64,000 nucleotides of DNA from Terrimonas sp. (GTDB lineage Bacteria > Bacteroidota > Bacteroidia > Chitinophagales > Chitinophagaceae): contig NZ_QCZJ01000005.1 in the NCBI RefSeq assembly GCF_003075435.1, forward strand, positions 186,001 through 250,000. The letters run 5' to 3'. Of this stretch, positions 1 through 64,000 are shown piece after piece. Each line of letters begins with the position of its first letter. Position 1 is the stretch's first letter. The translations under genes and the position numbers were made by a program. A model generated the notes under the pieces. The model had not been told where the DNA came from. It did no database searches and saw only the letters and a list, made by a program, of their open reading frames with translations.

Positions 1-522
1 CGCGGCACTTTAGTAACCACGCGCCGTAAGGTTTTAATTGAAAACAATGTGTATTACCGCACTGGTATGAACGCTGTACTTATAGGAAATGATGCTTCGG
101 ACTGGTACGAATCAGGTCCTGTAACAGATGTTACGATCCGCAATAATCAATTTATTGAATGCGGGTATAACTCCGGCAGCAATAACTATATCATCAATAT
201 CAGTCCTGAGGCCCAGGTACTGGAGAAGGGGTATTATGTGCATCGTAATATAAAAATTGAGAATAATTATTTTAAAGTATACGACTACCCGGTGCTGCGG
301 GCATATAGCACAAAAGAGCTGGTTTTTAGTAATAACACAATTGAAAGATCTGATTTTATGACGGCAGGTAATAAAAGACCTTCCTTTCGTTTAATTGCCT
401 GCACAGCGGTAAAGATTGATAAGAATATATTTAAAGATGATGAGCCTGAGATCGAGGTAGAAAAAATGAAAAGAAAAGATGTGAGAACAGATATTAAAAA
501 GGTTTTGAGCGATGTGCAATAA
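1..522 (+). CDS. Parallel beta-helix protein, GH110-like, C-terminal part
   Basis: The reading frame is open from base 1, so this is the 3' end of a longer gene whose start lies outside the window. The visible 173 residues carry repeated 'IENN', 'IRNNQF' and 'IENNYF' rungs, typical of right-handed parallel beta-helix carbohydrate-active enzymes. The stretch 'LVTTRRKVLIENN' followed by 'WYESGPVTDVTIRNN' reminds me of GH110 alpha-1,3-galactosidases, which remove terminal alpha-galactose from blood-group-B-type or linear glycans. That family call is from memory of the motif and not proven. The last 30 residues are lysine and glutamate rich. The protein is probably exported, but its signal peptide is not in view. 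A GH109-type gene lies at the far end of the window. Confidence 0.6.
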   Translation, partial: RGTLVTTRRKVLIENNVYYRTGMNAVLIGNDASDWYESGPVTDVTIRNNQFIECGYNSGSNNYIINISPEAQVLEKGYYVHRNIKIENNYFKVYDYPVLRAYSTKELVFSNNTIERSDFMTAGNKRPSFRLIACTAVKIDKNIFKDDEPEIEVEKMKRKDVRTDIKKVLSDVQ

Positions 523-865
523 AGGTTGCTAACCGGAGCGCGAAAGTTCCCACGAAGCTTCTCCTTCGGGTAATATGCGTGGGCAGAGCTCTGCGGCAGA
601 TGGGAATCAAAGATTGTAATTAAAACGCTTACCATATAAGGAAGATGTGGGAGGAGCGATGAATATACATCGCGGAGTTCAGCTTATATACAAAAGACCT
701 GGAGTTGAAATGCTGCTGAGAACGAAAGTTGCCTTCGGTATTAATAGTAAAGCCGTAGTTTGCATAATCAATTACCACTGACACAACTGCATGGAATTTT
801 TTCTTTATTTTACCGGATAATTCATTTTGCATGAAAGAAAGTATGGAAAACCACCATCACCCTGA
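523..865. other. Gap without a supported gene
   Basis: No convincing gene is seen. A 67-codon minus-strand frame (629-832) has a protein-like composition ('YANYGFTINTEGNF') and could be a scrap of an older gene, but it has no recognisable domain and no signal peptide. A short inverted repeat (CCCACG/CGTGGG) lies near 551-585. Confidence 0.4.
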
Positions 866-868
866 TAG

Positions 869-1243
869 AGGCTGAATCTTATTTTCCTGTTCTCAATTGT
901 GCTGATGCCATTTTCAACAGCGGTGTATAGCGAATATTCAACCGAAGAGCATATTCATCTTATTGCGCCATACGCGGTATATATAATGAATATCTGCTTT
1001 ACGGGCGTCATGAGTTATGTTTTGCTGAATTATATCTGCAATGAGAAAAATGGAATTCTGAGTTTGTTCCTGATAAAAGCGCCAGGTTGCGGCAAAGCAG
1101 AGAATCATGGCAATACCGGTAGTATTCCTGATTTCATTACTGCTCACCTGGGTATGGCCTGATTGGGAAGAATGTTCCTTTTTGTAATACCTGTTGTAAT
1201 ACGAATGTTAGCTCCTGCCAGAAAGAAGAAAAAGATTAATTAA
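869..1243 (+). pseudogene. Decayed TMEM175-family (DUF1211) gene, C-terminal remnant
   Basis: The frame 869-1160 reads 'LNLIFLFSIVLMPFSTAVY' and then 'APYAVYIMNICFTGVMSYV', which resembles the second half of the bacterial TMEM175/DUF1211 potassium-channel-like membrane family. After about 1080 the reading moves to another frame ('IMAIPVVFLISLLLTWVW', about 1107-1160). It then moves again ('FVIPVVIRMLAPARKKKK', ending at the stop at 1241-1243). A stop codon lies directly upstream at 866-868 and the N-terminal half with its 'FSDGVFAIA'-type signature is missing. At least two frameshifts plus the 5' loss make this a dead remnant. Family assignment is by pattern recognition only. Confidence 0.55.
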
Positions 1244-1255
1244 CTGGCGCAGGTT

Positions 1256-2122
1256 CTAGAAAAAAGGCTGATACTGCGAGTCGATCTGGAAATACCGCAA
1301 ACCCGTATCTTTTAGTCTTTGTATATCTTTTTGTATTTCATCTTTACCCGCATCACTTCTTTTATAGCGCCATTCATTCACTACGCCCACTGCCATTATA
1401 TTATTTTGCTTTGCCCATATAACGTCTTCTTTTGTAAGATTAGCGTCAAAAAGATAGTAATGTGCCGGGCTATAGCCGGGCTTTTGCATATTTTCCTCTA
1501 ACTGTTTGCGCGTACAGCTCAACTTTATTTTGCCTGTAAAAAATGGTGTAGATGCTTCAGTACCTATCATTAAAGCATTTTTATCGAGATTGTATTTTTT
1601 TAAAAGAGCAATTACTTTAGAGAACAAAGCGGTATCATTCCCGGCTATTTTATTATCAATCATCACTCCTAATTTGCCGCTGCAAAACTGTAAGGCTTCT
1701 TCAAAACTTAAAACCTTACTGTTATTCTTATCACTGCTCAACCTGCTGATTTCCCTCCATGTCATTGCAGTAACCAAACTGTCATTCTCATAATATCTTT
1801 TAAAGCTGGCGTCATGTTGAATGATCAGTACACTGTCTTTGGTTAGCCGTAAGTCAATTTCCACCATTGAATAACCTTTTTTTGCGGCTGCCTGCATAGC
1901 AGGTAAGCTGTTTTCGGCATTCGTACTGTCCACTATGCCCCCGCGATGTGCGATCAACCGATAGTTTTGATTCGGATTTGGTTTGCCCGTTTGTGCTTGC
2001 AGATGAAAAATGCTGAGCGTAAAAATTGCAAACGTTTGAAATTTTCTACCGGCAAGAAAGAAAAGAATGTTTATTACTTTGTATTTTATTAGGGGTATTT
2101 TTCGGTGAAGTAAAAAATTCAT
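1256..2122 (-). CDS. Secreted glycerophosphodiester phosphodiesterase family protein
   Basis: 288 residues. A hydrophobic N-terminal segment (about residues 17-44) looks like a signal peptide or anchor, so the enzyme probably acts in the periplasm. Known GDPD signatures are present: 'AHRGG' (residues 58-62), 'AENS' (69-72), 'EIDLRLTKD' with E88 and D90, and 'IQHD' with H103. These are the general acid/base histidines and metal ligands of the TIM-barrel GDPD fold that cleaves glycerophosphodiesters to glycerol 3-phosphate and an alcohol. Length fits the family. It stands alone on the minus strand, divergent from the ECF sigma gene at 2325. The start is the only methionine before the signal segment. 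Confidence 0.88.
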   Translation of the reverse strand: MNFLLHRKIPLIKYKVINILFFLAGRKFQTFAIFTLSIFHLQAQTGKPNPNQNYRLIAHRGGIVDSTNAENSLPAMQAAAKKGYSMVEIDLRLTKDSVLIIQHDASFKRYYENDSLVTAMTWREISRLSSDKNNSKVLSFEEALQFCSGKLGVMIDNKIAGNDTALFSKVIALLKKYNLDKNALMIGTEASTPFFTGKIKLSCTRKQLEENMQKPGYSPAHYYLFDANLTKEDVIWAKQNNIMAVGVVNEWRYKRSDAGKDEIQKDIQRLKDTGLRYFQIDSQYQPFF

Positions 2123-2324
2123 AATAAGGAAATATTAAACAGAAAATTGTTGAAATAGCAATGCTTAGCTTTGTTATGGTTATTATATCATTACATATAT
2201 AACCCTGCTCTTTAGTATAGCTGCGCCTGGCTAAATGAAATTACACCAAAAAAATTCATTTCAGATTTTAAAGTATTTAGCGGCACATTATATAACCTAT
2301 AAAAGCCGCATATAACCAGAACTG

Positions 2325-2873
2325 ATGCAGAATTATCAGTTATATACCGATGATGCCTTGCTCACGTTATTAAAAATAGATGACGGACAGGCTTTTAATG
2401 AAGTATATAACAGGTATTGGAAAATGCTTTTCAGTCTTGCATCATCCCGTCTCAGAAACACACATACCGCTGAAGATATAATACATGATGTTTTTGCCAG
2501 TCTCTGGAAAAATCGAAAAAATGCCGACATACGTTCTCTTCAGCACTACCTTGCATCCTCTACACGCTACCTTGTATTTAAAGTAATTCGCAAAAATGCT
2601 CATGCGCATCAATATGCTCCCTCAGATCCTGATATAATATTTGAACCGGAAAATTCATTGCACAATAAGTATCTCCTTGAATTTATAGCAAGAGAAGTGG
2701 ATACATTGCCGGAGAAGTGCAGAATGGTTTTTAAATACAGTCGAGAAAAGGGTTTAACCAATAAGGAAATAGCATTGGAAATGAATATTACTTCAAAAAC
2801 GGTAGAGAACCAGATTAACAAAGCCCTGCATCACCTGCGTTTCTCTATGAAGAAAATATTGATGATGTTGTAA
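2325..2873 (+). CDS. ECF RNA polymerase sigma factor (module 1)
   Basis: 182 residues, normal for a Bacteroidota sigma-70 ECF factor. Region 2 is seen as 'FNEVYNRYWKMLFSLASSRL', then 'AEDIIHDVFASLWKNR' (about residues 24-66). Region 4 is seen as 'LPEKCRMVFKYSREKGLTNKEIALEMNITSKTVE', a helix-turn-helix for the -35 element. It directs transcription of the linked susC-like operon when the FecR partner at 3476 releases it. A gap of about 600 bp with hairpins separates it from fecR, which is longer than in the other two modules of this window. It carries no signal or membrane segment. Confidence 0.93.
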   Translation: MQNYQLYTDDALLTLLKIDDGQAFNEVYNRYWKMLFSLASSRLRNTHTAEDIIHDVFASLWKNRKNADIRSLQHYLASSTRYLVFKVIRKNAHAHQYAPSDPDIIFEPENSLHNKYLLEFIAREVDTLPEKCRMVFKYSREKGLTNKEIALEMNITSKTVENQINKALHHLRFSMKKILMML

Positions 2874-3475
2874 AATGGGTTGCAGGTCGCAAGTTTCAGA
2901 TTGTAAGTTACAGGTTTCAGTTACAAGTTACAGGTTTCAGGCAGGCACACCTACTTGCCAGCAACCTGCAATAATTTCATTAACAGCTTTGTGCTTACAT
3001 AGGGCTAGCTGTTTAACTCAGTTTCGATGATATTCTGATAAAAATCAGTATATATTCATGTTTTAGTAATCAAATGCTACAAAGGTTTTGAATCAAACTT
3101 TTCAAAAACCATGCAGATGTTTCAGCATAATTAAATTTCATGAACTATTAAATTTTACTTTTCCGACATTTTCCGGCTTTGATTTATAAAGTATATCATC
3201 AGAAAATCTTAAATAAGTTTTTTTTGCCTCCACAGCCGGCGGGCTGCGTAACCGGAACGCCGCTGCTTTTTGTCTTTTGAAAAAATATGCTTCGCATTTT
3301 TTCAATTTCGCCTTCCGGCGAAACCATACAAAAAGAGGCGGCTAACCCGGTTACTGGTAAAAACCAAAAAAAATAATACCGGGAGTTAAACAGCAAGCCC
3401 TACATACCAGCAACCGGTAAAAATATTTTCCCGCTTCATGGGTGCTGCAGCATATTCGTGGCACTATACCATTAC
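2874..3475. other. Long repeat-rich gap between sigma and fecR
   Basis: No gene is seen. It holds a 16-bp direct repeat (AAGTTACAGGTTTCAG at 2905-2920 and 2925-2940) and a nested inverted-repeat block at 3248-3354. The promoter of the fecR-susC-susD operon probably lies here. No single promoter could be picked with confidence. Confidence 0.5.
3248..3354. repeat. Nested inverted-repeat block, possible MITE or mRNA structure
   Basis: Three pairs of arms nest on nearly one centre: GTAACCGG (3248-3255) with CCGGTTAC (3347-3354); GCCGCTGCTTTTTGT (3259-3273) with ACAAAAAGAGGCGGC (3328-3342), two mismatches; and TTGAAAAAAT/ATTTTTTCAA (3277-3305), followed by a small TTTCGCC/GGCGAAA hairpin (3306-3323). 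It could be a miniature mobile element or a transcript fold ahead of fecR. No coding frame crosses it convincingly. Confidence 0.6.
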
Positions 3476-4639
3476 ATGAAGCATGTGCCTGAGCATATAC
3501 AAGCCCTCATTCAAAAAAGCCTTGAGGGATCTATTACTACAGATGAAAAGGTTATACTGGATGATTGGTATTATACTATTTCTCCTGAAGAAATGGCCAT
3601 GTTTTCCGAAGAAACAGAAAACAGCATTGGTAAAAGAATAAAAAGCAGGCTTGACGATTATATCATTTATGAACGCATGGCTGCCAGGCATAAAAGGCAA
3701 TCTGTTTTATTAAGGGCGGCCGTAGTGATTTCACTGGTAAGCGTATCATGCCTGCTGTATTATTTTATTGCAAACCGCAGCCGTGAAAAAAAAACTATAC
3801 CGGAAGTAGCAGCAATAAAAGCTGTTAAGGATGTTTCGCCGGGCGGTACCAAAGCTACGCTTACATTAGGTGATGGCTCCATTGTTGTATTAGACAGCAG
3901 CTCAAACGGGCAGATCGGTCTGCAGGGTAATACAAAGGTGATAAAGCTCGATAATGGACAGTTGAAATATCAAAAGGGAAAAAATGGTGAGAATAATACT
4001 GCAGTTGTATACAATATCATTACTACACCAAGAGGAGGCCAGTACCAGGTAGTATTAGCTGATGGTTCTGTGGTTTGGCTGAATGCTTCTTCAACTTTAA
4101 AGTTTCCTACTGAATTCAGGGATAGTTTGCGGGAAGTAGAAATAACCGGCGAAGCTTATTTTGAAGTAGCACATAATGCGTTAAAGCCTTTCGGGGTAAA
4201 AGTAAGAGATATGTATGTGAATGTACTGGGCACCAGTTTTAATGTAATGGCTTATGATGATGAAGCCTCCATCAATACAACTTTGCTGAAAGGTTCATTA
4301 AAAGTAAGCAGTGGAGAAAATTCAAAACTTATAAAGCCCGGGCAACAAGCTAAATTAAATGGCAAAGGCAATTTTCAATTGATTCCTGATGCAGATGTTG
4401 AAGAAGCGGTAGCATGGAAAAACGGTAAGTTTTCTTTTAACAGCGCGGATATAAAAGCAATAATGAGGCAGGTGGAAAGATGGTATGATGTTGACGTGAT
4501 TTTTGAACGTGAAGGTGATCTGCATTTTACCGGGGAGCTCAGCAGGTTTGTGAATGTATCGCAACTGCTGAGAAAACTGGAGCTGACCAATGAAGTTCAT
4601 TTCCGGATCGAAAAAGGGCGAATAACTGTTTTGCCCTGA
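3476..4639 (+). CDS. FecR-type anti-sigma factor (module 1)
   Basis: 387 residues from the ATG at 3476; an upstream in-frame GTG (3458) is a weaker alternative. The cytoplasmic N-terminal part ('LEGSITTDEKVILDDWY') is followed by one membrane helix (about 79-98). A periplasmic FecR domain follows with 'TTPRGGQYQVVLADGSVVWLNASSTLKF', 'VEITGEAYFEVAH' and 'VLGTSFNVMAY'. The C-terminal part ends with the DUF4974-like region ('MRQVERWYDVDVIF'). By family knowledge it holds the sigma factor at the membrane and relays the signal from the STN domain of the TonB receptor encoded 55 bp downstream. Confidence 0.92.
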   Translation: MKHVPEHIQALIQKSLEGSITTDEKVILDDWYYTISPEEMAMFSEETENSIGKRIKSRLDDYIIYERMAARHKRQSVLLRAAVVISLVSVSCLLYYFIANRSREKKTIPEVAAIKAVKDVSPGGTKATLTLGDGSIVVLDSSSNGQIGLQGNTKVIKLDNGQLKYQKGKNGENNTAVVYNIITTPRGGQYQVVLADGSVVWLNASSTLKFPTEFRDSLREVEITGEAYFEVAHNALKPFGVKVRDMYVNVLGTSFNVMAYDDEASINTTLLKGSLKVSSGENSKLIKPGQQAKLNGKGNFQLIPDADVEEAVAWKNGKFSFNSADIKAIMRQVERWYDVDVIFEREGDLHFTGELSRFVNVSQLLRKLELTNEVHFRIEKGRITVLP

Positions 4640-4694
4640 TCATTATAAAGATTGTGTTATCCCTAAAATTAATTTAAACAAAACTAACAAGGTT

Positions 4695-7600
4695 ATGGAT
4701 CGATCTTCTATTCCAATCTGCTCGTCAAAAGGCAGGCTACTGCGCGCAATACGGATAATGAAGTTTACCGCTTTTTTTATTATGGCGGTTTGTCTCCGTG
4801 TTGATGGGAAGGCTTATTCGCAGGAAATAAACCTTTCTTTAAAAAATGTTCCTATAGCAAGAGTACTAAAAGAAATTCAGAAACAATCAGGCTACCAGTT
4901 TTTGTATTCAGATGAAATATTGCGTGGAGATAAACGTATTGATGTTTCATTGAAGGATGCAACCATTCGCGAGGCACTTGAAAAATGTATTACTCCTGAA
5001 GGACTTGATTTTGTTATTGATGACAAAACAATCATCCTGAGAAGAAAAACAGTTGTTCAGCAGAAAGTTCCCGAAGAACCGAAAGCTATAGATATTACCG
5101 GGCGGATCGTGAATGATAAAGGCGAGCCGGTATCCGGCGCTTCTATTGTAATTAAAGGAACCAATACAGGCGCAAGCTCTGATGCATCCGGTAATTTCAG
5201 GTTGCAGACTTCGCAGAACAGGGTTACGCTTGTTATATCATCTGTGGGATACGAAACAAAAGAGGTAACAGTTACAGGTGACAGTCCTGTAAATATTGTG
5301 CTCTCTCCCAAAGAAACCACGGCAGAAGAAATAGTGGTGATCGGTTATGGTACACAAAAGAAAGTAGATGTTACCGGCGCAATTTCTACCATTAAAGCTG
5401 CTGATGTAAACCAGGGCATTAATCAATCCGCATCACATGCATTACAGGGGCGTGCAGCCGGTGTAACTGTTATGCAAAATTCCGGTGCACCGGGAGAAGG
5501 GGTTGAAATACGTGTAAGGGGGTCCAATTCTATTAACGATAATAGCCCGCTGTATGTAGTAGATGGTATCATCTCGGGCGATATCAATGGTCTAAATCCT
5601 GCAGATATAGAAAGTATTTCTGTATTAAAAGATGCTGCTTCTGCTGCTATATATGGATCTCGTGGGGCTAATGGCGTAGTGATAGTAACAACAAAAAAGG
5701 GTAGAAGGGATCAGAAAACATCCATTTCTTATAATACCAGTCATGGTATACAACAGGCATGGAGAATGCCAAAAGCCTTGAATGCAGAGGAAAGAAATCT
5801 TATTCATAAAGAAGCGTTGACCAATGATGGCACAGACCCCGGAGATGCTGTATGGAATTATTATAATGATCCTGATAATGCTGTTACCAGAACAGACTGG
5901 TTTAAAGAAATATTAAAGCCTGCTTATATTTCCAGCCATGACCTGGCGATAAGAGGAGGCTCCAGCCGTTCCAATTATTCATTTAGTTTAGGATACCTGG
6001 ATAATAATGGTATTGTGATGGGCACCAATTTTAAACGGTATAATGTGCGGATTAACAGCCAGCACGAGTTGTTTAAAAATTTAACATTCGGTGAAAATAT
6101 CTATGCTGTAATAACCAATCAAAAAGCTGGAGAGTTTCGCGGTGCGTATGATGGGGTGTTAAGTTCAGCGCTGTTCAACTTTAGAAATATACCGGTATAC
6201 ACAGATAAAGCAAACGATATTTATGGCACACCTTCCGGTGATTTTCCTAATCCTGTGGCATCGCTTAATAGCAGGGATAACAGGAACAAAGGCATAGGTA
6301 TAAGCGGAAATGCATACCTCGAATATAAGTTCCTTGGTATGTTTACCGCTAAAACAGATTTTGCCTATAGCCTTGGTTATGGCAAAAACAAAAACTTTGT
6401 TGCTATTGCACAAGGCGGAGGCAGAGGCCTTAACCAAAAGAATTCGTTGTCAGAATACTTTGCTACCAATAATACATGGATATGGAACAATACGCTAACT
6501 TTTGACAGGAACTTTGAGCAGCACCATGTGTCAGCTCTTATAGGAATGTCGTCTGAAGCCGGGTATAATGACTGGACATCGAGTGGAACAGCTAATGATT
6601 TCAGCAACCAGGATGCAGCGCTCAGGTACTTTAATAACGCCGGATCATTTCCTAATCATGTAACCGGCAGTGCAGATGATTATTCATTAGTAGGATATTT
6701 TGGAAGAGTCAGTTATGCATTTGAAGATAAGTATTTGCTTGCTGGTAATATCCGCCGCGACGGCTCTTCAAAATTCGCTCCTGAATATCGTTGGGGTACT
6801 TTCCCTTCTGTTTCCGCTGGTTGGAGAGTTTCGAAAGAAAATTTTTTCAAGTCACTCGACAATATTATATCTGATCTTAAAATCAGGGGAAGCTGGGGGC
6901 AGTTAGGTAACGATAAAATACCCAACTATCAATTCTATAGCACCGTGGGCAGTGTCGAATCTCCTACTTTAAATGGTGAAGCCTTTACTGCTTTAGCCCA
7001 GAGCCGTATGGCCAATACGACTATCAAATGGGAAGTAACTACACAAACCGATATAGGTATTGATCTGGGTTTTATGCACAACAGGTTAATCGCAAGTGTA
7101 GATTATTACAACAAAAAAACCACCGATATCCTTGTGCGGGTGCCCCTGCTGTCATCATATGGTGTGAATACAGCACCTTTTCAAAATGCAGGTGTGGTGT
7201 CTAATAAAGGATTTGAGTTCAGCGCTACTTTCAGGGATGCAGGCAAGGGCAAACTGGGCTATGAAATTACAGCCAATGTAGCTACTGTTAAAAACAAGCT
7301 GGAGACACTTGGTGTAACCGGCGCTAACCAAATATTTACTTCTGATTACAAGAATACACAGGTAGGCAGAATGGCAGAAGGTGAAGCGTTAGGACATTTC
7401 TATGTGCTGCAATCAATGGGGATATTTCAAACACAAAGTGAAATTGATAGTTACGTAGATAAGGATGGTAATAAAATTCAGCCTGCCGCTGTTCCCGGAG
7501 ATTTAAAATTCCAGGATACAAATAAGGATGGTGTGATAAGCGCTGATGACCGTGTTAATGCCGGCAACAGTTTTCCTCAGTTTACGTATTCATTAAATGC

Positions 7601-8078
7601 CTCTTTGAATTATGGCGGGTTTGATATGAATATGATGTGGAGCGGAAGCCAGGGTAATAAAATATTCAACGGGTTAACACTTGGCGGTAAACTAATGCAG
7701 GGAACCGGTTATAATAACAGTGTGGATATATTAGACAGATGGACGCCGGATCATACCAATACGGATATTCCACGTGTTTCTATTAAAGATCTCAATAATA
7801 ATCATACGTACAGTACTTTTTATATAGAAGACGGAAGTTTTTTACGTATGAAATATTTATCCTTTGGATATACGTTTAATAACAGCCTGCTGGGCCCCAA
7901 CATTTCAAAGCTGAGAGTGTTTCTTACTTTCCAGAACCTCATCACTATCACCAAATATTCAGGCTTTGATCCTGAAATTGGCTCTGACGTAGGCGTGAAT
8001 GCCAATATGTATGGCGTAGACAGGGGCGCATATCCGCAGGCAAAAGCATATATCCTGGGAATAAACTTTAATTTTTAA
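4695..8078 (+). CDS. SusC/RagA-type TonB-dependent receptor with STN domain (module 1)
   Basis: 1,127 residues. A long N-terminal leader precedes a signal peptide starting near residue 23 ('MKFTAFFIMAVCLRV'). Then come the STN signalling domain (about 45-113, 'VPIARVLKEIQKQSGYQF'), a carboxypeptidase-D-like beta-sandwich ('GEPVSGASIVIKGTNTG'), the plug, and the SusC signature ('LNPADIESISVLKDAASAAI' then 'GSRGANGVVIVTTKKG'). The barrel runs to a terminal Phe ('YILGINFNF'). It imports ligand through the outer membrane with the SusD lipoprotein encoded 9 bp downstream, and the STN domain should signal to the FecR just upstream. No degradative enzyme follows this pair, so the substrate is unknown. 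Confidence 0.95.
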   Translation: MDRSSIPICSSKGRLLRAIRIMKFTAFFIMAVCLRVDGKAYSQEINLSLKNVPIARVLKEIQKQSGYQFLYSDEILRGDKRIDVSLKDATIREALEKCITPEGLDFVIDDKTIILRRKTVVQQKVPEEPKAIDITGRIVNDKGEPVSGASIVIKGTNTGASSDASGNFRLQTSQNRVTLVISSVGYETKEVTVTGDSPVNIVLSPKETTAEEIVVIGYGTQKKVDVTGAISTIKAADVNQGINQSASHALQGRAAGVTVMQNSGAPGEGVEIRVRGSNSINDNSPLYVVDGIISGDINGLNPADIESISVLKDAASAAIYGSRGANGVVIVTTKKGRRDQKTSISYNTSHGIQQAWRMPKALNAEERNLIHKEALTNDGTDPGDAVWNYYNDPDNAVTRTDWFKEILKPAYISSHDLAIRGGSSRSNYSFSLGYLDNNGIVMGTNFKRYNVRINSQHELFKNLTFGENIYAVITNQKAGEFRGAYDGVLSSALFNFRNIPVYTDKANDIYGTPSGDFPNPVASLNSRDNRNKGIGISGNAYLEYKFLGMFTAKTDFAYSLGYGKNKNFVAIAQGGGRGLNQKNSLSEYFATNNTWIWNNTLTFDRNFEQHHVSALIGMSSEAGYNDWTSSGTANDFSNQDAALRYFNNAGSFPNHVTGSADDYSLVGYFGRVSYAFEDKYLLAGNIRRDGSSKFAPEYRWGTFPSVSAGWRVSKENFFKSLDNIISDLKIRGSWGQLGNDKIPNYQFYSTVGSVESPTLNGEAFTALAQSRMANTTIKWEVTTQTDIGIDLGFMHNRLIASVDYYNKKTTDILVRVPLLSSYGVNTAPFQNAGVVSNKGFEFSATFRDAGKGKLGYEITANVATVKNKLETLGVTGANQIFTSDYKNTQVGRMAEGEALGHFYVLQSMGIFQTQSEIDSYVDKDGNKIQPAAVPGDLKFQDTNKDGVISADDRVNAGNSFPQFTYSLNASLNYGGFDMNMMWSGSQGNKIFNGLTLGGKLMQGTGYNNSVDILDRWTPDHTNTDIPRVSIKDLNNNHTYSTFYIEDGSFLRMKYLSFGYTFNNSLLGPNISKLRVFLTFQNLITITKYSGFDPEIGSDVGVNANMYGVDRGAYPQAKAYILGINFNF

Positions 8079-8087
8079 TTTTTTGCT

Positions 8088-9578
8088 ATGAAAAAGTATA
8101 CAGTATATATATTGATGGTAAGTCTTTTAACGGCTTGCTCAAAAGATTTTCTCAATAAAGAACCGCACGAATTTACAGATGCGGTATTCTGGAAAACAGC
8201 AGAACAGGCAGAATCCGCACTGGGTGGCGTTTATACTCCGCTGCAGGGTGAGGAAGCATTGGGAGGTGAAGAATGGTGCGGTATGGAAGCATTCAGCGAT
8301 ATCGGCTATATGAATGACAATTATTCGGACTTTATTGCAATGACAGAATTCAGGGCTGTACAGAATACCGAAAATGATCTTAGTCTTAATAGTTACAAAT
8401 CGTATTACCAGGTAATTAAAAGAGCTAATGACGTATTATATAATGTGCCGGATATTGAAATGGATGAATCGCAGAAAACGCGCATTTTAGGCGAAGCAAA
8501 TTTCCTGCTGGCTTTTGCCTATTTCCAGGAAGTGATAAGGTATGGCGGTGTGCCCATCTATGATCCGGCTAATACGGAATCTGCTTTAGTACGTGCAACT
8601 GCAGACCAGGTTTGGACCGTTATTGAAACAAGTTTAAAAAGCGCTACTACCCAGCTGGCGTTTAACCATGAAGAAGGCCGACCTGGTCAGGGAGCTGCCT
8701 GGGGATTGCTGGCAAAAGTATATGCATACCTTGGACGATGGCAGGATTGTAAAGACGCTGCTGAAAAAGTGATCAGCTCTGGTAAGCACAACCTGTATCC
8801 TGTATATAGTGATCTGTTTACTTTAGAGCACGATAACGAAAGCGAAATGCTTTGGGTGCTTGGAGCCAGGCTTAATTCTTATCCTATTACCCCGATCCTG
8901 TATTTGCCTAACAATGTATGGGGTGGTACACAACCAGACAATGATGAGCCGGTGGGAGAGGGTTGGCGCCTGGTAAGCGCTACCAATGCTTTTTATAATA
9001 CCTATCAACCGGGAGACAAAAGAAAAAAAGCTACGGTTGCCAAACGTAATGTAGACCAGGTTACCTATAATGGCATCACTGCTACGCTGATAGCTCCCAA
9101 TAATCAATCGGAAGTAGTTTGTACAAAATTCATGCAGCCTTATGCACAGAGTTATACAGGCTGGGCTGCAGGTTTAAATGTGCCCGCATTGAGATATGCT
9201 GATATATTGCTGCTGCATGCAGAAGCCATTATGAACCTTAACGGCGGTGGACCTGAAAACAGAACAACCGGTGTTGCTGCTGCAGCTACATCTTTCAACC
9301 TGGTAAGAGAAAGGGCAGGACTTGATCCTATTGCCGCACCAACATTTAACGACCTGATGTACGAAAGGAAAATGGAACTGGCATTTGAAGGTGGCGACAG
9401 GCATTTTGACCTGGTAAGATGGGGTCTGGCTGCTGAAGTATATAATGCCCTGCCTGCCGAAGGTACATACAAGCCTAAAAGAACTTTTGTTCCCGCTACG
9501 CATAACCTGTTGCCTTACCCGCAGCAGGAAATTGATAACAGCAACGAATCTCTTAAACAAAATCCGGGTTATAATTAA
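8088..9578 (+). CDS. SusD/RagB family nutrient-binding lipoprotein (module 1)
   Basis: 496 residues. The lipobox is 'SLLTAC' with the lipidated cysteine at residue 17, followed by the usual SusD N-terminus ('FLNKEPHEFTDAVFWKTAEQAESALGGVY'). Helical TPR-like segments ('ILGEANFLLAFAYFQEVIRYGG') and the C-terminal SusD block ('LRYADILLLHAEA', 'YERKMELAFEGGDRHFDLVRWG') are all present. It should sit at the cell surface as the lid of the SusC barrel at 4695 and bind the glycan or other ligand. It is 9 bp from susC and the pair ends at the strong terminator at 9640. Confidence 0.94.
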   Translation: MKKYTVYILMVSLLTACSKDFLNKEPHEFTDAVFWKTAEQAESALGGVYTPLQGEEALGGEEWCGMEAFSDIGYMNDNYSDFIAMTEFRAVQNTENDLSLNSYKSYYQVIKRANDVLYNVPDIEMDESQKTRILGEANFLLAFAYFQEVIRYGGVPIYDPANTESALVRATADQVWTVIETSLKSATTQLAFNHEEGRPGQGAAWGLLAKVYAYLGRWQDCKDAAEKVISSGKHNLYPVYSDLFTLEHDNESEMLWVLGARLNSYPITPILYLPNNVWGGTQPDNDEPVGEGWRLVSATNAFYNTYQPGDKRKKATVAKRNVDQVTYNGITATLIAPNNQSEVVCTKFMQPYAQSYTGWAAGLNVPALRYADILLLHAEAIMNLNGGGPENRTTGVAAAATSFNLVRERAGLDPIAAPTFNDLMYERKMELAFEGGDRHFDLVRWGLAAEVYNALPAEGTYKPKRTFVPATHNLLPYPQQEIDNSNESLKQNPGYN

Positions 9579-9639
9579 TTTAACCCTGATGCTGCAGGCT
9601 GGTAAAAAGTATTTTCTTATGAATACCTGTTAAAGAATC

Positions 9640-9665
9640 GCCCGGTAAATTTACCGGGCTTTTTT
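9640..9665 (+). terminator. Rho-independent terminator after module 1
   Basis: A perfect GCCCGGTAAA/TTTACCGGGC stem (9640-9659) is followed directly by six T (9660-9665). It closes the sigma-fecR-susC-susD unit. Confidence 0.93.
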
Positions 9666-10109
9666 ATGTGGCATTATCGATTTAAGTTTTTCCTCGGTAA
9701 TTACTATACCCAAACCAGCCTTTGTGCCGTTAGCTGTTAATACCTGTATTTAATTTCAGAAGCCGGTTAATAGTTTTTACATTTAATCATGAGGCATAAA
9801 TATAAGTTTGATGATAATGATGAGTTTTATTTTATCAGTTTTGGAGTAGCATGAGTGACATAAGAGAGACGCCTGCGCCTGAATATTGCTGTAGCTAACA
9901 CCATTGCCGGATGCACCTATGTATATATCAGCAATACAAAAAACAGCATTATACGTTTTACTTCTTCCGGGTTAAAGATCAGATTATACAATGGCTGCAA
10001 AAAATCCTGTGGTTTCAATAACAGCTTCAATAAGTTCAGTATCCGGCAGGTAAAAGATTAGTATAGGAATGCTCCGCATTTTAAATTCAATATTCATAAT
10101 TTTGCTACC
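9666..10109. other. Gap with gene scraps
   Basis: No intact gene. A start-like fragment of a REP-associated or IS200-type transposase lies at 9789-9854. A later frame around 9880-10060 reads 'NTIAGCTYVYISNTKNS' up to a stop, but has no start codon and no family I can name. It looks like degraded DNA next to the IS/RHS debris at 10.3 kb. Confidence 0.45.
9789..9854 (+). pseudogene. Truncated REP-associated transposase N-terminus
   Basis: The 21 codons from ATG 9789 read 'MRHKYKFDDNDEFYFISFGV', then stop. This resembles the beginning of Bacteroidota REP-associated tyrosine transposases, which start with a similar 'YKF..' then 'YF(I/V)SFAV' pattern. Nothing of the catalytic part follows. The match is short, so it may be chance. 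Confidence 0.35.
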
Positions 10110-10298
10110 GTGAAACTGTGGCTGACTTTTATATTATTATTGATATCTGTAACGGCAACCATTACTCCATGCTGTACAGATGATGATTGCGCCCGGGAAA
10201 TTACGCGGCCGGATAACCATTCACATAAAGAAACAGGCACCTGTTCTCCGTTTTATTCCTGCAGTACCTGCGCTGCTTCGGTAATGTTCCAGAGTTAG
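10110..10298 (+). CDS. Small Cys-rich secreted protein (DUF6660-like), 3' end replaced
   Basis: 62 residues from a GTG start. A signal-like N-terminus ('KLWLTFILLLISVTATITPC') is followed by 'CCTDDDC' and 'GTCSPFYSCSTCAAS'. This pattern resembles small Bacteroidota proteins (DUF6660) with paired cysteines, often found near metal-efflux genes; the family name is from memory. The last six codons fall in the IS1-like repeat that begins at 10280, so the natural C-terminus has probably been replaced. It is likely exported and possibly metal- or redox-related, but not provably functional. Confidence 0.5.
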   Translation: MKLWLTFILLLISVTATITPCCTDDDCAREITRPDNHSHKETGTCSPFYSCSTCAASVMFQS

Positions 10299-10650
10299 TG
10301 ATGGAATATTTTGAACCGTTAAAGAATTGAAAATCAATAAAAGTCTTTTGGGACAGGCATTAAAAGAGATGGATGATATATCTGTCTCTTTTTATTTTAA
10401 GGCTTTAATAGTAAAAATATGCTGAACGCCACAGTATCGTGTTCCAAAGTTAGTGATACGGGAAAATGTCCTCATTGTAAAGCAACCCCCATTGTAAAAA
10501 ATGGCAGAACGAAAACCGGCAAGCAATAATACTACTGTAAGTCCTGCGGTAAAAGAAGCATAGATTATTATACCTACAGAGCCTACCTTCCTGCTATCGA
10601 CTGCCTGATTGTTGATTTGACCAAAGAAGGTTTAGGAATACGAAGTACAA
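10280..10650 (+). mobile_element. IS1-family left end and insA-like remnant
   Basis: The segment begins GGTAATGTTCCAGAGTTAG, similar to IS1-family terminal inverted repeats (16 of the first 23 positions match my recollection of E. coli IS1 IRL, GGTGATGCTGCCAACTTACT and following bases). From 10420 a frame reads 'CPHCKATPIVKNGRTKTGKQ', an in-frame TAA, then 'YYCKSCGKRSIDY'. This is the two-CxxC zinc-finger start of an InsA-like protein. Near 10640-10650 it runs into RHS sequence, so the catalytic insB part and the right end are missing. The first 136 bp (10280-10415) recur at 42511-42646. Confidence 0.65.
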
Positions 10651-11048
10651 CAGCTATACCTGGTATGTAAGAGATGCACAGGGCAATGTGCTGGCGGTAT
10701 ATAAAACCACGGGCAGCGATATCAGCACCACTACCCTGAAGCTGACAGAGCATCACATGTACGCCTGCCTGCCGGTAGGCAGGGCAGCAGCAGGCTGGGC
10801 ATCATAAACCGTGATATGGATGTGATCAGCCGAGGCTGACGGCAGACAACAGCAATGCACATTTGGGGACGGCATATTTAGCTATTTTTACGCGGGGCAA
10901 CAAGCTCTTTGAATTAACGAACCATTTGGGCAATGTGCCGGTAACGGTAACCGATGCCAGGATACCTGCTCCAAAATCAGGTACACCCCCACAGGTAGGC
11001 AGCTATACTACCCAGAAAAAATCGTTTGAAGACAATCAGGTTCGAACC
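10650..11048 (+). pseudogene. RHS protein tip fragment
   Basis: It reads 'YTWYVRDAQGNVLAVYKTTG', then 'LTEHHMY', the 20-bp palindrome at 10763-10782, and in other frames 'SSRLGIINRDMDV' and 'FTRGNKLFELTNHLGNVPVT'. This is the segment of an RHS protein just before the hypervariable tip, and parallels 37850-38200 and 40590-40940. It has no start, a shifted frame and no toxin domain, and is cut at 11048 where the tRNA-end segment begins. It is an orphan, non-functional RHS scrap. Confidence 0.75.
10763..10782. repeat. 20-bp palindromic insertion in RHS, copy A
   Basis: GCCTGCCTGCCGGTAGGCAG, a near-perfect palindrome, sits between the codons for 'HHMY' and 'GSSRLG'. Removing it restores the RHS frame. 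The same insertion is at 37960 and 40700. Confidence 0.85.
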
Positions 11049-11173
11049 GCCCGTCGTAATGAATTTATACAGTATATAAATGTGATAAATAAGGAGTTAG
11101 GGGCAATAAAAAACGGGACAAAAGTAGATTTTTCTACTTTGTCCCGTCAAGTCGGGAGGACAGGATTCGAACC
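11049..11173 (-). repeat. tRNA 3'-end fragment with its terminator, copy 1 (att-like)
   Basis: On the minus strand 11152-11173 reads GGTTCGAATCCTGTCCTCCC followed by GA: the T-loop, T-stem 3' side and 3' acceptor strand of a tRNA. C1-G72 with A73 would suit tRNA-Pro (inference). Beyond 11173 the pairing T-stem half, anticodon arm and 5' acceptor are absent, so this is not a functional tRNA. The segment 11049-11171 is repeated at 42647-42770 with only minor changes. tRNA 3' ends are classic integrase attachment sites, but no integrase is seen in this window. Confidence 0.75.
11113..11147 (-). terminator. Terminator of the lost tRNA gene, copy 1
   Basis: Arms ACGGGACAAAAGTAGA and TCTACTTTGTCCCGT form a long stem with an A/T loop. 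Read on the minus strand it follows the tRNA 3' end and runs into a T-rich tract. It recurs at 42712-42746. Confidence 0.85.
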
Positions 11174-11627
11174 GACCTATTATCTTAATGAAAATCAATC
11201 TGTTTGCTAATCTAATTTCATTCTACTCACGGAATAACTCAAACATAAATTTTAATGAAAGAACCTGCATGTAAATTAATCAAAAGCAAAAAGCTATACA
11301 AGTTTAAATCAGCTATGTTGAATACTCATAGATTATGCAATGAATGTATTGAGTGGAACTACTAAAAACAGGTCAATACTTTTTTTGATATTATTCTGGT
11401 CTTGTTGTAGAGTAGGCAGTTGCGTGTTTTCGCTTGAGTTTTTGAGCAGTTTTATGCCGGAAATTTTGTGCAGTACAGATTGTATTAATACTAACGTATT
11501 GTTGGATAGTTTAAGCAGGCAGGGAATAGTTAACCGGAATTTTTAAGACCTGTTCTTTATTTGATAAAATTACACAGGATTATATTACCCTGTGTAATTT
11601 TCATGTGGCCATAGAAGATGTTTGCTG
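11174..11627. other. Gap without a supported gene
   Basis: A 68-codon plus-strand frame (11340-11546) lacks recognisable features and is not called. The region ends with the hairpin at 11566-11601. Confidence 0.45.
11566..11601. terminator. Symmetrical hairpin terminator
   Basis: Perfect 13-bp arms AAAATTACACAGG (11566-11578) and CCTGTGTAATTTT (11589-11601), with A/T ends on both sides. It lies just past the stop of the minus-strand gene ending at 11628 and can work in that direction. Confidence 0.85.
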
Positions 11628-11894
11628 TTATGCCATTTTGTTTTTAATAAATCCAACAATAGCTGTTAAAACAGCTCCTCCGCCAGCTCCTCCCAAAATA
11701 CTGCTGAGCAGATTACCTGAATCGGTAGAAGCTGCTGCATTTGTTAAAGCGCTAAGCCCGCTTCCTCCGAGCCAGCCGCCTACTAAACCCACAATGGAAT
11801 TTAGCACAGGCCCCATGCTTAATTTTTTCAATAAACCTCCGGCCGCATTACCGCCTGCCAAACCCGAAATTAGATTGATAATTAACTGTTGCAT
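11628..11894 (-). CDS. Small glycine-rich membrane-type protein
   Basis: 88 residues with no family I can name with confidence. It is made of glycine/alanine-rich hydrophobic blocks ('LISGLAGGNAAGGLL', 'IVGLVGGWLGGSG') and ends 'GGGAVLTAIVGFIKNKMA', which could be one or two small-residue membrane helices. Similar glycine-rich small proteins with an 'AIVG.IKN' tail are widespread in Bacteroidota. It is monocistronic, on the minus strand, and followed by the strong hairpin at 11566. The function is unknown. Confidence 0.6.
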   Translation of the reverse strand: MQQLIINLISGLAGGNAAGGLLKKLSMGPVLNSIVGLVGGWLGGSGLSALTNAAASTDSGNLLSSILGGAGGGAVLTAIVGFIKNKMA

Positions 11895-12007
11895 ATTTAT
11901 TGGTTTTAATTACGAAAACTTGTAAATGCACTATTGGCTCAGTCTTTTCCGCCGCAACTGAAGGTCGCGGATAGATGCTTATCTCTTTTTATCCCTTCTT
12001 GCATTAA

Positions 12008-12463
12008 CTACATTCCTCCATAAACCGGTATATCATTTTTCTTTAAAACATACCCCTTCCATGGTATCAATTCCCATATATCTTTATGCCATGACTGACC
12101 TTCTGCTTTCCGCTCTAAAATGACGGATGCTTTTTCCGAAGGAAGAAACAATTCAACTTTGCTATTGTCTTTACTGAATATTATGTAAACTGCGGCGGTC
12201 TTATTCTCCGCTGCCCCAAGCGGATTTAATTTAACGCCCTCCTCAAAAATCCTGATACAATTATTTTTTATGACAGACCATTGATATCCGGCAGATGATT
12301 TACATCCTTGATCATCTGTATCCTCTCCTGTTTTTTGGGGTATTAAGGAATCGGTTTCTGAGGTTACAGAATCTATTAACTGCCTGACAGGCTCAGGCCC
12401 TGACCGCTTGCTTTCTCCACAGGAAACTATAAAAGCAATGACTATAATTATATATTTATACAT
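12008..12463 (-). CDS. Uncharacterised lipoprotein
   Basis: 151 residues. A lipobox-like 'AFIVSC' puts the acylated cysteine at residue 15, so a periplasm- or surface-facing lipoprotein is expected. After a Ser/Thr/Asp-rich linker comes a compact domain: 'CKSSAGYQWSVIKNNCIRIFEEG', 'AAVYIIFSKDNSKVELFLP', 'GYVLKKNDIPVYGG'. The two cysteines flanking 'SAGYQWSVIKNN' could form a disulfide. I know similar small Bacteroidota lipoproteins but no function for them. It lies upstream of the minus-strand protein at 11628 with about 110 bp between them, so co-transcription is uncertain. Confidence 0.72.
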   Translation of the reverse strand: MYKYIIIVIAFIVSCGESKRSGPEPVRQLIDSVTSETDSLIPQKTGEDTDDQGCKSSAGYQWSVIKNNCIRIFEEGVKLNPLGAAENKTAAVYIIFSKDNSKVELFLPSEKASVILERKAEGQSWHKDIWELIPWKGYVLKKNDIPVYGGM

Positions 12464-12527
12464 GGTGTTCTTTTAATAATATTTTAACCAACTTCTTTCT
12501 TAATCATTCTTACCAGGGGCCATGGTA

Positions 12528-13070
12528 TTAATGATGTTCAGAGGTATACCTGCCGCAACCAGTATAAGTGATATTATCTTTAGGATCGGCTTTTTTTATT
12601 TTTACTGTTACGCTGTATTCTAATTTTTCACCTGACATATCATTGATACATTCCTGTTTTCTTATTTCTACGATCAGTGTTTCATTTCCGGAGTGGGCAT
12701 GATAGCTGTTTACGTGGGCATCAGTATTTCTGGCCTTTTAAATAGCTGAGCAGTGTATATCAATGCCCACAGGCGTTTTAAAATGCAGGTATCTATCGAA
12801 ATCTGTTTCAATAGCCCAGAAAGGTTCATTACCTGTTCCTACAAAATCAATTTCCTGCCGGGGTTGTTGTTTTTTGAAACGGTCATTAACACGTGAAGTG
12901 TCCGTGTTTAAATGTGATGTATCCCCGATATTTGAGGGAATACCCGTTTCTTTTTCTGCATCCCCGCTAACAGGTTGCATGCAACCTGTCAAAAGTATTG
13001 CACCTGATAAATAACAAGCCACTTTTTCGCGCAGAAAGTTTTTGATGTTATTGATAATTTGATTTAACAT
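12528..13070 (-). pseudogene. 'GNEPFW'-type lipoprotein broken by one in-frame stop
   Basis: The first 110 codons give a lipoprotein ('AILLTGC' lipobox) with the signature 'VGTGNEPFWAIETDFDRYLHF', as in uncharacterised lipoproteins of the COG3650 type. A TAA at 12738-12740 stops it. The same frame continues without other stops for 69 codons and holds the expected second half: 'SYHAHSGNETLIVEIRKQEC', 'YSVTVKI', 'YTGCGRYTSEHH', with stop at 12528-12530. So a single nonsense codon splits an otherwise whole gene of about 180 codons. It could be a recent pseudogene or an assembly error. Confidence 0.75.
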
Positions 13071-13087
13071 TTATACCCGGCTTCAGA

Positions 13088-14533
13088 TTAATACCTATAA
13101 ATATATACAGCGTTAATAGCATCATTCCATCTGCCTGGCAAAGCAGAAAGATTGCTTACTGAACTGGTAAAAGTTTTGCTTTCACCCGTAAGATTGGGTC
13201 CTTTATATACCACAACGGCAAAGCCCGGAGGTATACGAATGGATGAAATACCTGCGCCAAATCCCAGGCTGTTTGTCGTACCTTCTGCACAGGCAATAGC
13301 ACGCCCCTGGTAGTTGAGATCGGTATAGAGGATCACCTGCTGATTATTGCCGCCGCCCCCATTATCTCCATGATGTCCACCGTCAGACGCATAGATATTA
13401 CCCGCAGAAATTCTGTTGTCCCAGCCATATTGTGCCAGGTTTGAAATACTGCTGGTTAAGCGCTGCGTTCGGCCATTACGGTCGTATATCTGAACCACCC
13501 ATCCATGTGGTATATAAATGGATGAAATATTGTTTTGAAGCGATCCGAGGTTAGCAGCATTAAAATTTCCTGTATTCATTTGCTTCGCAATGCCGGAGTA
13601 TTTCATGTCGCGATAAAGGATCACTTTATTGCCCTGTGGAGGAATTGTACCATTATTACCCCCGCTGATGATGCCCGTAGAAATTTTATCATTCCAGCCA
13701 TAGCGAGCAAGATCAGGAATACTGGCTGTGAATGTTCGTGAATTGTTACGGCCATCATATACTTTTACGGATTTTCCCCGGGGTATATATATGGAAGATA
13801 CCTGCGCCGCTAAAAGGCCAAGATCAGCAATATTGAAAGTCCCGTTACCAAAATCACGCTCTATGCCAGAATATTTCGCATCCCTGTAAAAGATTACTCT
13901 ATCGCCCTGGGGGAGTGTGCCTCCACCGCCCGGATTGCCGGAATAAACAATGCCCGCTACAATACGATTATCCCATCCATACTGACTTAGTGAAGACCGG
14001 CTGGAAGAAAATGTAAACGTTTTGTTTGCATTATCCCGTACTACTATTGTCATTCCCTCCGGTATATAAACAGATGAAATCTGCCCGGAGAGATATCCCA
14101 GGTTAGCTGCACCAAAACTTCCTGCCGGAATTTCTTTAGCTACGCCGGAATATTTTATATCCCGGTAGAATATAACTTTATCACCTTGTGCAGGAAGTTC
14201 TGCAATAGGGCCTTCTCCTCTCCTGAAAATTTTTACAGAAGAAACTTTTGATCTCCATGAGGAGGGAAGACAGGGAACCGAAGAATAAAAACTTTCAGAA
14301 CGCCCCTTAAATCCCGGTAATGCATAAACCTGCATAACCATATCGTCAGGAATATGAAATGAAGCCAGCCTGTTATCACCAATACCTAACTGCTGAGTAT
14401 TATAATTTCCGGTGGCCAAATAACTTTTTCTGCCTAGATACATGCAATCTTCAGCCAGCATTACCCTGTTATTCTGAGCAAAAACCGGGCTGATCACTGC
14501 GACCAGGGCTAACAGGAACAGAAGTTTTTTCAT
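13088..14533 (-). CDS. Secreted protein with five beta/gamma-crystallin-like modules
   Basis: 481 residues with a clear signal peptide (1-20, cut after 'SPVFAQ'). Five repeats of about 80 residues follow, at about 23-104, 118-197, 210-289, 301-380 and 398-480. The middle three share 'QGDKVIFYRDIKYSG', 'NLGYLSGQISSVYIPEG' and 'SQYGWDNRI', joined by glycine-rich linkers. This is the Greek-key pattern of beta/gamma-crystallin domains, which often bind calcium; the canonical (N/D)(N/D)XXSS site is only loosely visible. No catalytic domain is attached. A structural, calcium-binding surface role is inferred. It is the first gene of the minus-strand group 14533-11628. Confidence 0.82.
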   Translation of the reverse strand: MKKLLFLLALVAVISPVFAQNNRVMLAEDCMYLGRKSYLATGNYNTQQLGIGDNRLASFHIPDDMVMQVYALPGFKGRSESFYSSVPCLPSSWRSKVSSVKIFRRGEGPIAELPAQGDKVIFYRDIKYSGVAKEIPAGSFGAANLGYLSGQISSVYIPEGMTIVVRDNANKTFTFSSSRSSLSQYGWDNRIVAGIVYSGNPGGGGTLPQGDRVIFYRDAKYSGIERDFGNGTFNIADLGLLAAQVSSIYIPRGKSVKVYDGRNNSRTFTASIPDLARYGWNDKISTGIISGGNNGTIPPQGNKVILYRDMKYSGIAKQMNTGNFNAANLGSLQNNISSIYIPHGWVVQIYDRNGRTQRLTSSISNLAQYGWDNRISAGNIYASDGGHHGDNGGGGNNQQVILYTDLNYQGRAIACAEGTTNSLGFGAGISSIRIPPGFAVVVYKGPNLTGESKTFTSSVSNLSALPGRWNDAINAVYIYRY

Positions 14534-14952
14534 TTGAACTATTTGGAGCTATTTATATGAATGCGCGTGACATATTTCACTACTTCAGGGCTCTGAGCAA
14601 GAAGGGTTGCTCAAAATTCACGCTAACGAAAATATATAAAATCATTTCTGAATATTATTGCCGGTACATCTCTCCTGTTTCATTTAAAAAAAGGAAACAT
14701 ACTAAAGCCATGTTTCCATCGGTATTTCTTAACTGCGGTACAATAAATTGTTGGAGAATAACTAAGCAGTTAAACCGGCTTGCTTAAATAAAAACACTTA
14801 ATGCAATACCTCGTAATAAACGTAACATGTTTCATTTGAGAAAATGAAACATGTTGACGCCCGACAAAAGGAATATTTTATAATAGCATTAGATATTTTT
14901 ACTCGTATACAAGCATACTTTCTATTTGAGTTACCCATAAAATTATACATAA
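14534..14952. other. Divergent intergenic region
   Basis: No gene is supported. It should carry the promoter of the crystallin gene (minus strand). It also carries the 13-bp-arm inverted repeat at 14825-14853. Confidence 0.45.
14825..14853. promoter_or_regulatory. ATGAAAC-type inverted repeat
   Basis: ACATGTTTCATTT (14825-14837) faces AAATGAAACATGT with a loop of a few bases. A related ATGAAACGT/ACGTTTCAT repeat lies at 15328-15348. It could be an operator or a hairpin; nothing decides. Confidence 0.5.
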
Positions 14953-15243
14953 ATGATCTTTTCTATCGCCGTTATTGTAACAGGCATTACTTGTGTTTTA
15001 AGTTGTGTAGTAATCTATTATTACTTTCAGTTAAAAAAAATGAAAAAAAAATTAAATATGAAGAGAAGGGACGAATTCATTAAAGTATTAGGTGAAGGAT
15101 ACAAAAGTCGACCATTAGACATGGAAACATACCGGTACAAATGGCACAAAGGGGTGTTTATTATTCGGGCCGATTTTGACAAAAAGGGAATATTAAAAGG
15201 GGAGAAGAAAATATCGAGAGGGTTTTCTGGCAGCAACCGGTAA
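14953..15243 (+). CDS. Small single-pass membrane protein
   Basis: 96 residues. An N-terminal helix (about residues 3-27, 'IAVIVTGITCVLSCVVIYYY') is followed by a lysine-rich stretch ('LKKMKKKLNMKRRDE'), which predicts Nout-Cin topology. A cytosolic tail follows ('VLGEGYKSRPLDMETYRYKWHKGVFIIRADF'). No domain is recognised. Composition and charge pattern look like a real protein. The ATG at 14953 is chosen because it opens directly into the helix; there is no clear ribosome binding site, which is usual in this phylum. It sits between the two ATGAAAC inverted repeats. Confidence 0.6.
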   Translation: MIFSIAVIVTGITCVLSCVVIYYYFQLKKMKKKLNMKRRDEFIKVLGEGYKSRPLDMETYRYKWHKGVFIIRADFDKKGILKGEKKISRGFSGSNR

Positions 15244-15327
15244 AAAGCCGGGCTGAAATAAGACTCAAATATTTCACACCTTGAATAATATAGTGTTAAG
15301 TTATTCATGAAATGTCAAACCATAAAC

Positions 15328-15348
15328 ATGAAACGTCTTACGTTTCAT
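15328..15348. promoter_or_regulatory. ATGAAACGT inverted repeat upstream of lipoprotein gene
   Basis: ATGAAACGT (15328-15336), spacer CTT, ACGTTTCAT (15340-15348): a perfect 9-bp dyad 79 bp before the lipoprotein start at 15427. Its placement suits an operator. Confidence 0.5.
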
Positions 15349-15426
15349 ATCTCTACATATAAGGCGTAATATCCTTAATATAACAATAGTTTAATATTCG
15401 CCTTTTATAATTACTAATTCCATTAC

Positions 15427-16497
15427 ATGAAGTATTTGAATTGTTTTTGGTTTATCGTTGTTGTATGTCTTTCTTCCTGCTCGGGAAATAAAGAGAAAAA
15501 AAAGTCTGACAACGATTTACTAACTGAGCAGCTCTCTGTCATCAATACATTACTACGCGATACCAGTTTTGCCCGACAAATGGCAGAAGCGATGGAATCC
15601 TCGTATTATATCGCTGAGAATAAACCAGTCCCTGCTTTCTCAAGTCCGGAGTTAGACACTTTACTCATAAATAAAAGTATCAGGGAAGAAAAGATTGCAA
15701 CAAGTATTGCCCCTTTTTATGCTTTAGAGTGCGGCATTGGTGTAATAATGGATAAGTATGAGGGTACGCCTTTTGAATGGTTACAAAAAATAACTTCCTC
15801 CAAACTGGATAGCGCACAAGAACTAATCCTGAACAGGTTTGCTAATGCTACCTGGAAAGTAGGGCAGCCATTCAGGTCGCTTGATCGTATTACGAGACAT
15901 GTTTTTATCTCTGCATATTTTTTACCCGCTGAAGAAATTAAGAAAGATTATGATCATATTATGGCTGCAGCAACCAAACTGACAGAAAGAATGATTGATG
16001 TTAAAGGCGGATCTGTAAAAGAACAACTGAAACGCATAACCGAACTCCTGCAGGATAGGCAGTTTGCACTGGAAATGGCATCAAATTCAGAAGCATCTTT
16101 CTACAGATCACAACGTCATACAGTTCCTCCTCCATTCCTAAATTCTTCGGAAGACACTGCAACCCAAAGAAAAAGCGCTCTTTATGAAAAGATAGCCATA
16201 AACATCGCAGGCTTTTATGCACTTGAGTGTGGGTTGAGTTATTTTGCTACTGCAAAAAATACCATTCCATCAACGTTGCTAAAAAATATTACAGATGATA
16301 AGATAAGCGCAGAAGATAAAAGAATATTTGAACGGTTTGCCAATGCCACGTGGAAGGCAGGACAACCATTCAGAGGACTCGACAGGATTACAAGAAATAA
16401 TTTTATTTCTTTTGACCTTCTTTCTGATGCGGAAATTGAAAAAGACTGGATACAAATAAAAGCTGCTGCCAGCAAGTTGATACCTTTAGTAAATTGA
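15427..16497 (+). CDS. Lipoprotein with internally duplicated domain
   Basis: 356 residues with lipobox 'CLSSC' (acylated Cys18). The mature part holds two copies of one domain, about residues 34-190 and 200-356, with a 166-residue period. Each copy has 'FYALECG' (97-103 and 263-269) and the block 'RFANATWKVGQPFR', then 'LDRITR' (137-157 and 303-323). The copies have diverged elsewhere, so the duplication is old. No known family is recognised. The repeated Asn, Trp, Gln and Arg residues could form a binding surface in each half. It is monocistronic. Confidence 0.75.
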   Translation: MKYLNCFWFIVVVCLSSCSGNKEKKKSDNDLLTEQLSVINTLLRDTSFARQMAEAMESSYYIAENKPVPAFSSPELDTLLINKSIREEKIATSIAPFYALECGIGVIMDKYEGTPFEWLQKITSSKLDSAQELILNRFANATWKVGQPFRSLDRITRHVFISAYFLPAEEIKKDYDHIMAAATKLTERMIDVKGGSVKEQLKRITELLQDRQFALEMASNSEASFYRSQRHTVPPPFLNSSEDTATQRKSALYEKIAINIAGFYALECGLSYFATAKNTIPSTLLKNITDDKISAEDKRIFERFANATWKAGQPFRGLDRITRNNFISFDLLSDAEIEKDWIQIKAAASKLIPLVN

Positions 16498-16499
16498 CT

Positions 16500-17102
16500 G
16501 GTCTCAAACCGTTAGTTCAAGCTATGCCCTTTAGGGCAAGGCTTTAGCTTCTACAAATCTAACTAAATTTGGAGATGCAGAATTTACGTAAGGGCAGTCA
16601 TAGTGTACATCAGTTACATGTACATATTGTATGGAGTACGAAATATCGTTACGAAGTATTGCGTGGAGATATCCAGGTAAGATGTAGGGATTTATTACGT
16701 CAGACTTGCGATACATTGGATGTTCAAATACTCAAAGGCGTAGTTAGTAAGGATCATATTCATCTTCATTTAAGCTATACCCCAAAACTGAGTATAAGTG
16801 AATTAGTAAAGCGATTAAAAGGACGAAGTGCAAAAATGTTATTGGAAGAGTATGGAGAATAAAAGAAACGATATTGGGGCGGTCATTTGTGGGGTATAGG
16901 TTATGGAGCATGGAGCACAGGAAATATAACAGATGAGATGATACAGGAATATTTGAATCATCATAATGAGGGTCCAAATAATAATCAGAATTTTATTCTG
17001 GAATAGTTTCAATGAACTTTCAGTTTAAGATTTTGAATGCTGTTTACAGCAAATTCAAATGACTTTCAGTCACAAACCAACCTATGGGTTTCTAACCCAT
17101 AG
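16500..17102 (+). mobile_element. IS200/IS605-type insertion sequence, probably inactive
   Basis: A single tnpA-like gene (16575-17006) is flanked by short hairpins, as expected of the IS200 group: GCCCTTTAGGGC near 16526 on the left and CTATGGGTT/AACCCATAG at 17082-17102 on the right. Exact ends are not determined. No tnpB and no terminal inverted repeats were seen, in line with the family. Confidence 0.7.
16575..17006 (+). pseudogene. tnpA: IS200/IS605 transposase TnpA with an in-frame stop
   Basis: About 143 codons, the usual TnpA length. It shows 'LHVHIVWSTKYRYEVL', the HUH motif in 'DHIHLHLSY', 'LVKRLKGRSAKMLLEEYGE', a TAA stop (16860-16862), then in the same frame 'KKRYWGGHLWGIGYGAWSTG' and 'DEMIQEYLNHH' with the likely catalytic tyrosine. 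Relatives usually have a sense codon where the TAA is, so a point mutation probably killed it. As a Y1 transposase it would move single-stranded DNA using subterminal hairpins. Confidence 0.85.
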
Positions 17103-17281
17103 TATTTGAGTTTCCATCGCCTTACACAAGGAAATATTTAATCGACCTTAATTTACCAGTTGAACTACGGATTGCCGAACCCATGGACTCTCTTATCCAC
17201 ATTTTCTACTAATATATTATCTTTTCATTAATTTAGTATTTATAAACAAAGGTTATATTAGATAAACTTACTTTTGTCATC

Positions 17282-17854
17282 ATGACCCCCTATTCTACAT
17301 ATGATGAAGTTGACCTTTTAATACTGCTAAGGCGGGGAGATAGTCTTGCTTTTACTGAAATATATAACAGGTACTGGGATAGACTTTTTTTTGTAGCCGG
17401 GAAAAAATTGAATGATTTCGCTATTGCAGAAGAAGTTGTTCAGGATATATTCTCTGATATCTGGTTTCGCAGAGAACACATTATAATACCCTCAGGATTT
17501 TCAATTTACCTTGCAGCGGCACTAAAATACAAGGTTATCAACATCAGAATTAAGCGACAGCGTGAACTAAAATATTTACATTTTGTGAAAGTTCAGTCGT
17601 CCTTAGCCGATAATACAGTAGAGGGAACAATGAGTTTTGAAGCACTGCAAAACCAGTTAAGCGAAACAGTTGCCAAACTTCCAGAACGGTGTCAACTTAG
17701 TTTTAGGCTTAGCAGGGAAGAAGGATTAAAACAAAAAGAGATAGCACAACTCATGAATATATCAGAAAAAGCGGTAGAGCATAATATCTCAAGGGCACTC
17801 AAAACTTTACGTACGAGCCTCCGCCAGTTCCTTACAACTACATCATTTTTTTGA
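17282..17854 (+). CDS. ECF RNA polymerase sigma factor (module 2)
   Basis: 190 residues. Region 2: 'FTEIYNRYWDRLFFVAGKKL' and 'AEEVVQDIFSDIWFRRE'. Region 4: 'LPERCQLSFRLSREEGLKQKEIAQLMNISEKAVE'. The core architecture matches the other two sigma factors of the window. The cognate FecR gene starts 133 bp downstream and the SusC receptor follows, so cell-surface signalling control of the 17.3-29.1 kb operon is expected. A TACTTTTG sequence close before the start resembles the Bacteroidota -7 element (TAnnTTTG), but no good -33 TTTG lies at the right distance. Confidence 0.93.
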   Translation: MTPYSTYDEVDLLILLRRGDSLAFTEIYNRYWDRLFFVAGKKLNDFAIAEEVVQDIFSDIWFRREHIIIPSGFSIYLAAALKYKVINIRIKRQRELKYLHFVKVQSSLADNTVEGTMSFEALQNQLSETVAKLPERCQLSFRLSREEGLKQKEIAQLMNISEKAVEHNISRALKTLRTSLRQFLTTTSFF

Positions 17855-17987
17855 TTTTTTATTTTTTTTCGTTTTTAATGTGGGGATAATCAGTACGTGA
17901 TTGATAAGGTTATATCAGGCTGGTAAAATTAGCTGAAAACGAAAATTGCTATTTCGATCACTTTTACTTTTCTGAAAGAAATTTGAG

Positions 17988-19154
17988 ATGTTTAATACAG
18001 AAAGAGATAAACGGCTGGCTGAACTTGAAGAAAAGTGGCTGAAAGGTATAATATCCGATGCCGAAAAAAAAGAATATGCCGATTGGTACAATGATATTAA
18101 TGAAACCATCCCACTGGATATTTCGCCTGTTTTTGCATCAGACGCCGACGAACTAAAAAGAAGAATATTCAATCGTATCAAAATTAAAGGGGGTATAGGA
18201 AATCAGATATGGAAAAAGAAGACATTGAAATTATCTGTCGCAGCTTCTATACTTGCTATTGCAACAATCACAGGATTGCATTTATTCAGCCGTAAAACAT
18301 CTGACCAGGTAACAGCTGTTGTTCAGGAGCAAATGACTAATGATGCTGCCCCAGGTATACACGGCGCTGTACTGATATTAGCAGATGGAAGCCGGGTATT
18401 ATTAGATAGCAGTAAGAGCGAGAATATAGCAAATCAGGGAAATACTAAAGTGCTAAGAACGCGGGAGGGGCTTACTTATAAGAAAGGAGCAGGAATGTCT
18501 GACAGCAGGCTTTTCAATACTGTTGTTACACCAAGATCAAGGCAGTTCAATCTTGTACTTCCCGATGGATCTGCCATATGGATGAATGCAGAAAGCAGTG
18601 TAAAATTTCCTGTGGAATTTAACAAAAGTGTCAGGGAAATTGAATTTATAGGAGAAGGATATTTTGAAATAGCGCCTGTATATGATCAAAGAAAGAAAGT
18701 GCCTTTTATTGTAAATATTAATAGAACGAAAATAGAAGTTCTCGGTACACATTTTAATATTATGGCTTACAAAAACGAAGGCGTTATCGAAACTACTTTA
18801 TTAGAAGGCAAGGTAAAGGTCGTCAATGGTAAAAAGGAAAATGTTTTAAAGCCCGGACAACAGGCTGCCAGCAATAGTGAGGGAATAAAGATTAATTCAT
18901 CTCCTGATATTGAAAAAGTTATGGCATGGAAAAAAGGAAAATTCATGTTTGAAGAAACCAACATTCAACAGGTAATGCGACAATTATGTCGTTGGTATGA
19001 TATTGAGGTTGAATATGCAGAGAATGTAATGAACTATGATTTTTCTGGCGGTATTACAATGTACACCAATGTATCTGACGTATTGAAAATGCTGGAATTA
19101 ACAGGGACATTGAAATTCAGGATTGAAAATAAAAAAGTATTTGTATCGAAATAA
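17988..19154 (+). CDS. FecR-type anti-sigma factor (module 2)
   Basis: 388 residues. The N-terminal cytoplasmic part ('LEEKWLKGIISDAEKKEYADWY') is followed by one membrane helix near 80-98 ('SVAASILAIATITGLHLF'). The FecR domain ('TTVVTPRSRQFNLVLPDGSA'-like region, 'IEFIGEGYFEIAP', 'VLGTHFNIMAY') and the C-terminal DUF4974-like end ('MRQLCRWYDIEVEYAEN') follow. It should hold the sigma factor encoded upstream until the STN domain of the receptor at 19313 signals ligand. All blocks of the family are present and in order. Confidence 0.92.
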   Translation: MFNTERDKRLAELEEKWLKGIISDAEKKEYADWYNDINETIPLDISPVFASDADELKRRIFNRIKIKGGIGNQIWKKKTLKLSVAASILAIATITGLHLFSRKTSDQVTAVVQEQMTNDAAPGIHGAVLILADGSRVLLDSSKSENIANQGNTKVLRTREGLTYKKGAGMSDSRLFNTVVTPRSRQFNLVLPDGSAIWMNAESSVKFPVEFNKSVREIEFIGEGYFEIAPVYDQRKKVPFIVNINRTKIEVLGTHFNIMAYKNEGVIETTLLEGKVKVVNGKKENVLKPGQQAASNSEGIKINSSPDIEKVMAWKKGKFMFEETNIQQVMRQLCRWYDIEVEYAENVMNYDFSGGITMYTNVSDVLKMLELTGTLKFRIENKKVFVSK

Positions 19155-19312
19155 ACCTTTATCACAAAACTATAAAATATGTTTTACGTATAAACCTTCT
19201 GACTACCTGAAAAAAATGAACCCTCAACTGGAGATTGAAGGCTCAATAGTTTTTGGGTAATAAACCATCAGCTAAGACACATTTATTTTAAATCCCAAAC
19301 AAGCACAAAAGT

Positions 19313-22300
19313 ATGATTTTGCAAACGTACTATGGGCAATTTATTCCTGTTATCCGTACTGAAAATTTGCTCAAGAGAATTTTAACCCGGGAGTTACGGG
19401 CAATTTTTTCGTTCAAAACGCTTTTGATCATGAAATTAACTGCTTTTCTTCTGCTTCTTACATGTTTAAAAGTTAATGCAGGAGCTAATGCACAAACTGT
19501 AAGTTTATATCTTAAAGATGTTCCCCTTACAACTGTTTTTAAGGAAGTTAGGAAACAGACAGATTATGAATTTCTGTACAATGTTCAAATGATACGTAAA
19601 GCTAATAAAGTTAGCCTGAGTGTTACAAAAGCTTCCTTGAATAATGTGCTGGAAATATGCTTCAATAATCAACCACTTTATTACAAAATTGTAGATAAAA
19701 CAATTATAGTAAGCGAGCGTTCTGTTAAAATCCCTGAAGTTCAGAAGGAAAAGAGAATGTACGCCGTCATTAAAGGACGTGTTCTGTCACCTACAGGAGA
19801 ACCTTTGCCAGGTGCAAGTATAACAGTAAAAAATGGAGTAAAGGGAGTAATAAGTGATGATAACGGAGACTTCCATATTGAAGCAAATACAGGAGATATT
19901 CTGGTTGTGTCTCTTGTTGGCTTTGTAACTCAGGAAACTAAAATTGATAAAAACCCAATATCAATTATTCTCGAACGATCAGAAAACGAAATGAGCCAGA
20001 TTGTAGTAACAGCTCTTGGAATAAAAAAGGAGAAAAAGGCAGTTGGTTACGGGGTGCAGGACGTTAAGGGATCAGATTTGGTTAAGGCACGGGAACCAAA
20101 TGCACTGAACTCGCTAACAGGCAAAGTTGCAGGATTGACCATTTCGCCCAGCTCAAATCTGTTTGGAGATCCGGGCATAATGCTAAGAGGCAGAACGGGT
20201 GTATTGATTGTTGTGGACAACGTGATCGTAAAATCCGATTCATGGAACCTCGCACCAGATGACATTGAATCATTTTCAATACTGAAAGGCGCTAATGCCG
20301 CTGCCTTATATGGTGCGCTTGGGGTTAATGGCGCTATCATAATAACCACCAAACGCGGTTCCAAAAACAAACGTGGATTTTCTGTAGATTTCAATTCCAG
20401 CACACAACTCCAAACCGGATATAATGCCATTCCCAAATATCAGACGGAATATGGAGCGGGTGACGGATTTGAATATGCTTTTAAGGACGGGATGGGTAGT
20501 GGAATTAATGACTATGATTATTTTATTTGGGGTCCCCGGTTTGAAGGACAACCCATCACGCAATATAATAGCCCGGTAGATCCCGTTACAGGTGAACTTG
20601 AACCTTTACCATGGTTGGCAAGAGGTAAAGATAATCTTAAGAATTTCCTCCGCAATGGTTTGCTAAGTACAAACAATATTTCTATTTCAGCTAATAATGA
20701 TAAAGGTGATATTCGCATGTCTGTATCTCAAACATATCAAAAAGGTACAGTGCCGAATTCTCAGGTTGCTTCAACCAATTTCAATGTTAACGGAGGATTG
20801 AACGTAGGTAAAAAATTACGTTTTGAAACTAATATAAACTACAATAAGCAATATACCGACAATTATCCCACCTTAGGTTATGGGCCCCAGAGTCTTATTT
20901 ATTTGATTACCGTATGGGGAGGTACAGATTATGATATAAAAGATTTGCGCAACTACTGGAAGCCAGGCAAAGAAGGGATAGAGCCTTATAATAGGGAGTA
21001 TACTTTATACAACAACCCCTGGCTTGTAGCCTACGAAAATCTTCGGGGATATTACAAAAATGATATCTATGGATATGTCAAGATGGATTACAAGATCACA
21101 GATCATTTAAAATATAATATTCGTACCAATGTAAGCACCTATGATCTCACCCGCACAACACGCTATCCTTATGGCGGCACGTTTTATAGTCCCTATAACA
21201 AGATTGGCGGCTATACAGAAGATTGGAGCAAATTATGGGAAAATAATACAGAAACCTCTTTTTCATATGCTAATACTTTTTGGGATGATCTTAATTTTTC
21301 GGGAGCAGTTTATGCCAATCTTCGTACTATTTCTGCCCGCCAAATCAGCAGTGCTACAAAAGGAGGTTTAATTGTTCCGGGAGTTTATACATTAAGTAAT
21401 ACCAAAGAACCAAATTCTCCGGTAAACAGCAGTGCTAAGAAGCAGGTTGGAAGCATATACAGCTTTATTGACCTTGATTATAAAGGATATATATTTCTTA
21501 ATATGACAGGTAGATTCGACCGTTCTTCCACACTTCCCCAAAAGAATAATACTTATTTTTACCCTTCCGCTTCGATTAGCACGATCCTGTCTGATATTGT
21601 TTCCCTTCCTAAGCCATTATCTTATTTAAAACTGCGGGTATCGTATGCCAATGTAGCAGGGGATCTCGGAACAGAACCATACGATATTTACAATCTTTAC
21701 CCTACATATTCAGTGTATAGTACAAGGTGGGATAATAATGTTGGTGTTGGTTATTCGGGAGTATTATATAATCCTGATATCCTGCCGTCACGTGTAAAAA
21801 CTATTGAAACCGGCATAGAAGCCCGCTTCTTTAAAAACAGGCTGGGGATAGATGTAGCCTGGTTTAGAAACATCGAAGGTCCTGGTATTGTTAACGTTTC
21901 TGTATCCAATTCATCAGGTGTGACCTCCACTCAAAAAAACGCATTTACTTATGTACGTCGCGGGCTTGAGATTGTTGTAAATGCCACTCCTGTTTCCTCA
22001 AAAAATTTCAGTTGGAGCATACTTGCCAACTGGTCGTATAATCACAGATGGCTCAAAGAAATTGATGGAATACTTGAACGAGATGGCAATGTGCGCCTGG
22101 GTGAGCGTGCCGATGGCTATTTTATCAATGATTTTCAAAGGGATGAGAATGGTCAGATGATCGTTGCCAGCAACGGAAGACCTGCATATAATCCTTATGT
22201 CACTAAAATTGGGCATTCAGATAACAGGTTCATAGCGGGTGTAAATAACAGCCTTCGTTTTAAATCATTCTCTTTATCCTTCCAGTTTGACGGACGTTTT

Positions 22301-22819
22301 GGCGGACTAATCAGGAATTATCTGGATGGATATCAATGGAGTGCAGGTACTCATGTAGAGTCAGCAAGTGAATATCGCTATCTGGACTGGATTAATAGAG
22401 ACAATCCAGACTGGAAAGGATCTGTTATGACAGATGGCCAGAAAATCGTAAGTGGATTGTTAAGTACAGATCAGGATGGAAATATAATTACCGATACAAG
22501 AACGTTTGGGAAGAACGATGTGCCGGTTTTATGGCAAACCTGGGCTCGCAATTATTATCAGTCTGGATATCAGCTAGCACGTAATCGTACTTATGCGAAG
22601 CTGCGCGAAATAATTTTGTCTTACAATTTTCCCCAGGGTGTATTAAACAGACTGGGCGGAATACAACAGGTTAGTATTGCTTTGGTCGGCAGAAATTTAT
22701 TGTACTTCACCAAAAAGGGTACTCAAAATATGGATCTGGATCAGTATACCGGAAATGTATCTGATTTTCAGACACCTTCCGTAAAAAGTTTTGGACTAAA
22801 TCTAAACCTCACATTCTAA
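19313..22819 (+). CDS. SusC/RagA-type TonB-dependent receptor with STN domain (module 2)
   Basis: 1,168 residues from ATG 19313. The signal peptide proper begins at 19430 ('MKLTAFLLLLTCLKVNA'), and the leader before it may not be translated. STN domain ('VPLTTVFKEVRKQTDYEFLY'), carboxypeptidase-D-like sandwich ('GEPLPGASITVKNGVKG'), plug and SusC signature ('DDIESFSILKGANAAALYG' then 'NGAIIITTKRG'), then the barrel to the terminal Phe ('LNLNLTF'). The plug region 'ALNSLTGKVAGLTISPSSN' is typical. It pairs with the SusD-like protein encoded 17 bp downstream. The operon continues into oxidoreductase and phosphatase-type genes, which suggests a phosphorylated or phosphodiester-linked ligand. Confidence 0.95.
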   Translation: MILQTYYGQFIPVIRTENLLKRILTRELRAIFSFKTLLIMKLTAFLLLLTCLKVNAGANAQTVSLYLKDVPLTTVFKEVRKQTDYEFLYNVQMIRKANKVSLSVTKASLNNVLEICFNNQPLYYKIVDKTIIVSERSVKIPEVQKEKRMYAVIKGRVLSPTGEPLPGASITVKNGVKGVISDDNGDFHIEANTGDILVVSLVGFVTQETKIDKNPISIILERSENEMSQIVVTALGIKKEKKAVGYGVQDVKGSDLVKAREPNALNSLTGKVAGLTISPSSNLFGDPGIMLRGRTGVLIVVDNVIVKSDSWNLAPDDIESFSILKGANAAALYGALGVNGAIIITTKRGSKNKRGFSVDFNSSTQLQTGYNAIPKYQTEYGAGDGFEYAFKDGMGSGINDYDYFIWGPRFEGQPITQYNSPVDPVTGELEPLPWLARGKDNLKNFLRNGLLSTNNISISANNDKGDIRMSVSQTYQKGTVPNSQVASTNFNVNGGLNVGKKLRFETNINYNKQYTDNYPTLGYGPQSLIYLITVWGGTDYDIKDLRNYWKPGKEGIEPYNREYTLYNNPWLVAYENLRGYYKNDIYGYVKMDYKITDHLKYNIRTNVSTYDLTRTTRYPYGGTFYSPYNKIGGYTEDWSKLWENNTETSFSYANTFWDDLNFSGAVYANLRTISARQISSATKGGLIVPGVYTLSNTKEPNSPVNSSAKKQVGSIYSFIDLDYKGYIFLNMTGRFDRSSTLPQKNNTYFYPSASISTILSDIVSLPKPLSYLKLRVSYANVAGDLGTEPYDIYNLYPTYSVYSTRWDNNVGVGYSGVLYNPDILPSRVKTIETGIEARFFKNRLGIDVAWFRNIEGPGIVNVSVSNSSGVTSTQKNAFTYVRRGLEIVVNATPVSSKNFSWSILANWSYNHRWLKEIDGILERDGNVRLGERADGYFINDFQRDENGQMIVASNGRPAYNPYVTKIGHSDNRFIAGVNNSLRFKSFSLSFQFDGRFGGLIRNYLDGYQWSAGTHVESASEYRYLDWINRDNPDWKGSVMTDGQKIVSGLLSTDQDGNIITDTRTFGKNDVPVLWQTWARNYYQSGYQLARNRTYAKLREIILSYNFPQGVLNRLGGIQQVSIALVGRNLLYFTKKGTQNMDLDQYTGNVSDFQTPSVKSFGLNLNLTF

Positions 22820-22836
22820 CATACAAAACGTTTATC

Positions 22837-24354
22837 ATGAAAATGACAAAGCTCATCATATATACATTGGTGATAATTGTATCTGTAATTACATCTTGTG
22901 AGAAAACAGATAAACTTCAGGAGAATCCGAACGCCATAACAAATCCTCACCCTCAGCTTATACTAACGGGTTTGCTACTGGATATGCGTACCAGCCCCTG
23001 GGGGTCCGATCAGCGCAACAATCAATTCATGGTTATTAATGAAACATACTATGGCAACCAGGCTTATGCATGGGGAACGGGGAGTACGTCTGGATTTGAT
23101 CAACTGAGAAATATTTTAAGGCTTGAAATTGAAGCGGAAAAAAAAGGTGAGGAAGGAAAACCTTATCTGGCTCTCGCGAAATTCCTGAAGGCATATTTTT
23201 TTTCCGAGATGACTGTAATGCTGGGCGAAATCCCCTTTCAACAGGCCTTGAAAGGAACAACTGAAAATATATTTCAACCTGAATACGATACCCAAGAGGA
23301 CATTTATAAACAAATACTAGAACTGCTGGAAACAGCTAATAACGATATCACTCCCCTGGTTCAAAGCGGGGCAACCGTGGGGGGTGATTTTTACTATGAT
23401 GGTAATTTGACCCAGTGGCAGAAATTAATCAATTCATATCGTCTTCGCATCTTAATCGGACTTAGTAAAAGAAGCAATGATTCACCGGGATTGAACATAC
23501 AACAGCAATTTGCAGATATTATGGGCAATCCGGCAAAGTACCCTATAATACTTGACAATACCGATAATTTTAAACTTGAATATAACAGCAGCACCCGCGA
23601 TAATAATTATCCATTATGGCCAGCAGACGGTATTGTCATCAAACAAGATCTACGGAATAATTTGGGTGATACCTACCTAAGCATTCTAGCTGCAAATAAA
23701 GATCCGAGGCTCTTTGTGGTTGCCAGTCCTACAGATTCGGCAAAACTTTCCGGAGACCCGGATTATGCAACTAAATTCACCTCATACCGCGGCGGAAAGT
23801 CTGGAGAACTCCAGACAACACTCAAAGATCAGGCAGTTGCAGGTAAACTTTCGACAATTAACTTTGATTACTGGGTTAGCTCCCCTTCCGGTGTTCCATA
23901 CATTATGTTCGGTGCTGCAGAAACCGCTTTTTCCATCGCTGAAGCCATAAACCGAGAATGGATATCAGGTGATGCGAACGACTATTTTCGCAGAGGAGTT
24001 TCTCTTTCAATGAAAACATACGGTATTTCTAATAATGATATCGAAAAATATTTTACTGATAATCCTTTAAATAATTATCAAGGAAATAATACTCAGGGTT
24101 TAGAACAAATACTTAAACAAAAGTATGTTGCCTTTTTTCAAAATTCAGGTAGAGAGGCGTATTACAATTATAGAAGAACAGGCATCCCCGTATTTGATGT
24201 GGGACCTGGTAATGAGAATAATAATATAATACCCATGAGATGGGCCTATCCAACATCTGAATATACAACTAACGAGATAAATTTAAAAGCTTCGCTTCAA
24301 CGTCAGTTTTCTGGATCTGATACACGTAATGATATAATGTGGTTGCTCAAATAA
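22837..24354 (+). CDS. SusD-like lipoprotein, SusD-like_2 type (module 2)
   Basis: 505 residues with lipobox 'SVITSC' (acylated cysteine near residue 21). The start 'LQENPNAITNPHPQLILTGLLLDM' and the middle 'YLALAKFLKAYFFSEMTVMLGEIPFQQAL' are those of the SusD/RagB-like group often annotated SusD-like_2 (SusD/RagB superfamily). The C-terminal region has 'KYVAFFQNSGREAYYNYRRTGIPVF' and 'RWAYPTSEYTTNEINLKAS'. It should be the surface lid for the receptor at 19313. The next gene begins 12 bp after its stop. Confidence 0.92.
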   Translation: MKMTKLIIYTLVIIVSVITSCEKTDKLQENPNAITNPHPQLILTGLLLDMRTSPWGSDQRNNQFMVINETYYGNQAYAWGTGSTSGFDQLRNILRLEIEAEKKGEEGKPYLALAKFLKAYFFSEMTVMLGEIPFQQALKGTTENIFQPEYDTQEDIYKQILELLETANNDITPLVQSGATVGGDFYYDGNLTQWQKLINSYRLRILIGLSKRSNDSPGLNIQQQFADIMGNPAKYPIILDNTDNFKLEYNSSTRDNNYPLWPADGIVIKQDLRNNLGDTYLSILAANKDPRLFVVASPTDSAKLSGDPDYATKFTSYRGGKSGELQTTLKDQAVAGKLSTINFDYWVSSPSGVPYIMFGAAETAFSIAEAINREWISGDANDYFRRGVSLSMKTYGISNNDIEKYFTDNPLNNYQGNNTQGLEQILKQKYVAFFQNSGREAYYNYRRTGIPVFDVGPGNENNNIIPMRWAYPTSEYTTNEINLKASLQRQFSGSDTRNDIMWLLK

Positions 24355-24366
24355 AAATTTAAAGCC

Positions 24367-25599
24367 GTGTTTGTTATATCTCAAAAAGCAAATATAGTTA
24401 TAGTAGGAGGAGGCATATTTGGATGTGCCATTGCCTATTATTACACACGTAATTATCCGGGCAAAAAAGTTCTTGTACTGGAACGCAACGAAATATGCAA
24501 TGCAGCCACCAGCAGGGCGGCTGCTCTTATGACTATAGTTCGCTCAAAAAAGTCATACATACCATTATCACTGGAAACTTACCAGGCAGTAGTGCAAATG
24601 GAAAAACAACTTGGTGAATCCCTTGACATGAGAATGTCCGGAATGATGCATCTTGCGGCAAGCGATGCAAGAGTGGAAGATTTAAATGTATTGCTGGAAA
24701 TTGCTGACCAGTTCCGTCAACCTTATGAATACCTTAGCAGCGAACGAGCACATAGCATGTCTCCCTGGCTAAAAGCAGATGAAGCAATGCGTATTGTATT
24801 TTTTCCCGGCGAAGCTTACTGTGATCCCTATCTGCTTGGAACTTTTTTTTCCCGCTGTGCCCGGCAACAGGGTGCAGAGATTCTTCAAAGTTGTGCAGTG
24901 AAGGAATTAATATATAGAGCGGGCGCTGTGTACGGAGTAAAAACATCACAGGGAACAATAGAAGCAGATATTGTTATAGATGCCGCCGGCGCATGGGCAA
25001 ATGTATTATCCATGCAAACAGGTACAGCCATACCTATGGCACCTGTAAGAAGTCAGTACTGGATAACAGAAAAGGCAGATATTTTTCCTGTAGATGGTCC
25101 AATGGTGTTGTTACCAGATGCTCAAGCCTATGCCAGGCCAGAAGGTGGGGCGCTGTTATTTGGCGTACGGGAGCATCAATCGCTCTATGCTTCGCCTGAT
25201 AAATTGCCAGATGACATCAGTAATTTTATGTTTAGTGATGACAAGGGTATGAGTGACCTGGCAGAAAATGGAGATCGGCTGGCAAGATTTTTTCCGCACT
25301 TTTATGACACCGGAATAAAATATTACATGGCCGGATTTTCCGGATACACACCGGATGGGCAACTGGTAATGGGCAAAGTACCTGGAGTTGAAAACTTTCT
25401 ATTGGCTTCCGGATGTTGCGGAGCTGGTATAGCAGTAAGCGGTGGCGTTGGACTGGCACTCGCAGAGTTGGCGTCGGGCAATCCTTCTACTTTTGATCTT
25501 TCTGATTTTGATGTGTCAAGATTTGGTAAGATAGACCCTTTTAGCACAAGCTGGCTTGAAAGATGCGCGATGTCCAGATCGAAGAAATTAAGCGGGTAA
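24367..25599 (+). CDS. FAD-dependent oxidoreductase, DAO family
   Basis: 410 residues from a GTG start 12 bp after susD. The dinucleotide fold 'NIVIVGGGIFGCAIAYYY' opens the protein, followed by 'VLVLERNEICNAATSRAAAL' and the late 'MAGFSGYTPDGQLVMGKVPG' and 'LASGCCGAGIAVSGGVG' typical of the DAO family (glycine, sarcosine or dimethylglycine oxidases and relatives). There is no signal peptide, so it acts in the cytosol on an imported amine or hydroxyacid. Which one cannot be read from the sequence. Being the first gene after the SusCD pair suggests it handles the transported compound. Confidence 0.88.
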   Translation: MFVISQKANIVIVGGGIFGCAIAYYYTRNYPGKKVLVLERNEICNAATSRAAALMTIVRSKKSYIPLSLETYQAVVQMEKQLGESLDMRMSGMMHLAASDARVEDLNVLLEIADQFRQPYEYLSSERAHSMSPWLKADEAMRIVFFPGEAYCDPYLLGTFFSRCARQQGAEILQSCAVKELIYRAGAVYGVKTSQGTIEADIVIDAAGAWANVLSMQTGTAIPMAPVRSQYWITEKADIFPVDGPMVLLPDAQAYARPEGGALLFGVREHQSLYASPDKLPDDISNFMFSDDKGMSDLAENGDRLARFFPHFYDTGIKYYMAGFSGYTPDGQLVMGKVPGVENFLLASGCCGAGIAVSGGVGLALAELASGNPSTFDLSDFDVSRFGKIDPFSTSWLERCAMSRSKKLSG

Positions 25600-25698
25600 T
25601 TCCAGCCCGTTTATCATTTAAGTCATCGCATGTATGTTCTCGTTCATTATGGAAATAGAAAGAATGTAAGAGTGAAACTTAAATTTAAATATTACATT

Positions 25699-26781
25699 AT
25701 GAGAATTGTTTTAATGATGTATTTGCTGCTCATGATTTCCGGCGAGAGTTATGCTCAAAATAAAACTAAGAATGTAATTCTGATATCTATGGATGGTTAC
25801 AGGTGGCAAGAATTATTTGGCGGGGCAGACTCAATATTGCTTAATGCAAAAAAATATAATTCACAGGATTCAAGCCAACGGTTTGCAAAATATTGGGCTT
25901 TCACAGAAAAAGAGCGAAGGGCAAAGCTAATGCCTTTTGTTTGGAAGGAAATTGCCGCCAATGGGCAGATATACGGTAATCGTTCGTTAGGGAATAATGT
26001 AGATTTCAGAAATACTTATTGGTTCTCTTATCCTGGGAGAAGTGAGGTGCTGACCGGATATTTTGATCCGGCGATTAATTCTAACAACTATTCTGATAAT
26101 CCTAATGAAAATATTTTAGAATTTATTGAAAAACAAAAGGGATATAGAGGAAAATCCGTAGTATTCGCATCATGGGATGTTGTGGCCAAAATCGTTAACC
26201 GTAACAGAAATAGAATGATGGTTAATATATATGGTGAAGATGTTAAAGACCAGAAACTAACCTCTACGCAAGAACTGGCGAACAAAATGCAATATTTTTT
26301 ACCCGATTTTTTTGGCAAAGGAGAGCGGCTGGATGGCTTAACTTATATGCTTGCAAGAGCCTATATCGAAGCCGGTCATCCGCGCGTCATGTATATTGAT
26401 TTGGCCGATACTGATGTATTTGGTCATGGAGGAAAATATGACTACTATCTTGATGCGGCGCATTATGCGGATGCAATGATTGCCGATATATGGCACTATG
26501 TACAACAGGAGCCCTTTTACAGAAACCAGACCACTATAATCATTTATCCTGACCACGGTCGTGGTGAAGCTGAGCAGTGGACCAGTCACGGTACAAATAC
26601 TCCACACTCCGGAGAATCTTACATTATGATTTTAGGACCAGATACAAGTCCGAAAGGAGAAATAACCGCAGCACAGCAACTTTACATGGATCAGGTAGCA
26701 CAAACAATAGCCAACATCATGGGACTACATTTTACAGCCAATCATCCTGTTGCAAATGCTATTGAGTCTATACTAAAATAA
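25699..26781 (+). CDS. Secreted alkaline-phosphatase-superfamily hydrolase I
   Basis: 360 residues from ATG 25699, chosen because it opens the signal peptide ('MRIVLMMYLLLMISGESYAQ'); an ATG at 25630 would add 23 residues. Metal-site motifs: 'VILISMDGYRW', 'DLADTDVFGHGGKYD', 'YPDHGRG', 'SHGTNTPHSGES'. The likely nucleophile Ser is in 'YPGRSEVLTG'. The fold is that of phosphodiesterases, nucleotide pyrophosphatases and sulfatases; the lack of a CxPxR motif argues against a sulfatase. It is probably periplasmic and removes phosphate or splits a phosphodiester from the imported ligand. It lies in the module 2 operon, about 100 bp after the oxidoreductase. Confidence 0.85.
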   Translation: MRIVLMMYLLLMISGESYAQNKTKNVILISMDGYRWQELFGGADSILLNAKKYNSQDSSQRFAKYWAFTEKERRAKLMPFVWKEIAANGQIYGNRSLGNNVDFRNTYWFSYPGRSEVLTGYFDPAINSNNYSDNPNENILEFIEKQKGYRGKSVVFASWDVVAKIVNRNRNRMMVNIYGEDVKDQKLTSTQELANKMQYFLPDFFGKGERLDGLTYMLARAYIEAGHPRVMYIDLADTDVFGHGGKYDYYLDAAHYADAMIADIWHYVQQEPFYRNQTTIIIYPDHGRGEAEQWTSHGTNTPHSGESYIMILGPDTSPKGEITAAQQLYMDQVAQTIANIMGLHFTANHPVANAIESILK

Positions 26782-26947
26782 AAGTATGATTACACAAATA
26801 ATACAGTTGAAATTGAGAAACTATATTGGGGAACAACCAGCCTTTCAAGTCAAATTCCAAAGTCTCATAAACAGTTGGTTTTATCCAGGTCTTTATTCTT
26901 ATTGACCTGTTTTATCGTTTTTGTTTCTGCATTTAAATATTATTGAA

Positions 26948-27838
26948 ATGAAAAAACTGCTATCATTATTACTATTTTTTATTGTGTTGAACCTTCAACT
27001 AAATGCGCAGCACCAAAAGGTCAAACATGTTGTCCTGATTGGGTGTGATGGCTTAGGAGCTTATGCGTTGCCTGATGCAGATATGCCGGAATTAAAAAAG
27101 CTGATGTTAAATGGAGCATGGAGTCTCCAGGCACGAAGTGTTCTGCCATCATCAAGTGCAGTTAATTGGGCGTCTATGCTAATGGGTGCAGGACCGACAG
27201 TAACAGGCTATACGGAATGGGATAGCAAAACACCGGAAATTCCGTCTGCAGTTAAAGGACCTTATAATATTTTTCCAGGAATATTTGGGATATTAAAGCA
27301 ACAAAAAGCCGGTGAACGTTCTGCCGTTATTTATAATTGGGGAGGTATTGGATACTTGTTTGAAAGGGCAGCAGTAGATATTATCGTTCATAATAATCAA
27401 TCGGGGGGAGATTTTTTTGCTGATACCGCAGCCATTATTATTAAAACACAAAAGCCAACTTTAACATTTTTACACCTGAGTGAGCCGGATGGTGTAGGAC
27501 ATAATATAGGTCATGGAACTGAAGCTTATTATGAAGAACTTAAAAGAGTGGATCGGAGGATAGGCAGAGTTGTTAACGCAATAAAAGAAGCGGGAATAGA
27601 GAATGAGACAATAATAATTGTAACATCCGATCATGGGGGAAAAGGAAAAGGACATGGAGGAAAATCTCTGGATGAAATACAGATTCCATGGATCATCAGC
27701 GGAGTCGGAATAAAAAGAGGTCATAAGATCAATGATATAATAATAACCTACGATACCGCGGCTACTATTGCATATATTTTGGGGTTAAAAACGCCTCAAC
27801 CATGGCGTGGAAAAGCAGTAACAGATGCTTTTAAATAA
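26948..27838 (+). CDS. Secreted alkaline-phosphatase-superfamily hydrolase II
   Basis: 296 residues from ATG 26948 with a signal peptide ('MKKLLSLLLFFIVLNLQLNAQ'). Motifs: 'VVLIGCDGLGAYAL', nucleophile region 'SVLPSSSAVNWASMLMG', 'HLSEPDGVGHNIGHG', 'VTSDHGGKGKGHGG'. These are the two-metal ligands of the type I phosphodiesterase/nucleotide pyrophosphatase family. It is a different lineage from the enzyme at 25699, so the operon has two non-redundant phospho-hydrolases. It is followed 13 bp later by the DUF2264 gene. The 166-bp gap before it may hold an internal promoter. Confidence 0.87.
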   Translation: MKKLLSLLLFFIVLNLQLNAQHQKVKHVVLIGCDGLGAYALPDADMPELKKLMLNGAWSLQARSVLPSSSAVNWASMLMGAGPTVTGYTEWDSKTPEIPSAVKGPYNIFPGIFGILKQQKAGERSAVIYNWGGIGYLFERAAVDIIVHNNQSGGDFFADTAAIIIKTQKPTLTFLHLSEPDGVGHNIGHGTEAYYEELKRVDRRIGRVVNAIKEAGIENETIIIVTSDHGGKGKGHGGKSLDEIQIPWIISGVGIKRGHKINDIIITYDTAATIAYILGLKTPQPWRGKAVTDAFK

Positions 27839-27851
27839 TTAAAATTTACAA

Positions 27852-29117
27852 ATGACTTATAAGTTTGGGGAAACTAAGAGTATTCTATTGTTATTGTTTC
27901 AAGTATTGTTTTTTACCCCATTAACCTTAAATGGGCAAAAGGTATTAGAGCAAGAGGCCCGTAAAAGTGAAAACCACCGAAATATTTGGGTGAATGCGTT
28001 ATATCGTATTTCGCAACCGGTAATACATAACCTTGCCAATGGTACACTTAAGGCAAATATGCCGCTTGAAAAAGGAGCGGGCTATTACAGCAAAGCGGAA
28101 GACATATCACATCTTGAAGCTATTGGTAGAACATTGGCAGGATTGGCACCCTGGCTTTCATTAAAAGACGATAATACTTCAGAAGGATTATTAAGGCAGA
28201 AATGCAGGATAGAAGTATTAAAGGGATTGCAAAACATGATGGATTCGTCTTGTCCTGATTTTATCCATTTTGACATTGCAGATCGTCAACCTATTGTTGA
28301 TGGTGCATTTCTTGCACTTGCATTTTTAAGAGCGCCGGATGTACTTTGGCATCCGCTGAACATGCAAACAAAAAAGAGGTTTATCGCAGCCTTTAAATCA
28401 CTAAGAGACAGATCTCCTGGTTATAATAATTGGTTATTATTTGCAGCAATTAATGAAGCTTTTTTACTTAAAATCGGAGAAAAATATGATCCCGCGAGAA
28501 TTATGTTTGCCGTAAAAAAAATAAATGAGTGGTATATAGGAGATGGCTGGTACAGCGATGGATCTACCTTTAGCATGGATTACTACAATGCTTTTGTAAT
28601 TCATCCTTTTATGGTTGAATTGATGAAGGTACTAAAAACAAATAATCTTACATCCCAGGCAGAATATGAAATTTGTGTAAAACGCATGGCGCGTTACGCA
28701 CAATATCAGGAAAGATTAATAGCGCCTGATGGTACCTTTCCTGTTATTGGAAGATCTGCATCTTATCGTACAGGTGCTTTCCATGCATTAGCACAAACGG
28801 TACTAATGGAAAAATTACCCTACAATATAAAACCAGGACAAGTGCGTTGCGCTTTATCTGTAATGATAGCTAATTTTTTTAAGGGGGATCAAAATTTTGA
28901 CCGGAATGGTTGGTTGGTTTTAGGATTTAACGGTCACCAACCTGCTATAGCCGAATCATATATATCAACAGGGAGTTTATATCTATCTTCTCTTATATTT
29001 TTACCTCTTGGATTACCTGCGCACAATGCATTTTGGGCAGAAGCTCCTTCTCCGTGGACTTCCCAAAAAATATGGAATGGACAGCAGGTTCAGCCGGATT
29101 ATAAAGTTGAGCATTGA
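27852..29117 (+). CDS. DUF2264 domain protein
   Basis: 421 residues with a signal-like N-terminus ('SILLLLFQVLFFTPLTLNGQ'). The body is the DUF2264 domain: 'KADISHLEAIGRTLAGLAPWL'-like start, 'ADRQPIVDGAFLALAFLRAP', 'NNWLLFAAINEAFLL', 'WYIGDGWYSDGSTFSMDYYN', 'FPVIGRSASYRTGAFHALA'. This alpha/alpha-barrel-like family is found in carbohydrate loci and is thought to be enzymatic (related in fold to GH88/GH105-type or lyase toroids), but its reaction is not established to my knowledge. It is the last gene of the module 2 operon. Confidence 0.85.
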   Translation: MTYKFGETKSILLLLFQVLFFTPLTLNGQKVLEQEARKSENHRNIWVNALYRISQPVIHNLANGTLKANMPLEKGAGYYSKAEDISHLEAIGRTLAGLAPWLSLKDDNTSEGLLRQKCRIEVLKGLQNMMDSSCPDFIHFDIADRQPIVDGAFLALAFLRAPDVLWHPLNMQTKKRFIAAFKSLRDRSPGYNNWLLFAAINEAFLLKIGEKYDPARIMFAVKKINEWYIGDGWYSDGSTFSMDYYNAFVIHPFMVELMKVLKTNNLTSQAEYEICVKRMARYAQYQERLIAPDGTFPVIGRSASYRTGAFHALAQTVLMEKLPYNIKPGQVRCALSVMIANFFKGDQNFDRNGWLVLGFNGHQPAIAESYISTGSLYLSSLIFLPLGLPAHNAFWAEAPSPWTSQKIWNGQQVQPDYKVEH

Positions 29118-29209
29118 TACGTACACACTCTTGGGGGTATCTTAAACTGCTATTATACCAACTCATGAGTTTCCGAAATAGATATTAAATAGTAGTTTTA
29201 TGCAGTTGT

Positions 29210-30493
29210 ATGAAAAATGAAATTCTCCTGGTTTTTGAGCTGATAACAATAATCCTCGGATTACTTTCAATCGGGCTCCTGGTATTAACCAATAAAGAAA
29301 ACAAATTTGCAAACAGGCTGCTTGCAGGTAATATTGCATGCACCACATTATATATGTGTGCGGGAGCATTATCACAGTCTGATTTTTTTCTTCATCATCC
29401 GCATTTCTACAGGGCATTCTATCCCTTTAATTTATTGATCTACCCGCTTTACTACCTGTATATCCGTGCAATTTTTACCGAAAAAAAATATTTAACGCTC
29501 AAAGATTCTCTTCACCTTGTACCTGCAATTGTGATAGCACTGCAGTTCTTACCTTTTTATGCTATGGGTACAGAAGAAAAAAGGCAATACCTGCAGATGC
29601 TATTTACCCACCCTGGAAAACTGACTTTGCTGAATGAAGGATGGTTACCTTCGGGCACAATCAGTATAATAGTGTATGCTATAGGATTAATTTATATGGT
29701 ATTCGCGATACGCATATTCAAAGAAGCACGGCAAAACAATTTTTACCTGCTTGAAGAAAGCAGGGAAAGACCCATTATCCTTTCCTGGATAACCGCATTA
29801 ACATTTACGCACCTGATCATGCCCTTTCTTTATTTCCTTATGCTTGTCATAAGTCCTCCCATGCAGGTGCGATACATCCCCATACTGTTTGTTCAGTCTT
29901 TTTTATTAAGCAGCCTGCTTGTTTTTCTTTTTATACGACCACAGATATTATATGGACTATCGCTTAATATCGGTCCGGAAAACACTAACCCGGGCAGCTA
30001 CTCCCCCAACTCAAAAGTTGAACCGCCTGTACTTTTTATAGCATCCGGAAAAGAATCAAGCGGAATAACAGTAGCAGAAGCAGCAGACGAAGAAGAATAT
30101 CCTGAAGAAGATTTTTCCGGAGATAGGCAGGTTAACGATATTTCAAAGTCTGAACATTTCCTTGAGTATGCCGAAATAGTAGAACGCTGTTTTTCAGAGG
30201 AAAAAATTTTTTTGAAACGTGGCTTCGCACTCAAAGATCTTTCAGCTCTAACGAATATACCCCAACACCATCTTACAATACTTTTCAATAAATACTGGGG
30301 AATGAGGTTTAATGACTACCTGAATAAATGCAGGGTTAATTATATCATTGGCAATATAAATGATCCTGCCTGGAGCAATCTTTCACTCGAAGGCATTGCC
30401 TGGCAGGCAGGATTCAGTTCCAGGATTACTTTTTTTAAGGCAGTAAAGAAGGTAACCGGGCTTTCTCCATCTGCATTATTGAGAAGAAATTAG
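29210..30493 (+). CDS. Membrane-anchored AraC-family regulator
   Basis: 427 residues. The N-terminal 240 residues hold about seven hydrophobic helices ('VFELITIILGLLSIGLLVL', 'FYPFNLLIYPLYYLYI', 'LHLVPAIVIALQFLPFYAM', 'ISIIVYAIGLIYMVFAI', 'ALTFTHLIMPFLYFLMLVI', 'FVQSFLLSSLLVFLFI'). An acidic linker leads to the C-terminal AraC helix-turn-helix pair ('GFALKDLSALTNIPQHHLTI', 'GIAWQAGFSSRITFFKAVKK'). This one-protein sensor-regulator layout is common in Bacteroidota. Its target is not evident; the lipase gene starts 190 bp downstream on the same strand. Confidence 0.9.
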   Translation: MKNEILLVFELITIILGLLSIGLLVLTNKENKFANRLLAGNIACTTLYMCAGALSQSDFFLHHPHFYRAFYPFNLLIYPLYYLYIRAIFTEKKYLTLKDSLHLVPAIVIALQFLPFYAMGTEEKRQYLQMLFTHPGKLTLLNEGWLPSGTISIIVYAIGLIYMVFAIRIFKEARQNNFYLLEESRERPIILSWITALTFTHLIMPFLYFLMLVISPPMQVRYIPILFVQSFLLSSLLVFLFIRPQILYGLSLNIGPENTNPGSYSPNSKVEPPVLFIASGKESSGITVAEAADEEEYPEEDFSGDRQVNDISKSEHFLEYAEIVERCFSEEKIFLKRGFALKDLSALTNIPQHHLTILFNKYWGMRFNDYLNKCRVNYIIGNINDPAWSNLSLEGIAWQAGFSSRITFFKAVKKVTGLSPSALLRRN

Positions 30494-30683
30494 CTTAACA
30501 GTAAGCCTGTTAGCTGTTTCTTATTTAAAAATGAAACATATTCTGCCTGCCCCTGCATAATATTTGAATGTGCCTGTTTTAAATTTGATACGGGTTGCGT
30601 GTTTTTATATTGTTCACCCCCCCCTCATGAAGAAACTTCCAAAAATTCCAGGATTTGTTGTATCACATTAAAATTGAGTTGAG

Positions 30684-32480
30684 ATGAAACGTATTATTTT
30701 CATAATAACGGTATTTTCTCCTGTCGCTCTGTTCGCCCAAACACTTAAACCAGGGTTTGATAAGTTGGAATACCAGCAATTGATGTACATTTCAGCACAT
30801 ACCACTGCAGATTCCGCTTATTACAACCAGTTTCCCGCCCCCGTAGGATACCAGCTTGCATACCAATCGCAACCTTCCGGCCTTGACAATTTATGGGAAT
30901 TATGGCTTGCCGGTGATACAACTACGGCCGTGATCAGTATACGGGGTACAACGGAAAAATCAGAGAGCTGGCTGGCAAATTTCTATGCAGCAATGGTTCC
31001 CGCAAAGGGAGAAATTACGTTGAACAAACAAGATGTTTTTAAATATGAGCTGGCTGTTAATCCCAAAGCTGCGGTTCATGTTGGCTGGCTTTTAAGCATG
31101 GCTTATCTTGAAAAGGAGATCATTCCTAAAATCAGGGAACTACACCAGGCAGGCGTTAGGAACTACATCATTCTTGGACATAGCCAGGGAGGGGCCATCG
31201 CCTGTTTACTGACAGCTCACCTTAATAGTCTTCAGAAGAACAACATACTGCCCGCAGCGCTGAGATTAAAAACATATTGCAGCGCTTCTCCCAAACCCGG
31301 AAATTTATATTTTGCCTACGAATACGAAGCCATGACACAAGGCGGATGGTCTTTCAACGTGGTAAATGCCGCAGATTGGGTGCCAGAACTGCCCGTTTCC
31401 ATTCAAACACTGGATGATTTCAATAATGTAAATCCTTTTTTAAATGCGGAAGCCATTATTAAGAAACAAAAATTTCCGGGCAACCTGGTTTTAAAACACA
31501 TATATAAGCAACTGGATGGTTCAACAAAAAAGGCTCAGAGAAAATATGAAAAATACCTGGGGGAGCTGACCTCTCAAATCATCAAAAAAAACTTGCCGGG
31601 CTATGAGCCTCCCGAATATTATAGCAGCACCAACTATGTAAGGGTTGGCGTTACCATTGTTCTTTTACCTGATGAGGCATACTTTAAAGATTACCCTGAT
31701 GACAAGTCTAAAATTTTCCCGCATCATTTTCATGCGCCCTACCTGGCGCTCATCAGCAGGTTACCCGAACAGCTTATTAACTACGAAACAGGAAATCTCC
31801 GGTATATTTCGTCAGAAGCGGAACTGCAGCGGGCTAAAAATTATTTAAAAAAAGAGCCTAAAACAGGTGTATTTGTTCATTCCCATATTGGCTTGCAGGC
31901 TCCGGATCTTAAAGCGCTCAATACTGAACTTTCTGCCAATGGCTTTCTCCCCCTTGATAAAATATATTTTTTGCGGGGTGGCGGATTATATACTGTTTTC
32001 CCTCAAATAAAGATCGCTACCCTCTTCAGTTATAGTACTTACAGCGGTAAAAAAACATCCGGCATGCTTAATAATGAACTCCGGGGAACAACCATAGGTT
32101 CTTCCATTGGATTTGTTGCAATAAATAATGAGCGCATTCAACTTATACCTTATGCAGGCGGTATATATTCCTGGTGGGGCGTAAGGTTATCTTCCGATAA
32201 TGTAAGCGGAAGACCATTCAGCGAATATCTCGCCTCCCCGCAGAACCAACATCATATATCTACAAAAGGATGGACATGGAACTTTGGCATTCATATAGCT
32301 ACCCAGCCTTTTCGTAACAAACCGCTCGCTAAAAATTTGTTGGTGGGTGTTCGTGCAGGATATGCCGAGCCTTTTAAGCGCGAAACAAAATGGTATACCA
32401 ATAGTCATGCACTACAGGGAGGACCCGCGATAAATACACAGGGACAGTACCTGCAACTTTTAATAGGCGTTAAACTATAG
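30684..32480 (+). CDS. Secreted class 3 lipase fused to a C-terminal barrel-like region
   Basis: 598 residues with a signal peptide ('MKRIIFIITVFSPVALFAQ'). Residues about 60-230 form an alpha/beta-hydrolase of lipase class 3 type: 'TTAVISIRGT', and the elbow 'LGHSQGGAI' with Ser167; an Asp occurs in 'NAADWVPELP'. Residues about 430-598 alternate hydrophobic and polar strands ('IKIATLFSYSTYSGK', 'GGIYSWWGVRL', 'LLVGVRAGYAEPF') and end 'YLQLLIGVKL', like an outer-membrane beta-barrel. Between them lies a region I do not recognise ('LKKEPKTGVFVHSHIGL'). An outer-membrane-tethered lipase is inferred. An outer-membrane phospholipase A gene is close downstream. Confidence 0.78.
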   Translation: MKRIIFIITVFSPVALFAQTLKPGFDKLEYQQLMYISAHTTADSAYYNQFPAPVGYQLAYQSQPSGLDNLWELWLAGDTTTAVISIRGTTEKSESWLANFYAAMVPAKGEITLNKQDVFKYELAVNPKAAVHVGWLLSMAYLEKEIIPKIRELHQAGVRNYIILGHSQGGAIACLLTAHLNSLQKNNILPAALRLKTYCSASPKPGNLYFAYEYEAMTQGGWSFNVVNAADWVPELPVSIQTLDDFNNVNPFLNAEAIIKKQKFPGNLVLKHIYKQLDGSTKKAQRKYEKYLGELTSQIIKKNLPGYEPPEYYSSTNYVRVGVTIVLLPDEAYFKDYPDDKSKIFPHHFHAPYLALISRLPEQLINYETGNLRYISSEAELQRAKNYLKKEPKTGVFVHSHIGLQAPDLKALNTELSANGFLPLDKIYFLRGGGLYTVFPQIKIATLFSYSTYSGKKTSGMLNNELRGTTIGSSIGFVAINNERIQLIPYAGGIYSWWGVRLSSDNVSGRPFSEYLASPQNQHHISTKGWTWNFGIHIATQPFRNKPLAKNLLVGVRAGYAEPFKRETKWYTNSHALQGGPAINTQGQYLQLLIGVKL

Positions 32481-33271
32481 TGCTATTTTACAGAAAACTC
32501 ATGTAATACTGATTCAAAGTTGAAAACGGGCTAATTAATATTTTGAGATGCTGATTATATAAAACTTACACATTCATGAATAAGTTTTTAGAAACTCCTG
32601 TTCATAGTCTGCAATTTACTTTATACCAGTATCCACATTAGGCGCCTACTTTTACGCGGGATATGCAATGTGGCTGATTAAAGGAAATTTTCAATAGCGA
32701 TATACAGCTCACGGGTCTCCCTCAAAGTAAAAGTCAGTCCTGCACGTGCGGGAGATACGATGTTACACCGGCATGAGGTGAAATGCCTTGAACTAAGTAG
32801 AAATTTGTATCTAAACACATAAACAATATAGCAATTGCCTGTATAAATAAAAAATATGAATTCCAATGTTTCTAATTTAAAAATGAAACATATAAAATAT
32901 CCGGTACTTAATAAAAAAGTCCGGTTACTTATACTTTTACAGCTAATGTTACACTAATATCCGGGCAGTAAATAATAATGCCTCAACCTTTTCACTAACT
33001 ATTGTCAGCCGTTGCTAACATTATAGAGGCAACCACAAAATATTGGACTAATACGGGTGGTTAATTTTATCCTTTGAAAGCATTGTCGTACCCTATTTTA
33101 TTATATTAATGTACACCTGCGAAAAATATCCGCTTTAATAAATCATAAAACAAATGCATAAACGTCAGACCACAAAATGACCATAAAAATTTTCGAGCAA
33201 ATTCATACCCAAAGCGATGAAAATTTTTATGCAAAATTCCATGTTGCCAAAAAACAATAAAAAATATACAC
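32481..33271. other. 790-bp gap without a supported gene
   Basis: No gene is supported on either strand; a 62-codon minus-strand frame (32678-32866) has no recognisable feature. It holds a palindromic CCTGCACGTGCGGG near 32740, an ATGAAACAT motif at 32883 shared with the gap at 30.5 kb, and the inverted repeat at 33182-33231 ahead of the META gene. Confidence 0.45.
33182..33231. promoter_or_regulatory. 13-bp inverted repeat upstream of META lipoprotein gene
   Basis: CATAAAAATTTTC (33182-33194) and GAAAATTTTTATG (33219-33231) are perfect complements separated by 24 bases, and end 40 bp before the start at 33272. It could be an operator pair or a leader hairpin. Confidence 0.5.
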
Positions 33272-33727
33272 ATGAAACAGATTTACAATATTGGTATACT
33301 CCTCCTGCTTGTTTTTTCTTGTGGTTGCAAAACCGCCAAAACCCCACTGCCCCCAGAACAACCCGGCAATACGTATACTTTGGAAGAAACATATTGGAAA
33401 CTTACTGAAATAATGGGTAAAGCTGTTGGCCCAACCCCGGCAGACAAAAAGGAAATACATATAAAATTCAGAAAGGAAGGCAATAAGATCGAAGCCTTTG
33501 GAGGGTGTAACGGTTTGGGCGGCACTTACGTCTTGGAAAAAGGAGACAGGATCCGGATATCTGATTTAATTGGCACGATGATAGCCTGCGATCAACTGGA
33601 AACAGAAAATAGATTAAAAGAAGTATTAAAAATGGCTGACAACTATAATTTGAATGGAACGCAATTAACGCTCAATAAAGCAAGGATGGCTCCGCTTGCA
33701 AGATTTGAAGCTGTATATTTTTATTAA
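33272..33727 (+). CDS. META-domain lipoprotein (HslJ-like)
   Basis: 151 residues with a lipobox 'LVFSC' near residue 17 (a second cysteine at 19). The mature part is a META domain: 'TYWKLTEIMGKAV', 'IHIKFRKEGNKIEAFGGCNG' (the hallmark GGCNG followed by LGG), 'IRISDLIGTMIACDQLETE', 'NYNLNGTQLTLNKA'. Family members such as HslJ are small envelope proteins linked to stress or novobiocin tolerance in other bacteria; the role here is unknown. Monocistronic by spacing (about 100 bp to the phospholipase gene). Confidence 0.88.
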   Translation: MKQIYNIGILLLLVFSCGCKTAKTPLPPEQPGNTYTLEETYWKLTEIMGKAVGPTPADKKEIHIKFRKEGNKIEAFGGCNGLGGTYVLEKGDRIRISDLIGTMIACDQLETENRLKEVLKMADNYNLNGTQLTLNKARMAPLARFEAVYFY

Positions 33728-33824
33728 TATCTATTCAGATTTATTAGCGGCTTGAACCAAACCTCAGAGAAATTCAGTGGCAGCATATAACGCTACTGTG
33801 TTGTCATACTTTTTCATTACAATT

Positions 33825-34727
33825 ATGAGAAGAAATTTTTTTACCTGTATTTTAAATACCGGACTTTTTTTGATAACATACCAGTGCGCGGCACAAACAC
33901 AATTGTTCTCCGGCGAGGTGAGAAGTACAAGCATGGCAGAGCGATGGGAACTTGATACCAATACAAGAAAGAAAACTTTTTTGATCACTCCATATAAACC
34001 AGTTTACATTACAGCAGGCAGGTGGTCAAATAATCCCAATGAACAGCCTGTAAGTGAAAACCCCAACTACAGCCTTCCTTTTAAAGTTGATTATGGAAAT
34101 TATGAAGCAAAGTTTCAACTGAGTTTTAAAACCAAAGTCATCAGGGGTGTTTTTTTCAATCATGGAGACCTGTGGGTAGCTTATACGCAGAAATCACACT
34201 GGCAGATATACAACAAAAATTTTTCACGCCCTTTCAGAGAAACAAATTACGAACCTGAAGTTATTTTAAATTTTGCCACAAACTTTAACCTGTTAGGCTT
34301 TAGGACAAGAATGTTCGGGCTGATTTTTAATCACCAGAGCAATGGACGTAGTTTACCGCTTTCAAGAAGCTGGAACAGGGTTATGCTGCAGGCCGGATTT
34401 GAGAACAGGCGTTGGAATATTTTTCTTCGTCCGTGGTACCGCCTGCCTGACAAAGAAGATGAAAATCCTGCCATTGCTGATTATGTGGGCAGAGCCGAAG
34501 CCGTTGTTATATATAATATCAAAGGACACCAGTTAGCACTAAGCGGTAACCACCCGCTGAAGTTTAACAACAGGGGAAGAGGGCGTATTCAATTTGACTG
34601 GACATTCCCCGTAGTAAGCAATTTAAAAATCAACCTTCAACTGGCAGATGGTTATGGAGAAACACTTGTAGATTATAATCACAAGCAAACTACTATAGGA
34701 GTGAGTGTTGCGCTGATAGAATGGTAA
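33825..34727 (+). CDS. pldA: Outer-membrane phospholipase A (OMPLA/PldA family)
   Basis: 300 residues from ATG 33825, which opens the signal peptide ('MRRNFFTCILNTGLFLITYQ'). The catalytic set is visible: His170 and Ser172 in 'FNHQSNG' and Asn184 in 'SRSWNR'. The His-x-Ser spacing and the 12-residue Ser-Asn spacing match the E. coli triad H142/S144/N156. Beta strands of a 12-strand barrel run to 'TIGVSVALIEW'. It hydrolyses phospholipids that reach the outer leaflet, normally after dimerisation with calcium. Two small envelope protein genes follow at short spacing (20 and 11 bp), suggesting one operon. Confidence 0.92.
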   Translation: MRRNFFTCILNTGLFLITYQCAAQTQLFSGEVRSTSMAERWELDTNTRKKTFLITPYKPVYITAGRWSNNPNEQPVSENPNYSLPFKVDYGNYEAKFQLSFKTKVIRGVFFNHGDLWVAYTQKSHWQIYNKNFSRPFRETNYEPEVILNFATNFNLLGFRTRMFGLIFNHQSNGRSLPLSRSWNRVMLQAGFENRRWNIFLRPWYRLPDKEDENPAIADYVGRAEAVVIYNIKGHQLALSGNHPLKFNNRGRGRIQFDWTFPVVSNLKINLQLADGYGETLVDYNHKQTTIGVSVALIEW

Positions 34728-34747
34728 AGTCAAAATAATTAACATTA

Positions 34748-35122
34748 ATGAGAGGAAAATCTTCCCGCTTTTTAATAATTATGTTTCTTTGTTGTATAAT
34801 ATTATCAACAGTCGGTCACGTAGAGGTGCCATATACATTGGCATCTGGATCAACACATTCCACTGAGTCCATTAATATTACAACTGAAAATACTGATGCA
34901 AAATATGACCGGCAAAAATTATTGCATCAATGCATTACCCTGAATTTTTTGGATAGCAACACATTTGTAATTGCTTTTGATACAGTAGAGGTATACACAG
35001 GCAGGTATATATCCACAAACCAGGAACAGGTTGACATTAATGCTTTTAATATTTTAATTGATGGATTAGAAAGTAGTTTTTTAGCAGAAAGCAATAATAC
35101 TTTATTAAATATATTTAAATAA
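34748..35122 (+). CDS. Small secreted protein of unknown function
   Basis: 124 residues starting 20 bp after pldA. It has an N-terminal hydrophobic signal ('FLIIMFLCCIILSTVGH') and no lipobox in the right place. The mature part ('LLHQCITLNFLDSNTFVIAF', 'ALMSTC' absent, one Cys) has no recognisable domain. The tail is Asn/Ser rich. It was probably translated with pldA and the lipoprotein gene 11 bp downstream, so an envelope role is likely. It may be specific to the lineage. Confidence 0.6.
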   Translation: MRGKSSRFLIIMFLCCIILSTVGHVEVPYTLASGSTHSTESINITTENTDAKYDRQKLLHQCITLNFLDSNTFVIAFDTVEVYTGRYISTNQEQVDINAFNILIDGLESSFLAESNNTLLNIFK

Positions 35123-35133
35123 ACCATGAATTT

Positions 35134-35646
35134 ATGAAGCATATTTTTTGGTGTGTTGCATTGGGTGCATTTATACTGTTTTTATTAAGCTGTGGCGCAA
35201 AGAAGTCACAACATCAGACACGGGGCAGCGATGAGATAGCAAAAGTGATGATCCCTGAAAGTGGTTGCTATGCTTCACTTACCGGTGGTGACAGCATTTG
35301 GCTAAAAGTGGAAGTATTCCCCAACGTGGTTACCGGTGTGTTGAAGTATAATATTTCAGGCAAAGACAAAAACACGGGAACATTTTACGGTAAACTTTAT
35401 GGAGACACCCTTATTGCTGACTACAGCTTTTATTCGGAAGGAAGGCAGTCTGTAAGGCAGGTGGCTTTTCTTATTAAAGACGGCTCAGCAGTTGAGGGAT
35501 ATGGTGATATACAGGAACAAAACGGAAAGATTGTTTTTAATAACGTTTCCTCTATTGATTTTTCCAAAGGGTTTAATCTTCAAAAAATATCCTGCGCAGA
35601 TCATGATGAACAGTTTAGGGTTGAAGCCGTTTCACACAAGCGTTAA
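35134..35646 (+). CDS. Uncharacterised lipoprotein
   Basis: 170 residues with lipobox 'LFLLSC' (acylated cysteine at residue 20). The mature domain has beta-rich blocks 'GCYASLTGGDSIWLKVEVF', 'VTGVLKYNISGKDKNTGTFY' and 'GDTLIADYSFYSEGRQSVRQ', as in small Bacteroidota lipoproteins annotated only as hypothetical. It is the third gene of the pldA cluster (11 bp from its neighbour). The function is unknown; a lipocalin-like small barrel is possible but not shown. Confidence 0.7.
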   Translation: MKHIFWCVALGAFILFLLSCGAKKSQHQTRGSDEIAKVMIPESGCYASLTGGDSIWLKVEVFPNVVTGVLKYNISGKDKNTGTFYGKLYGDTLIADYSFYSEGRQSVRQVAFLIKDGSAVEGYGDIQEQNGKIVFNNVSSIDFSKGFNLQKISCADHDEQFRVEAVSHKR

Positions 35647-36144
35647 AGACAAATATTTTCGGCACATGCTCACATCCAGGTAAAATAAGAATCAGAATAT
35701 AATCCCGGCTTAAATCTGTTATTCCTGTAAAAAAGTTATAAGCATAAACTACAGAAAGCATATCACGGAAATATATTGGAGATAATTTATAGTAGAACAT
35801 CAAAAATTACAAGTGTGATGCAGTTTGAATCCTTATTGTAAGCTAAAACTAAAGCCTTTGAAAAGTCTCTAACGCCTCAATATATTTCCTTTCAACGAAC
35901 AACAACTTACCAAATAAGAAATAGATCGTTGAAGACTTAATGCCTCCATATAGCGCAAGCATAAGAACTAATGATATAAGCAAAGTTAGAAATAGTCAAA
36001 CGCCAGGTGCAAGCTCCTGATAGTCCAAGCATATGAACTACAGATATAAGCAAAGTTAAAAATAGTCAAGAACCAGGTGCAAGCGTCCCGCTTGTACCGA
36101 TAAAAGTTAAAAGGTAATAACAATAAAACCAACCATCAACCTAT
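35647..36144. other. Repeat-bearing gap upstream of the RHS locus
   Basis: No gene. It holds an imperfect 59-bp direct repeat (35956-36014 and 36026-36084) containing ATATAAGCAAAGTTA and ending CCAGGTGCAAGC. The second copy runs into a palindrome GGTGCAAGCG/CGCTTGTACC (36076-36098), which recurs at 39754-39775. Confidence 0.6.
35956..36084. repeat. Two imperfect 59-bp direct repeats
   Basis: 35956-36014 and 36026-36084 align with a few substitutions. Each contains GATATAAGCAAAGTTA and AATAGTCAA, and ends in CCAGGTGCAAGC. They lie between the pldA cluster and the small RHS-core protein. Confidence 0.75.
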
Positions 36145-36492
36145 ATGCAAAAGCTTATCCTAATGAGTGTATTGCTGATAAGTATAACAGCCGCAGCACA
36201 GCAAACTAAAACCGATACAACGAGGCAGCCATGCCTTACGGCAGGTAAACCGGCAGACAGTTCATATAAAGCGTTATTGGATGCATACGGCGGCAGGATA
36301 ACTTACAAACAGATGATGGACACAACGGGTAAATCGAAGATGATGCAGGACTATGGCATGCGTATATATGACCCGCGAATAGGCCGCTACATACCACCAG
36401 AACCAAAGCAAAACGCAGCACCTAACCCCAATGCATATACGAACAAAGAGCCGGTAAAGAAAAAGCCGGGTAATAAAAGCAAAGAAAAGTAA
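36145..36492 (+). CDS. Small secreted protein carrying only the RHS-core signature
   Basis: 115 residues with a signal peptide ('MQKLILMSVLLISITAAAQQ'). Most of the mature part is unremarkable, but residues about 70-92 read 'QDYGMRIYDPRIGRYIPPEP', which is the RHS repeat-associated core motif (compare 'YDYGMRIYDDRLGRFLSVDP' in the RHS tips nearby). The tail is Pro/Asn/Lys rich. It has none of the YD repeats and no toxin domain. It may be a leftover of RHS shuffling that gained a signal peptide, or a small partner of the RHS system. It has its own terminator at 36513. Confidence 0.6.
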   Translation: MQKLILMSVLLISITAAAQQTKTDTTRQPCLTAGKPADSSYKALLDAYGGRITYKQMMDTTGKSKMMQDYGMRIYDPRIGRYIPPEPKQNAAPNPNAYTNKEPVKKKPGNKSKEK

Positions 36493-36512
36493 CCGGTAAT
36501 AAAAAGTAAGAG

Positions 36513-36538
36513 CCGCTGCATCCGCAGCGGTTTTTTTT
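36513..36538 (+). terminator. Rho-independent terminator
   Basis: Stem CCGCTGC/GCAGCGG (with a TCC-containing loop) at 36513-36530, followed by eight T. It closes the small RHS-core gene. Confidence 0.9.
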
Positions 36539-36632
36539 ATATCAGGGAGATTTTACTTGCTTTAATAAAATGGTCAACGGTTGTGAGGAGGCATTTTTTT
36601 AAGCTGTTGGTGTTCCGGCATCGTCGTTGCCC

Positions 36633-36784
36633 AATAGTATTACTACAGCACAAGCGAGCGTGGCCACTGCAGTTCAATAGTAGCACTACAGCTAAGTACA
36701 TAACAATAATGACGAACTACGGTAAGCTGCATATACCGCAGCGTGTTACAACTTCCCTCCTTTGGAGGGGTTGGGGGAGGCTTT
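36633..36784. repeat. 152-bp segment upstream of RHS, copy 1
   Basis: Begins AATAGTATTACTACAGCACA and ends with a CCCTCC/GGAGGGG palindromic stretch followed by TTGGGGGAGG. It recurs with about ten to fifteen differences at 40333-40484. In copy 1 it leads into the RHS core; in copy 2 it leads straight into the RHS stub. Confidence 0.85.
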
Positions 36785-38004
36785 ATGACCTCATCAGCGG
36801 CAAGGTAAACCAGGTGCATTATAACCCCGGGCAGAAAGATGAGTTTTACCACCGCTATGTATATGATGCTGAAAACCGGCTTACGGAAGTATATACTACG
36901 GAGCACAAAGCCTTTGTTGGTTTGGAAGACCTGGAAGAAAGAGAAGCAGTATATAACTATTACCAGCATGGGCCGCTTGCCCGCACACTGCTTGGGCAGC
37001 TAAAAATAACAGGGCTTGATTATACCTATACGCTGCAGGGCTGGTTAAAGGGCATCAACAGCACCAGCCCCAGCCCCACCTACGATCCCGGCAGGGACAG
37101 GCTGATCGGCGGCGCCAACCAGTATATTGCCCAGGATATGTACAGCATAACCTTAAATTACTACCAGGGCGACTACAGCCAGGTCAATTACACCACCAAT
37201 AATATTTTCCCTTCTCACTACAGCTATATGCCGGCAGGTGAGTACAAAGCATTGTATAACGGCAATATCAGCAGCTATATCATGGGCATGCCTTCAAGGT
37301 TTTATACCCTGCTGTATAACTATAAATACGACCAACTCAACCGTTTGGTATCCATGGATGCGTACCAGGGCTTTAATGAAAGCAATAATAACTGGACAGC
37401 GCTGTTTGCGCTTCAAACCTTTAAGGAGCGCTATAGCTACGATGCCAACGGCAATATGCAGAAGCTGATGCGCAACAGTAATCTTACGGCAAACCCGCTG
37501 ATGGATAACCTTAGCTATGCATATAAGCCCGGCACCAACCAGTTAGACCATGTAAGAGATACCACGGGCGCAGGTGTAACCTCTCACAGCAACAACTACG
37601 GCTCAGATGTAGACATTAAAGACCAGAGCGCAGGCAATTACAATTATGATGCCATCGGTAATATGGTATACGACCGTTTCAGCGGTATAGACAGCATACA
37701 CTGGAACGTGTATGGCAAGATGCAGACCATATACAAGCAGGCAGGTGTTGGCTCCAACATGCGGCGGATGCATTTTTACTACGATCCTTCAGGGGAAAAG
37801 GTAGCAAAAGTAATATTGTATAACCCCACCACAACATCAGCGTATGACTTTTACTACTGGTATGTAAGAGACGCACAGGGCAATCTGATGGCCACCTACA
37901 AAACCACGGGCAGCAATATAAGCAGCACGCCGCTGCTGCTTGCGGAGCATTATATGTACGCCTGCCTGCCGGTAGGCAGGGCAGCAGCCGTTTGGGTCAG
38001 GTAA
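36709..38004 (+). CDS. RHS-repeat core protein, N-terminally truncated and frameshifted at its end
   Basis: 431 codons from ATG 36709 (a GTG at 36583 is also in frame). YD-type repeats are plain: 'NPGQKDEFYHRYVYDAENRL', 'YKYDQLNRLVSMDAYQGF', 'ERYSYDANGNMQKLMRNSN', 'YNYDAIGNMVYDRFSGID', 'FYYWYVRDAQGNLMATYKTT'. RHS proteins are usually far longer with secretion and SpvB/TcdB-type domains, which are missing here. An in-frame palindrome (about 36755-36782) sits just after the start. At 37960-37979 a 20-bp palindrome shifts the frame, so the protein ends 'ACLPVGRAAAVWVR' and the toxin tip continues in another frame. It is likely inactive as it stands. Confidence 0.75.
   Translation: MTNYGKLHIPQRVTTSLLWRGWGRLYDLISGKVNQVHYNPGQKDEFYHRYVYDAENRLTEVYTTEHKAFVGLEDLEEREAVYNYYQHGPLARTLLGQLKITGLDYTYTLQGWLKGINSTSPSPTYDPGRDRLIGGANQYIAQDMYSITLNYYQGDYSQVNYTTNNIFPSHYSYMPAGEYKALYNGNISSYIMGMPSRFYTLLYNYKYDQLNRLVSMDAYQGFNESNNNWTALFALQTFKERYSYDANGNMQKLMRNSNLTANPLMDNLSYAYKPGTNQLDHVRDTTGAGVTSHSNNYGSDVDIKDQSAGNYNYDAIGNMVYDRFSGIDSIHWNVYGKMQTIYKQAGVGSNMRRMHFYYDPSGEKVAKVILYNPTTTSAYDFYYWYVRDAQGNLMATYKTTGSNISSTPLLLAEHYMYACLPVGRAAAVWVR
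37960..37979. repeat. 20-bp palindromic insertion in RHS, copy B
   Basis: GCCTGCCTGCCGGTAGGCAG lies between TATATGTAC (encoding 'YMY') and GGCAGCAGCC. Deleting it gives the standard 'YMYGSSRLGQVSREQDM' in one frame. Confidence 0.88.
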
Positions 38005-39320
38005 GCCGCGAGCAGGATATGGATCAGCCAAGACCGAATTACCAGGAAGACAGCTATACTAACCTTGGAACAGGATATTTGATTACATTTACCAGGGGAA
38101 ACAAGTTCTTTGAATTAGCGAATCATCTTGGCAGCGTAAATGCAACGCTGGCAGACAGGCATTTGCCGGTAAACTCAGGCGGCAATGTGTGGTACTACCA
38201 GTCTGTAATGGGTACGGCAGCGGATTACACGCCGTTTGGTATGCAGATGCAGGGCAGGATATATACGGGCACCGGTGAGTCATACAAGTTTAAGTTTAAC
38301 GGCAAGGAGCGGATATACGAGATAAACGGTAAATACCACCAGTATGATTATGGTATGAGGATCTATGATGACAGGCTGGGGAGGTTTTTGAGTGTTGACC
38401 CGCTGACAAAATCATTCCCCTGGTATAGTCCATACCAATATGCGGGAAATAGTCCGATTACTAATATAGACTTGGATGGAAAAGAAGACCTGTGGTTTAT
38501 GGTTCCTGTTATAAAATGGATGGCTACTTCAAAATTGCAAAATGAAGTAGCGTCTGTAGGAAGATTGGCATCCGGTCAATCTGGAGAAGCAAGCGTTCCT
38601 CAACAAATACAAGGCCATGCAAGAAGTACCATTGTTGCAAATCAAAAAGTAAACGATTTAACGAATACTGTTGATTATTTTACGCGGCCATATAAAATCA
38701 CCAATGAAGCAGCGTCTGTAGTTTTTCCTGAAGCTGCGGTTTTGAATGGAATGTATCAAATATATGAGGGTGATTACGTTAGTGGTACGGTAAACATAGT
38801 TGGTGGAGCTGGAGGTACATGGTTGAAAGCGTTGACTTTCTCGGAACGGGCATATGTAAATGGTGTGCTTAAAACAGTGAGTAATAATGGAGATGAAGCT
38901 GCCAGGTTGTTTAATGAAGGAGTAAGGGATTTTGCTGAATTAGAGAATGTAACTATAAAATCGTCAGCAGTCTTTAAAAGCGCGAACGCATCAGAGTTCC
39001 GAGCTCTTGAATCATTACGTGGAAAAGCAGATTCAAGGGATGTTGGGAAAATTATGAAGTTAATGAAAGAGGGTGTTGATATTGATCCGATCGAAGTGTA
39101 TGTTAATAATGGAAACAAGTATATTTTAAATGGTCATCACCGCGTCGAGGCTGCATCAAGATTAAATATGCCCGTTAAATATAAAGAGCTGACATTACAA
39201 CAAGCAATGGATACATATGGATACAAGAATGAAGTAGAGATATTAAATAAATATTCTGAATCATTTATGGGCAGTAGGTTGGATAATAGATTAATTAATA
39301 AGGTGGCAAATGGAGAATAA
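37992..39320 (+). CDS. RHS tip with ParB-like nuclease toxin domain, copy 1
   Basis: 442 residues from a TTG codon; truly it is the continuation of the RHS protein after the frame break. Residues about 97-165 are the RHS core ('YGMRIYDDRLGRFLSVDP', 'WYSPYQYAGNSPITNIDLDG'). A variable linker follows, then at about 345-410 a ParB/sulfiredoxin-like domain ('VGKIMKLMKEGVDIDPIEVY', 'YILNGHHRVEAASRL'), used as a nuclease tip in polymorphic toxins. The immunity gene overlaps its end by 11 bp. A near-identical copy starts 2,740 bp downstream. Whether it is made depends on start at TTG, recoding, or recombination onto an intact RHS. Confidence 0.8.
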   Translation: MGQVSREQDMDQPRPNYQEDSYTNLGTGYLITFTRGNKFFELANHLGSVNATLADRHLPVNSGGNVWYYQSVMGTAADYTPFGMQMQGRIYTGTGESYKFKFNGKERIYEINGKYHQYDYGMRIYDDRLGRFLSVDPLTKSFPWYSPYQYAGNSPITNIDLDGKEDLWFMVPVIKWMATSKLQNEVASVGRLASGQSGEASVPQQIQGHARSTIVANQKVNDLTNTVDYFTRPYKITNEAASVVFPEAAVLNGMYQIYEGDYVSGTVNIVGGAGGTWLKALTFSERAYVNGVLKTVSNNGDEAARLFNEGVRDFAELENVTIKSSAVFKSANASEFRALESLRGKADSRDVGKIMKLMKEGVDIDPIEVYVNNGNKYILNGHHRVEAASRLNMPVKYKELTLQQAMDTYGYKNEVEILNKYSESFMGSRLDNRLINKVANGE

Positions 39321-39735
39321 TAATGATTTTGATTTAATGGATGTAATAAAAGATTATTTATCCTGCGCAAAATATGTTTGTGGATTATTAATTGATTACT
39401 ACCAAGTAAATGAAACTTTGATGCGGGCACGTGTTCTTGAAACTATTCCTAAAGAAGGATTTGTTGAGAATATATATTTTCGATTTCATGGGCGTGGTTG
39501 TTTTTTTAAGTATGATGGAGGCGAGATAGATATTGATTTTGGTCCTAAAGGTAGATTTGACGGATTTGATCTATACAGAATAAAAAAATTTTTAGAAACT
39601 AATACAAGATTCAAAATTAACCAATCAGATGATGATTTTATAGAAAAGCAGTTTAACATGTTTATAAGAAATCACGTTATAGACAAATTGCCTGGTTATG
39701 AAGATGATTTTTTATATTATGTGGAAACAAGGTAG
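39310..39735 (+). CDS. Immunity protein for the RHS toxin, copy 1 (DUF6896-like)
   Basis: 141 residues, acidic, no signal peptide. It overlaps the toxin tip by 11 bp (ATG inside the toxin's last codons), the usual toxin-immunity arrangement. The block 'YFRFHGRGCFFKYDGGEIDI', 'FGPKGRFDGFDLYRIKKFL' resembles the DUF6896 group of putative immunity proteins (from memory). It would neutralise the ParB-like tip in the cytosol. It ends before a bidirectional terminator at 39790. It differs from copy 2 (42050) by two residues, Asp to Asn and Asp to Gly near the C-terminus. Confidence 0.8.
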   Translation: MENNNDFDLMDVIKDYLSCAKYVCGLLIDYYQVNETLMRARVLETIPKEGFVENIYFRFHGRGCFFKYDGGEIDIDFGPKGRFDGFDLYRIKKFLETNTRFKINQSDDDFIEKQFNMFIRNHVIDKLPGYEDDFLYYVETR

Positions 39736-39753
39736 TGTAAGCTGGCAACGCCA

Positions 39754-39775
39754 GGTGCAAGCGTCCGCTTGTACC
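39754..39775. repeat. Short interspersed palindrome
   Basis: GGTGCAAGCG/CGCTTGTACC with a TC centre. The same palindrome is at 36076-36098, so the RHS core and first cassette lie between two copies. Confidence 0.7.
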
Positions 39776-39789
39776 GTGTAATAAAACGC

Positions 39790-39817
39790 AAAAGCCGCTG
39801 AGAGATCAGCGGCTTTT
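39790..39817. terminator. Bidirectional terminator
   Basis: AAAAGCCGCTGA/TCAGCGGCTTTT with a small loop, between the immunity gene (plus) and the convergent XRE gene (minus). Confidence 0.92.
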
Positions 39818-39842
39818 ACATTACAATGCAAGATATTTTGTA

Positions 39843-40235
39843 TTACTTATCCATCATTTTTTTGAGCAGTTCAGTTTTTTCTTTTTCGCTGGCAAGGAGT
39901 TTTTCGTAGAGTTCAACTATTTTATCAATGGGGTTAAAAGTGGGATAATAGTTAAACAGGGCGTTGCCAGAAGCATTATCATTATTGTTAACTGTATTAG
40001 AAATTATATTAATTGCCTGTTCTTCATCGAAGTTTTTAATAGCGTCAACGGGTATTTTAAGGGCGGCAGCAATCTGCTGCAGGAGTGGTTCTTCAATAAT
40101 CTCTTTTTGTTCGAGTAAAGAAATTTTACGTTGGTTCCAGTCATCGCCGAGGTCGTTGGCGAGAGCCTCCTGCTTAATGCCGAGCATCTCCCTAAAGCGT
40201 TTTACGTTCCTTCCTTCGTGTATTTTATTTTGCAT
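39843..40235 (-). CDS. XRE-family transcriptional regulator
   Basis: 130 residues. The N-terminal helix-turn-helix ('GRNVKRFREMLGIKQEALAN', 'DWNQRKISLLEQKEIIEEPL') is followed by 'ALKIPVDAIKNFDEEQAINI' and a C-terminal coiled part ('DKIVELYEKLLASEKEKTEL'). This is a common Bacteroidota XRE type. It lies between the two toxin-immunity cassettes in opposite orientation. It may regulate them or may simply have been caught between the duplicated blocks. Its upstream region (40236-40332) separates it from the second cassette. Confidence 0.88.
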   Translation of the reverse strand: MQNKIHEGRNVKRFREMLGIKQEALANDLGDDWNQRKISLLEQKEIIEEPLLQQIAAALKIPVDAIKNFDEEQAINIISNTVNNNDNASGNALFNYYPTFNPIDKIVELYEKLLASEKEKTELLKKMMDK

Positions 40236-40332
40236 GCTTGCCGTGTTTTATAACAGTTCAAAAGTAAGGTTTTTCCGGTTTAGCGTTAGCAACATTTTAA
40301 TTGCCAACCAGCAGTTCAGTAATAAAAAGCTG

Positions 40333-40484
40333 AATAGTATTACTACAGCACAAGCGAGCGTGGCCACTGTAGCTCAATAGCAGCACTACAGCCAAGTACA
40401 TAAAAATAATTACTCACTAAAGTAAGCTGCAAATACCGCAGCGTGTTACAACTCCCCTCCTTTGGAGGGGTTGGGGGAGGCTTG
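40333..40484. repeat. 152-bp segment upstream of RHS, copy 2
   Basis: Matches 36633-36784, including the CCCCTCC/GGAGGGG palindrome and TTGGGGGAGG. Here it joins directly to sequence matching 37743 onward, so about 960 bp of RHS core present in copy 1 is absent. Confidence 0.85.
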
Positions 40485-40498
40485 GAGTAGGCTCCAAC

Positions 40499-40744
40499 AT
40501 GCGGCGGATGCATTTTTACTACGATCCTTCAGGGGAAAAGGTAGCAAAAATAATATTGTATAACCCCACTACAACATCGGCGTATGACTTTTACTACTGG
40601 TATGTAAGAGACGCGCAGGGCAATCTGATGGCTACCTACAAAACCACGGGCAGTAATATTAACAGCACGCCGCTGATACTTGCGGAGCATTATATGTACG
40701 CCTGCCTGCCGGTAGGCAGGGCAGCAGCCGTTTGGGGCAGGTAA
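40499..40744 (+). pseudogene. RHS core stub before the second toxin tip
   Basis: 81 codons 'MRRMHFYYDPSGEKVAKIIL', 'FYYWYVRDAQGNLMATYKTT', then 'ACLPVGRAAAVWGR' and stop, caused by the same 20-bp palindrome (40700-40719). It equals the last part of the RHS core at 36709 with a few substitutions. With no upstream YD repeats it cannot form an RHS shell. It looks like a silent-cassette homology arm of the sort known from orphan RHS tips. Confidence 0.75.
40700..40719. repeat. 20-bp palindromic insertion in RHS, copy C
   Basis: Same sequence and same codon position as at 37960-37979. The insertion therefore predates the duplication. Confidence 0.88.
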
Positions 40745-42060
40745 GCCGTGAGCAGGATATGGATCAGCCGAGACCGAATTACCAGGCAGACAGCTATACC
40801 AATCTTGGAACAGGATATTTGATTACATTTACAAGAGGAAACAAGTTCTTTGAATTAGCGAATCATCTTGGCAGCGTAAATGCAACGCTGGCAGACAGGC
40901 ATTTGCCTGTAAACTCAGGCGGCAATGTGTGGTACTACCAGTCTGTAATGGGTACTGCAGCGGATTACACGCCGTTTGGAATGCAGATGCCTGGCAGGAT
41001 ATATACGGGCACGGGAGAGTCATACAAATATAAGTTTAACGGCAAGGAGCGGATATACGAGATAAACGGTAAATACCACCAGTATGATTATGGTATGAGG
41101 ATATATGATGACAGGCTGGGGAGGTTTTTGAGTGTGGACCCGCTGACAAAATCATTCCCCTGGTATAGTCCATACCAATATGCGGGAAATAGTCCGATTA
41201 CTAATATAGACTTGGATGGAAAAGAAGACCTGTGGTTTATGGTTCCTGTTATAAAATGGATGGCTACTTCAAAATTGCAAAATGAAGTAGCGTCTGTAGG
41301 AAGATTGGCATCCGGTCAATCTGGAGAAGCAAGCGTTCCTCAACAAATACAAGGCCATGCAAGAAGTACCATTGTTGCAAATCAAAAAGTAAACGATTTA
41401 ACGAATACTGTTGATTATTTTACGCGGCCATATAAAATCACCAATGAAGCAGCGTCTGTAGTTTTTCCTGAAGCTGCGGTTTTGAATGGAATGTATCAAA
41501 TATATGAGGGTGATTACGTTAGTGGTACGGTAAACATAGTTGGTGGAGCTGGAGGTACATGGTTGAAAGCGTTGACTTTCTCGGAACGGGCATATGTAAA
41601 TGGTGTGCTTAAAACAGTGAGTAATAATGGAGATGAAGCTGCCAGGTTGTTTAATGAAGGAGTAAGGGATTTTGCTGAATTAGAGAATGTAACTATAAAA
41701 TCGTCAGCAGTCTTTAAAAGCGCGAACGCATCAGAGTTCCGAGCTCTTGAATCATTACGTGGAAAAGCAGATTCAAGGGATGTTGGGAAAATTATGAAGT
41801 TAATGAAAGAGGGTGTTGATATTGATCCGATCGAAGTGTATGTTAATAATGGAAACAAGTATATTTTAAATGGTCATCACCGCGTCGAGGCTGCATCAAG
41901 ATTAAATATGCCCGTTAAATATAAAGAGCTGACATTACAACAAGCAATGGATACATATGGATACAAGAATGAAGTAGAGATATTAAATAAATATTCTGAA
42001 TCATTTATGGGCAGTAGGTTGGATAATAGATTAATTAATAAGGTGGCAAATGGAGAATAA
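40732..42060 (+). CDS. RHS tip with ParB-like nuclease toxin domain, copy 2
   Basis: 442 residues, differing from copy 1 (37992) at only three positions, all within the first 100 residues (Glu/Ala, Gln/Pro, Phe/Tyr). From about base 41135 to 42369 I found no DNA difference to copy 1. RHS core, linker and ParB-like 'NGHHRVEAA' domain are as in copy 1. It starts from a TTG after the frame break and is followed by its own immunity gene with the same 11-bp overlap. With only a stub upstream it is probably a donor cassette and not a working toxin. Confidence 0.8.
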   Translation: MGQVSREQDMDQPRPNYQADSYTNLGTGYLITFTRGNKFFELANHLGSVNATLADRHLPVNSGGNVWYYQSVMGTAADYTPFGMQMPGRIYTGTGESYKYKFNGKERIYEINGKYHQYDYGMRIYDDRLGRFLSVDPLTKSFPWYSPYQYAGNSPITNIDLDGKEDLWFMVPVIKWMATSKLQNEVASVGRLASGQSGEASVPQQIQGHARSTIVANQKVNDLTNTVDYFTRPYKITNEAASVVFPEAAVLNGMYQIYEGDYVSGTVNIVGGAGGTWLKALTFSERAYVNGVLKTVSNNGDEAARLFNEGVRDFAELENVTIKSSAVFKSANASEFRALESLRGKADSRDVGKIMKLMKEGVDIDPIEVYVNNGNKYILNGHHRVEAASRLNMPVKYKELTLQQAMDTYGYKNEVEILNKYSESFMGSRLDNRLINKVANGE

Positions 42061-42475
42061 TAATGATTTTGATTTAATGGATGTAATAAAAGATTATTTA
42101 TCCTGCGCAAAATATGTTTGTGGATTATTAATTGATTACTACCAAGTAAATGAAACTTTGATGCGGGCACGTGTTCTTGAAACTATTCCTAAAGAAGGAT
42201 TTGTTGAGAATATATATTTTCGATTTCATGGGCGTGGTTGTTTTTTTAAGTATGATGGAGGCGAGATAGATATTGATTTTGGTCCTAAAGGTAGATTTGA
42301 CGGATTTGATCTATACAGAATAAAAAAATTTTTAGAAACTAATACAAGATTCAAAATTAACCAATCAGATAATGATTTTATAGAAAAGCAGTTTAATATG
42401 TTTATAAGAAATCACGTTATAGGCAAATTACCTGGTTATGAAGATGATTTTCTATATTATGTGGAAACAAGGTAG
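42050..42475 (+). CDS. Immunity protein, copy 2 (DUF6896-like)
   Basis: 141 residues, two substitutions from copy 1. The changes cluster in the last 30 residues ('SDNDFIEKQF', 'HVIGKLPGY'). It overlaps the second toxin tip by 11 bp. The duplicated block ends just after it at 42486, where the sequence switches to the IS1-like end segment. Confidence 0.8.
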   Translation: MENNNDFDLMDVIKDYLSCAKYVCGLLIDYYQVNETLMRARVLETIPKEGFVENIYFRFHGRGCFFKYDGGEIDIDFGPKGRFDGFDLYRIKKFLETNTRFKINQSDNDFIEKQFNMFIRNHVIGKLPGYEDDFLYYVETR

Positions 42476-42510
42476 TGTAAGCTGGCGCTGGTTTGGTAGC
42501 GTTAGGCATG

Positions 42511-42646
42511 GGTAATGTTCCAGAGTTAGTGATGGAATATTTTGAACCGTTAAAGAATTGAAAATCAATAAAAGTCTGTAGGGACAGGCATTAAAAGAGA
42601 TGGATGATATATCTGTCTCTTTTTATTTTAAGGCTTTAATAGTAAA
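42511..42646 (+). mobile_element. IS1-family left-end remnant, copy 2
   Basis: 136 bp matching 10280-10415, starting GGTAATGTTCCAGAGTTAG. It holds a small AAAAGAGA/TCTCTTTT hairpin. No insA sequence follows; it joins directly to the tRNA-end segment. Confidence 0.65.
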
Positions 42647-42770
42647 GCCCGTCGTAATGAATTTATACAAATATATAAATGTGATAAATAAGGAGTTAGG
42701 AGCAATAAAAAACGGGACAAAAGTAGATTTTTCTACTTTGTCCCGTCAAGTCGGGAGGACAGGATTCGAA
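42647..42770 (-). repeat. tRNA 3'-end fragment with terminator, copy 2 (att-like)
   Basis: Matches 11049-11171 with a one-base indel and few changes. On the minus strand 42751-42770 reads TTCGAATCCTGTCCTCCCGA. Homology to copy 1 stops at the T-loop (TTCGAA), where the two sequences diverge, as expected if the crossover point was there. No complete tRNA. Confidence 0.75.
42712..42746 (-). terminator. Terminator of the lost tRNA gene, copy 2
   Basis: Same long ACGGGAC.../...GTCCCGT stem as at 11113-11147. Confidence 0.85.
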
Positions 42771-42782
42771 AGTCTTCTATAA

Positions 42783-43553
42783 TTAATTCATTTTCAATCT
42801 CTTGAAGTCTCTATAAAATCACTCTCACCGAATTACGCACCGATTATTTGAAGAGCTCTTCGAAGGTAAAAAATTTTAGTATTATTAAATGATTTTATTA
42901 GTTTAAAGAGAAAAACAATAACGAAATTTAAATTTGATAAAACTTGATATTTGATGGGCATCTTCATTTTTATGAACATCTTCTTTAAATTGGAATAACC
43001 AATCCCATAATAATCCAAAACAAAAATGAATTAGTTTTCATATTATTGATGATAACTTTAAGTGTATTGACCAGTATTTGAATCCACAACTCCGTTGAGT
43101 TTAGCTACTTGTTGTCAGACAGTTTATATTTTTCCTGCAACCCACTCTGTAGCGTGTGGGAGTGGATTGCAGGAAAAAATATTTTAGTGAGAATTTGTAA
43201 TATTAACTATAACTCTTCTTGGATGTCAGATTAGATTAAATATTAGCTTTTACACTTTAAGTGTACGATCCCAGGTGATTTCGGACCGTATGTGTGGTGA
43301 TACTTAAAGTAGACGCAATTTCATTTAGTGTAAACTCCAGTATTAACTTTCTATCAAGAAATGTAAGATACAGAAAATCTTGTAGTATAAGTTTTCATTA
43401 TTTGTTTCCTATATAGGTTTATTAGTGGGTTATACTGCGAGTCTTTTAAAACAAAAATAGTAGCTAAATATTGATGATCAGAAGTTGTTCCTCAACAGTA
43501 AAATATTTTAAGAACAAAATTTGATTTTTTTTTATTTTTAAAGCATTAGTGCT
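42783..43553. other. 770-bp gap before module 3
   Basis: No gene is supported. It holds the large hairpin at 43126-43182 and repeated ACTTTAAGTGTA stretches (about 43047 and 43254) with a facing ACTTAAAGT near 43312. The promoter of the third sigma gene should lie at its right end, but no clear TAnnTTTG/TTTG pair was identified. Confidence 0.5.
43126..43182. repeat. Long near-perfect hairpin with A/T ends
   Basis: Arms of 22-23 bases: left begins ATATTTTTCCTGCAACCCAC, right ends TTGCAGGAAAAAATAT, with one mismatch and one bulge around a 12-base loop (43148-43159). It could be a bidirectional terminator, a small structured RNA or a MITE; no gene abuts it on either side. Confidence 0.7.
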
Positions 43554-44165
43554 TTGAAACCAAAATCTACATATCATAACCAGCTTGAATTAATCCAGCG
43601 TTTTGCGAAGGGAGATTCTGATGCGTTTTTCATTATATACAAACAACTTCACCTCCCTATTTTCCGGTTTGTTCAAAAATGGATTGGAAGTACCGAAGAT
43701 GCGGAAGAATTAACTGCTGATATTTTTTTTAAATTGTGGAATAATCGGGATAGATTTGAAACATTGGACTATATCAGGGCTTTTTTACATGTAGCAGCAA
43801 AAAATTCCTGTATTAACTTTCTAAAGCAGCTTAAAGTTAAAAATGTTCGGCAGAAAGAATTAGATGATTTGTTATATAAAGATGCTGAACCCTATTTTAT
43901 TTTAGAAGAAGTTCAGGAAGAGTTACTGAAACTGATATATGGTGAGGTGGAACAGATGCCTCCTAAAATGAAAGAAATCTTTATGTTGTCGTATGTAGAA
44001 GGGCTAAAGCCTTCTGAAATAGCCGTTCGGCTAAATCTCAATACTCAAACTATCCAAAACCAAAAAGCCAATGCTATACGCTTTTTGAAAAGTGCTTTAG
44101 CTGATAAACTCCTTTTTTCAGCAACTTTGTTTTGGTTAGAATTAGCCTTACACGAATTTTTTTAG
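43554..44165 (+). CDS. ECF RNA polymerase sigma factor (module 3)
   Basis: 203 residues from a TTG start; a stop codon five codons upstream (43539) leaves no in-frame ATG. Region 2: 'FFIIYKQLHLPIFRFVQKWI' and 'AEELTADIFFKLWNNRD'. Region 4: 'MPPKMKEIFMLSYVEGLKPS', 'EIAVRLNLNTQTIQNQKANA'. A hydrophobic tail ('LLFSATLFWLELALHEFF') is longer than in the other two factors. It should drive the SusCD locus beginning at 45629 under control of the FecR at 44238. It is more distant from the module 1 and 2 factors than they are from each other. Confidence 0.92.
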   Translation: MKPKSTYHNQLELIQRFAKGDSDAFFIIYKQLHLPIFRFVQKWIGSTEDAEELTADIFFKLWNNRDRFETLDYIRAFLHVAAKNSCINFLKQLKVKNVRQKELDDLLYKDAEPYFILEEVQEELLKLIYGEVEQMPPKMKEIFMLSYVEGLKPSEIAVRLNLNTQTIQNQKANAIRFLKSALADKLLFSATLFWLELALHEFF

Positions 44166-44237
44166 CGACCACCATTTAACCTTTTCTTAATTTTCTGTTA
44201 CATTTTTTAGTTGGATTTACTTTTCATGTTGTAGTAT

Positions 44238-45464
44238 ATGTTGGGCGATAGGTTTTCGTCCGGAAATTTTATCCTTAGTAATGATTTTATCGTGACAGAA
44301 CAGCAGCAAATCGCTTCACTTTTATATAAATATCTGCAAGGATCGCTTACAGAAACAGAAACCTTTGTTCTTGAAACTTGGAGGATGCAATCTGAAGCTA
44401 ATCAGCGGTTCTTTGAAGTACTGCAAAATGATGAACAGGTAAGCCAGTGGATTGCTGAGAATCATCCCAACAGATTACAAGATTTTGAAGAAAGAATTTA
44501 TGCGAAAGTATTGCACAAAATTTCATATTTACGGGTTACTCCAATATATAAACGTGCTTGGTTTCGGGTGGCTGTTGCGGCATCTGTTTTTTTTCTTGCT
44601 GGCTTAATTTACTGGACAAATTTCCCTAAAAAGCAGGCTGACATTATTGAAGTTACAAATTTTAAACCTACAAACGATATTGAAGCACCTAAATTCACAA
44701 AAGCTACTATTACTCTGGCTGATGGTAAAATTATTGCTGTTGATGATTTAACTGCCATTTCGCAAAGCAGCGTACAGCTTACGAAAACAGCTGATGGAAA
44801 CATTGTTTATTCAGGAAATTCGGAAGAATCAGTTTACAATACGCTTACTAATCCCAAAGGAAGTAAGGTAATAGATTTAAAATTAAGCGATGGTTCACAT
44901 GTGTGGTTGAATGTCGGCTCATCCATTTCATATCCTGTTGCATTTTCCGGAAAGGAAAGAAAAGTAACTATTACCGGTGAGGCATATTTTGAAGTCGTTC
45001 ATAATGAGTCAATTCCTTTTAAGGTATCCAAAGGTGGAACAGTGATAACAGTTTTAGGAACACATTTTAATGTAAACGCTTATGAAGATGAGGCTTTTAT
45101 TAAAGTGAGTTTGCTTGAAGGTTCTATAAAAGTCATGAAAGATCAGCAAGAATCTCCTGTAATGCATGCTGGTCAGCAGGCTATAGTAACAAGCGATATA
45201 AAAATTAGAAACAATATTGCTATGGATGAAGTTATGGCGTGGAGAAATGGCATTTTTAAATTTAACAAAACGGATATTCAGTCTATGATGCGCCAGGCTG
45301 AACGTTGGTATAATATACAGGTTGCCTATCCTAAAGGAATTCCACCTGAAATATTTACAGGTGAAATATCACGTGATGTGAATCTTTCAGAGTTTGTAAA
45401 AATTCTAAGGTATAGTGATGTGAGAACAAATATTTCAGGGAATGTGCTTACCATTAACCCATAA
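44238..45464 (+). CDS. FecR-type anti-sigma factor (module 3)
   Basis: 408 residues. Cytoplasmic N-terminal part ('LLYKYLQGSLTETETFVLET'), one membrane helix ('RVAVAASVFFLAGLIYW', about 111-128), then the FecR domain ('NPKGSKVIDLKLSDGSHVWL', 'KVTITGEAYFEVVHN', 'VLGTHFNVNAYED') and the C-terminal 'MRQAERWYNIQVAYPKG'. It begins 72 bp after the sigma gene. By family knowledge it sequesters or activates the sigma factor in response to the STN domain of the receptor encoded next. Confidence 0.92.
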   Translation: MLGDRFSSGNFILSNDFIVTEQQQIASLLYKYLQGSLTETETFVLETWRMQSEANQRFFEVLQNDEQVSQWIAENHPNRLQDFEERIYAKVLHKISYLRVTPIYKRAWFRVAVAASVFFLAGLIYWTNFPKKQADIIEVTNFKPTNDIEAPKFTKATITLADGKIIAVDDLTAISQSSVQLTKTADGNIVYSGNSEESVYNTLTNPKGSKVIDLKLSDGSHVWLNVGSSISYPVAFSGKERKVTITGEAYFEVVHNESIPFKVSKGGTVITVLGTHFNVNAYEDEAFIKVSLLEGSIKVMKDQQESPVMHAGQQAIVTSDIKIRNNIAMDEVMAWRNGIFKFNKTDIQSMMRQAERWYNIQVAYPKGIPPEIFTGEISRDVNLSEFVKILRYSDVRTNISGNVLTINP

Positions 45465-45530
45465 CCTTAAAAACGCTAAAATAAGAAAACAAATTTTTTT
45501 GTTTTTGAAAAAATGAGTTGACACAAAAAA

Positions 45531-45556
45531 GCCAGGAGTGGTGAAGCACTACTGGC
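45531..45556 (+). promoter_or_regulatory. Leader hairpin between fecR and susC (module 3)
   Basis: GCCAGGAGTG (45531-45540), loop GTGAAG, CACTACTGGC (45547-45556); 9 of 10 bases pair. It lies just before the SusC gene and could be a 5' leader structure or an attenuator. No T tract follows directly. Confidence 0.45.
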
Positions 45557-45628
45557 GAGAGTTTGGGTCAATTTTTTAGACAATTGGTAAAACTGTTTTA
45601 TTCATTTAACCCAAAACAAAACAAAGGT

Positions 45629-48600
45629 ATGGAATTAAATTTTCCTTTTCCCTTTGGGTGGCCAAATTATGTCAGTAAATTGATGGCCTCCACGGGAAAA
45701 TTAACCAAAGCGCTGTTGATTATGAAGTTAACTGCTTTTCTTCTTCTGTCAGCATGCCTCCAAGTAAGTGCTATAGGATTCAGTCAGCAAATTACCTTGA
45801 AGGTCAAAAAAAAGTCACTCGAACAGGTCTGTTTAGAAATTGGTAAGCAAAGTGGGTATCAGTTTTTTTTTAATGAACGATTGTTGAAAGACGCTAAAAA
45901 AATTTCTGTTGAGTTGGAAAATTCTACCATTGAGCAGGCACTGTATGCATGCTTTAAAGATCAACCATTCAATTATGCTATCATAAAAAAAACAATAGTA
46001 GTAACAAAAAAGGAAAATGTTAGCACGGATGTGGTTATGGAGTATCCGCAGCCTCCTACAGAGATTAGCGGTAAGATTATGGATGAGAATGGTAATGTTC
46101 TGCCTGGGGCAACCATTAAAGTAAAAGGAAGGAATGAGACTGCAATAGCAGATGAAAATGGAAGGTTCGTCATTGCTGCTGATAAAGGCGATAGGCTCGT
46201 GTTTTCTTTTGTCGGCTTTGAGATGCAGGAAGTATTGATTGGAGAACGGAATAACATCAATATTGTAATGAAAATAGCAAGACAAAATCTTGATGAAACT
46301 GTGATCATAGGTTATGGTAAAACAAGCGTTCGAAAAAATACGGCTGCAGTGTCAACGCTCAGAGGTGAAAGCCTCACTAACCTTCCTCTTCCAACATTGG
46401 GCGATGGTTTGGCTGGCAGAGTACCTGGTTTAATTGTAACAAGCAGTGGCGGTGGACCGGGTAAAGTGCCTACTATTTCAATTCGTGGCGGCGAGACGCC
46501 TGTTTATGTAATTGATGATATTATCTCAAGTGAGTTCGATTTTCGAACACTGAATATCAATGATATTGAAAATATCAGTTTTCTTAAAGATGCAGGGGCT
46601 GCCGGTATTTATGGGCTGGTAGCCGGAGGAGGTGTGGTTTTAGTTACTACCAAAAGAGGGAGCGCTGGTAAAATGTCAGCCAGATATGACTTCTCTTACG
46701 ATTTGAGTCAGCCTACAATCTTAGATAAAAAATTAACAAGCTATGAAGTGCTTTTATCAATAAATCAGCAATTTGCTAATGCAGGTCAACCTCTCCCATT
46801 TTCTGAGGAAGTGCTTCAGACATACCGGGATCAAACCGATCCTTTAAATTATCCAAATACAGATTGGCAAAAGCTTACGCTTAAAAAATTTGCACCTCAA
46901 AAAAGACATAATATTTCTGTAAATGCAGGTAACAAACAATTGCAATTTTATGGTTCTATCGGTTATTTTGATCAAGGAACCTTATACAAGTTTAACACCA
47001 ATTGGCTCAAACGTTATAATTATAGAATAAACGTGACGGGCAATTTCGAAAAGATAGGATTAAAAACAACATTAGGCATTTATGGCGTATCGGAAGAATT
47101 GCGACTCCCCAATAGCCAGTATGGCACAGGATATAATTTTATATGGGGGCATATACAGAATCGAGGTCCTTATGAGTCTGCTTTTGCTGATGAAGCACAA
47201 ACCAGGTATGCAGCAGGCGCCGATAATCCACTTGTAGAGATGGATCCCCGTTCTGGCTATAATCGTACTGAAAATAGAAATCTGAACGGTTTATTAAATA
47301 TTACCTGGTCTGTTCCCAAAATTGGGGGGCTTGAAGTTAGAGTAAATGGTAATTTCAGACAGGATCAAAGCTGGAATAAAAGCTGGTCGGCTACAGCACC
47401 ACAATACAGTATTGGTAGTGATGTACCGTTAGCACAAAACACACCCAATCTTTCTGCCAGCGCAGGTAGTGGTTATTCTTATACATTACAGGCTCTATTA
47501 GGATATGACCGCACTTTTCTTAAAAAACACACAATTTCACTTCTTGGTGGGTATGAGGAGAATTATGGCTATTCTGAAAATCTGAGCGCTTCCCGATCCA
47601 GTTATCTGTTCAATATCGATCAACTGTTTGCCGGTCCTAATGCGGGTATGCAAAATAATGGATCATCGTCCGAGAGTGCAAGAGCAGCCTATCTCGGCCG
47701 TCTGAAATACGATTATCAAAGCAAATATTTTTTTGAGGGAAGCTTCAGATACGATGGCAATGGCAATCTCTTTCCAAGAGATAAAAGATGGGGATTTTTC
47801 CCCTCGGGATCCTTGGCATGGCTGATTTCTAAAGAGAATTTTTTTGATTTGCTTAACCAGAAGAATATACTTAATTATCTAAAGTTGAGAGCATCTTATG
47901 GTACTATTGGTCAAAACAGTAATGCTGGTAATTTTGACTACATACCAGGGTATAGTATCAATACACAAGCTTACGTAATAGACGGGCAGTTGGTTCCAGG
48001 TTTCGGTAATCCGGGTTTTGCAAGCCCGGATATCACCTGGTTTTCCCAGGAATCATTCAATGTTGGTGTTGATTTTACCAGTTTAAATAATCGCTTAAGC
48101 GGAACTTTTGATTACTTCTACAATAGAACAACTAATTATCTGGCTTCTCCCTCCGGTGTCAGTTACACTGATCCATTAGGTGCAAGTTTGCCCACGGTGA
48201 ATTCTAACGGCGCATTTAGGCGGGGCGGTTATGAATTTAGCCTCCGTTATAACGGACGGATTGGAAACTTAGAGTATAATGCAGGTATAAATTTTGTGAA
48301 ATTTGACCAATTATGGGAAGTGAACCCTAACGAGGACAGCGCTACACTCAAAAACCCATATACCCGCACTACTTATCAGACTGGTTATTACGGCTCCGGA
48401 TTACATGCCTACGGCTATTACCAAAGTGCCCAGGATATTCTTATGAATCCTACACTAAATAACGTGTCAGGTCTTTTAGCGCCTGGTGATATTTGGTATG
48501 AAGACACTAATGGAGATGGTAAAATAGATAATGCAGATTATCGGCGTATTGGGTCAAATACTTTCCCAAGAATTAACTACGGGTTTACTTTAGACTTAAG

Positions 48601-49036
48601 ATATCATAGCTGGATGTTCAACATGTTATGGCAAGGAAGTGGTAGCCGTAGCGTCTATCTTGGTGATAGAATTCAAACCTCACGGATATATCTCTTTCAA
48701 CTGGATTACTGGACCTCTACAAATCAGAATGCTCAATTCCCTCGTCCTATCTCGGTAGCAAACAATGGAAGCAATAATATAGCAACAAGTGATTTTTGGA
48801 TAGTAGATGGAAGGTATATTCGGCTGAAATCCCTTCAAATCAGTTATGATTTCAAGAAAGGCTTACTGAGAAATGTTAAGTTTATTTCCGATTTACGGCT
48901 CACTTTGAGTGGCACAAACCTGCTTACTTTCTCTCCCCTTAATAAGTACTACATGGATGCTGAAACAGGGAGTACAAACAATTACGACTATCCTACTCAA
49001 CGTGTATATTCTGCTTCTATCAATGTAGGGTTTTAA
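45629..49036 (+). CDS. SusC/RagA-type TonB-dependent receptor with STN domain (module 3)
   Basis: 1,135 residues from ATG 45629 (a TTG at 45563 would add 22). The true signal peptide starts about 31 residues in ('MKLTAFLLLSACLQVSA'). STN domain ('LEQVCLEIGKQSGYQFFF'), carboxypeptidase-D-like domain ('GNVLPGATIKVKGRNETA'), plug and SusC signature ('NINDIENISFLKDAGAAGIY' then 'GGGVVLVTTKRG'), and barrel. The C-terminus is '.. VYSASINVGF'. It should import the glycan handled by the enzymes at 51-64 kb. The SusD partner follows within 25 bp. Confidence 0.95.
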   Translation: MELNFPFPFGWPNYVSKLMASTGKLTKALLIMKLTAFLLLSACLQVSAIGFSQQITLKVKKKSLEQVCLEIGKQSGYQFFFNERLLKDAKKISVELENSTIEQALYACFKDQPFNYAIIKKTIVVTKKENVSTDVVMEYPQPPTEISGKIMDENGNVLPGATIKVKGRNETAIADENGRFVIAADKGDRLVFSFVGFEMQEVLIGERNNINIVMKIARQNLDETVIIGYGKTSVRKNTAAVSTLRGESLTNLPLPTLGDGLAGRVPGLIVTSSGGGPGKVPTISIRGGETPVYVIDDIISSEFDFRTLNINDIENISFLKDAGAAGIYGLVAGGGVVLVTTKRGSAGKMSARYDFSYDLSQPTILDKKLTSYEVLLSINQQFANAGQPLPFSEEVLQTYRDQTDPLNYPNTDWQKLTLKKFAPQKRHNISVNAGNKQLQFYGSIGYFDQGTLYKFNTNWLKRYNYRINVTGNFEKIGLKTTLGIYGVSEELRLPNSQYGTGYNFIWGHIQNRGPYESAFADEAQTRYAAGADNPLVEMDPRSGYNRTENRNLNGLLNITWSVPKIGGLEVRVNGNFRQDQSWNKSWSATAPQYSIGSDVPLAQNTPNLSASAGSGYSYTLQALLGYDRTFLKKHTISLLGGYEENYGYSENLSASRSSYLFNIDQLFAGPNAGMQNNGSSSESARAAYLGRLKYDYQSKYFFEGSFRYDGNGNLFPRDKRWGFFPSGSLAWLISKENFFDLLNQKNILNYLKLRASYGTIGQNSNAGNFDYIPGYSINTQAYVIDGQLVPGFGNPGFASPDITWFSQESFNVGVDFTSLNNRLSGTFDYFYNRTTNYLASPSGVSYTDPLGASLPTVNSNGAFRRGGYEFSLRYNGRIGNLEYNAGINFVKFDQLWEVNPNEDSATLKNPYTRTTYQTGYYGSGLHAYGYYQSAQDILMNPTLNNVSGLLAPGDIWYEDTNGDGKIDNADYRRIGSNTFPRINYGFTLDLRYHSWMFNMLWQGSGSRSVYLGDRIQTSRIYLFQLDYWTSTNQNAQFPRPISVANNGSNNIATSDFWIVDGRYIRLKSLQISYDFKKGLLRNVKFISDLRLTLSGTNLLTFSPLNKYYMDAETGSTNNYDYPTQRVYSASINVGF

Positions 49037-49060
49037 TTATTGACTGTAAAAAACATTACA

Positions 49061-50863
49061 ATGAAAACCTCAGTTATGATTTATACTGCATTCACAATTA
49101 ACGTTCTATTGTGTTTGTCTTGTAAAAAAAATATTCTTGATACAGAGCCTTTTGACAAATTTGATGAAAACACTGTATGGAACTCACGTGCTACAGCAGA
49201 TGCATTTATTAATGGAGCTTATGCAAGTATTCTGGGCGTTTATTCAACATCTCCTTCGCATGTGCAGTTCGATGCGTATACCACCAACAGTGTCGTGAAT
49301 GCAGCGGGTAATGGCAGCAATGTAGCACTTGAAACTTTTGACAGGTATTCCGATTTTGGTTTCAATCGCTTCAGCAATATCAGACGTTGCAATCTTGTGT
49401 TAAATAAAGCCCCTTCTTCTGCAGGATTAACAGATTCAGATAAAAAGGAGTTAGTTGCTGAAGCACGTTTCCTGAAGGCTATGGCTTATTTTGATCTTGC
49501 CAGAAAGTTTGGAAGAGTAATGTGGATAGATACATTACTAACACCTGATGATAATTTTAAGCTACCCCTTACTTCAAGCGTGGGAGAAACCTATGACAAG
49601 ATTATACAACTGCTTGATGCTGCGATTCCCGGACTTCCAAAGACTGCCAAAGCGGGGAAAGCCAGTTGTTATGCTGCCCTCGCATTAAAGAGTGAGGTTG
49701 CCTTGCAAGCAGCAGCTTACTCTGGCAATGATGCTTATTATGACAAAGCGATAGCCGCAGCTGATACCATCATTAACAGTGGTAAATATTCAATGGAGAG
49801 TGATTACGAGGGCATGTTCAATGAAACAAAAAAAAATTCACCTGAAATTATTTTTGCTATCTATCGCAGCAAGGTTAATACGAATTGTGAAAACATAAGT
49901 GATTTACAGAACGTAATGCCTAATACTAATAATGGATCTGTGGCGGCTCGTGGGGGTTATCCATTTTTTAAAGTTGATGGTATTTTTCTTGGGTGGACCT
50001 GGTGGGGTGTTTCACAGAACCTGGTAGATGATTATCTGGTAATAGACCAGTCTGATCCCCTGAAAGCCGTGAAGTGGAATGAGACTTCACAATTTACAAA
50101 CAATGTTACCAGAATCAGTCCTACCAGTAGTATAATTGAAGACACAGGTCGCTTAACCGGCAATAGTGATGTAAGCGCTTTAATGTATCAGCATCGTGAC
50201 AAAAGATTTTACGCTAGTGTCGTTTACGATTCATGTACATGGTTTGGTGAATCCATTTCAATGAAAGTGAAAGGTAATTTATATAGGCTCACCAATGGTG
50301 CATTGGGGCCGCACATGAGCCCTTCTAATTATCTCTGGCGTAAAGGAGTTTATAATGTTAGTCCCAGAGTGGCCGCAGGCGTGCCAACAGACTATCATTG
50401 GGTGGTATTTAGATTAGGCCGGGTTTACCTTAATAAGGCTGAGGCTTTATTAAGACAGGGAAAAATAGCTGAAGCAGTTCAGTCTCTTAATGTTACTCGT
50501 ACGTTGCATGGTCAGCTACCACCATCCACTGCCGGTTCCGCTACAGAGGCCTGGATTGACTACAAAAGGGAACGGAGGGTTGACCTTGCTAAAGAATTTG
50601 ATTATTACTGGAGCTTACTCCGTTGGGGAAAATATGGTGGGGATGCTAATCATGGTATAGCCCCTTCTGGAGATATTCCTGAGTTAACTGAACCGGCTAC
50701 TTTTATAGAAATCAATGAAAACCGTACCGGCTATAGCGTGCAGCATCTGGTGTTTCTTAATCAGAATCAAAGAAAATTTACTGCGAACAGACGTTACCTA
50801 TTCCCAATTCCTCAGGGACAAATAGAGCGCAACGAAATGTTAGCTCAGAACGAAAACTGGTAA
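49061..50863 (+). CDS. SusD/RagB family nutrient-binding lipoprotein (module 3)
   Basis: 600 residues from ATG 49061 (a TTG 21 bp upstream is possible). Lipobox 'LLCLSC' near residue 20. SusD blocks: 'LDTEPFDKFDENTVWNSRAT', 'ELVAEARFLKAMAYFDLARK', 'FRLGRVYLNKAEALLRQGKI', 'DYKRERRVDLAKEFDYYWSL' and 'RRYLFPIPQGQIERNEML'. It is longer than the other two SusD proteins here. It forms the ligand-binding lid on the receptor at 45629. A third surface lipoprotein gene follows 22 bp downstream. Confidence 0.95.
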   Translation: MKTSVMIYTAFTINVLLCLSCKKNILDTEPFDKFDENTVWNSRATADAFINGAYASILGVYSTSPSHVQFDAYTTNSVVNAAGNGSNVALETFDRYSDFGFNRFSNIRRCNLVLNKAPSSAGLTDSDKKELVAEARFLKAMAYFDLARKFGRVMWIDTLLTPDDNFKLPLTSSVGETYDKIIQLLDAAIPGLPKTAKAGKASCYAALALKSEVALQAAAYSGNDAYYDKAIAAADTIINSGKYSMESDYEGMFNETKKNSPEIIFAIYRSKVNTNCENISDLQNVMPNTNNGSVAARGGYPFFKVDGIFLGWTWWGVSQNLVDDYLVIDQSDPLKAVKWNETSQFTNNVTRISPTSSIIEDTGRLTGNSDVSALMYQHRDKRFYASVVYDSCTWFGESISMKVKGNLYRLTNGALGPHMSPSNYLWRKGVYNVSPRVAAGVPTDYHWVVFRLGRVYLNKAEALLRQGKIAEAVQSLNVTRTLHGQLPPSTAGSATEAWIDYKRERRVDLAKEFDYYWSLLRWGKYGGDANHGIAPSGDIPELTEPATFIEINENRTGYSVQHLVFLNQNQRKFTANRRYLFPIPQGQIERNEMLAQNENW

Positions 50864-50885
50864 AGTATTATTTTAAAAATTGTAT

Positions 50886-51392
50886 ATGAAAAAATATTTA
50901 AAAGTAAACATATTGGTATTACCGACAGTTGTGTTTATACTTTCATCTTGTCTTAAAAGTGGCTTAAACAAAGATCTCCCAGCTTTTGCTGATGCAAAAA
51001 TTACAGATATTTTTTTCGAATATCGTTATCTTGATTCAGACAGTCATTCATCTGATGGAAGTAATTTGGTAAGAGTAGTTCAATTGCCTGTATCTAACAA
51101 AGAGTTCAAGTTAAAAGAAAGTACTCCCGGAGCACCAACAGATTCTATAATAGCAACTGTTACAGTGCCATCTTCAGACAAATTTACTCCCCAAACAGAA
51201 CGGGATAAAGTGACCGCATCATATTTGGTATGTAAAACAAATATATCCACTGCTGCCAGGATAGAACCAGTAGCTACGGCTCCTAAAATGGGTACGCCTG
51301 GCGACTTCTCACTCCCTCGGCAATATAAAGTTATCGCCGCTGACGGACAAGTCGAAAGAATTTGGACCCTAAAAATTATATTGGCTAAATAA
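50886..51392 (+). CDS. Surface lipoprotein following susD (DUF5018-like)
   Basis: 168 residues from ATG 50886; lipobox 'FILSSC' (acylated cysteine near residue 22). The mature start 'LKSGLNKDLPAFADAKITDI', then 'FFEYRYLDSD', is the pattern of small lipoproteins found after susCD in Chitinophagaceae, often labelled DUF5018-like. A beta-sandwich end ('QYKVIAADGQVERIWTLKII') is plausible. It is probably a surface glycan-binding accessory (SusE/F position). A hairpin at 51416 follows it, so later genes may be less expressed. Confidence 0.72.
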   Translation: MKKYLKVNILVLPTVVFILSSCLKSGLNKDLPAFADAKITDIFFEYRYLDSDSHSSDGSNLVRVVQLPVSNKEFKLKESTPGAPTDSIIATVTVPSSDKFTPQTERDKVTASYLVCKTNISTAARIEPVATAPKMGTPGDFSLPRQYKVIAADGQVERIWTLKIILAK

Positions 51393-51415
51393 TTTCTTCT
51401 ATTTAAACACATTCG

Positions 51416-51440
51416 GCAGAAAGGCTTCTTGCCTTTCTGC
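51416..51440 (+). terminator. Hairpin after the SusCD-lipoprotein genes
   Basis: GCAGAAAGGC (51416-51425), loop TTCTT, GCCTTTCTGC (51431-51440): a perfect 10-bp stem. The following sequence is only mildly T rich, so partial termination or mRNA 3'-end protection is likely. Confidence 0.65.
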
Positions 51441-51476
51441 TTCTAATTGCGCTATTTGCTTAAAATTATCTGAATA

Positions 51477-53081
51477 ATGATAACTACTTCCATACTCCAT
51501 TCTTTTTTTACAAAGTCTCATTTTTTGAAAACATATTCATTGTTAATTCTCTTTTTAATGAATGCTGATCGGACGTTTTCTCAAAGTGGGAATACGATAA
51601 ACAAAATCTTATTTGTAGATGACTACTGGATTGATACATTAGAAAATTTACAGCGTACGCTTCATCAACCAAAAAAATATTCAAATTATCCGGTACTTGC
51701 AGGCAGTTACCCCTGGGAAAACAACATGGTGCAGACCAGACAGGGCCCGCAATGGATAGACGAAGAAAGAATATGGAAAATCTGGTATAACGCTGCAGGC
51801 AAATTAGGTCCGAAGGGGAGTGGGGGAGTAGAGGAGTATAATTTTGGCATGGCTATATGTCTTGCTACTTCTCGTGATTTAATTAATTGGGAAAAACCTT
51901 TCACAAGAACGATATCTTATTATGGATCTAAAGAAAACAATATAGTGCTTAATGGCTTAATCAGCGGACCCATATATGATAGAAATGAACCTGTTGCAGA
52001 TCGGAGATATAAAGCAATGCTTAACCAGTATAAAAATGGCGTAATGAGTTGGCATCCTATTTTTTCTTCTGACGGGGTTCATTGGAGCAATCCTGTAGAG
52101 GAAGGAGTTAAAGCCAGCGATGAAACTCAATTGCTTTATGATGAAATTTCTAAAGAATATCGATTTTATTGTAAGGGATTTCTGCCGGGTAAAATACGGG
52201 AAAAACTGATTGATGGCAGACCAATTCAACCAAATAATCATCGTTGTGTATATTTATCCACGAGCAAAGATTTCATTAAGTGGACTATACCCGAATTAGT
52301 ATTTCATGCTGATGAACTCGACCAGAAGATCGGAGCTAAACGTAATGTATCTGCCAAAGCTGATTCAAACAGACTTTACCCTACTGCGCAGTACGATAAT
52401 CCTAATCAGTATTATACAGATATCTATAGCATGGCGGTATTTAACTATGAAGGAATGTATATAGGCATGCCATGTATGTTCGACCAAACAGGGAGCCTGC
52501 GTAATAACTCTGCAGGACTATTATATCCTGAACTGGCAACTAGCAGAGATGGGTACAAATGGAACCGGGCTGGAAATAGAGATATCTTTCTATCACTGGG
52601 AAGCAAGGAAGACTTTGACGGCGGAAATATTTTGATGGCAGCGCATCCTATCATTAAAGATGAACAGGTTTGGTTTTACTATTTAGGACAGCCAGAAACA
52701 CACGATGGTGGAATTAGCCGTTTGTCGCGAGTTAATGGTGGCATAGGATTATCCAAATTACGGTTGGATGGCTTTATTTCGATTGATGCCGGAAATAAAC
52801 CTGGATTGCTTATAACTAAAGCTATTGACTTTACCGGTGATAATATCTGGCTAAATCTTGATGCTACCGGCGGAGAAGTTCTGGTGGAGCTACTCGATGC
52901 AAAAAATTTTAAACTTTTAAAAGGTTTCTCATTCGAGAATTGCATCCCTGTATCTTCTGATACAGTAGCTACTAAAGTACATTGGCAGAATCAAAGAGGA
53001 TTACAAAGCATTAAAGGTAAAAAAATAGTATTCCGCATAAAAATGAGCAATGCCAAACTTTATTCTATTCATGTTAAATAA
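51477..53081 (+). CDS. Secreted beta-propeller glycosidase-like protein (GH43/GH32-like)
   Basis: 534 residues with an N-terminal signal ('FLKTYSLLILFLMNADRTFS'). Repeated blade-like segments occur: 'WIDEERIWKIWYNAAG', 'CLATSRDLINWEKPF', 'PIFSSDGVHWSNPVEEG', 'CVYLSTSKDFIKWTIPELVF', 'ELATSRDGYKWNRAGNRDIF', 'QVWFYYLGQPETHDGG'. The S-x-D-x-x-x-W repeats are typical of five-bladed propeller enzymes (GH43, GH32, GH130) and sialidase-like proteins. A C-terminal beta-sandwich ('FTGDNIWLNLDATGGEVLVE') could be a binding domain. Exact family and activity are not clear. It is placed in the module 3 locus just after the surface lipoproteins. Confidence 0.72.
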   Translation: MITTSILHSFFTKSHFLKTYSLLILFLMNADRTFSQSGNTINKILFVDDYWIDTLENLQRTLHQPKKYSNYPVLAGSYPWENNMVQTRQGPQWIDEERIWKIWYNAAGKLGPKGSGGVEEYNFGMAICLATSRDLINWEKPFTRTISYYGSKENNIVLNGLISGPIYDRNEPVADRRYKAMLNQYKNGVMSWHPIFSSDGVHWSNPVEEGVKASDETQLLYDEISKEYRFYCKGFLPGKIREKLIDGRPIQPNNHRCVYLSTSKDFIKWTIPELVFHADELDQKIGAKRNVSAKADSNRLYPTAQYDNPNQYYTDIYSMAVFNYEGMYIGMPCMFDQTGSLRNNSAGLLYPELATSRDGYKWNRAGNRDIFLSLGSKEDFDGGNILMAAHPIIKDEQVWFYYLGQPETHDGGISRLSRVNGGIGLSKLRLDGFISIDAGNKPGLLITKAIDFTGDNIWLNLDATGGEVLVELLDAKNFKLLKGFSFENCIPVSSDTVATKVHWQNQRGLQSIKGKKIVFRIKMSNAKLYSIHVK

Positions 53082-53144
53082 AATTTTTGAAACGACAGAT
53101 AAATTAAGGCCTAGAGATAATAACTGAAAAGATTTAGACAGTTT

Positions 53145-56087
53145 ATGAACTACAAATCAATATTAACTTTTCTATTGGTGAATTTGCTGTGGCATTATTC
53201 CGGATATACTCAACAGGCAGAGGTCAGGTACTCCGTTCCTGATGAACCGTGGGACGAAAATCTTGGCAATCACAGAGCCATCATTAATGTTGAACAATCT
53301 TCCGATGCAGTACATATAGATTTTTTGTGGCGCAGGCATGATTTAAATCCTGAAAGCCGGCAATTTATAGTTGTGAATGCTAAAACAGGAGAAAAGATTA
53401 GGAATATTTTCAGGATGCAAATAAACCAGGAAAGATGCGAAGTAGTATTTGGTCCGGTTAACACGGCTGGAACTTACTATTTTTATTATTTACCCTATCA
53501 GCCTGAATTAAAACAATATTCCGCCGGCCCTTACCTTAAACCGGAACCTGGGCCCGATCAGACATGGGTTCAAAAGCATAAGCTTTCCACTGCCAGAAAA
53601 GTTTTAAATAATGTAATGGAAGCTATGGTTAATGAGATTCAGGCAAGAAGCGCATTCCACTCGTTCTATCCAATGGAAGTAACGGCTACGGACATAGAAG
53701 TAAGCACATATCTTCAAAAGTATCGATCAGATTTCCTGATTTTTCCTGAAGATCGCTCATATCCTGTCAGGATGTTGGATGCACTGCCGCTTCGTTGGAT
53801 AAAGCAATCGCCAGGCAGCATATTCAAAGGGATTGCTCAAAAAAATGAATATTATACATTTCAAATTGCGGTATATGCCGCACAAAAAAATCTGCGGGAT
53901 ATAAAGCTGATCTTTTCCGATACAAAAGATAAAGATGGAAACATAATTCCTGCCAGTGCTTTTACCTGTTTCAACACGGATGGAGTAGATACCAGGGGGA
54001 AGTCTTTTACTAAAAAAATAGATCTTTCGAAAGATGGTATTCAGCCATTATGGATAGGTGTGGATATTGCTGCCAATGCCATACCTGGGATTTACGAAGG
54101 CAATATTAGTGTACAAACTCAGAATGCCGGGCAACAAATTATTCCAGTGCACTTACAGATAGAAAATAAATTATTGGCTGATCGTGGCGACGGAGAAACA
54201 TGGAGACACTCCCGGTTACGTTGGCTCAATTCCACCTTAGGAATAGCTGATCAACCTACACTTGATTACGAAAGTTTGAAGTTACATAATGAGTCCATTG
54301 TAGCGACCGGTAAAACAGTTAAATTATCTTCTACAGGATTACCGGCATTGATACAGACTCCGTTGGCAAATAACATTCTTGCAACGCCAATGCGTTTTAC
54401 TGTTGAAGTAAATAATAAACTCCACCTGCTTAAATATAAGCCGCTGGAGTTTGTAGAGCAGAAACCTGGTTCAGTTTCCTGGAGAACAAGCTCTGAAAGT
54501 GATAGCTTTTTTGTGGAGTGCATTGCTAAAATGGAGTTTGATGGAAGAATGCATTATCGGTACAAGTTAACAGCAAAAAAATCCATTTACATCCAGGATA
54601 TCCGGTTGGAGATACCTTTTAAAAAAGAATTTGCTACTTATATGGTGGGCATGGGGCGTATGGGAGGATACACACCTCCCAGTCACATTTCGCGTTGGAT
54701 TAAAACTGAGGATAGTTTCTGGATAGGCAATACATTAGGAGGAGTTCAATGTGAATTAAGAGGCGGACAATATCATGGACCATTATTGAATCTTTACCAA
54801 CCTAATCCTCCGGCCAGTTGGTACAATGGTATGAATGGAGGCTTTCGTGTAGATTCAAACGATAGCGTTGTAACTGCCAGTGCTTATAGTGGTGCCAGAG
54901 ATATGCATGCAGGTCAATCAGTTGAATATGAATTTGCATTACTGATCACACCCGTAAAACCTTTCGATACAAAAAAGCAGTTCTTTAATCGCTATTATCA
55001 CGGCACATTTCCTACGCCGGAAGTTATAGCTAATGGTGGCAACGTGATGAACATCCACCATGCCACTGAGTTCAATCCGTATATCAACTATCCTTTCATT
55101 GCACAAAAGAAAATGAAAGAGATCGTTGAAGAATGGCATAAAAAAAACTGGAAGGTGAAAATTTATTATACTGTAAGGGAATTAAGCAATCATCTAACGG
55201 AAATCTGGGCACTCAGGAGCCTTGGCAACGAAGTATTGGCAGGCGGGCGCGGTGGAGGCTATCAGTGGTTACAGGAACATCTTGTTAACCATTATACTCC
55301 GCAATGGTATACGCACCTGGGCAATGGAGATGCAGATGCGGCGATACTTAATGGAAGCGAATCGCGCTGGTACAATTATTATATCGAAGGACTGAATTGG
55401 CTGATGAAAAATATGGATATTGATGGGCTATATTTAGATGACGTTTCGTTTGATCGTCATATTATTCAAAGAATGCGACGAGTGATGGAAATGACTAAGC
55501 CCGGTTGTATGATTGATCTGCATTCCAATACAGCCTTTTCATTAGGTTCTGCTAATCAAAACATGGAGATATTTCCCTATATCGATAAGACCTGGTTCGG
55601 CGAAGGCTTCAATTTCGATTTGATGCCAGCCGACTTTTGGCTAACAGAAGTAAGCGGCATTCCTTTCGGTATACCCAATGATATTCTAATGCATATGAGT
55701 GTGAATAATAAGAGAGGAATGATATACGCGATGACTCACAGGGGATTTTATCCTATGTGGAAATTGTGGGATGAATTTGGTATTTCTGATTCAAAGATAG
55801 TAGGATATTGGGATGCACATCCGTTGGTGCAAACAAATAATGAACAAATAAAGGCAACTTCATATGTAAAATCAGGGAGTGCGTTGATTGTTTTAGGTAG
55901 CTGGAGCAATCAAAAGGAAAAAGTGAAGCTCCAATTGGATTGGAAAAGGCTTGGGCTTGAACCTAATAAAGTAAAATTGAGATCACCTGAAATTGAAGGC
56001 TATCAGCGAAGCAGAAAGATAAATATGTCGGAGACATTGACTATAGAACCTAAAAATGATCTGATTATTATTATTTCAAAAAGGTAA
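53145..56087 (+). CDS. Large secreted glycoside-hydrolase-like protein (DUF6067)
   Basis: 980 residues, signal peptide 'MNYKSILTFLLVNLLWHYSG'. An N-terminal beta-domain (about 25-130) is followed by a sandwich domain (about 200-345, 'QNEYYTFQIAVYAAQKNL'-type) and a large catalytic-like region from about 460 on: 'MGRMGGYTPPSHISRW', 'WEGFR'-free 'KVKIYYTVRELSNHL', 'MKNMDIDGLYLDDVSFDRHI', 'GCMIDLHSNTAFSLGS', 'KTWFGEGFNFD'. This matches proteins labelled DUF6067 or glycoside hydrolase domain-containing. The acidic residues in 'DGLYLDD' look like a TIM-barrel active site, but no reaction is established. Confidence 0.75.
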   Translation: MNYKSILTFLLVNLLWHYSGYTQQAEVRYSVPDEPWDENLGNHRAIINVEQSSDAVHIDFLWRRHDLNPESRQFIVVNAKTGEKIRNIFRMQINQERCEVVFGPVNTAGTYYFYYLPYQPELKQYSAGPYLKPEPGPDQTWVQKHKLSTARKVLNNVMEAMVNEIQARSAFHSFYPMEVTATDIEVSTYLQKYRSDFLIFPEDRSYPVRMLDALPLRWIKQSPGSIFKGIAQKNEYYTFQIAVYAAQKNLRDIKLIFSDTKDKDGNIIPASAFTCFNTDGVDTRGKSFTKKIDLSKDGIQPLWIGVDIAANAIPGIYEGNISVQTQNAGQQIIPVHLQIENKLLADRGDGETWRHSRLRWLNSTLGIADQPTLDYESLKLHNESIVATGKTVKLSSTGLPALIQTPLANNILATPMRFTVEVNNKLHLLKYKPLEFVEQKPGSVSWRTSSESDSFFVECIAKMEFDGRMHYRYKLTAKKSIYIQDIRLEIPFKKEFATYMVGMGRMGGYTPPSHISRWIKTEDSFWIGNTLGGVQCELRGGQYHGPLLNLYQPNPPASWYNGMNGGFRVDSNDSVVTASAYSGARDMHAGQSVEYEFALLITPVKPFDTKKQFFNRYYHGTFPTPEVIANGGNVMNIHHATEFNPYINYPFIAQKKMKEIVEEWHKKNWKVKIYYTVRELSNHLTEIWALRSLGNEVLAGGRGGGYQWLQEHLVNHYTPQWYTHLGNGDADAAILNGSESRWYNYYIEGLNWLMKNMDIDGLYLDDVSFDRHIIQRMRRVMEMTKPGCMIDLHSNTAFSLGSANQNMEIFPYIDKTWFGEGFNFDLMPADFWLTEVSGIPFGIPNDILMHMSVNNKRGMIYAMTHRGFYPMWKLWDEFGISDSKIVGYWDAHPLVQTNNEQIKATSYVKSGSALIVLGSWSNQKEKVKLQLDWKRLGLEPNKVKLRSPEIEGYQRSRKINMSETLTIEPKNDLIIIISKR

Positions 56088-56266
56088 TATAAAGCGATTG
56101 TGAAGATAGTGAACATAAAGGTGCGAAACGAGCGTGTCTTTAGGGTAATTGTTGTTTAAATCGTTGAGGTTTTATGGCAATAAACAGGCGGGTGTTTCAT
56201 AATATATCGGCGTGGCTAAGAAGTTAAAATAAGTACTATTGTTATTTATAATAAATATGATAAAAT

Positions 56267-57106
56267 ATGGCAATAATAAGATTGATAGGTATGCTTATAC
56301 TAATAAACCTTTGGTATAGCTCCTTAAACAGCATTTTTGGTCAACAGACAGTTTCCAGAAAAATTCCTAAGAAAAATAAATCTATCCAATTGTTTAACGG
56401 AGAGAATCTCGAAGGATGGTATACTTTTTTGAAAAATAAGGGTCGTAATAACGACCCTAAGCAAGTATTCACTGTAAAAAACAAATTACTACACATTTCA
56501 GGAGAGGAGCTGGGATGTTTAACTACTAATGAAGAATACGACAATTATAAACTTTTAGCAGAATATAAATGGACGGGAAAGGCATATCATCCCCGGGAAA
56601 ATAAAGCTATGGATGGTGGAATTTTACTGCATTCAAAAGGAAGTGATGGAGAAGTTGGAGGAATATGGATGCATTCAATCGAATGTCAAATTATTGAGGG
56701 CGGAACCGGAGATCTTCTTGTGGTAGGTGATGGAACAGACAATTTTAAAATTACTGTTACGGCAGGTGCCGAAAAACAGGATAACTGTTATGTATTTGAT
56801 CCTGCTGGAAAACCTGTAACTGTTCTAACGGGAAGGGTAAATTGGTATGGTAGGGATCCGCAATGGAAAGATGTAAAAGGATTTCGTGGAGAAAAGGACA
56901 AGGAAAAATCAATCGGAAAGTGGAATAAAATCGAATGTTTTGTGAGAGACAATACTATAGCTATATACCTTAATGGATCACTTGTAAATTATGCATATAA
57001 TGTAAGTCCAACTTCAGGAAAAATTCAATTACAATCAGAAGGAGCCGAAATAATTTTTAGGAAAATAGAACTAACATCACTTAAGAGTGACTCAAACACG
57101 CCTTAA
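56267..57106 (+). CDS. 3-keto-disaccharide hydrolase domain protein (DUF1080)
   Basis: 279 residues with a signal-like N-terminus ('IGMLILINLWYSSLNSIFGQ'). The DUF1080 concanavalin-like fold is marked by 'LFNGENLEGWYTFLKNKGRN', 'DNYKLLAEYKWTGKAYHPRE', 'DGGILLHSKGSDGEVGGIWM', 'SIECQIIEGGTGDLLVVGDG' and 'KWNKIECFVRDNTIAIYLNG'. Members of this family split 3-keto-glycosides made by Gfo/Idh-type dehydrogenases. That fits the redox enzymes encoded at 58.6-63 kb. It sits about 180 bp after the DUF6067 gene; a terminator-like hairpin follows at 57191. Confidence 0.88.
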   Translation: MAIIRLIGMLILINLWYSSLNSIFGQQTVSRKIPKKNKSIQLFNGENLEGWYTFLKNKGRNNDPKQVFTVKNKLLHISGEELGCLTTNEEYDNYKLLAEYKWTGKAYHPRENKAMDGGILLHSKGSDGEVGGIWMHSIECQIIEGGTGDLLVVGDGTDNFKITVTAGAEKQDNCYVFDPAGKPVTVLTGRVNWYGRDPQWKDVKGFRGEKDKEKSIGKWNKIECFVRDNTIAIYLNGSLVNYAYNVSPTSGKIQLQSEGAEIIFRKIELTSLKSDSNTP

Positions 57107-57416
57107 AATTATCTGGGTAAATATCGGCTGTCCGACAAAATCTGTAGATTTGTCCATATTATAAGTTTCTTAGCAGAACAATTATAATATAAAAGGGTGG
57201 AGTAATTCCACTCTTTAGCTTTTTTATCTCGGACAATAATATTTGGTAATCATAAAAACTATTAATCTTGTTAAGAGCTTGAAGTTTGACATAACGCTTT
57301 TGCACTAATGCCATAAAAGCTGACTCTGTCACGGTAACCTTGATTTGGTTCTCTAACTTTACCTTTTTTATTGCGACAATTTTAAATGTACCCGTTTGGT
57401 TCTTCAATAGTGATAC
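57107..57416. other. Convergent gap between DUF1080 and lacI genes
   Basis: It holds the hairpin at 57191-57226. An 82-codon minus-strand frame (57159-57407, 'VKLENQIKVTVTESAFMALV') starts just after the lacI stop; composition is protein-like but no family is recognised, so it is not called as a gene. Confidence 0.45.
57191..57226 (+). terminator. Terminator after the DUF1080 gene
   Basis: AAAGGGTGGA/TCCACTCTTT stem with one G-T pair and a GTAAT loop, then AGC and a run of six T. Confidence 0.75.
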
Positions 57417-58445
57417 TTAAACACCTTTTCGTACAACGAGCTGAGATAGGAGGTGGGAATTACAGAACTTTTCTTTTATATTTCCTTCCGATTTTGTTTT
57501 TTCAAGAATATCCAATAATATTTCTGTTGCTTTTTTCCCTTGTTCATAAGGAAACTGTTCTACAGACGCTATTGGAGGATGATCCATATAATTGCAGATA
57601 GCCTCATTGGCAAAACTTACAAAACTTATATCAGTATTAATTTTTATTTTTTGCCGTTTACAATAATCTATAGCATCGAGAGCAACATAGTCATTAAAAG
57701 TTATTATTGCTGTTGGTCGCCTTGTAAGTGTAAGAAGCTTTTTTGAAGCAGCTACATTACCTCCAATGGTAAGATCGGAATTAATAATTAATTTTTTATC
57801 AACTCTTATTTTATTTTTTCTCAACGCTTTATGGTAAGCGTTATAACGTTCTTTACTGGCAGAAAAATTTTCAGGTCCGTTAATCAGTCCAATTATCTTA
57901 TGACCCTTCTTAACTAAAAAATTTACTGCTTCTATCATACCATTTTCCAGTTTACAGGCAAAGAAATGGATGTTTTGCATTTCAGGTATTCTGTCAATAA
58001 AGACTACGGGTATATTGTTTTTTTCCAGTAATTTAAAATGTTCATAACTAATAGTGCTTTTGGAAATAGATATGAGCATACCATCCACACGATGATCCTT
58101 CATTTTCTCAATGATACTTTTCTCCCTTTCCTGGTCATCTCTTGATTGTCCAAGCAGTAAAGTATATTTCTTTTGATATGCCACATCTTCAATGCCGCTT
58201 AGTATGGATGCAAAAAAAGTATTGGAAAAGGAAGGTAATATTAAGCCGATCAGATAAGTTTTACGTTGCTTAAAAAAGATCGCTCTGTTGTCAGGCTCAT
58301 AATTCAATTCTGATGCCAACTGTGTTACACGCATTTTAGTCCTCAGCCCAATGCTATGATGGTTACTTAGTGCCCTGGATACCGTAGACTTTGAAATATT
58401 AAGTCGTTTGGCAATATCAATAATGGTGACCTTCCGCGATGTCAT
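57417..58445 (-). CDS. LacI-family transcriptional regulator
   Basis: 342 residues from the methionine at 58443-58445, chosen because it begins the helix-turn-helix ('VTIIDIAKRLNISKSTVSRA', residues 6-25). The hinge region follows ('LASELNYEPDNRA'). The periplasmic-binding-protein-like sensor domain is complete ('YLIGLILPSFSNTFFASILS', 'GHKIIGLINGPENFSASKER', 'ISFVSFANEAICNYMDHPPI', 'ASVEQFPYEQGKKATEILLD'). It is divergent from the SDR gene, and the shared 134-bp region carries two CAACCGGTTG palindromes. It probably represses itself and the catabolic genes to the right until a sugar inducer binds. Confidence 0.93.
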   Translation of the reverse strand: MTSRKVTIIDIAKRLNISKSTVSRALSNHHSIGLRTKMRVTQLASELNYEPDNRAIFFKQRKTYLIGLILPSFSNTFFASILSGIEDVAYQKKYTLLLGQSRDDQEREKSIIEKMKDHRVDGMLISISKSTISYEHFKLLEKNNIPVVFIDRIPEMQNIHFFACKLENGMIEAVNFLVKKGHKIIGLINGPENFSASKERYNAYHKALRKNKIRVDKKLIINSDLTIGGNVAASKKLLTLTRRPTAIITFNDYVALDAIDYCKRQKIKINTDISFVSFANEAICNYMDHPPIASVEQFPYEQGKKATEILLDILEKTKSEGNIKEKFCNSHLLSQLVVRKGV

Positions 58446-58495
58446 AAAACCATATTTCTTTAAAGTTACAGAAAAGAAGATGAAGCGAAATATTA

Positions 58496-58511
58496 AGACA
58501 ACCGGTTGTCT
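58496..58511. promoter_or_regulatory. LacI-type operator O1
   Basis: AGACAACCGGTTGTCT is a perfect 16-bp palindrome with a central CG, the usual form of LacI-family operators. It lies 50 bp upstream of lacI and about 70 bp upstream of the SDR gene. Confidence 0.82.
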
Positions 58512-58525
58512 GAAAAAAATCAGCG

Positions 58526-58538
58526 CAACCGGTTGTCT
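58526..58538. promoter_or_regulatory. LacI-type operator O2
   Basis: CAACCGGTTG followed by TCT repeats the core and right half of O1; the left outer half is changed. Centre-to-centre distance to O1 is 27 bp. Confidence 0.78.
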
Positions 58539-58579
58539 AAAGAAAATATGATTTACAGTTTTTAGTATTGCAATAAATA

Positions 58580-59329
58580 GTGAAATCAAAAAATACTAAT
58601 TATATGGCTGCAATAATAACAGGCGCTGCTTCGGGGTTAGGTATCGCAATTGCAAAAAGACTATCACAAAAAAAAGTGGATCTTGCTTTGTTTGATAAGC
58701 AAGGGGAAAAGCTGTCGGCACTCTCGGGGCAATTGACAGGTAATTGTGAAGTATTTGAAACTGATGTCACAAATGAAAATGAAGTTAAAAAAAATGTAGC
58801 AAGAGTTGTTGAACAGTTTGGCTCAGTGGAAATACTGGTAAACAGTGCCGGGATAACAGGAGCTACAAATATGAAAAGCCATGAAGTAAATACCGGCGAC
58901 CTGCAGTCTGTTTTCGATGTGAATTTTACAGGCAGCTTTTTAATGTCGAAGTACGTGTTGCCCCATATGTTGGCTGATCATTATGGTCGTATTTTACATA
59001 TTGCTTCCATTGCGGGCAAGGAAGGTAATGCAGGCATGCTTGCGTATTCAGCTTCCAAGGCTGCTGTTATTGCCATGGCAAAAGTACAGGGTAAAGAGTA
59101 TGCGGAAACAGGTGTTACTGTTAACGCCCTTGCGCCGGCTGTGATACAAACACCTCTTGTGGACGCAATGCCTGAAACCCAGGTGAAGTACATGACAGAC
59201 AAAATACCAATGAGGAGATGCGGAACTTTGGAAGAGCTGGCGGATATGGTAGCATTCATTGTATCACCTGAAAACAGCTTTACAACCGGATTTACCTTTG
59301 ATTTATCAGGAGGCAGGGCCGTATATTAA
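58580..59329 (+). CDS. SDR-family NAD(P)-dependent oxidoreductase
   Basis: 249 residues from GTG 58580; ATG 58604 would give 241 and cannot be excluded. Rossmann motif 'ITGAASGLGIAIA', 'NSAG' (in 'ILVNSAGITGA'), catalytic Ser in 'HIASIAGKEG', Tyr and Lys in 'AYSASKAA', and 'GGRAVY' at the end. It is a classical FabG-like dehydrogenase/reductase. It is the first gene right of the LacI operators, so it is probably sugar-induced. In this context it may oxidise or reduce a sugar or sugar acid, for example at a 3-keto position; the substrate is inferred only. Confidence 0.92.
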   Translation: MKSKNTNYMAAIITGAASGLGIAIAKRLSQKKVDLALFDKQGEKLSALSGQLTGNCEVFETDVTNENEVKKNVARVVEQFGSVEILVNSAGITGATNMKSHEVNTGDLQSVFDVNFTGSFLMSKYVLPHMLADHYGRILHIASIAGKEGNAGMLAYSASKAAVIAMAKVQGKEYAETGVTVNALAPAVIQTPLVDAMPETQVKYMTDKIPMRRCGTLEELADMVAFIVSPENSFTTGFTFDLSGGRAVY

Positions 59330-59426
59330 CCGTGCAAAAGCAGTATCCGGAGAGGATCATAGTTTTTTTAGTACTTCTATATTATTATAGCAGGATGATT
59401 TTTAGATAGAAAATGTTTTAATATAA

Positions 59427-60446
59427 ATGAATAAAGCCTTGAGAAATAGAAATGATGTAACCAGTATAGGTGTTGTTGGGTTAGGACTGATGGGATGCAG
59501 TATCGCAACCTGTCTTTTAATAGCCGGACACAAAGTAATAGCTGTTGCACCAATACCTGCTGATTTACTACTTGCAAAAAAGCGCATTACCGCGCATCTT
59601 AAAAGATCATTTAAAGAAAAACTTGTTAAAAAACAATCTGACCATTACCTTAAAAATTTAATCATTACAGAAAATTATACTGATCTAAAAAAATGCAAGC
59701 TGGTAATTGAATGTACTATTGAGAACATAGACATAAAAAAGGCTGTTTATAAAAAGATAGAAAATGTTATATCTCCTAATGCGTTAATGACAAGCAATAC
59801 TTCTGCTATTCCTATCAGTTTACTGCAGGAGCAAACCACAAGGCCTGGAAGGTTTTTTGGACTTCATTGGGCAGAGCCATCGCATACCACCCGTTTTCTT
59901 GAAATTATTTGCGGCAATAAAAGCGATATTAAGAAGGGAGAATATTTATATAAGCTCTCCCGCAACTGGGGAAAAGAGCCTACACTTGTTCGCAAAGATA
60001 TACGAGGCTTTGTCACCAACAGGGTTATGTATGCAGCTTACCGCGAAGCCATATCGCTTGTAGAAAACGGCTATGCCACAGTTGAAGATGTTGATCGCGC
60101 CTGTAGAAATAACGCAGGCTACTGGATGACACTGGTTGGTGTCTTCCGCTGGATGGACTTAACAGGCGTACCCGCTTACCACACTGTAATGAAGGACCTG
60201 TTTCCGACCCTTAATAATGGAACAGAGGTTCCGAAGCTGATTGATGATATAGTGAAAAAAGGTGGCAGAGGTGTTGCAAACGCTCATGGGTTTTACAAGT
60301 ATACCGCTGAAGAAGCTAAGCTTTGGGAAGAAACGTTTACCGACTTCAGCTACGATATAAGGGCGCTCGGGCTTAAGTACCCGGAAAATATCGTAAAGAA
60401 AAAAATAGAAGCCAGAAAAAAATTAAAGGCAAAGAAAAGTATATAG
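59427..60446 (+). CDS. 3-hydroxyacyl-CoA dehydrogenase family protein
   Basis: 339 residues. NAD-binding motif 'IGVVGLGLMGCSIA' (residues 14-27), 'LVIECTIENIDIKKAVYKKI', 'MTSNTSAIPISLLQEQT', catalytic His in 'FFGLHWAEPSHTTRFLEII', 'VTNRVMYAAYREAISLVENG' and the C-terminal domain ('GRGVANAHGFYKY'). This is the single-domain HADH/lambda-crystallin type. Besides hydroxyacyl-CoA, relatives oxidise L-gulonate or other hydroxyacids, which would suit a sugar locus. It is 97 bp after the SDR gene and one base before the dipeptidase gene, so co-transcribed. Confidence 0.9.
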   Translation: MNKALRNRNDVTSIGVVGLGLMGCSIATCLLIAGHKVIAVAPIPADLLLAKKRITAHLKRSFKEKLVKKQSDHYLKNLIITENYTDLKKCKLVIECTIENIDIKKAVYKKIENVISPNALMTSNTSAIPISLLQEQTTRPGRFFGLHWAEPSHTTRFLEIICGNKSDIKKGEYLYKLSRNWGKEPTLVRKDIRGFVTNRVMYAAYREAISLVENGYATVEDVDRACRNNAGYWMTLVGVFRWMDLTGVPAYHTVMKDLFPTLNNGTEVPKLIDDIVKKGGRGVANAHGFYKYTAEEAKLWEETFTDFSYDIRALGLKYPENIVKKKIEARKKLKAKKSI

Positions 60447-60447
60447 T

Positions 60448-61521
60448 ATGTTGATCATCGACGCGCATCTTGATCTTTCAATGAATGCCCTTGAATGGAA
60501 CCGGGATCTTAAAAGAACGGCAACCGAGATAAGAGCAAGAGAAAAAAAACTTACTGACAAACCAGACCGTGGTAAAGGCACGGTATCATTGCCTGAATTA
60601 AGAAAAGGGAAAATAGGACTTGTGGTTGCCACACAGATAGCAAGGTTTGTGGCGGAGGACAGTACACTTCCCGGCTGGCATTCACCCGAGCAGGCATGGG
60701 CGCAAACGCAGGGACAGCTCGCCTGGTATAAAGCTATGGAAACGCAGGGAGAGATGGTACAGATCACCAATGCTGAAGAACTGGAAAAGCATATTCAACT
60801 ATGGAATAATGATGCTATTCGCGATGAAAAAAAGCCTGTTGGTTTTATACTTAGTCTTGAAGGCGCTGATTCGCTTGTTAACCTCTCCTATCTTGAAAAA
60901 GCCTGGCAAAATGGTTTGCGTGCGCTCGGACCTGCACATTACGGACCGGGAAGATATTCACCGGGTACAGGCATGGAAGGTCCGCTGACACATGCCGGTG
61001 TGGATTTGCTGAAAAAAATGGAAGAGCTTAATATTATTCTTGATGTCACACATCTTACTGACGAAGCATTTACTCAAGCTGTTGATATCTTCAAAGGACA
61101 TATATGGGCGAGCCATCATAATTGCAGGATATTAGTGCCGCACCAGCGCCAGCTTACTGATGAACAGATAAAGATATTGATAGAGCGGAATGCTGTGATT
61201 GGGGGGGGGCTGGACACATGGATGCTGATGCCCGGCTGGATACGCGGCAAACATGATCCCCAAAAAGAAAATATTACGCTTAATACATTGATTGATCATT
61301 ACGATCATATCTGCCAGATTGCGGGCAACAGCAATCATATTGCCATCGGCAGTGATCTCGATGGTATGTTTGGCCTTGAACAATCACCTTGTGATATAGA
61401 TACCATTGCTGACCTGCAACAATTGAAAGGATTACTTGCAAAACGCGGTTATGCGCAAACCGATATCGAAAATATTTTTCATGGCAACTGGTTAAGATTT
61501 TTACGAAGTACGTGGAAGTAG
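60448..61521 (+). CDS. Membrane dipeptidase-like metallohydrolase (peptidase M19)
   Basis: 357 residues starting one base after the preceding stop. Metal ligands of M19 are visible: 'DAHLD' (H7, D9), 'SLEGAD' (bridging Glu), 'DVTHLTDE', 'ASHHNCR' and 'IGSDLDG'. The family includes renal dipeptidase and enzymes acting on D-amino acid or N-acyl substrates. There is no signal peptide, so cytosolic. Its place inside a sugar operon suggests an amide- or amino-sugar-containing substrate, for example a glycan with amino acids. That is inference. Confidence 0.92.
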   Translation: MLIIDAHLDLSMNALEWNRDLKRTATEIRAREKKLTDKPDRGKGTVSLPELRKGKIGLVVATQIARFVAEDSTLPGWHSPEQAWAQTQGQLAWYKAMETQGEMVQITNAEELEKHIQLWNNDAIRDEKKPVGFILSLEGADSLVNLSYLEKAWQNGLRALGPAHYGPGRYSPGTGMEGPLTHAGVDLLKKMEELNIILDVTHLTDEAFTQAVDIFKGHIWASHHNCRILVPHQRQLTDEQIKILIERNAVIGGGLDTWMLMPGWIRGKHDPQKENITLNTLIDHYDHICQIAGNSNHIAIGSDLDGMFGLEQSPCDIDTIADLQQLKGLLAKRGYAQTDIENIFHGNWLRFLRSTWK

Positions 61522-61648
61522 TGGTAAGTTAAGACTATTGGGTCGCAAACAATTGGGAAAAGTGAAAAGTGAGATTTCACGTTTACCCTTTGTTGTTTCA
61601 TGATTAACAGAGTAGTAGCTACTATATTATTTAATTAAGCATACTAGT

Positions 61649-63010
61649 ATGAACAGAGGAGAATTTATAGCTCATGCTACTATTATCGGGGCCGGAGCTG
61701 CAGTCTTTAAGGACAAAATGATATTAGCGGGAACAAAGAAACAGTCGCCCAAAGCCAGGCTTGCCTTTATTGGTTTAGGCATGAGAGGCAGTGGTTTGTT
61801 GAAAGAAGCGGTGTCACAGGGGCATAGTGAAATTGTAGCCATTAGCGATATTAATGAGATCGCCATCAACAATGCAAAACAGATCATTAAAGATACCGGA
61901 TCAGGAAGCCCGGATTACTATCTAAAAGAAAATGATTTTGAAACGATTGTAACAAGAGATGATGTGGATGCTGTAATTATAGCCACTCCGTGGGAATGGC
62001 ATTTACCGATGTCACTTGCAAGCCTGAAAGCCGGAAAGCATACAGGCTGCGAGGTAATAGCCGGGCTAACGGTACCGGAAATATGGGAGCTGGTAAATTT
62101 GCAGGAAAAAACCAAAACACCGTATATGATGATGGAGAATGTTTGTTACAGGAGAGACGTAATGGCGGTACTAAACATGGCAAGAAAAAATCTGTTCGGT
62201 AACATTACTTATATGGAATGCGGGTATCAGCATGATCTGAGAGAGGTTTTATTTAATGACGGTCAGCATATGACCGGGCATGGTGTTGAATTCGGGGAAA
62301 AAGGAATTAATGAAGCAAGATGGAGAACACCACATTATGTGTCACATAATGGAGATATGTATCCTACACACGGTGCAGGGCCGCTGTCAAATATTTTAAA
62401 TATCACCCGGGGAAACCAGTTTGCACAATTGGTTTCTATGGCCACCCCTGCTATAGGATTACACCAGTATATTGTAGAAAACGGGGGAAATTCGCATCCT
62501 AATACAAAGGTGAAATTCAAGTGCGGGGATGTAGTTACTACCCTTATCAAATGTGTAAATGGGGAAGTAATTAAAATGACATTTGATACTTCTTCTCCGA
62601 GACCCTATTCGTTAGGCTTTCGTGTACAGGGAAGTGAGGGCATCTGGACTGAAGATGCTAAAGGGATATATCTTCAGAAGCATTCACCCCGTGCCCACGA
62701 ATACGAGCCCGCAGCAAAATATTTCAGCGAGCACGACCATCCTTACTGGAAAAAATATGGCGATAAAGCGGAATCTTCAGGTCATGGAGGTATGGACTAT
62801 TTTATAATCAGAGAGTTTGTAGATTGTGTGATCAACAGAAAACCCTTTTTGATGGATGTATATGACGCAGCCATGTGGTCGGTACTGCGACCGCTCTCGG
62901 AAAAATCTATTGCCAAAGGATCACAGCCGGTTTTAATACCTGACTTTACAAGAGGAAAATGGAAAAGAAGAAAGCCTGTATTTGGGATGCAGAATGACTT
63001 TTCCCTCTGA
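61649..63010 (+). CDS. Gfo/Idh/MocA protein, GH109-type NAD-dependent glycosidase
   Basis: 453 residues. A Tat-like or weak export segment ('FIAHATIIGAGAAVF') precedes the dinucleotide-binding start 'RLAFIGLGMRGSGLL'. The middle 'PYMMMENVCYRRDVMAVLNM', 'YQHDLREVLFNDGQH', 'RWRTPHYVSHNGDMYPTHGA' and 'DTSSPRPYSLGFRVQGSEGI' is the block of GH109, the NAD-using alpha-N-acetylgalactosaminidases (blood-group-A type) that work by oxidation at C3, elimination, addition and reduction. Other specificities occur in the family. The DUF1080 gene in the same locus supports redox-type glycoside cleavage. A partial secreted enzyme gene follows 50 bp downstream. Confidence 0.85.
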   Translation: MNRGEFIAHATIIGAGAAVFKDKMILAGTKKQSPKARLAFIGLGMRGSGLLKEAVSQGHSEIVAISDINEIAINNAKQIIKDTGSGSPDYYLKENDFETIVTRDDVDAVIIATPWEWHLPMSLASLKAGKHTGCEVIAGLTVPEIWELVNLQEKTKTPYMMMENVCYRRDVMAVLNMARKNLFGNITYMECGYQHDLREVLFNDGQHMTGHGVEFGEKGINEARWRTPHYVSHNGDMYPTHGAGPLSNILNITRGNQFAQLVSMATPAIGLHQYIVENGGNSHPNTKVKFKCGDVVTTLIKCVNGEVIKMTFDTSSPRPYSLGFRVQGSEGIWTEDAKGIYLQKHSPRAHEYEPAAKYFSEHDHPYWKKYGDKAESSGHGGMDYFIIREFVDCVINRKPFLMDVYDAAMWSVLRPLSEKSIAKGSQPVLIPDFTRGKWKRRKPVFGMQNDFSL

Positions 63011-63060
63011 AATGATCTGCCTGTATGAAGAAGGTTTCAATGAGCTCAAAATTTTTGTTA

Positions 63061-64000
63061 TGAAAAAAATGATTCCTTTTTTAATGATTCTTGGGTTGCT
63101 GTGCTGTAAGTCCATCTTAGGTCAGGAGGAGTCACTGCCTTTAGGAAGTTATCCCCCGGCAATACCAACTGAACATTTGCCAAACAGATTGTATGCCTTT
63201 GTATGGAGGAACTGGAATCTTGTTGACCCTGAAATAATGGGAAAAACAATTGGATGTAATGCGGAAGATATTATTAATATGGCTGCTTCCATGGGACTTC
63301 CTCCGTATAAGCCCAATGTACCAGACTTTGACCGGCGTATATATATAACCGTTATCAGAAGAAACTGGCATCTATTACCCTACGCTCAATTGCTTATACT
63401 GCTTAACATGAACAGTAATGAACTGTCCGTGGCTTTAAAGGAAGATGATGCTTTGTTTATCAAGCTCGGCAATCTAAAACCCCAGATTGAGGAACTTAAG
63501 TATACTGCCCCAGATAAAAATGCGATCAGAAGTGCGTCAAAAATAAAGCGTATTGCTCAACAATATTTTCGGGGGCAAAATACTTTTCCTCCATTTCAAT
63601 TTATTGAAGATTTAAGGGATGCTTCCGGAAAAAAGAACACAAATGTTTATCCATCGGATAAAGAGAAAAGCCCTAGAATCGTTTATTCCTATTTTGGTAT
63701 TTATGGTGATCCGCTTTCTGACACCTTGCAGGATTTGTACCCAGACGGATTGATGGAAAAACTATCTCAAAGTGGAGTTAATGGAATATGGATGCACGTG
63801 GTTTTGAATCAAATTGCTCCGGGTGGTACTTTATTTCCTGAATTTGGGGAGGGTCATGCATTACGTATTCAAAATCTAAACAGGATTGTTGAGCGAGCAA
63901 AACGATACGGTATAGATATTTATCTATACATTAATGAGCCGAGAGCAATGGATTCTACCTTTTTTATTAACAGAGCCCCAATGAGAGGCACAAGAGAAGG
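63061..64000 (+). CDS. Secreted barrel protein with 'VWRNW' N-terminal domain, partial
   Basis: The frame is open from ATG 63061 to the window edge (313 codons seen); the 3' end is missing. A signal peptide ('MKKMIPFLMILGLLCCKSIL') is followed by a compact domain of about 130 residues: 'RLYAFVWRNWNLVDPEIMGK', 'NMAASMGLPPYKPN', 'YITVIRRNWHLLPYAQLLIL', 'LKEDDALFIKLGNLKPQIEE'. From about residue 200 ('IVYSYFGIYGDPLSD', 'GVNGIWMHVVLNQIAP', 'IVERAKRYGIDIYLYINEPR') it looks like the start of a TIM barrel. I recall this combination in uncharacterised proteins of several phyla but know no function. A glycoside hydrolase is the best guess. Confidence 0.75.

Follow-up and report, generated by a model that had tools for sequence, protein, structure and literature searches.

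Results

Two neighbouring units meet within the window

The window (the whole stretch of 64,000 nucleotides of DNA that was analysed) contains two neighbouring units that are almost certainly distinct, DUF1080 belonging to one of them and LacI, SDR, HADH, M19 and GH109 to the other (Table 1). The sequence shows the DUF1080 gene as the end of the upstream sigma/FecR/SusCD PUL, and 58604 as the start of a separate LacI-controlled PUL. The terminator-like hairpin between them has a T-rich tail on each strand, the DUF1080 and LacI genes converge across it, and the 134-nt stretch in which it lies has a folding z of -4.03. In a genome of the same genus (G028) the upstream PUL is found on contig C38 and the LacI unit on contig C28: the DNA match to C38 covers window positions 56001-57084 (94%), the match to C28 covers 57435-64000 (87%), and the change of contig falls within 57084-57435. 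All six genes that the sequence-only reading had set around one LacI regulator (DUF1080, LacI, SDR, HADH, M19 and GH109) are real and correctly typed, but they are not a single unit: the hairpin, the convergent orientation, the operator and the synteny place DUF1080 outside the transcription unit of SDR, HADH and GH109. Separate regulation, which that reading had named as the outcome that would speak against it, is what the terminator, the operator and the synteny indicate.

Table 1 Features of the two units in the window (PUL, upstream PUL; operators and hairpin are predicted).
Feature	Position	Strand	Evidence or remark
Sigma-70-family factor and FecR regulator (PUL)	43554..45464	+	
SusC-like TonB-plug protein (PUL)	45563-49036	+	
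SusD (PUL)	49040-50863	+	
534-aa protein (PUL)	51477..53081	+	
PF19543 (GH123_N / DUF6067) protein (PUL)	53145..56087	+	
DUF1080 (PF06439), last gene of PUL, outside LacI unit	56267..57106	+	94.8 bits, cut-off 26.8
Terminator-like hairpin	57192..57216	both	between DUF1080 unit and LacI gene
LacI-family repressor	57417..58445 (mechanical ORF to 58589)	-	PF00356, PF13377, PF00532
Operator 1, ACAACCGGTTGT	58498..58509		perfect palindrome
Operator 2, GCAACCGGTTGT	58525..58536		27 bp from operator 1
SDR dehydrogenase	58604..59329 (mechanical ORF from 58580; likely ATG 58604)	+	PF13561, PF00106
3-Hydroxyacyl-CoA-dehydrogenase-fold oxidoreductase (HADH)	59427..60446	+	PF02737 140.8 bits, PF00725 69.4
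M19 "membrane dipeptidase" family amidohydrolase	60448..61521	+	160.3 bits; 1 bp past HADH
GH109 (alpha-N-acetylgalactosaminidase family)	61649..63010	+	PF21252 265.8 bits, cut-off 27
760-aa protein, runs off the window	63060..64000	+	leader peptide read by eye

The LacI unit and its predicted tandem operator

The gap between LacI and SDR carries a tandem predicted operator, ACAACCGGTTGT twice at a distance of 27 bp. With up to one mismatch allowed, the two sites lie in this gap only, the DUF1080 side having none; the genome has one other exact copy of the 12-mer, inside a ribosomal-protein-like ORF. The mechanical LacI ORF runs across the operators; its likely start is the ATG at 58445, and the equivalent Met begins the orthologues in loci L070 and L047. 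The tandem operator occurs in 7 of 394 family genomes, each time ahead of the corresponding SDR gene, and the 27-bp spacing is repeated in L034 (G028), L069 (G123), L076 (G002), L039/L184 (G059), L193 (G226) and L194 (G301). The LacI repressor would sit on the tandem ACAACCGGTTGT operators and be released once a sugar or breakdown product binds.

The gene order, LacI and then SDR-HADH-M19-GH109-760aa, continues well past 63010 and the window end with genes encoding an MFS carrier (FucP/GluP-like, sugar-type), an isomerase-like protein, a PfkB kinase (PF00294, 86.4 bits), a class-III aminotransferase, a DeoC/LacD-type (DhnA-type) aldolase, a sulfatase and SusC/D. This order is conserved in G028 (L034+L066) and G123 (L035+L067, L069), and up to the contig end, without GH109, in L070. 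The 760-aa protein was found at five distinct loci, its own included.

DUF1080, GH109 and the 3-keto chemistry

Of two further upstream proteins named in the sequence-only reading, the DUF6067 one was confirmed (PF19543, 1206.7 bits; the family is now named GH123_N) and has a 91% orthologue on G028 contig C38; the beta-propeller fold proposed for the 534-aa protein is not confirmed, since no Pfam match was found at E 0.001. The genome has 21 PF06439 matches, among which the DUF1080 protein of the window ranks 18th by score.

The GH109 protein matches the alpha-GalNAc'ase PDB 2IXA with an E value of 4.5e-135, its NAD-binding Rossmann half is recognised by PF01408 (30.5 bits, cut-off 24; GLGMRG at 42), and its leader, read by eye, resembles a Tat signal minus one arginine. 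The catalytic residues of AmGH109A (Tyr226, His259 and His404; PMC10755693) are conserved as Y193, H241 and H379 in the alignment with 6T2B, whose chain numbers 201, 234 and 379 are each lower by 25 than the AmGH109A numbers (counted by hand). In the mechanism described in PMC10755693, C3 is oxidised and then re-reduced in one active site, and the outcome is hydrolytic. The redox step being confined to that site, no 3-keto product would be left for DUF1080. "Oxidation in place of hydrolysis" as a chemistry common to both proteins is not supported, GH109 being net hydrolytic (PMC10755693) and DUF1080 lying in the other unit.

A single C3-oxidative glycoside pathway formed by DUF1080, SDR, HADH and GH109, as first proposed, is quite improbable. 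In its favour, the genes are adjacent in the Terrimonas genome; among 33 further HADH loci (deduplicated, at least 60% identity) two, L078 and L190, have next to HADH a DUF1080 from the same subfamily (51-57%); and a Gfo/Idh-like gene adjoins HADH in L046, L078, L090, L110 and L117. The L078 and L190 pairing argues against full separation, and DUF1080 and HADH may be functionally tied in other genomes. Against such a pathway stand, besides the boundary and the self-contained GH109 chemistry, the seven other DUF1080 relatives from 195 family genomes, none of which has a HADH, M19 or GH109 match in its fetched stretch (three stretches, L204, L205 and L207, end at contig ends), and the lack of a recognised glycoside 3-dehydrogenase (BT2158-type or LacABC) among the upstream PUL proteins scanned, the 534-aa member being matchless. 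The BT_2158_fam profile gave 39 matches in the genome and none above its cut-off (best 506.5 against 750; GH109 itself 40.4 bits), and LacC-like PF13618 is found at four places, all on other contigs. The 3-keto-disaccharide route (BT2157; Caulobacter LacABC with CCNA_01705; PMC9007349) likewise has a DUF1080 domain nearby; it differs by its glycoside 3-dehydrogenase, not recognised in the DUF1080 unit, and the LacI unit has no DUF1080.

The SDR-HADH(-M19) module

Family searches assign SDR, HADH and M19 to nothing more specific than FabG-like, 3-hydroxyacyl-CoA-dehydrogenase-like and dipeptidase families. In HADH, S123, H147, E159 and N198, which we take to be the Ser/His/Glu/Asn catalytic set, are invariant in 17 relatives. 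In M19, H7, D9, E138, H202, H223 and D303 (presumably the metal ligands) and H164 and R234 (presumably carboxylate-binding, after DPEP1) are invariant in 11 sequences. The best PDB match of HADH by sequence is the pyridine-acid dehydrogenase 4OM8 (3.7e-41; next 9.1e-33), which is absent from the best 50 rows of the fold comparison; there CoA enzymes occupy the top rows (4KUG, Z 29.1) and L-gulonate 3-dehydrogenase 3ADO ranks 27 (Z 27.1, rmsd 3.2, 212 aligned). By fold, HADH leans towards the CoA enzymes, which counts against a sugar-acid mechanism.

Were HADH a genuine 3-hydroxyacyl dehydrogenase and the ceramidase-like genes real ceramidases, the substrates would be lipids or N-acyl amino acids. 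Such catabolism would agree with this fold comparison and with the ceramidase-like genes, which occur in the LacI unit (a weak match, 23.2 of 32.1 bits) and next to a second HADH-M19 copy of the same genome (47.1 and 33 bits). It would also agree with a desaturase-like gene, named by eye, which adjoins HADH-M19 in L033 and L071 (63% alike); this neighbour of the second copy and of L071 points to lipids rather than sugars. We consider it very unlikely: 4OM8 is by name not a CoA enzyme, the LacI unit includes GH109, a sulfatase, a sugar-type MFS carrier and SusCD, and no acyl-CoA family was recognised among its proteins scanned.

Neighbours were counted within 8 kb of 17 full-length HADH relatives (at least 70% identity, family sample): SDR is near 13, GH109 near 7 (one of them only 35% similar) and M19 near 5. 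The places without partners (4 without SDR, 10 without GH109, 12 without M19) count against the proposed mechanism. SDR-HADH is the most widely kept pair. Two points of the sequence-only reading are upheld: oxidoreductases are central to the LacI unit, and an amino-sugar target is supported by the conserved GH109 catalytic residues, by the GH109 genes near HADH and by GH20 at locus L091. The module is next to GH109 in three genera (order SDR-FAH-RidA-HADH-M19-GH109 in three genomes of one genus), and elsewhere adjoins 2-keto-3-deoxygalactonate enzymes, RidA, FAH hydrolase or D-serine-dehydratase-like genes. These neighbours suggest that the module serves to break down a beta-hydroxy-alpha-amino (sugar) acid, perhaps N-acetylhexosaminate. 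DgoK, a KDPG/KDPGal aldolase, a PQQ dehydrogenase and a galactonate-transporter-like MFS lie next to HADH-M19 in L191 and Spirosoma fluviale L115, which are closely related to one another (MFS 89%). A route ending in DgoK/Eda needs the amino group to be lost, and no ammonia-lyase was recognised next to HADH at these two loci, which speaks against the mechanism.

The module might instead serve the amino-acid side, GH109 freeing GalNAc from Ser/Thr glycopeptides and M19 and HADH degrading hydroxy-amino-acid peptides (perhaps D-Ser/D-Thr). GalNAc-Ser is cleaved by BT4243-GH109 (PMC11992087), and among 80 named M19 relatives (one representative of each neighbour cluster compared with Pfam) a D-serine-dehydratase-like gene is near 42, a YjgF/RidA-like gene near 41 and a GntP-type gene near 27. 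The first two counts would equally fit a sugar acid that carries nitrogen; 63 of the 80 have no HADH in the fetched flanks, so that M19 may simply act on D-amino-acid peptides. This explanation is rather unlikely for the LacI unit, where genes of a sugar route are present (isomerase-like, PfkB, aldolase, FucP/GluP-like MFS) and a D-serine-dehydratase-like gene is not; moreover, HADH keeps company with SDR at 13 of 17 places and with M19 at only 5.

A predicted route for an N-acetylhexosamine

The LacI operon probably combines oxidation with amide cleavage, in an uncharacterised way, to degrade an amino sugar. What follows is our inference as to substrate, enzyme activities and sequence of steps, and we give the scheme as a whole a probability of about 0.4. 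A glycan or glycopeptide would be trimmed outside the cytoplasm by the sulfatase, the ceramidase-like protein, the 760-aa protein and GH109, the last freeing a terminal HexNAc (most likely GalNAc) by redox-neutral, NAD-retaining hydrolysis, and the sugar would be imported by the MFS carrier. In the cytoplasm, SDR would oxidise it (most likely at C1) to an N-acyl-2-amino aldonate, chemically an N-acyl alpha-amino acid. M19 would cut the amide adjoining the carboxylate, and HADH would act as L-gulonate 3-dehydrogenase acts on its aldonate, oxidising the hydroxyl at C3. The final steps would fall in this genus to the aminotransferase, the isomerase-like protein, the PfkB kinase and the DhnA-type aldolase; in other genomes the same core is accompanied by DgoK/Eda, by FAH hydrolase plus RidA, or by a D-serine-dehydratase-like enzyme. 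That this amounts to an undescribed oxidative N-acetylhexosamine route of Bacteroidota, with N-acetylhexosaminate (an N-acyl D-amino acid) deacetylated by M19, oxidised at C3 by a 3HCDH fold and finished by interchangeable ends, is a doubtful proposition.

The PfkB kinase and the aldolase would also fit ordinary phosphorylative HexNAc use, SDR, HADH and M19 then handling by-products on the side. This is improbable: SDR-HADH stands first behind the operator and is the pair kept at 13 of 17 places, PfkB and aldolase matches were found only in the near relatives L034, L035, L069 and L070, and the kinase is unlike the APH-type GalNAc kinase BT4240, no APH match (HexNAc 1-kinase) being found among the LacI-unit proteins scanned. 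It is highly unlikely that a 6-modified hexose is degraded in the manner of sulfoglycolysis, by an Embden-Meyerhof-like route with SDR, HADH and aminotransferase acting on the C3 fragment. Such a route has the gene types and their order (isomerase-like, PfkB, aminotransferase, DeoC) in its favour, and the isomerase-like protein, whose lack of Pfam and PDB matches also counts against our own scheme, weakly resembles sulfoquinovose isomerase SftI. However, this NCBIfam match (NF048012, the one isomerase type tested) reaches only 46.2 bits of a cut-off of 700, below the equivalog level, the aldolase is nearest to MJ0400 and LsrF, and only 4 of 34 HADH loci have the isomerase-like gene within 8 kb.

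Comparison with known systems

The Bacteroides thetaiotaomicron PUL BT4240-4250 (PMC11992087) resembles the LacI unit in having GH109 in a SusCD locus, an MFS carrier, a sugar kinase and GalNAc catabolism (predicted for the LacI unit). Its kinase is an APH-type GalNAc 1-kinase, whereas the LacI unit has PfkB followed by an aldolase, a word absent from the main text of that paper, and is led by two dehydrogenases and the M19 amidase. The vertebrate glucuronate route (L-gulonate 3-dehydrogenase, then a decarboxylase; PMC12435205) shares with the proposed scheme aldonate C3 oxidation by a 3HCDH fold, 3ADO being among the HADH fold matches; it differs in that no decarboxylase gene was identified here and CoA enzymes outrank 3ADO by fold. 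The predicted haloarchaeal oxidative glucosamine route, from glucosaminate to KDPG (PMC12343721), shares with the proposed scheme the idea that an amino sugar is first oxidised at C1, giving an amino aldonate, and deaminated afterwards, but with different enzymes (glucose dehydrogenase, glucosaminate-6-phosphate ammonia-lyase); "dipeptidase" and "3-hydroxyacyl-CoA" are absent from its main text.

The vague "redox glycan" reading is replaced here by a bounded operon with its own predicted operator. If SDR-HADH-M19 acts on amino-sugar acids, functions would follow for proteins with only a FabG-like, 3-hydroxyacyl-CoA-dehydrogenase-like or dipeptidase-family assignment, and environmental Bacteroidota would have a non-phosphorylating start of HexNAc use. 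Variants of the operon are carried by Pseudoflavitalea rhizosphaerae KACC 18655 (L076) and Spirosoma fluviale DSM 29961 (L115).

Two gene blocks meet between the DUF1080 and LacI genes

The genes that the sequence-only reading had grouped around a single LacI regulator as redox glycoside catabolism (DUF1080, SDR, HADH-like, M19 and GH109) were all recovered with Pfam (Table); for the six genes no NCBIfam model reached its curated cut-off among the matches listed (for the SDR, the best 25 of 230), and the DUF1080 and M19 proteins had zero NCBIfam matches. The upstream PUL, which ends in the DUF1080 gene, encodes a sigma-70-family factor, FecR, a TonB-plug (SusC-like) protein, SusD, a DUF5018-related protein, a 534-aa protein without a Pfam match and PF19543 (GH123_N, previously called DUF6067).

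Table. Positions of the genes and related features discussed in the text (G, genomes compared, G000 being the own genome; C, their contigs; L, fetched loci).
Feature	Position	Strand	Basis
DUF1080/3keto-disac_hyd	56267-57106	+	Pfam, 94.8 bits
LacI	57417-58589	minus	Pfam
SDR	58580-59329	+	Pfam
HADH (3HCDH_N+3HCDH)	59427-60446	+	Pfam
M19	60448-61521	+	Pfam
GH109 (GH109_C)	61649-63010	+	Pfam, 265.8 bits
Desaturase-like gene beside HADH-M19 (L033, second pair of the own genome; L071, related gene)	L033 (G000:C21) 8128-11431; L071 6926-11083		
Beta-helix protein with its own tandem operator	L047:13557-16082; L193:11063-13498; L194:2246-4531		Pfam on the L047 copy
Other exact operator 12-mer	L183:8857-9411 (G000:C5:110873)		Lies in an ORF identified by eye as ribosomal protein L6

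The DUF1080 and LacI genes are convergent, and between them lies a hairpin (57192-57216) with a T-rich tail on both strands, in a 134-nt stretch with a fold z of -4.03. A terminator between M19 and GH109 was considered and rejected (fold z -1.59 only). In the congeneric genome G028, the order FecR-SusC-SusD-170aa-534aa-PF19543-DUF1080 is found on contig C38, with DUF1080 last and proteins 89-99% identical to those of the upstream PUL (except FecR, 69%, truncated by the fetched stretch), and LacI-SDR-HADH-M19-GH109-760aa is found on a different contig, C28. At the DNA level, window positions 56001-57084 match C38 at 94% and 57435-64000 match C28 at 87%. In G123 the LacI unit likewise has different upstream neighbours. 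Since synteny in G028 and G123 differs on either side, the DUF1080-LacI adjacency is the junction of two blocks; moreover, the own genome has 21 PF06439 matches, so that finding a DUF1080 gene in the vicinity is cheap. A single regulon for both units was rejected, the DUF1080 side having no operator-like site at ≤1 mismatch. The genes are real, and their grouping into one set was wrong, as indicated by the hairpin, the convergence, the operator position and the synteny switch.

The proposed C3-oxidative link between DUF1080 and GH109

GH109 matched the alpha-N-acetylgalactosaminidase 2IXA (phmmer against PDB, E 4.5e-135) and 6T2B (7.5e-74), and Y193, H241 and H379 correspond to the AmGH109A catalytic residues named in PMC10755693. 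GH109 enzymes oxidise C3, cleave and re-reduce, with the net outcome of a hydrolase (PMC10755693). By analogy, the window GH109 would deliver no 3-keto sugar to other enzymes, which makes the proposed redox link with DUF1080 superficial. PMC11992087 reports the release of GalNAc from GalNAc-Ser by BT4243-GH109. The leader of the window protein (MNRGEFI...) resembles by eye the twin-arginine leaders of its relatives (MQRRKF..., MKRRTF...) minus one arginine.

A C3-oxidative pathway joining DUF1080 to HADH appears improbable. In its favour, and against a full separation of the two units, DUF1080 proteins of the window's subfamily (51-57%) are paired with HADH in two loci, L078 (also holding a Gfo/Idh-like gene, RidA and M19) and L190 (also holding DUF7133, a sulfatase and a ceramidase-like gene). 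Against this pathway, HADH was paired with none of seven further DUF1080 relatives (195 family genomes); three of these stretches end at contig edges, and another of the seven, L203, had weak SDR (25%) and RidA (30%) matches only. 3-keto routes in gut Bacteroides are reportedly the subject of a Nature-type paper. The Gfo/Idh-like gene recurs beside HADH in L046, L078, L090, L110 and L117 (72-80% alike to the L078 copy), and it resembles a Pfam-confirmed Gfo/Idh protein of L192 (E 3e-10).

A putative tandem operator defines the LacI unit

Two sites lie in the LacI-SDR gap: ACAACCGGTTGT, perfectly palindromic, at 58498, and a version of it with one mismatch at 58525. The LacI repressor presumably binds this tandem operator; the spacing was 27 bp in all tandem sites checked. 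The search of 394 family genomes for the pattern RCAACCGGTTGY occurring twice (spacer 14-16) found tandem operators in seven (G000, G028, G123, G002, G059, G226, G301), preceding the SDR gene in 7/7; the LacI relative of G059, at a contig end, is a 34% match only. Single sites precede SDR in L045, L070 and L079. Three of the seven genomes (G002, G226, G301; one genus) have a second tandem pair before a beta-helix protein, next to LacI; the G002 protein bears a secretion tail (Pfam, L047 copy), and this protein with its own operator pair might help to reveal the substrate. A search of the complete own genome placed the exact 12-mer in the LacI-SDR gap and in one ribosomal-protein-like ORF, where it is probably due to chance because of that location; a LacI regulon reaching further across the genome was consequently rejected.

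Past the window, the LacI unit continues with an MFS carrier (GluP/FucP being the nearest NCBIfam models, under cut-off), a 454-aa isomerase-like protein (zero matches to PDB sequences up to E 0.1), PfkB, a class-III aminotransferase and a DhnA/DeoC-type aldolase, and further on with a sulfatase, a ceramidase-like protein (weak match), an alpha/beta hydrolase, SusC and SusD. This order is kept in G028, where an additional gene set including SusC/SusD-like genes precedes the final SusCD, in G123, and in L070 (to the contig end, without GH109). For the 760-aa protein, the structure prediction (3-sequence input, 750-aa first sequence) had a mean pLDDT of 40.9, too low for a fold search, and the single match of a 5-sequence profile in PDB (E 0.81) was judged to be chance.

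Occurrence of the SDR-HADH-M19 module

HADH was matched at E ≤ 1e-60 in 27 genomes of the 195-genome family sample, and at E ≤ 1e-135 in 6/395 genomes of the phylum sample (own counted). Markers were counted within 8 kb of 17 full-length HADH places of ≥70% identity, leaving out partial contig-edge copies (G043 and G142, the latter on a contig as long as L072, a locus with M19 and GH109) and all places below 70%: SDR was present in 13, GH109 in 7 (one 35% similar), a LacI relative in 6 (one 34%), M19 in 5 and DUF1080 in 1 (the window itself), with zero markers in 3. The GH109-bearing places are not independent, because they come from three genera and the own second copy; GH109_C has 3 matches in the 6.18 Mb of the own genome, a chance expectation of <1% per 16-kb stretch. 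The order SDR-FAH hydrolase-RidA-HADH-M19-GH109-SusC was found in three genomes of one genus, and HADH-SDR-D-serine-dehydratase-like-M19 on a single strand in G753 (L192).

For M19, the best 80 named relatives (from at least 595) held in their fetched flanks a gene of the D-serine-dehydratase/alanine-racemase-type protein cluster in 42, of a YjgF/RidA-like cluster in 41, of the GntP cluster in 27, HADH in 17, SDR in 8 and GH109 in 3, counts that are lower bounds (several contigs being short), with Pfam run on one representative per new cluster. HADH was thus not seen in the fetched flanks of 63 of these 80, which counts against an amino-sugar reading. In the deduplicated HADH locus set (L035, L047 and L184 removed as copies of L069, L076 and L039), which is partly M19-biased since L069-L148 derive from the M19 search, the distant group (40-60%, 18 places) is accompanied by RidA at 15 places, by a GSA-aminomutase-like aminotransferase at 12 and by M19 at 10, or, at 5/18, by creatininase, MR_MLE dehydratase, DHDPS-type aldolase and SDR. 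In RidA-HADH-AT3-HADH2-M19 clusters, the HADH2 protein (L134:9016-9993, L139:8868-9821) carries Asn in place of the catalytic His and a changed NAD motif, and may be a partner subunit without catalytic activity.

L191 (G635) combines HADH and M19 with a PQQ dehydrogenase (PF01011), a 2-keto-3-deoxygalactonokinase (PF05035, 206.6 bits), a KDPG/KDPGal aldolase (TIGR01182, 176.7, above cut-off), SusCD and an MFS protein whose nearest model is the galactonate transporter (239 of 395 bits). The Spirosoma fluviale locus L115 has the same gene set; both count as one lineage, because L115 was assigned by its match (72-89%) to L191, in which the families were scanned. A step that removes the amino group was recognised in neither locus, which also counts against an amino-sugar reading.

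Substrate of the module

Gene content, gene order, operator sequence and conserved residues are established by sequence; every substrate, the reaction order and repressor binding are inferred. H7, D9, E138, H202, H223, D303, H164 and R234 of M19 were invariant in 11/11 sequences, H164 and R234 being putatively carboxylate-binding. Because this residue set is kept, the expected substrate is an amide next to a carboxylate, and an N-acetylhexosaminate, having such an amide, would fit. HADH S123, H147, E159 and N198 were invariant in 17/17, and the nearest protein by sequence was 4OM8, a pyridine-acid dehydrogenase. A 3HCDH-type precedent for aldonate C3 is L-gulonate 3-dehydrogenase, as described in PMC12435205.

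A role of HADH-M19 in lipid catabolism appears very improbable. It is favoured by the fold comparison of the HADH model (mean pLDDT 70.3), which leans to CoA enzymes (ranked first, Z 29.1; L-gulonate 3-dehydrogenase, 27.1); the best 50 listed share the 3HCDH fold and are mostly CoA-dependent, and the comparison does not discriminate the substrate. A lipid role is also favoured for the second HADH-M19 pair of the own genome (C21; HADH 91%, DNA 84% identity across 2,065 bp), which has neither SDR nor operator and adjoins a desaturase-like gene (by eye), 63% identical to the gene before SDR-HADH-M19 in L071.

The chemistry common to the module settings would be that of a beta-hydroxy, alpha-nitrogen acid, fitting 2-amino aldonates and D-Ser/D-Thr derivatives alike. 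The LacI unit is a catabolic operon delimited by its operator, whose SDR-HADH-M19 core is uncharacterised and whose target is most likely an amino sugar. A description of this module was absent among the matches listed in a literature search, weak evidence with subscription papers largely outside its scope.

Other features of the window

Positions 37992-39735 and 40732-42475 contain two copies of a 442-aa ORF plus a 141-aa ORF (99.3% and 98.6% identical), the first copy of the 442-aa ORF containing an RHS core domain; the arrangement resembles a duplication of an RHS C-terminal cassette together with a downstream partner gene. A further PUL-like cluster of unusual content (19313-29117) comprises a SusC-like gene (called from its resemblance to 45563-49036) and SusD, after which come a DAO-type FAD oxidase, two alkaline-phosphatase-superfamily proteins and DUF2264.
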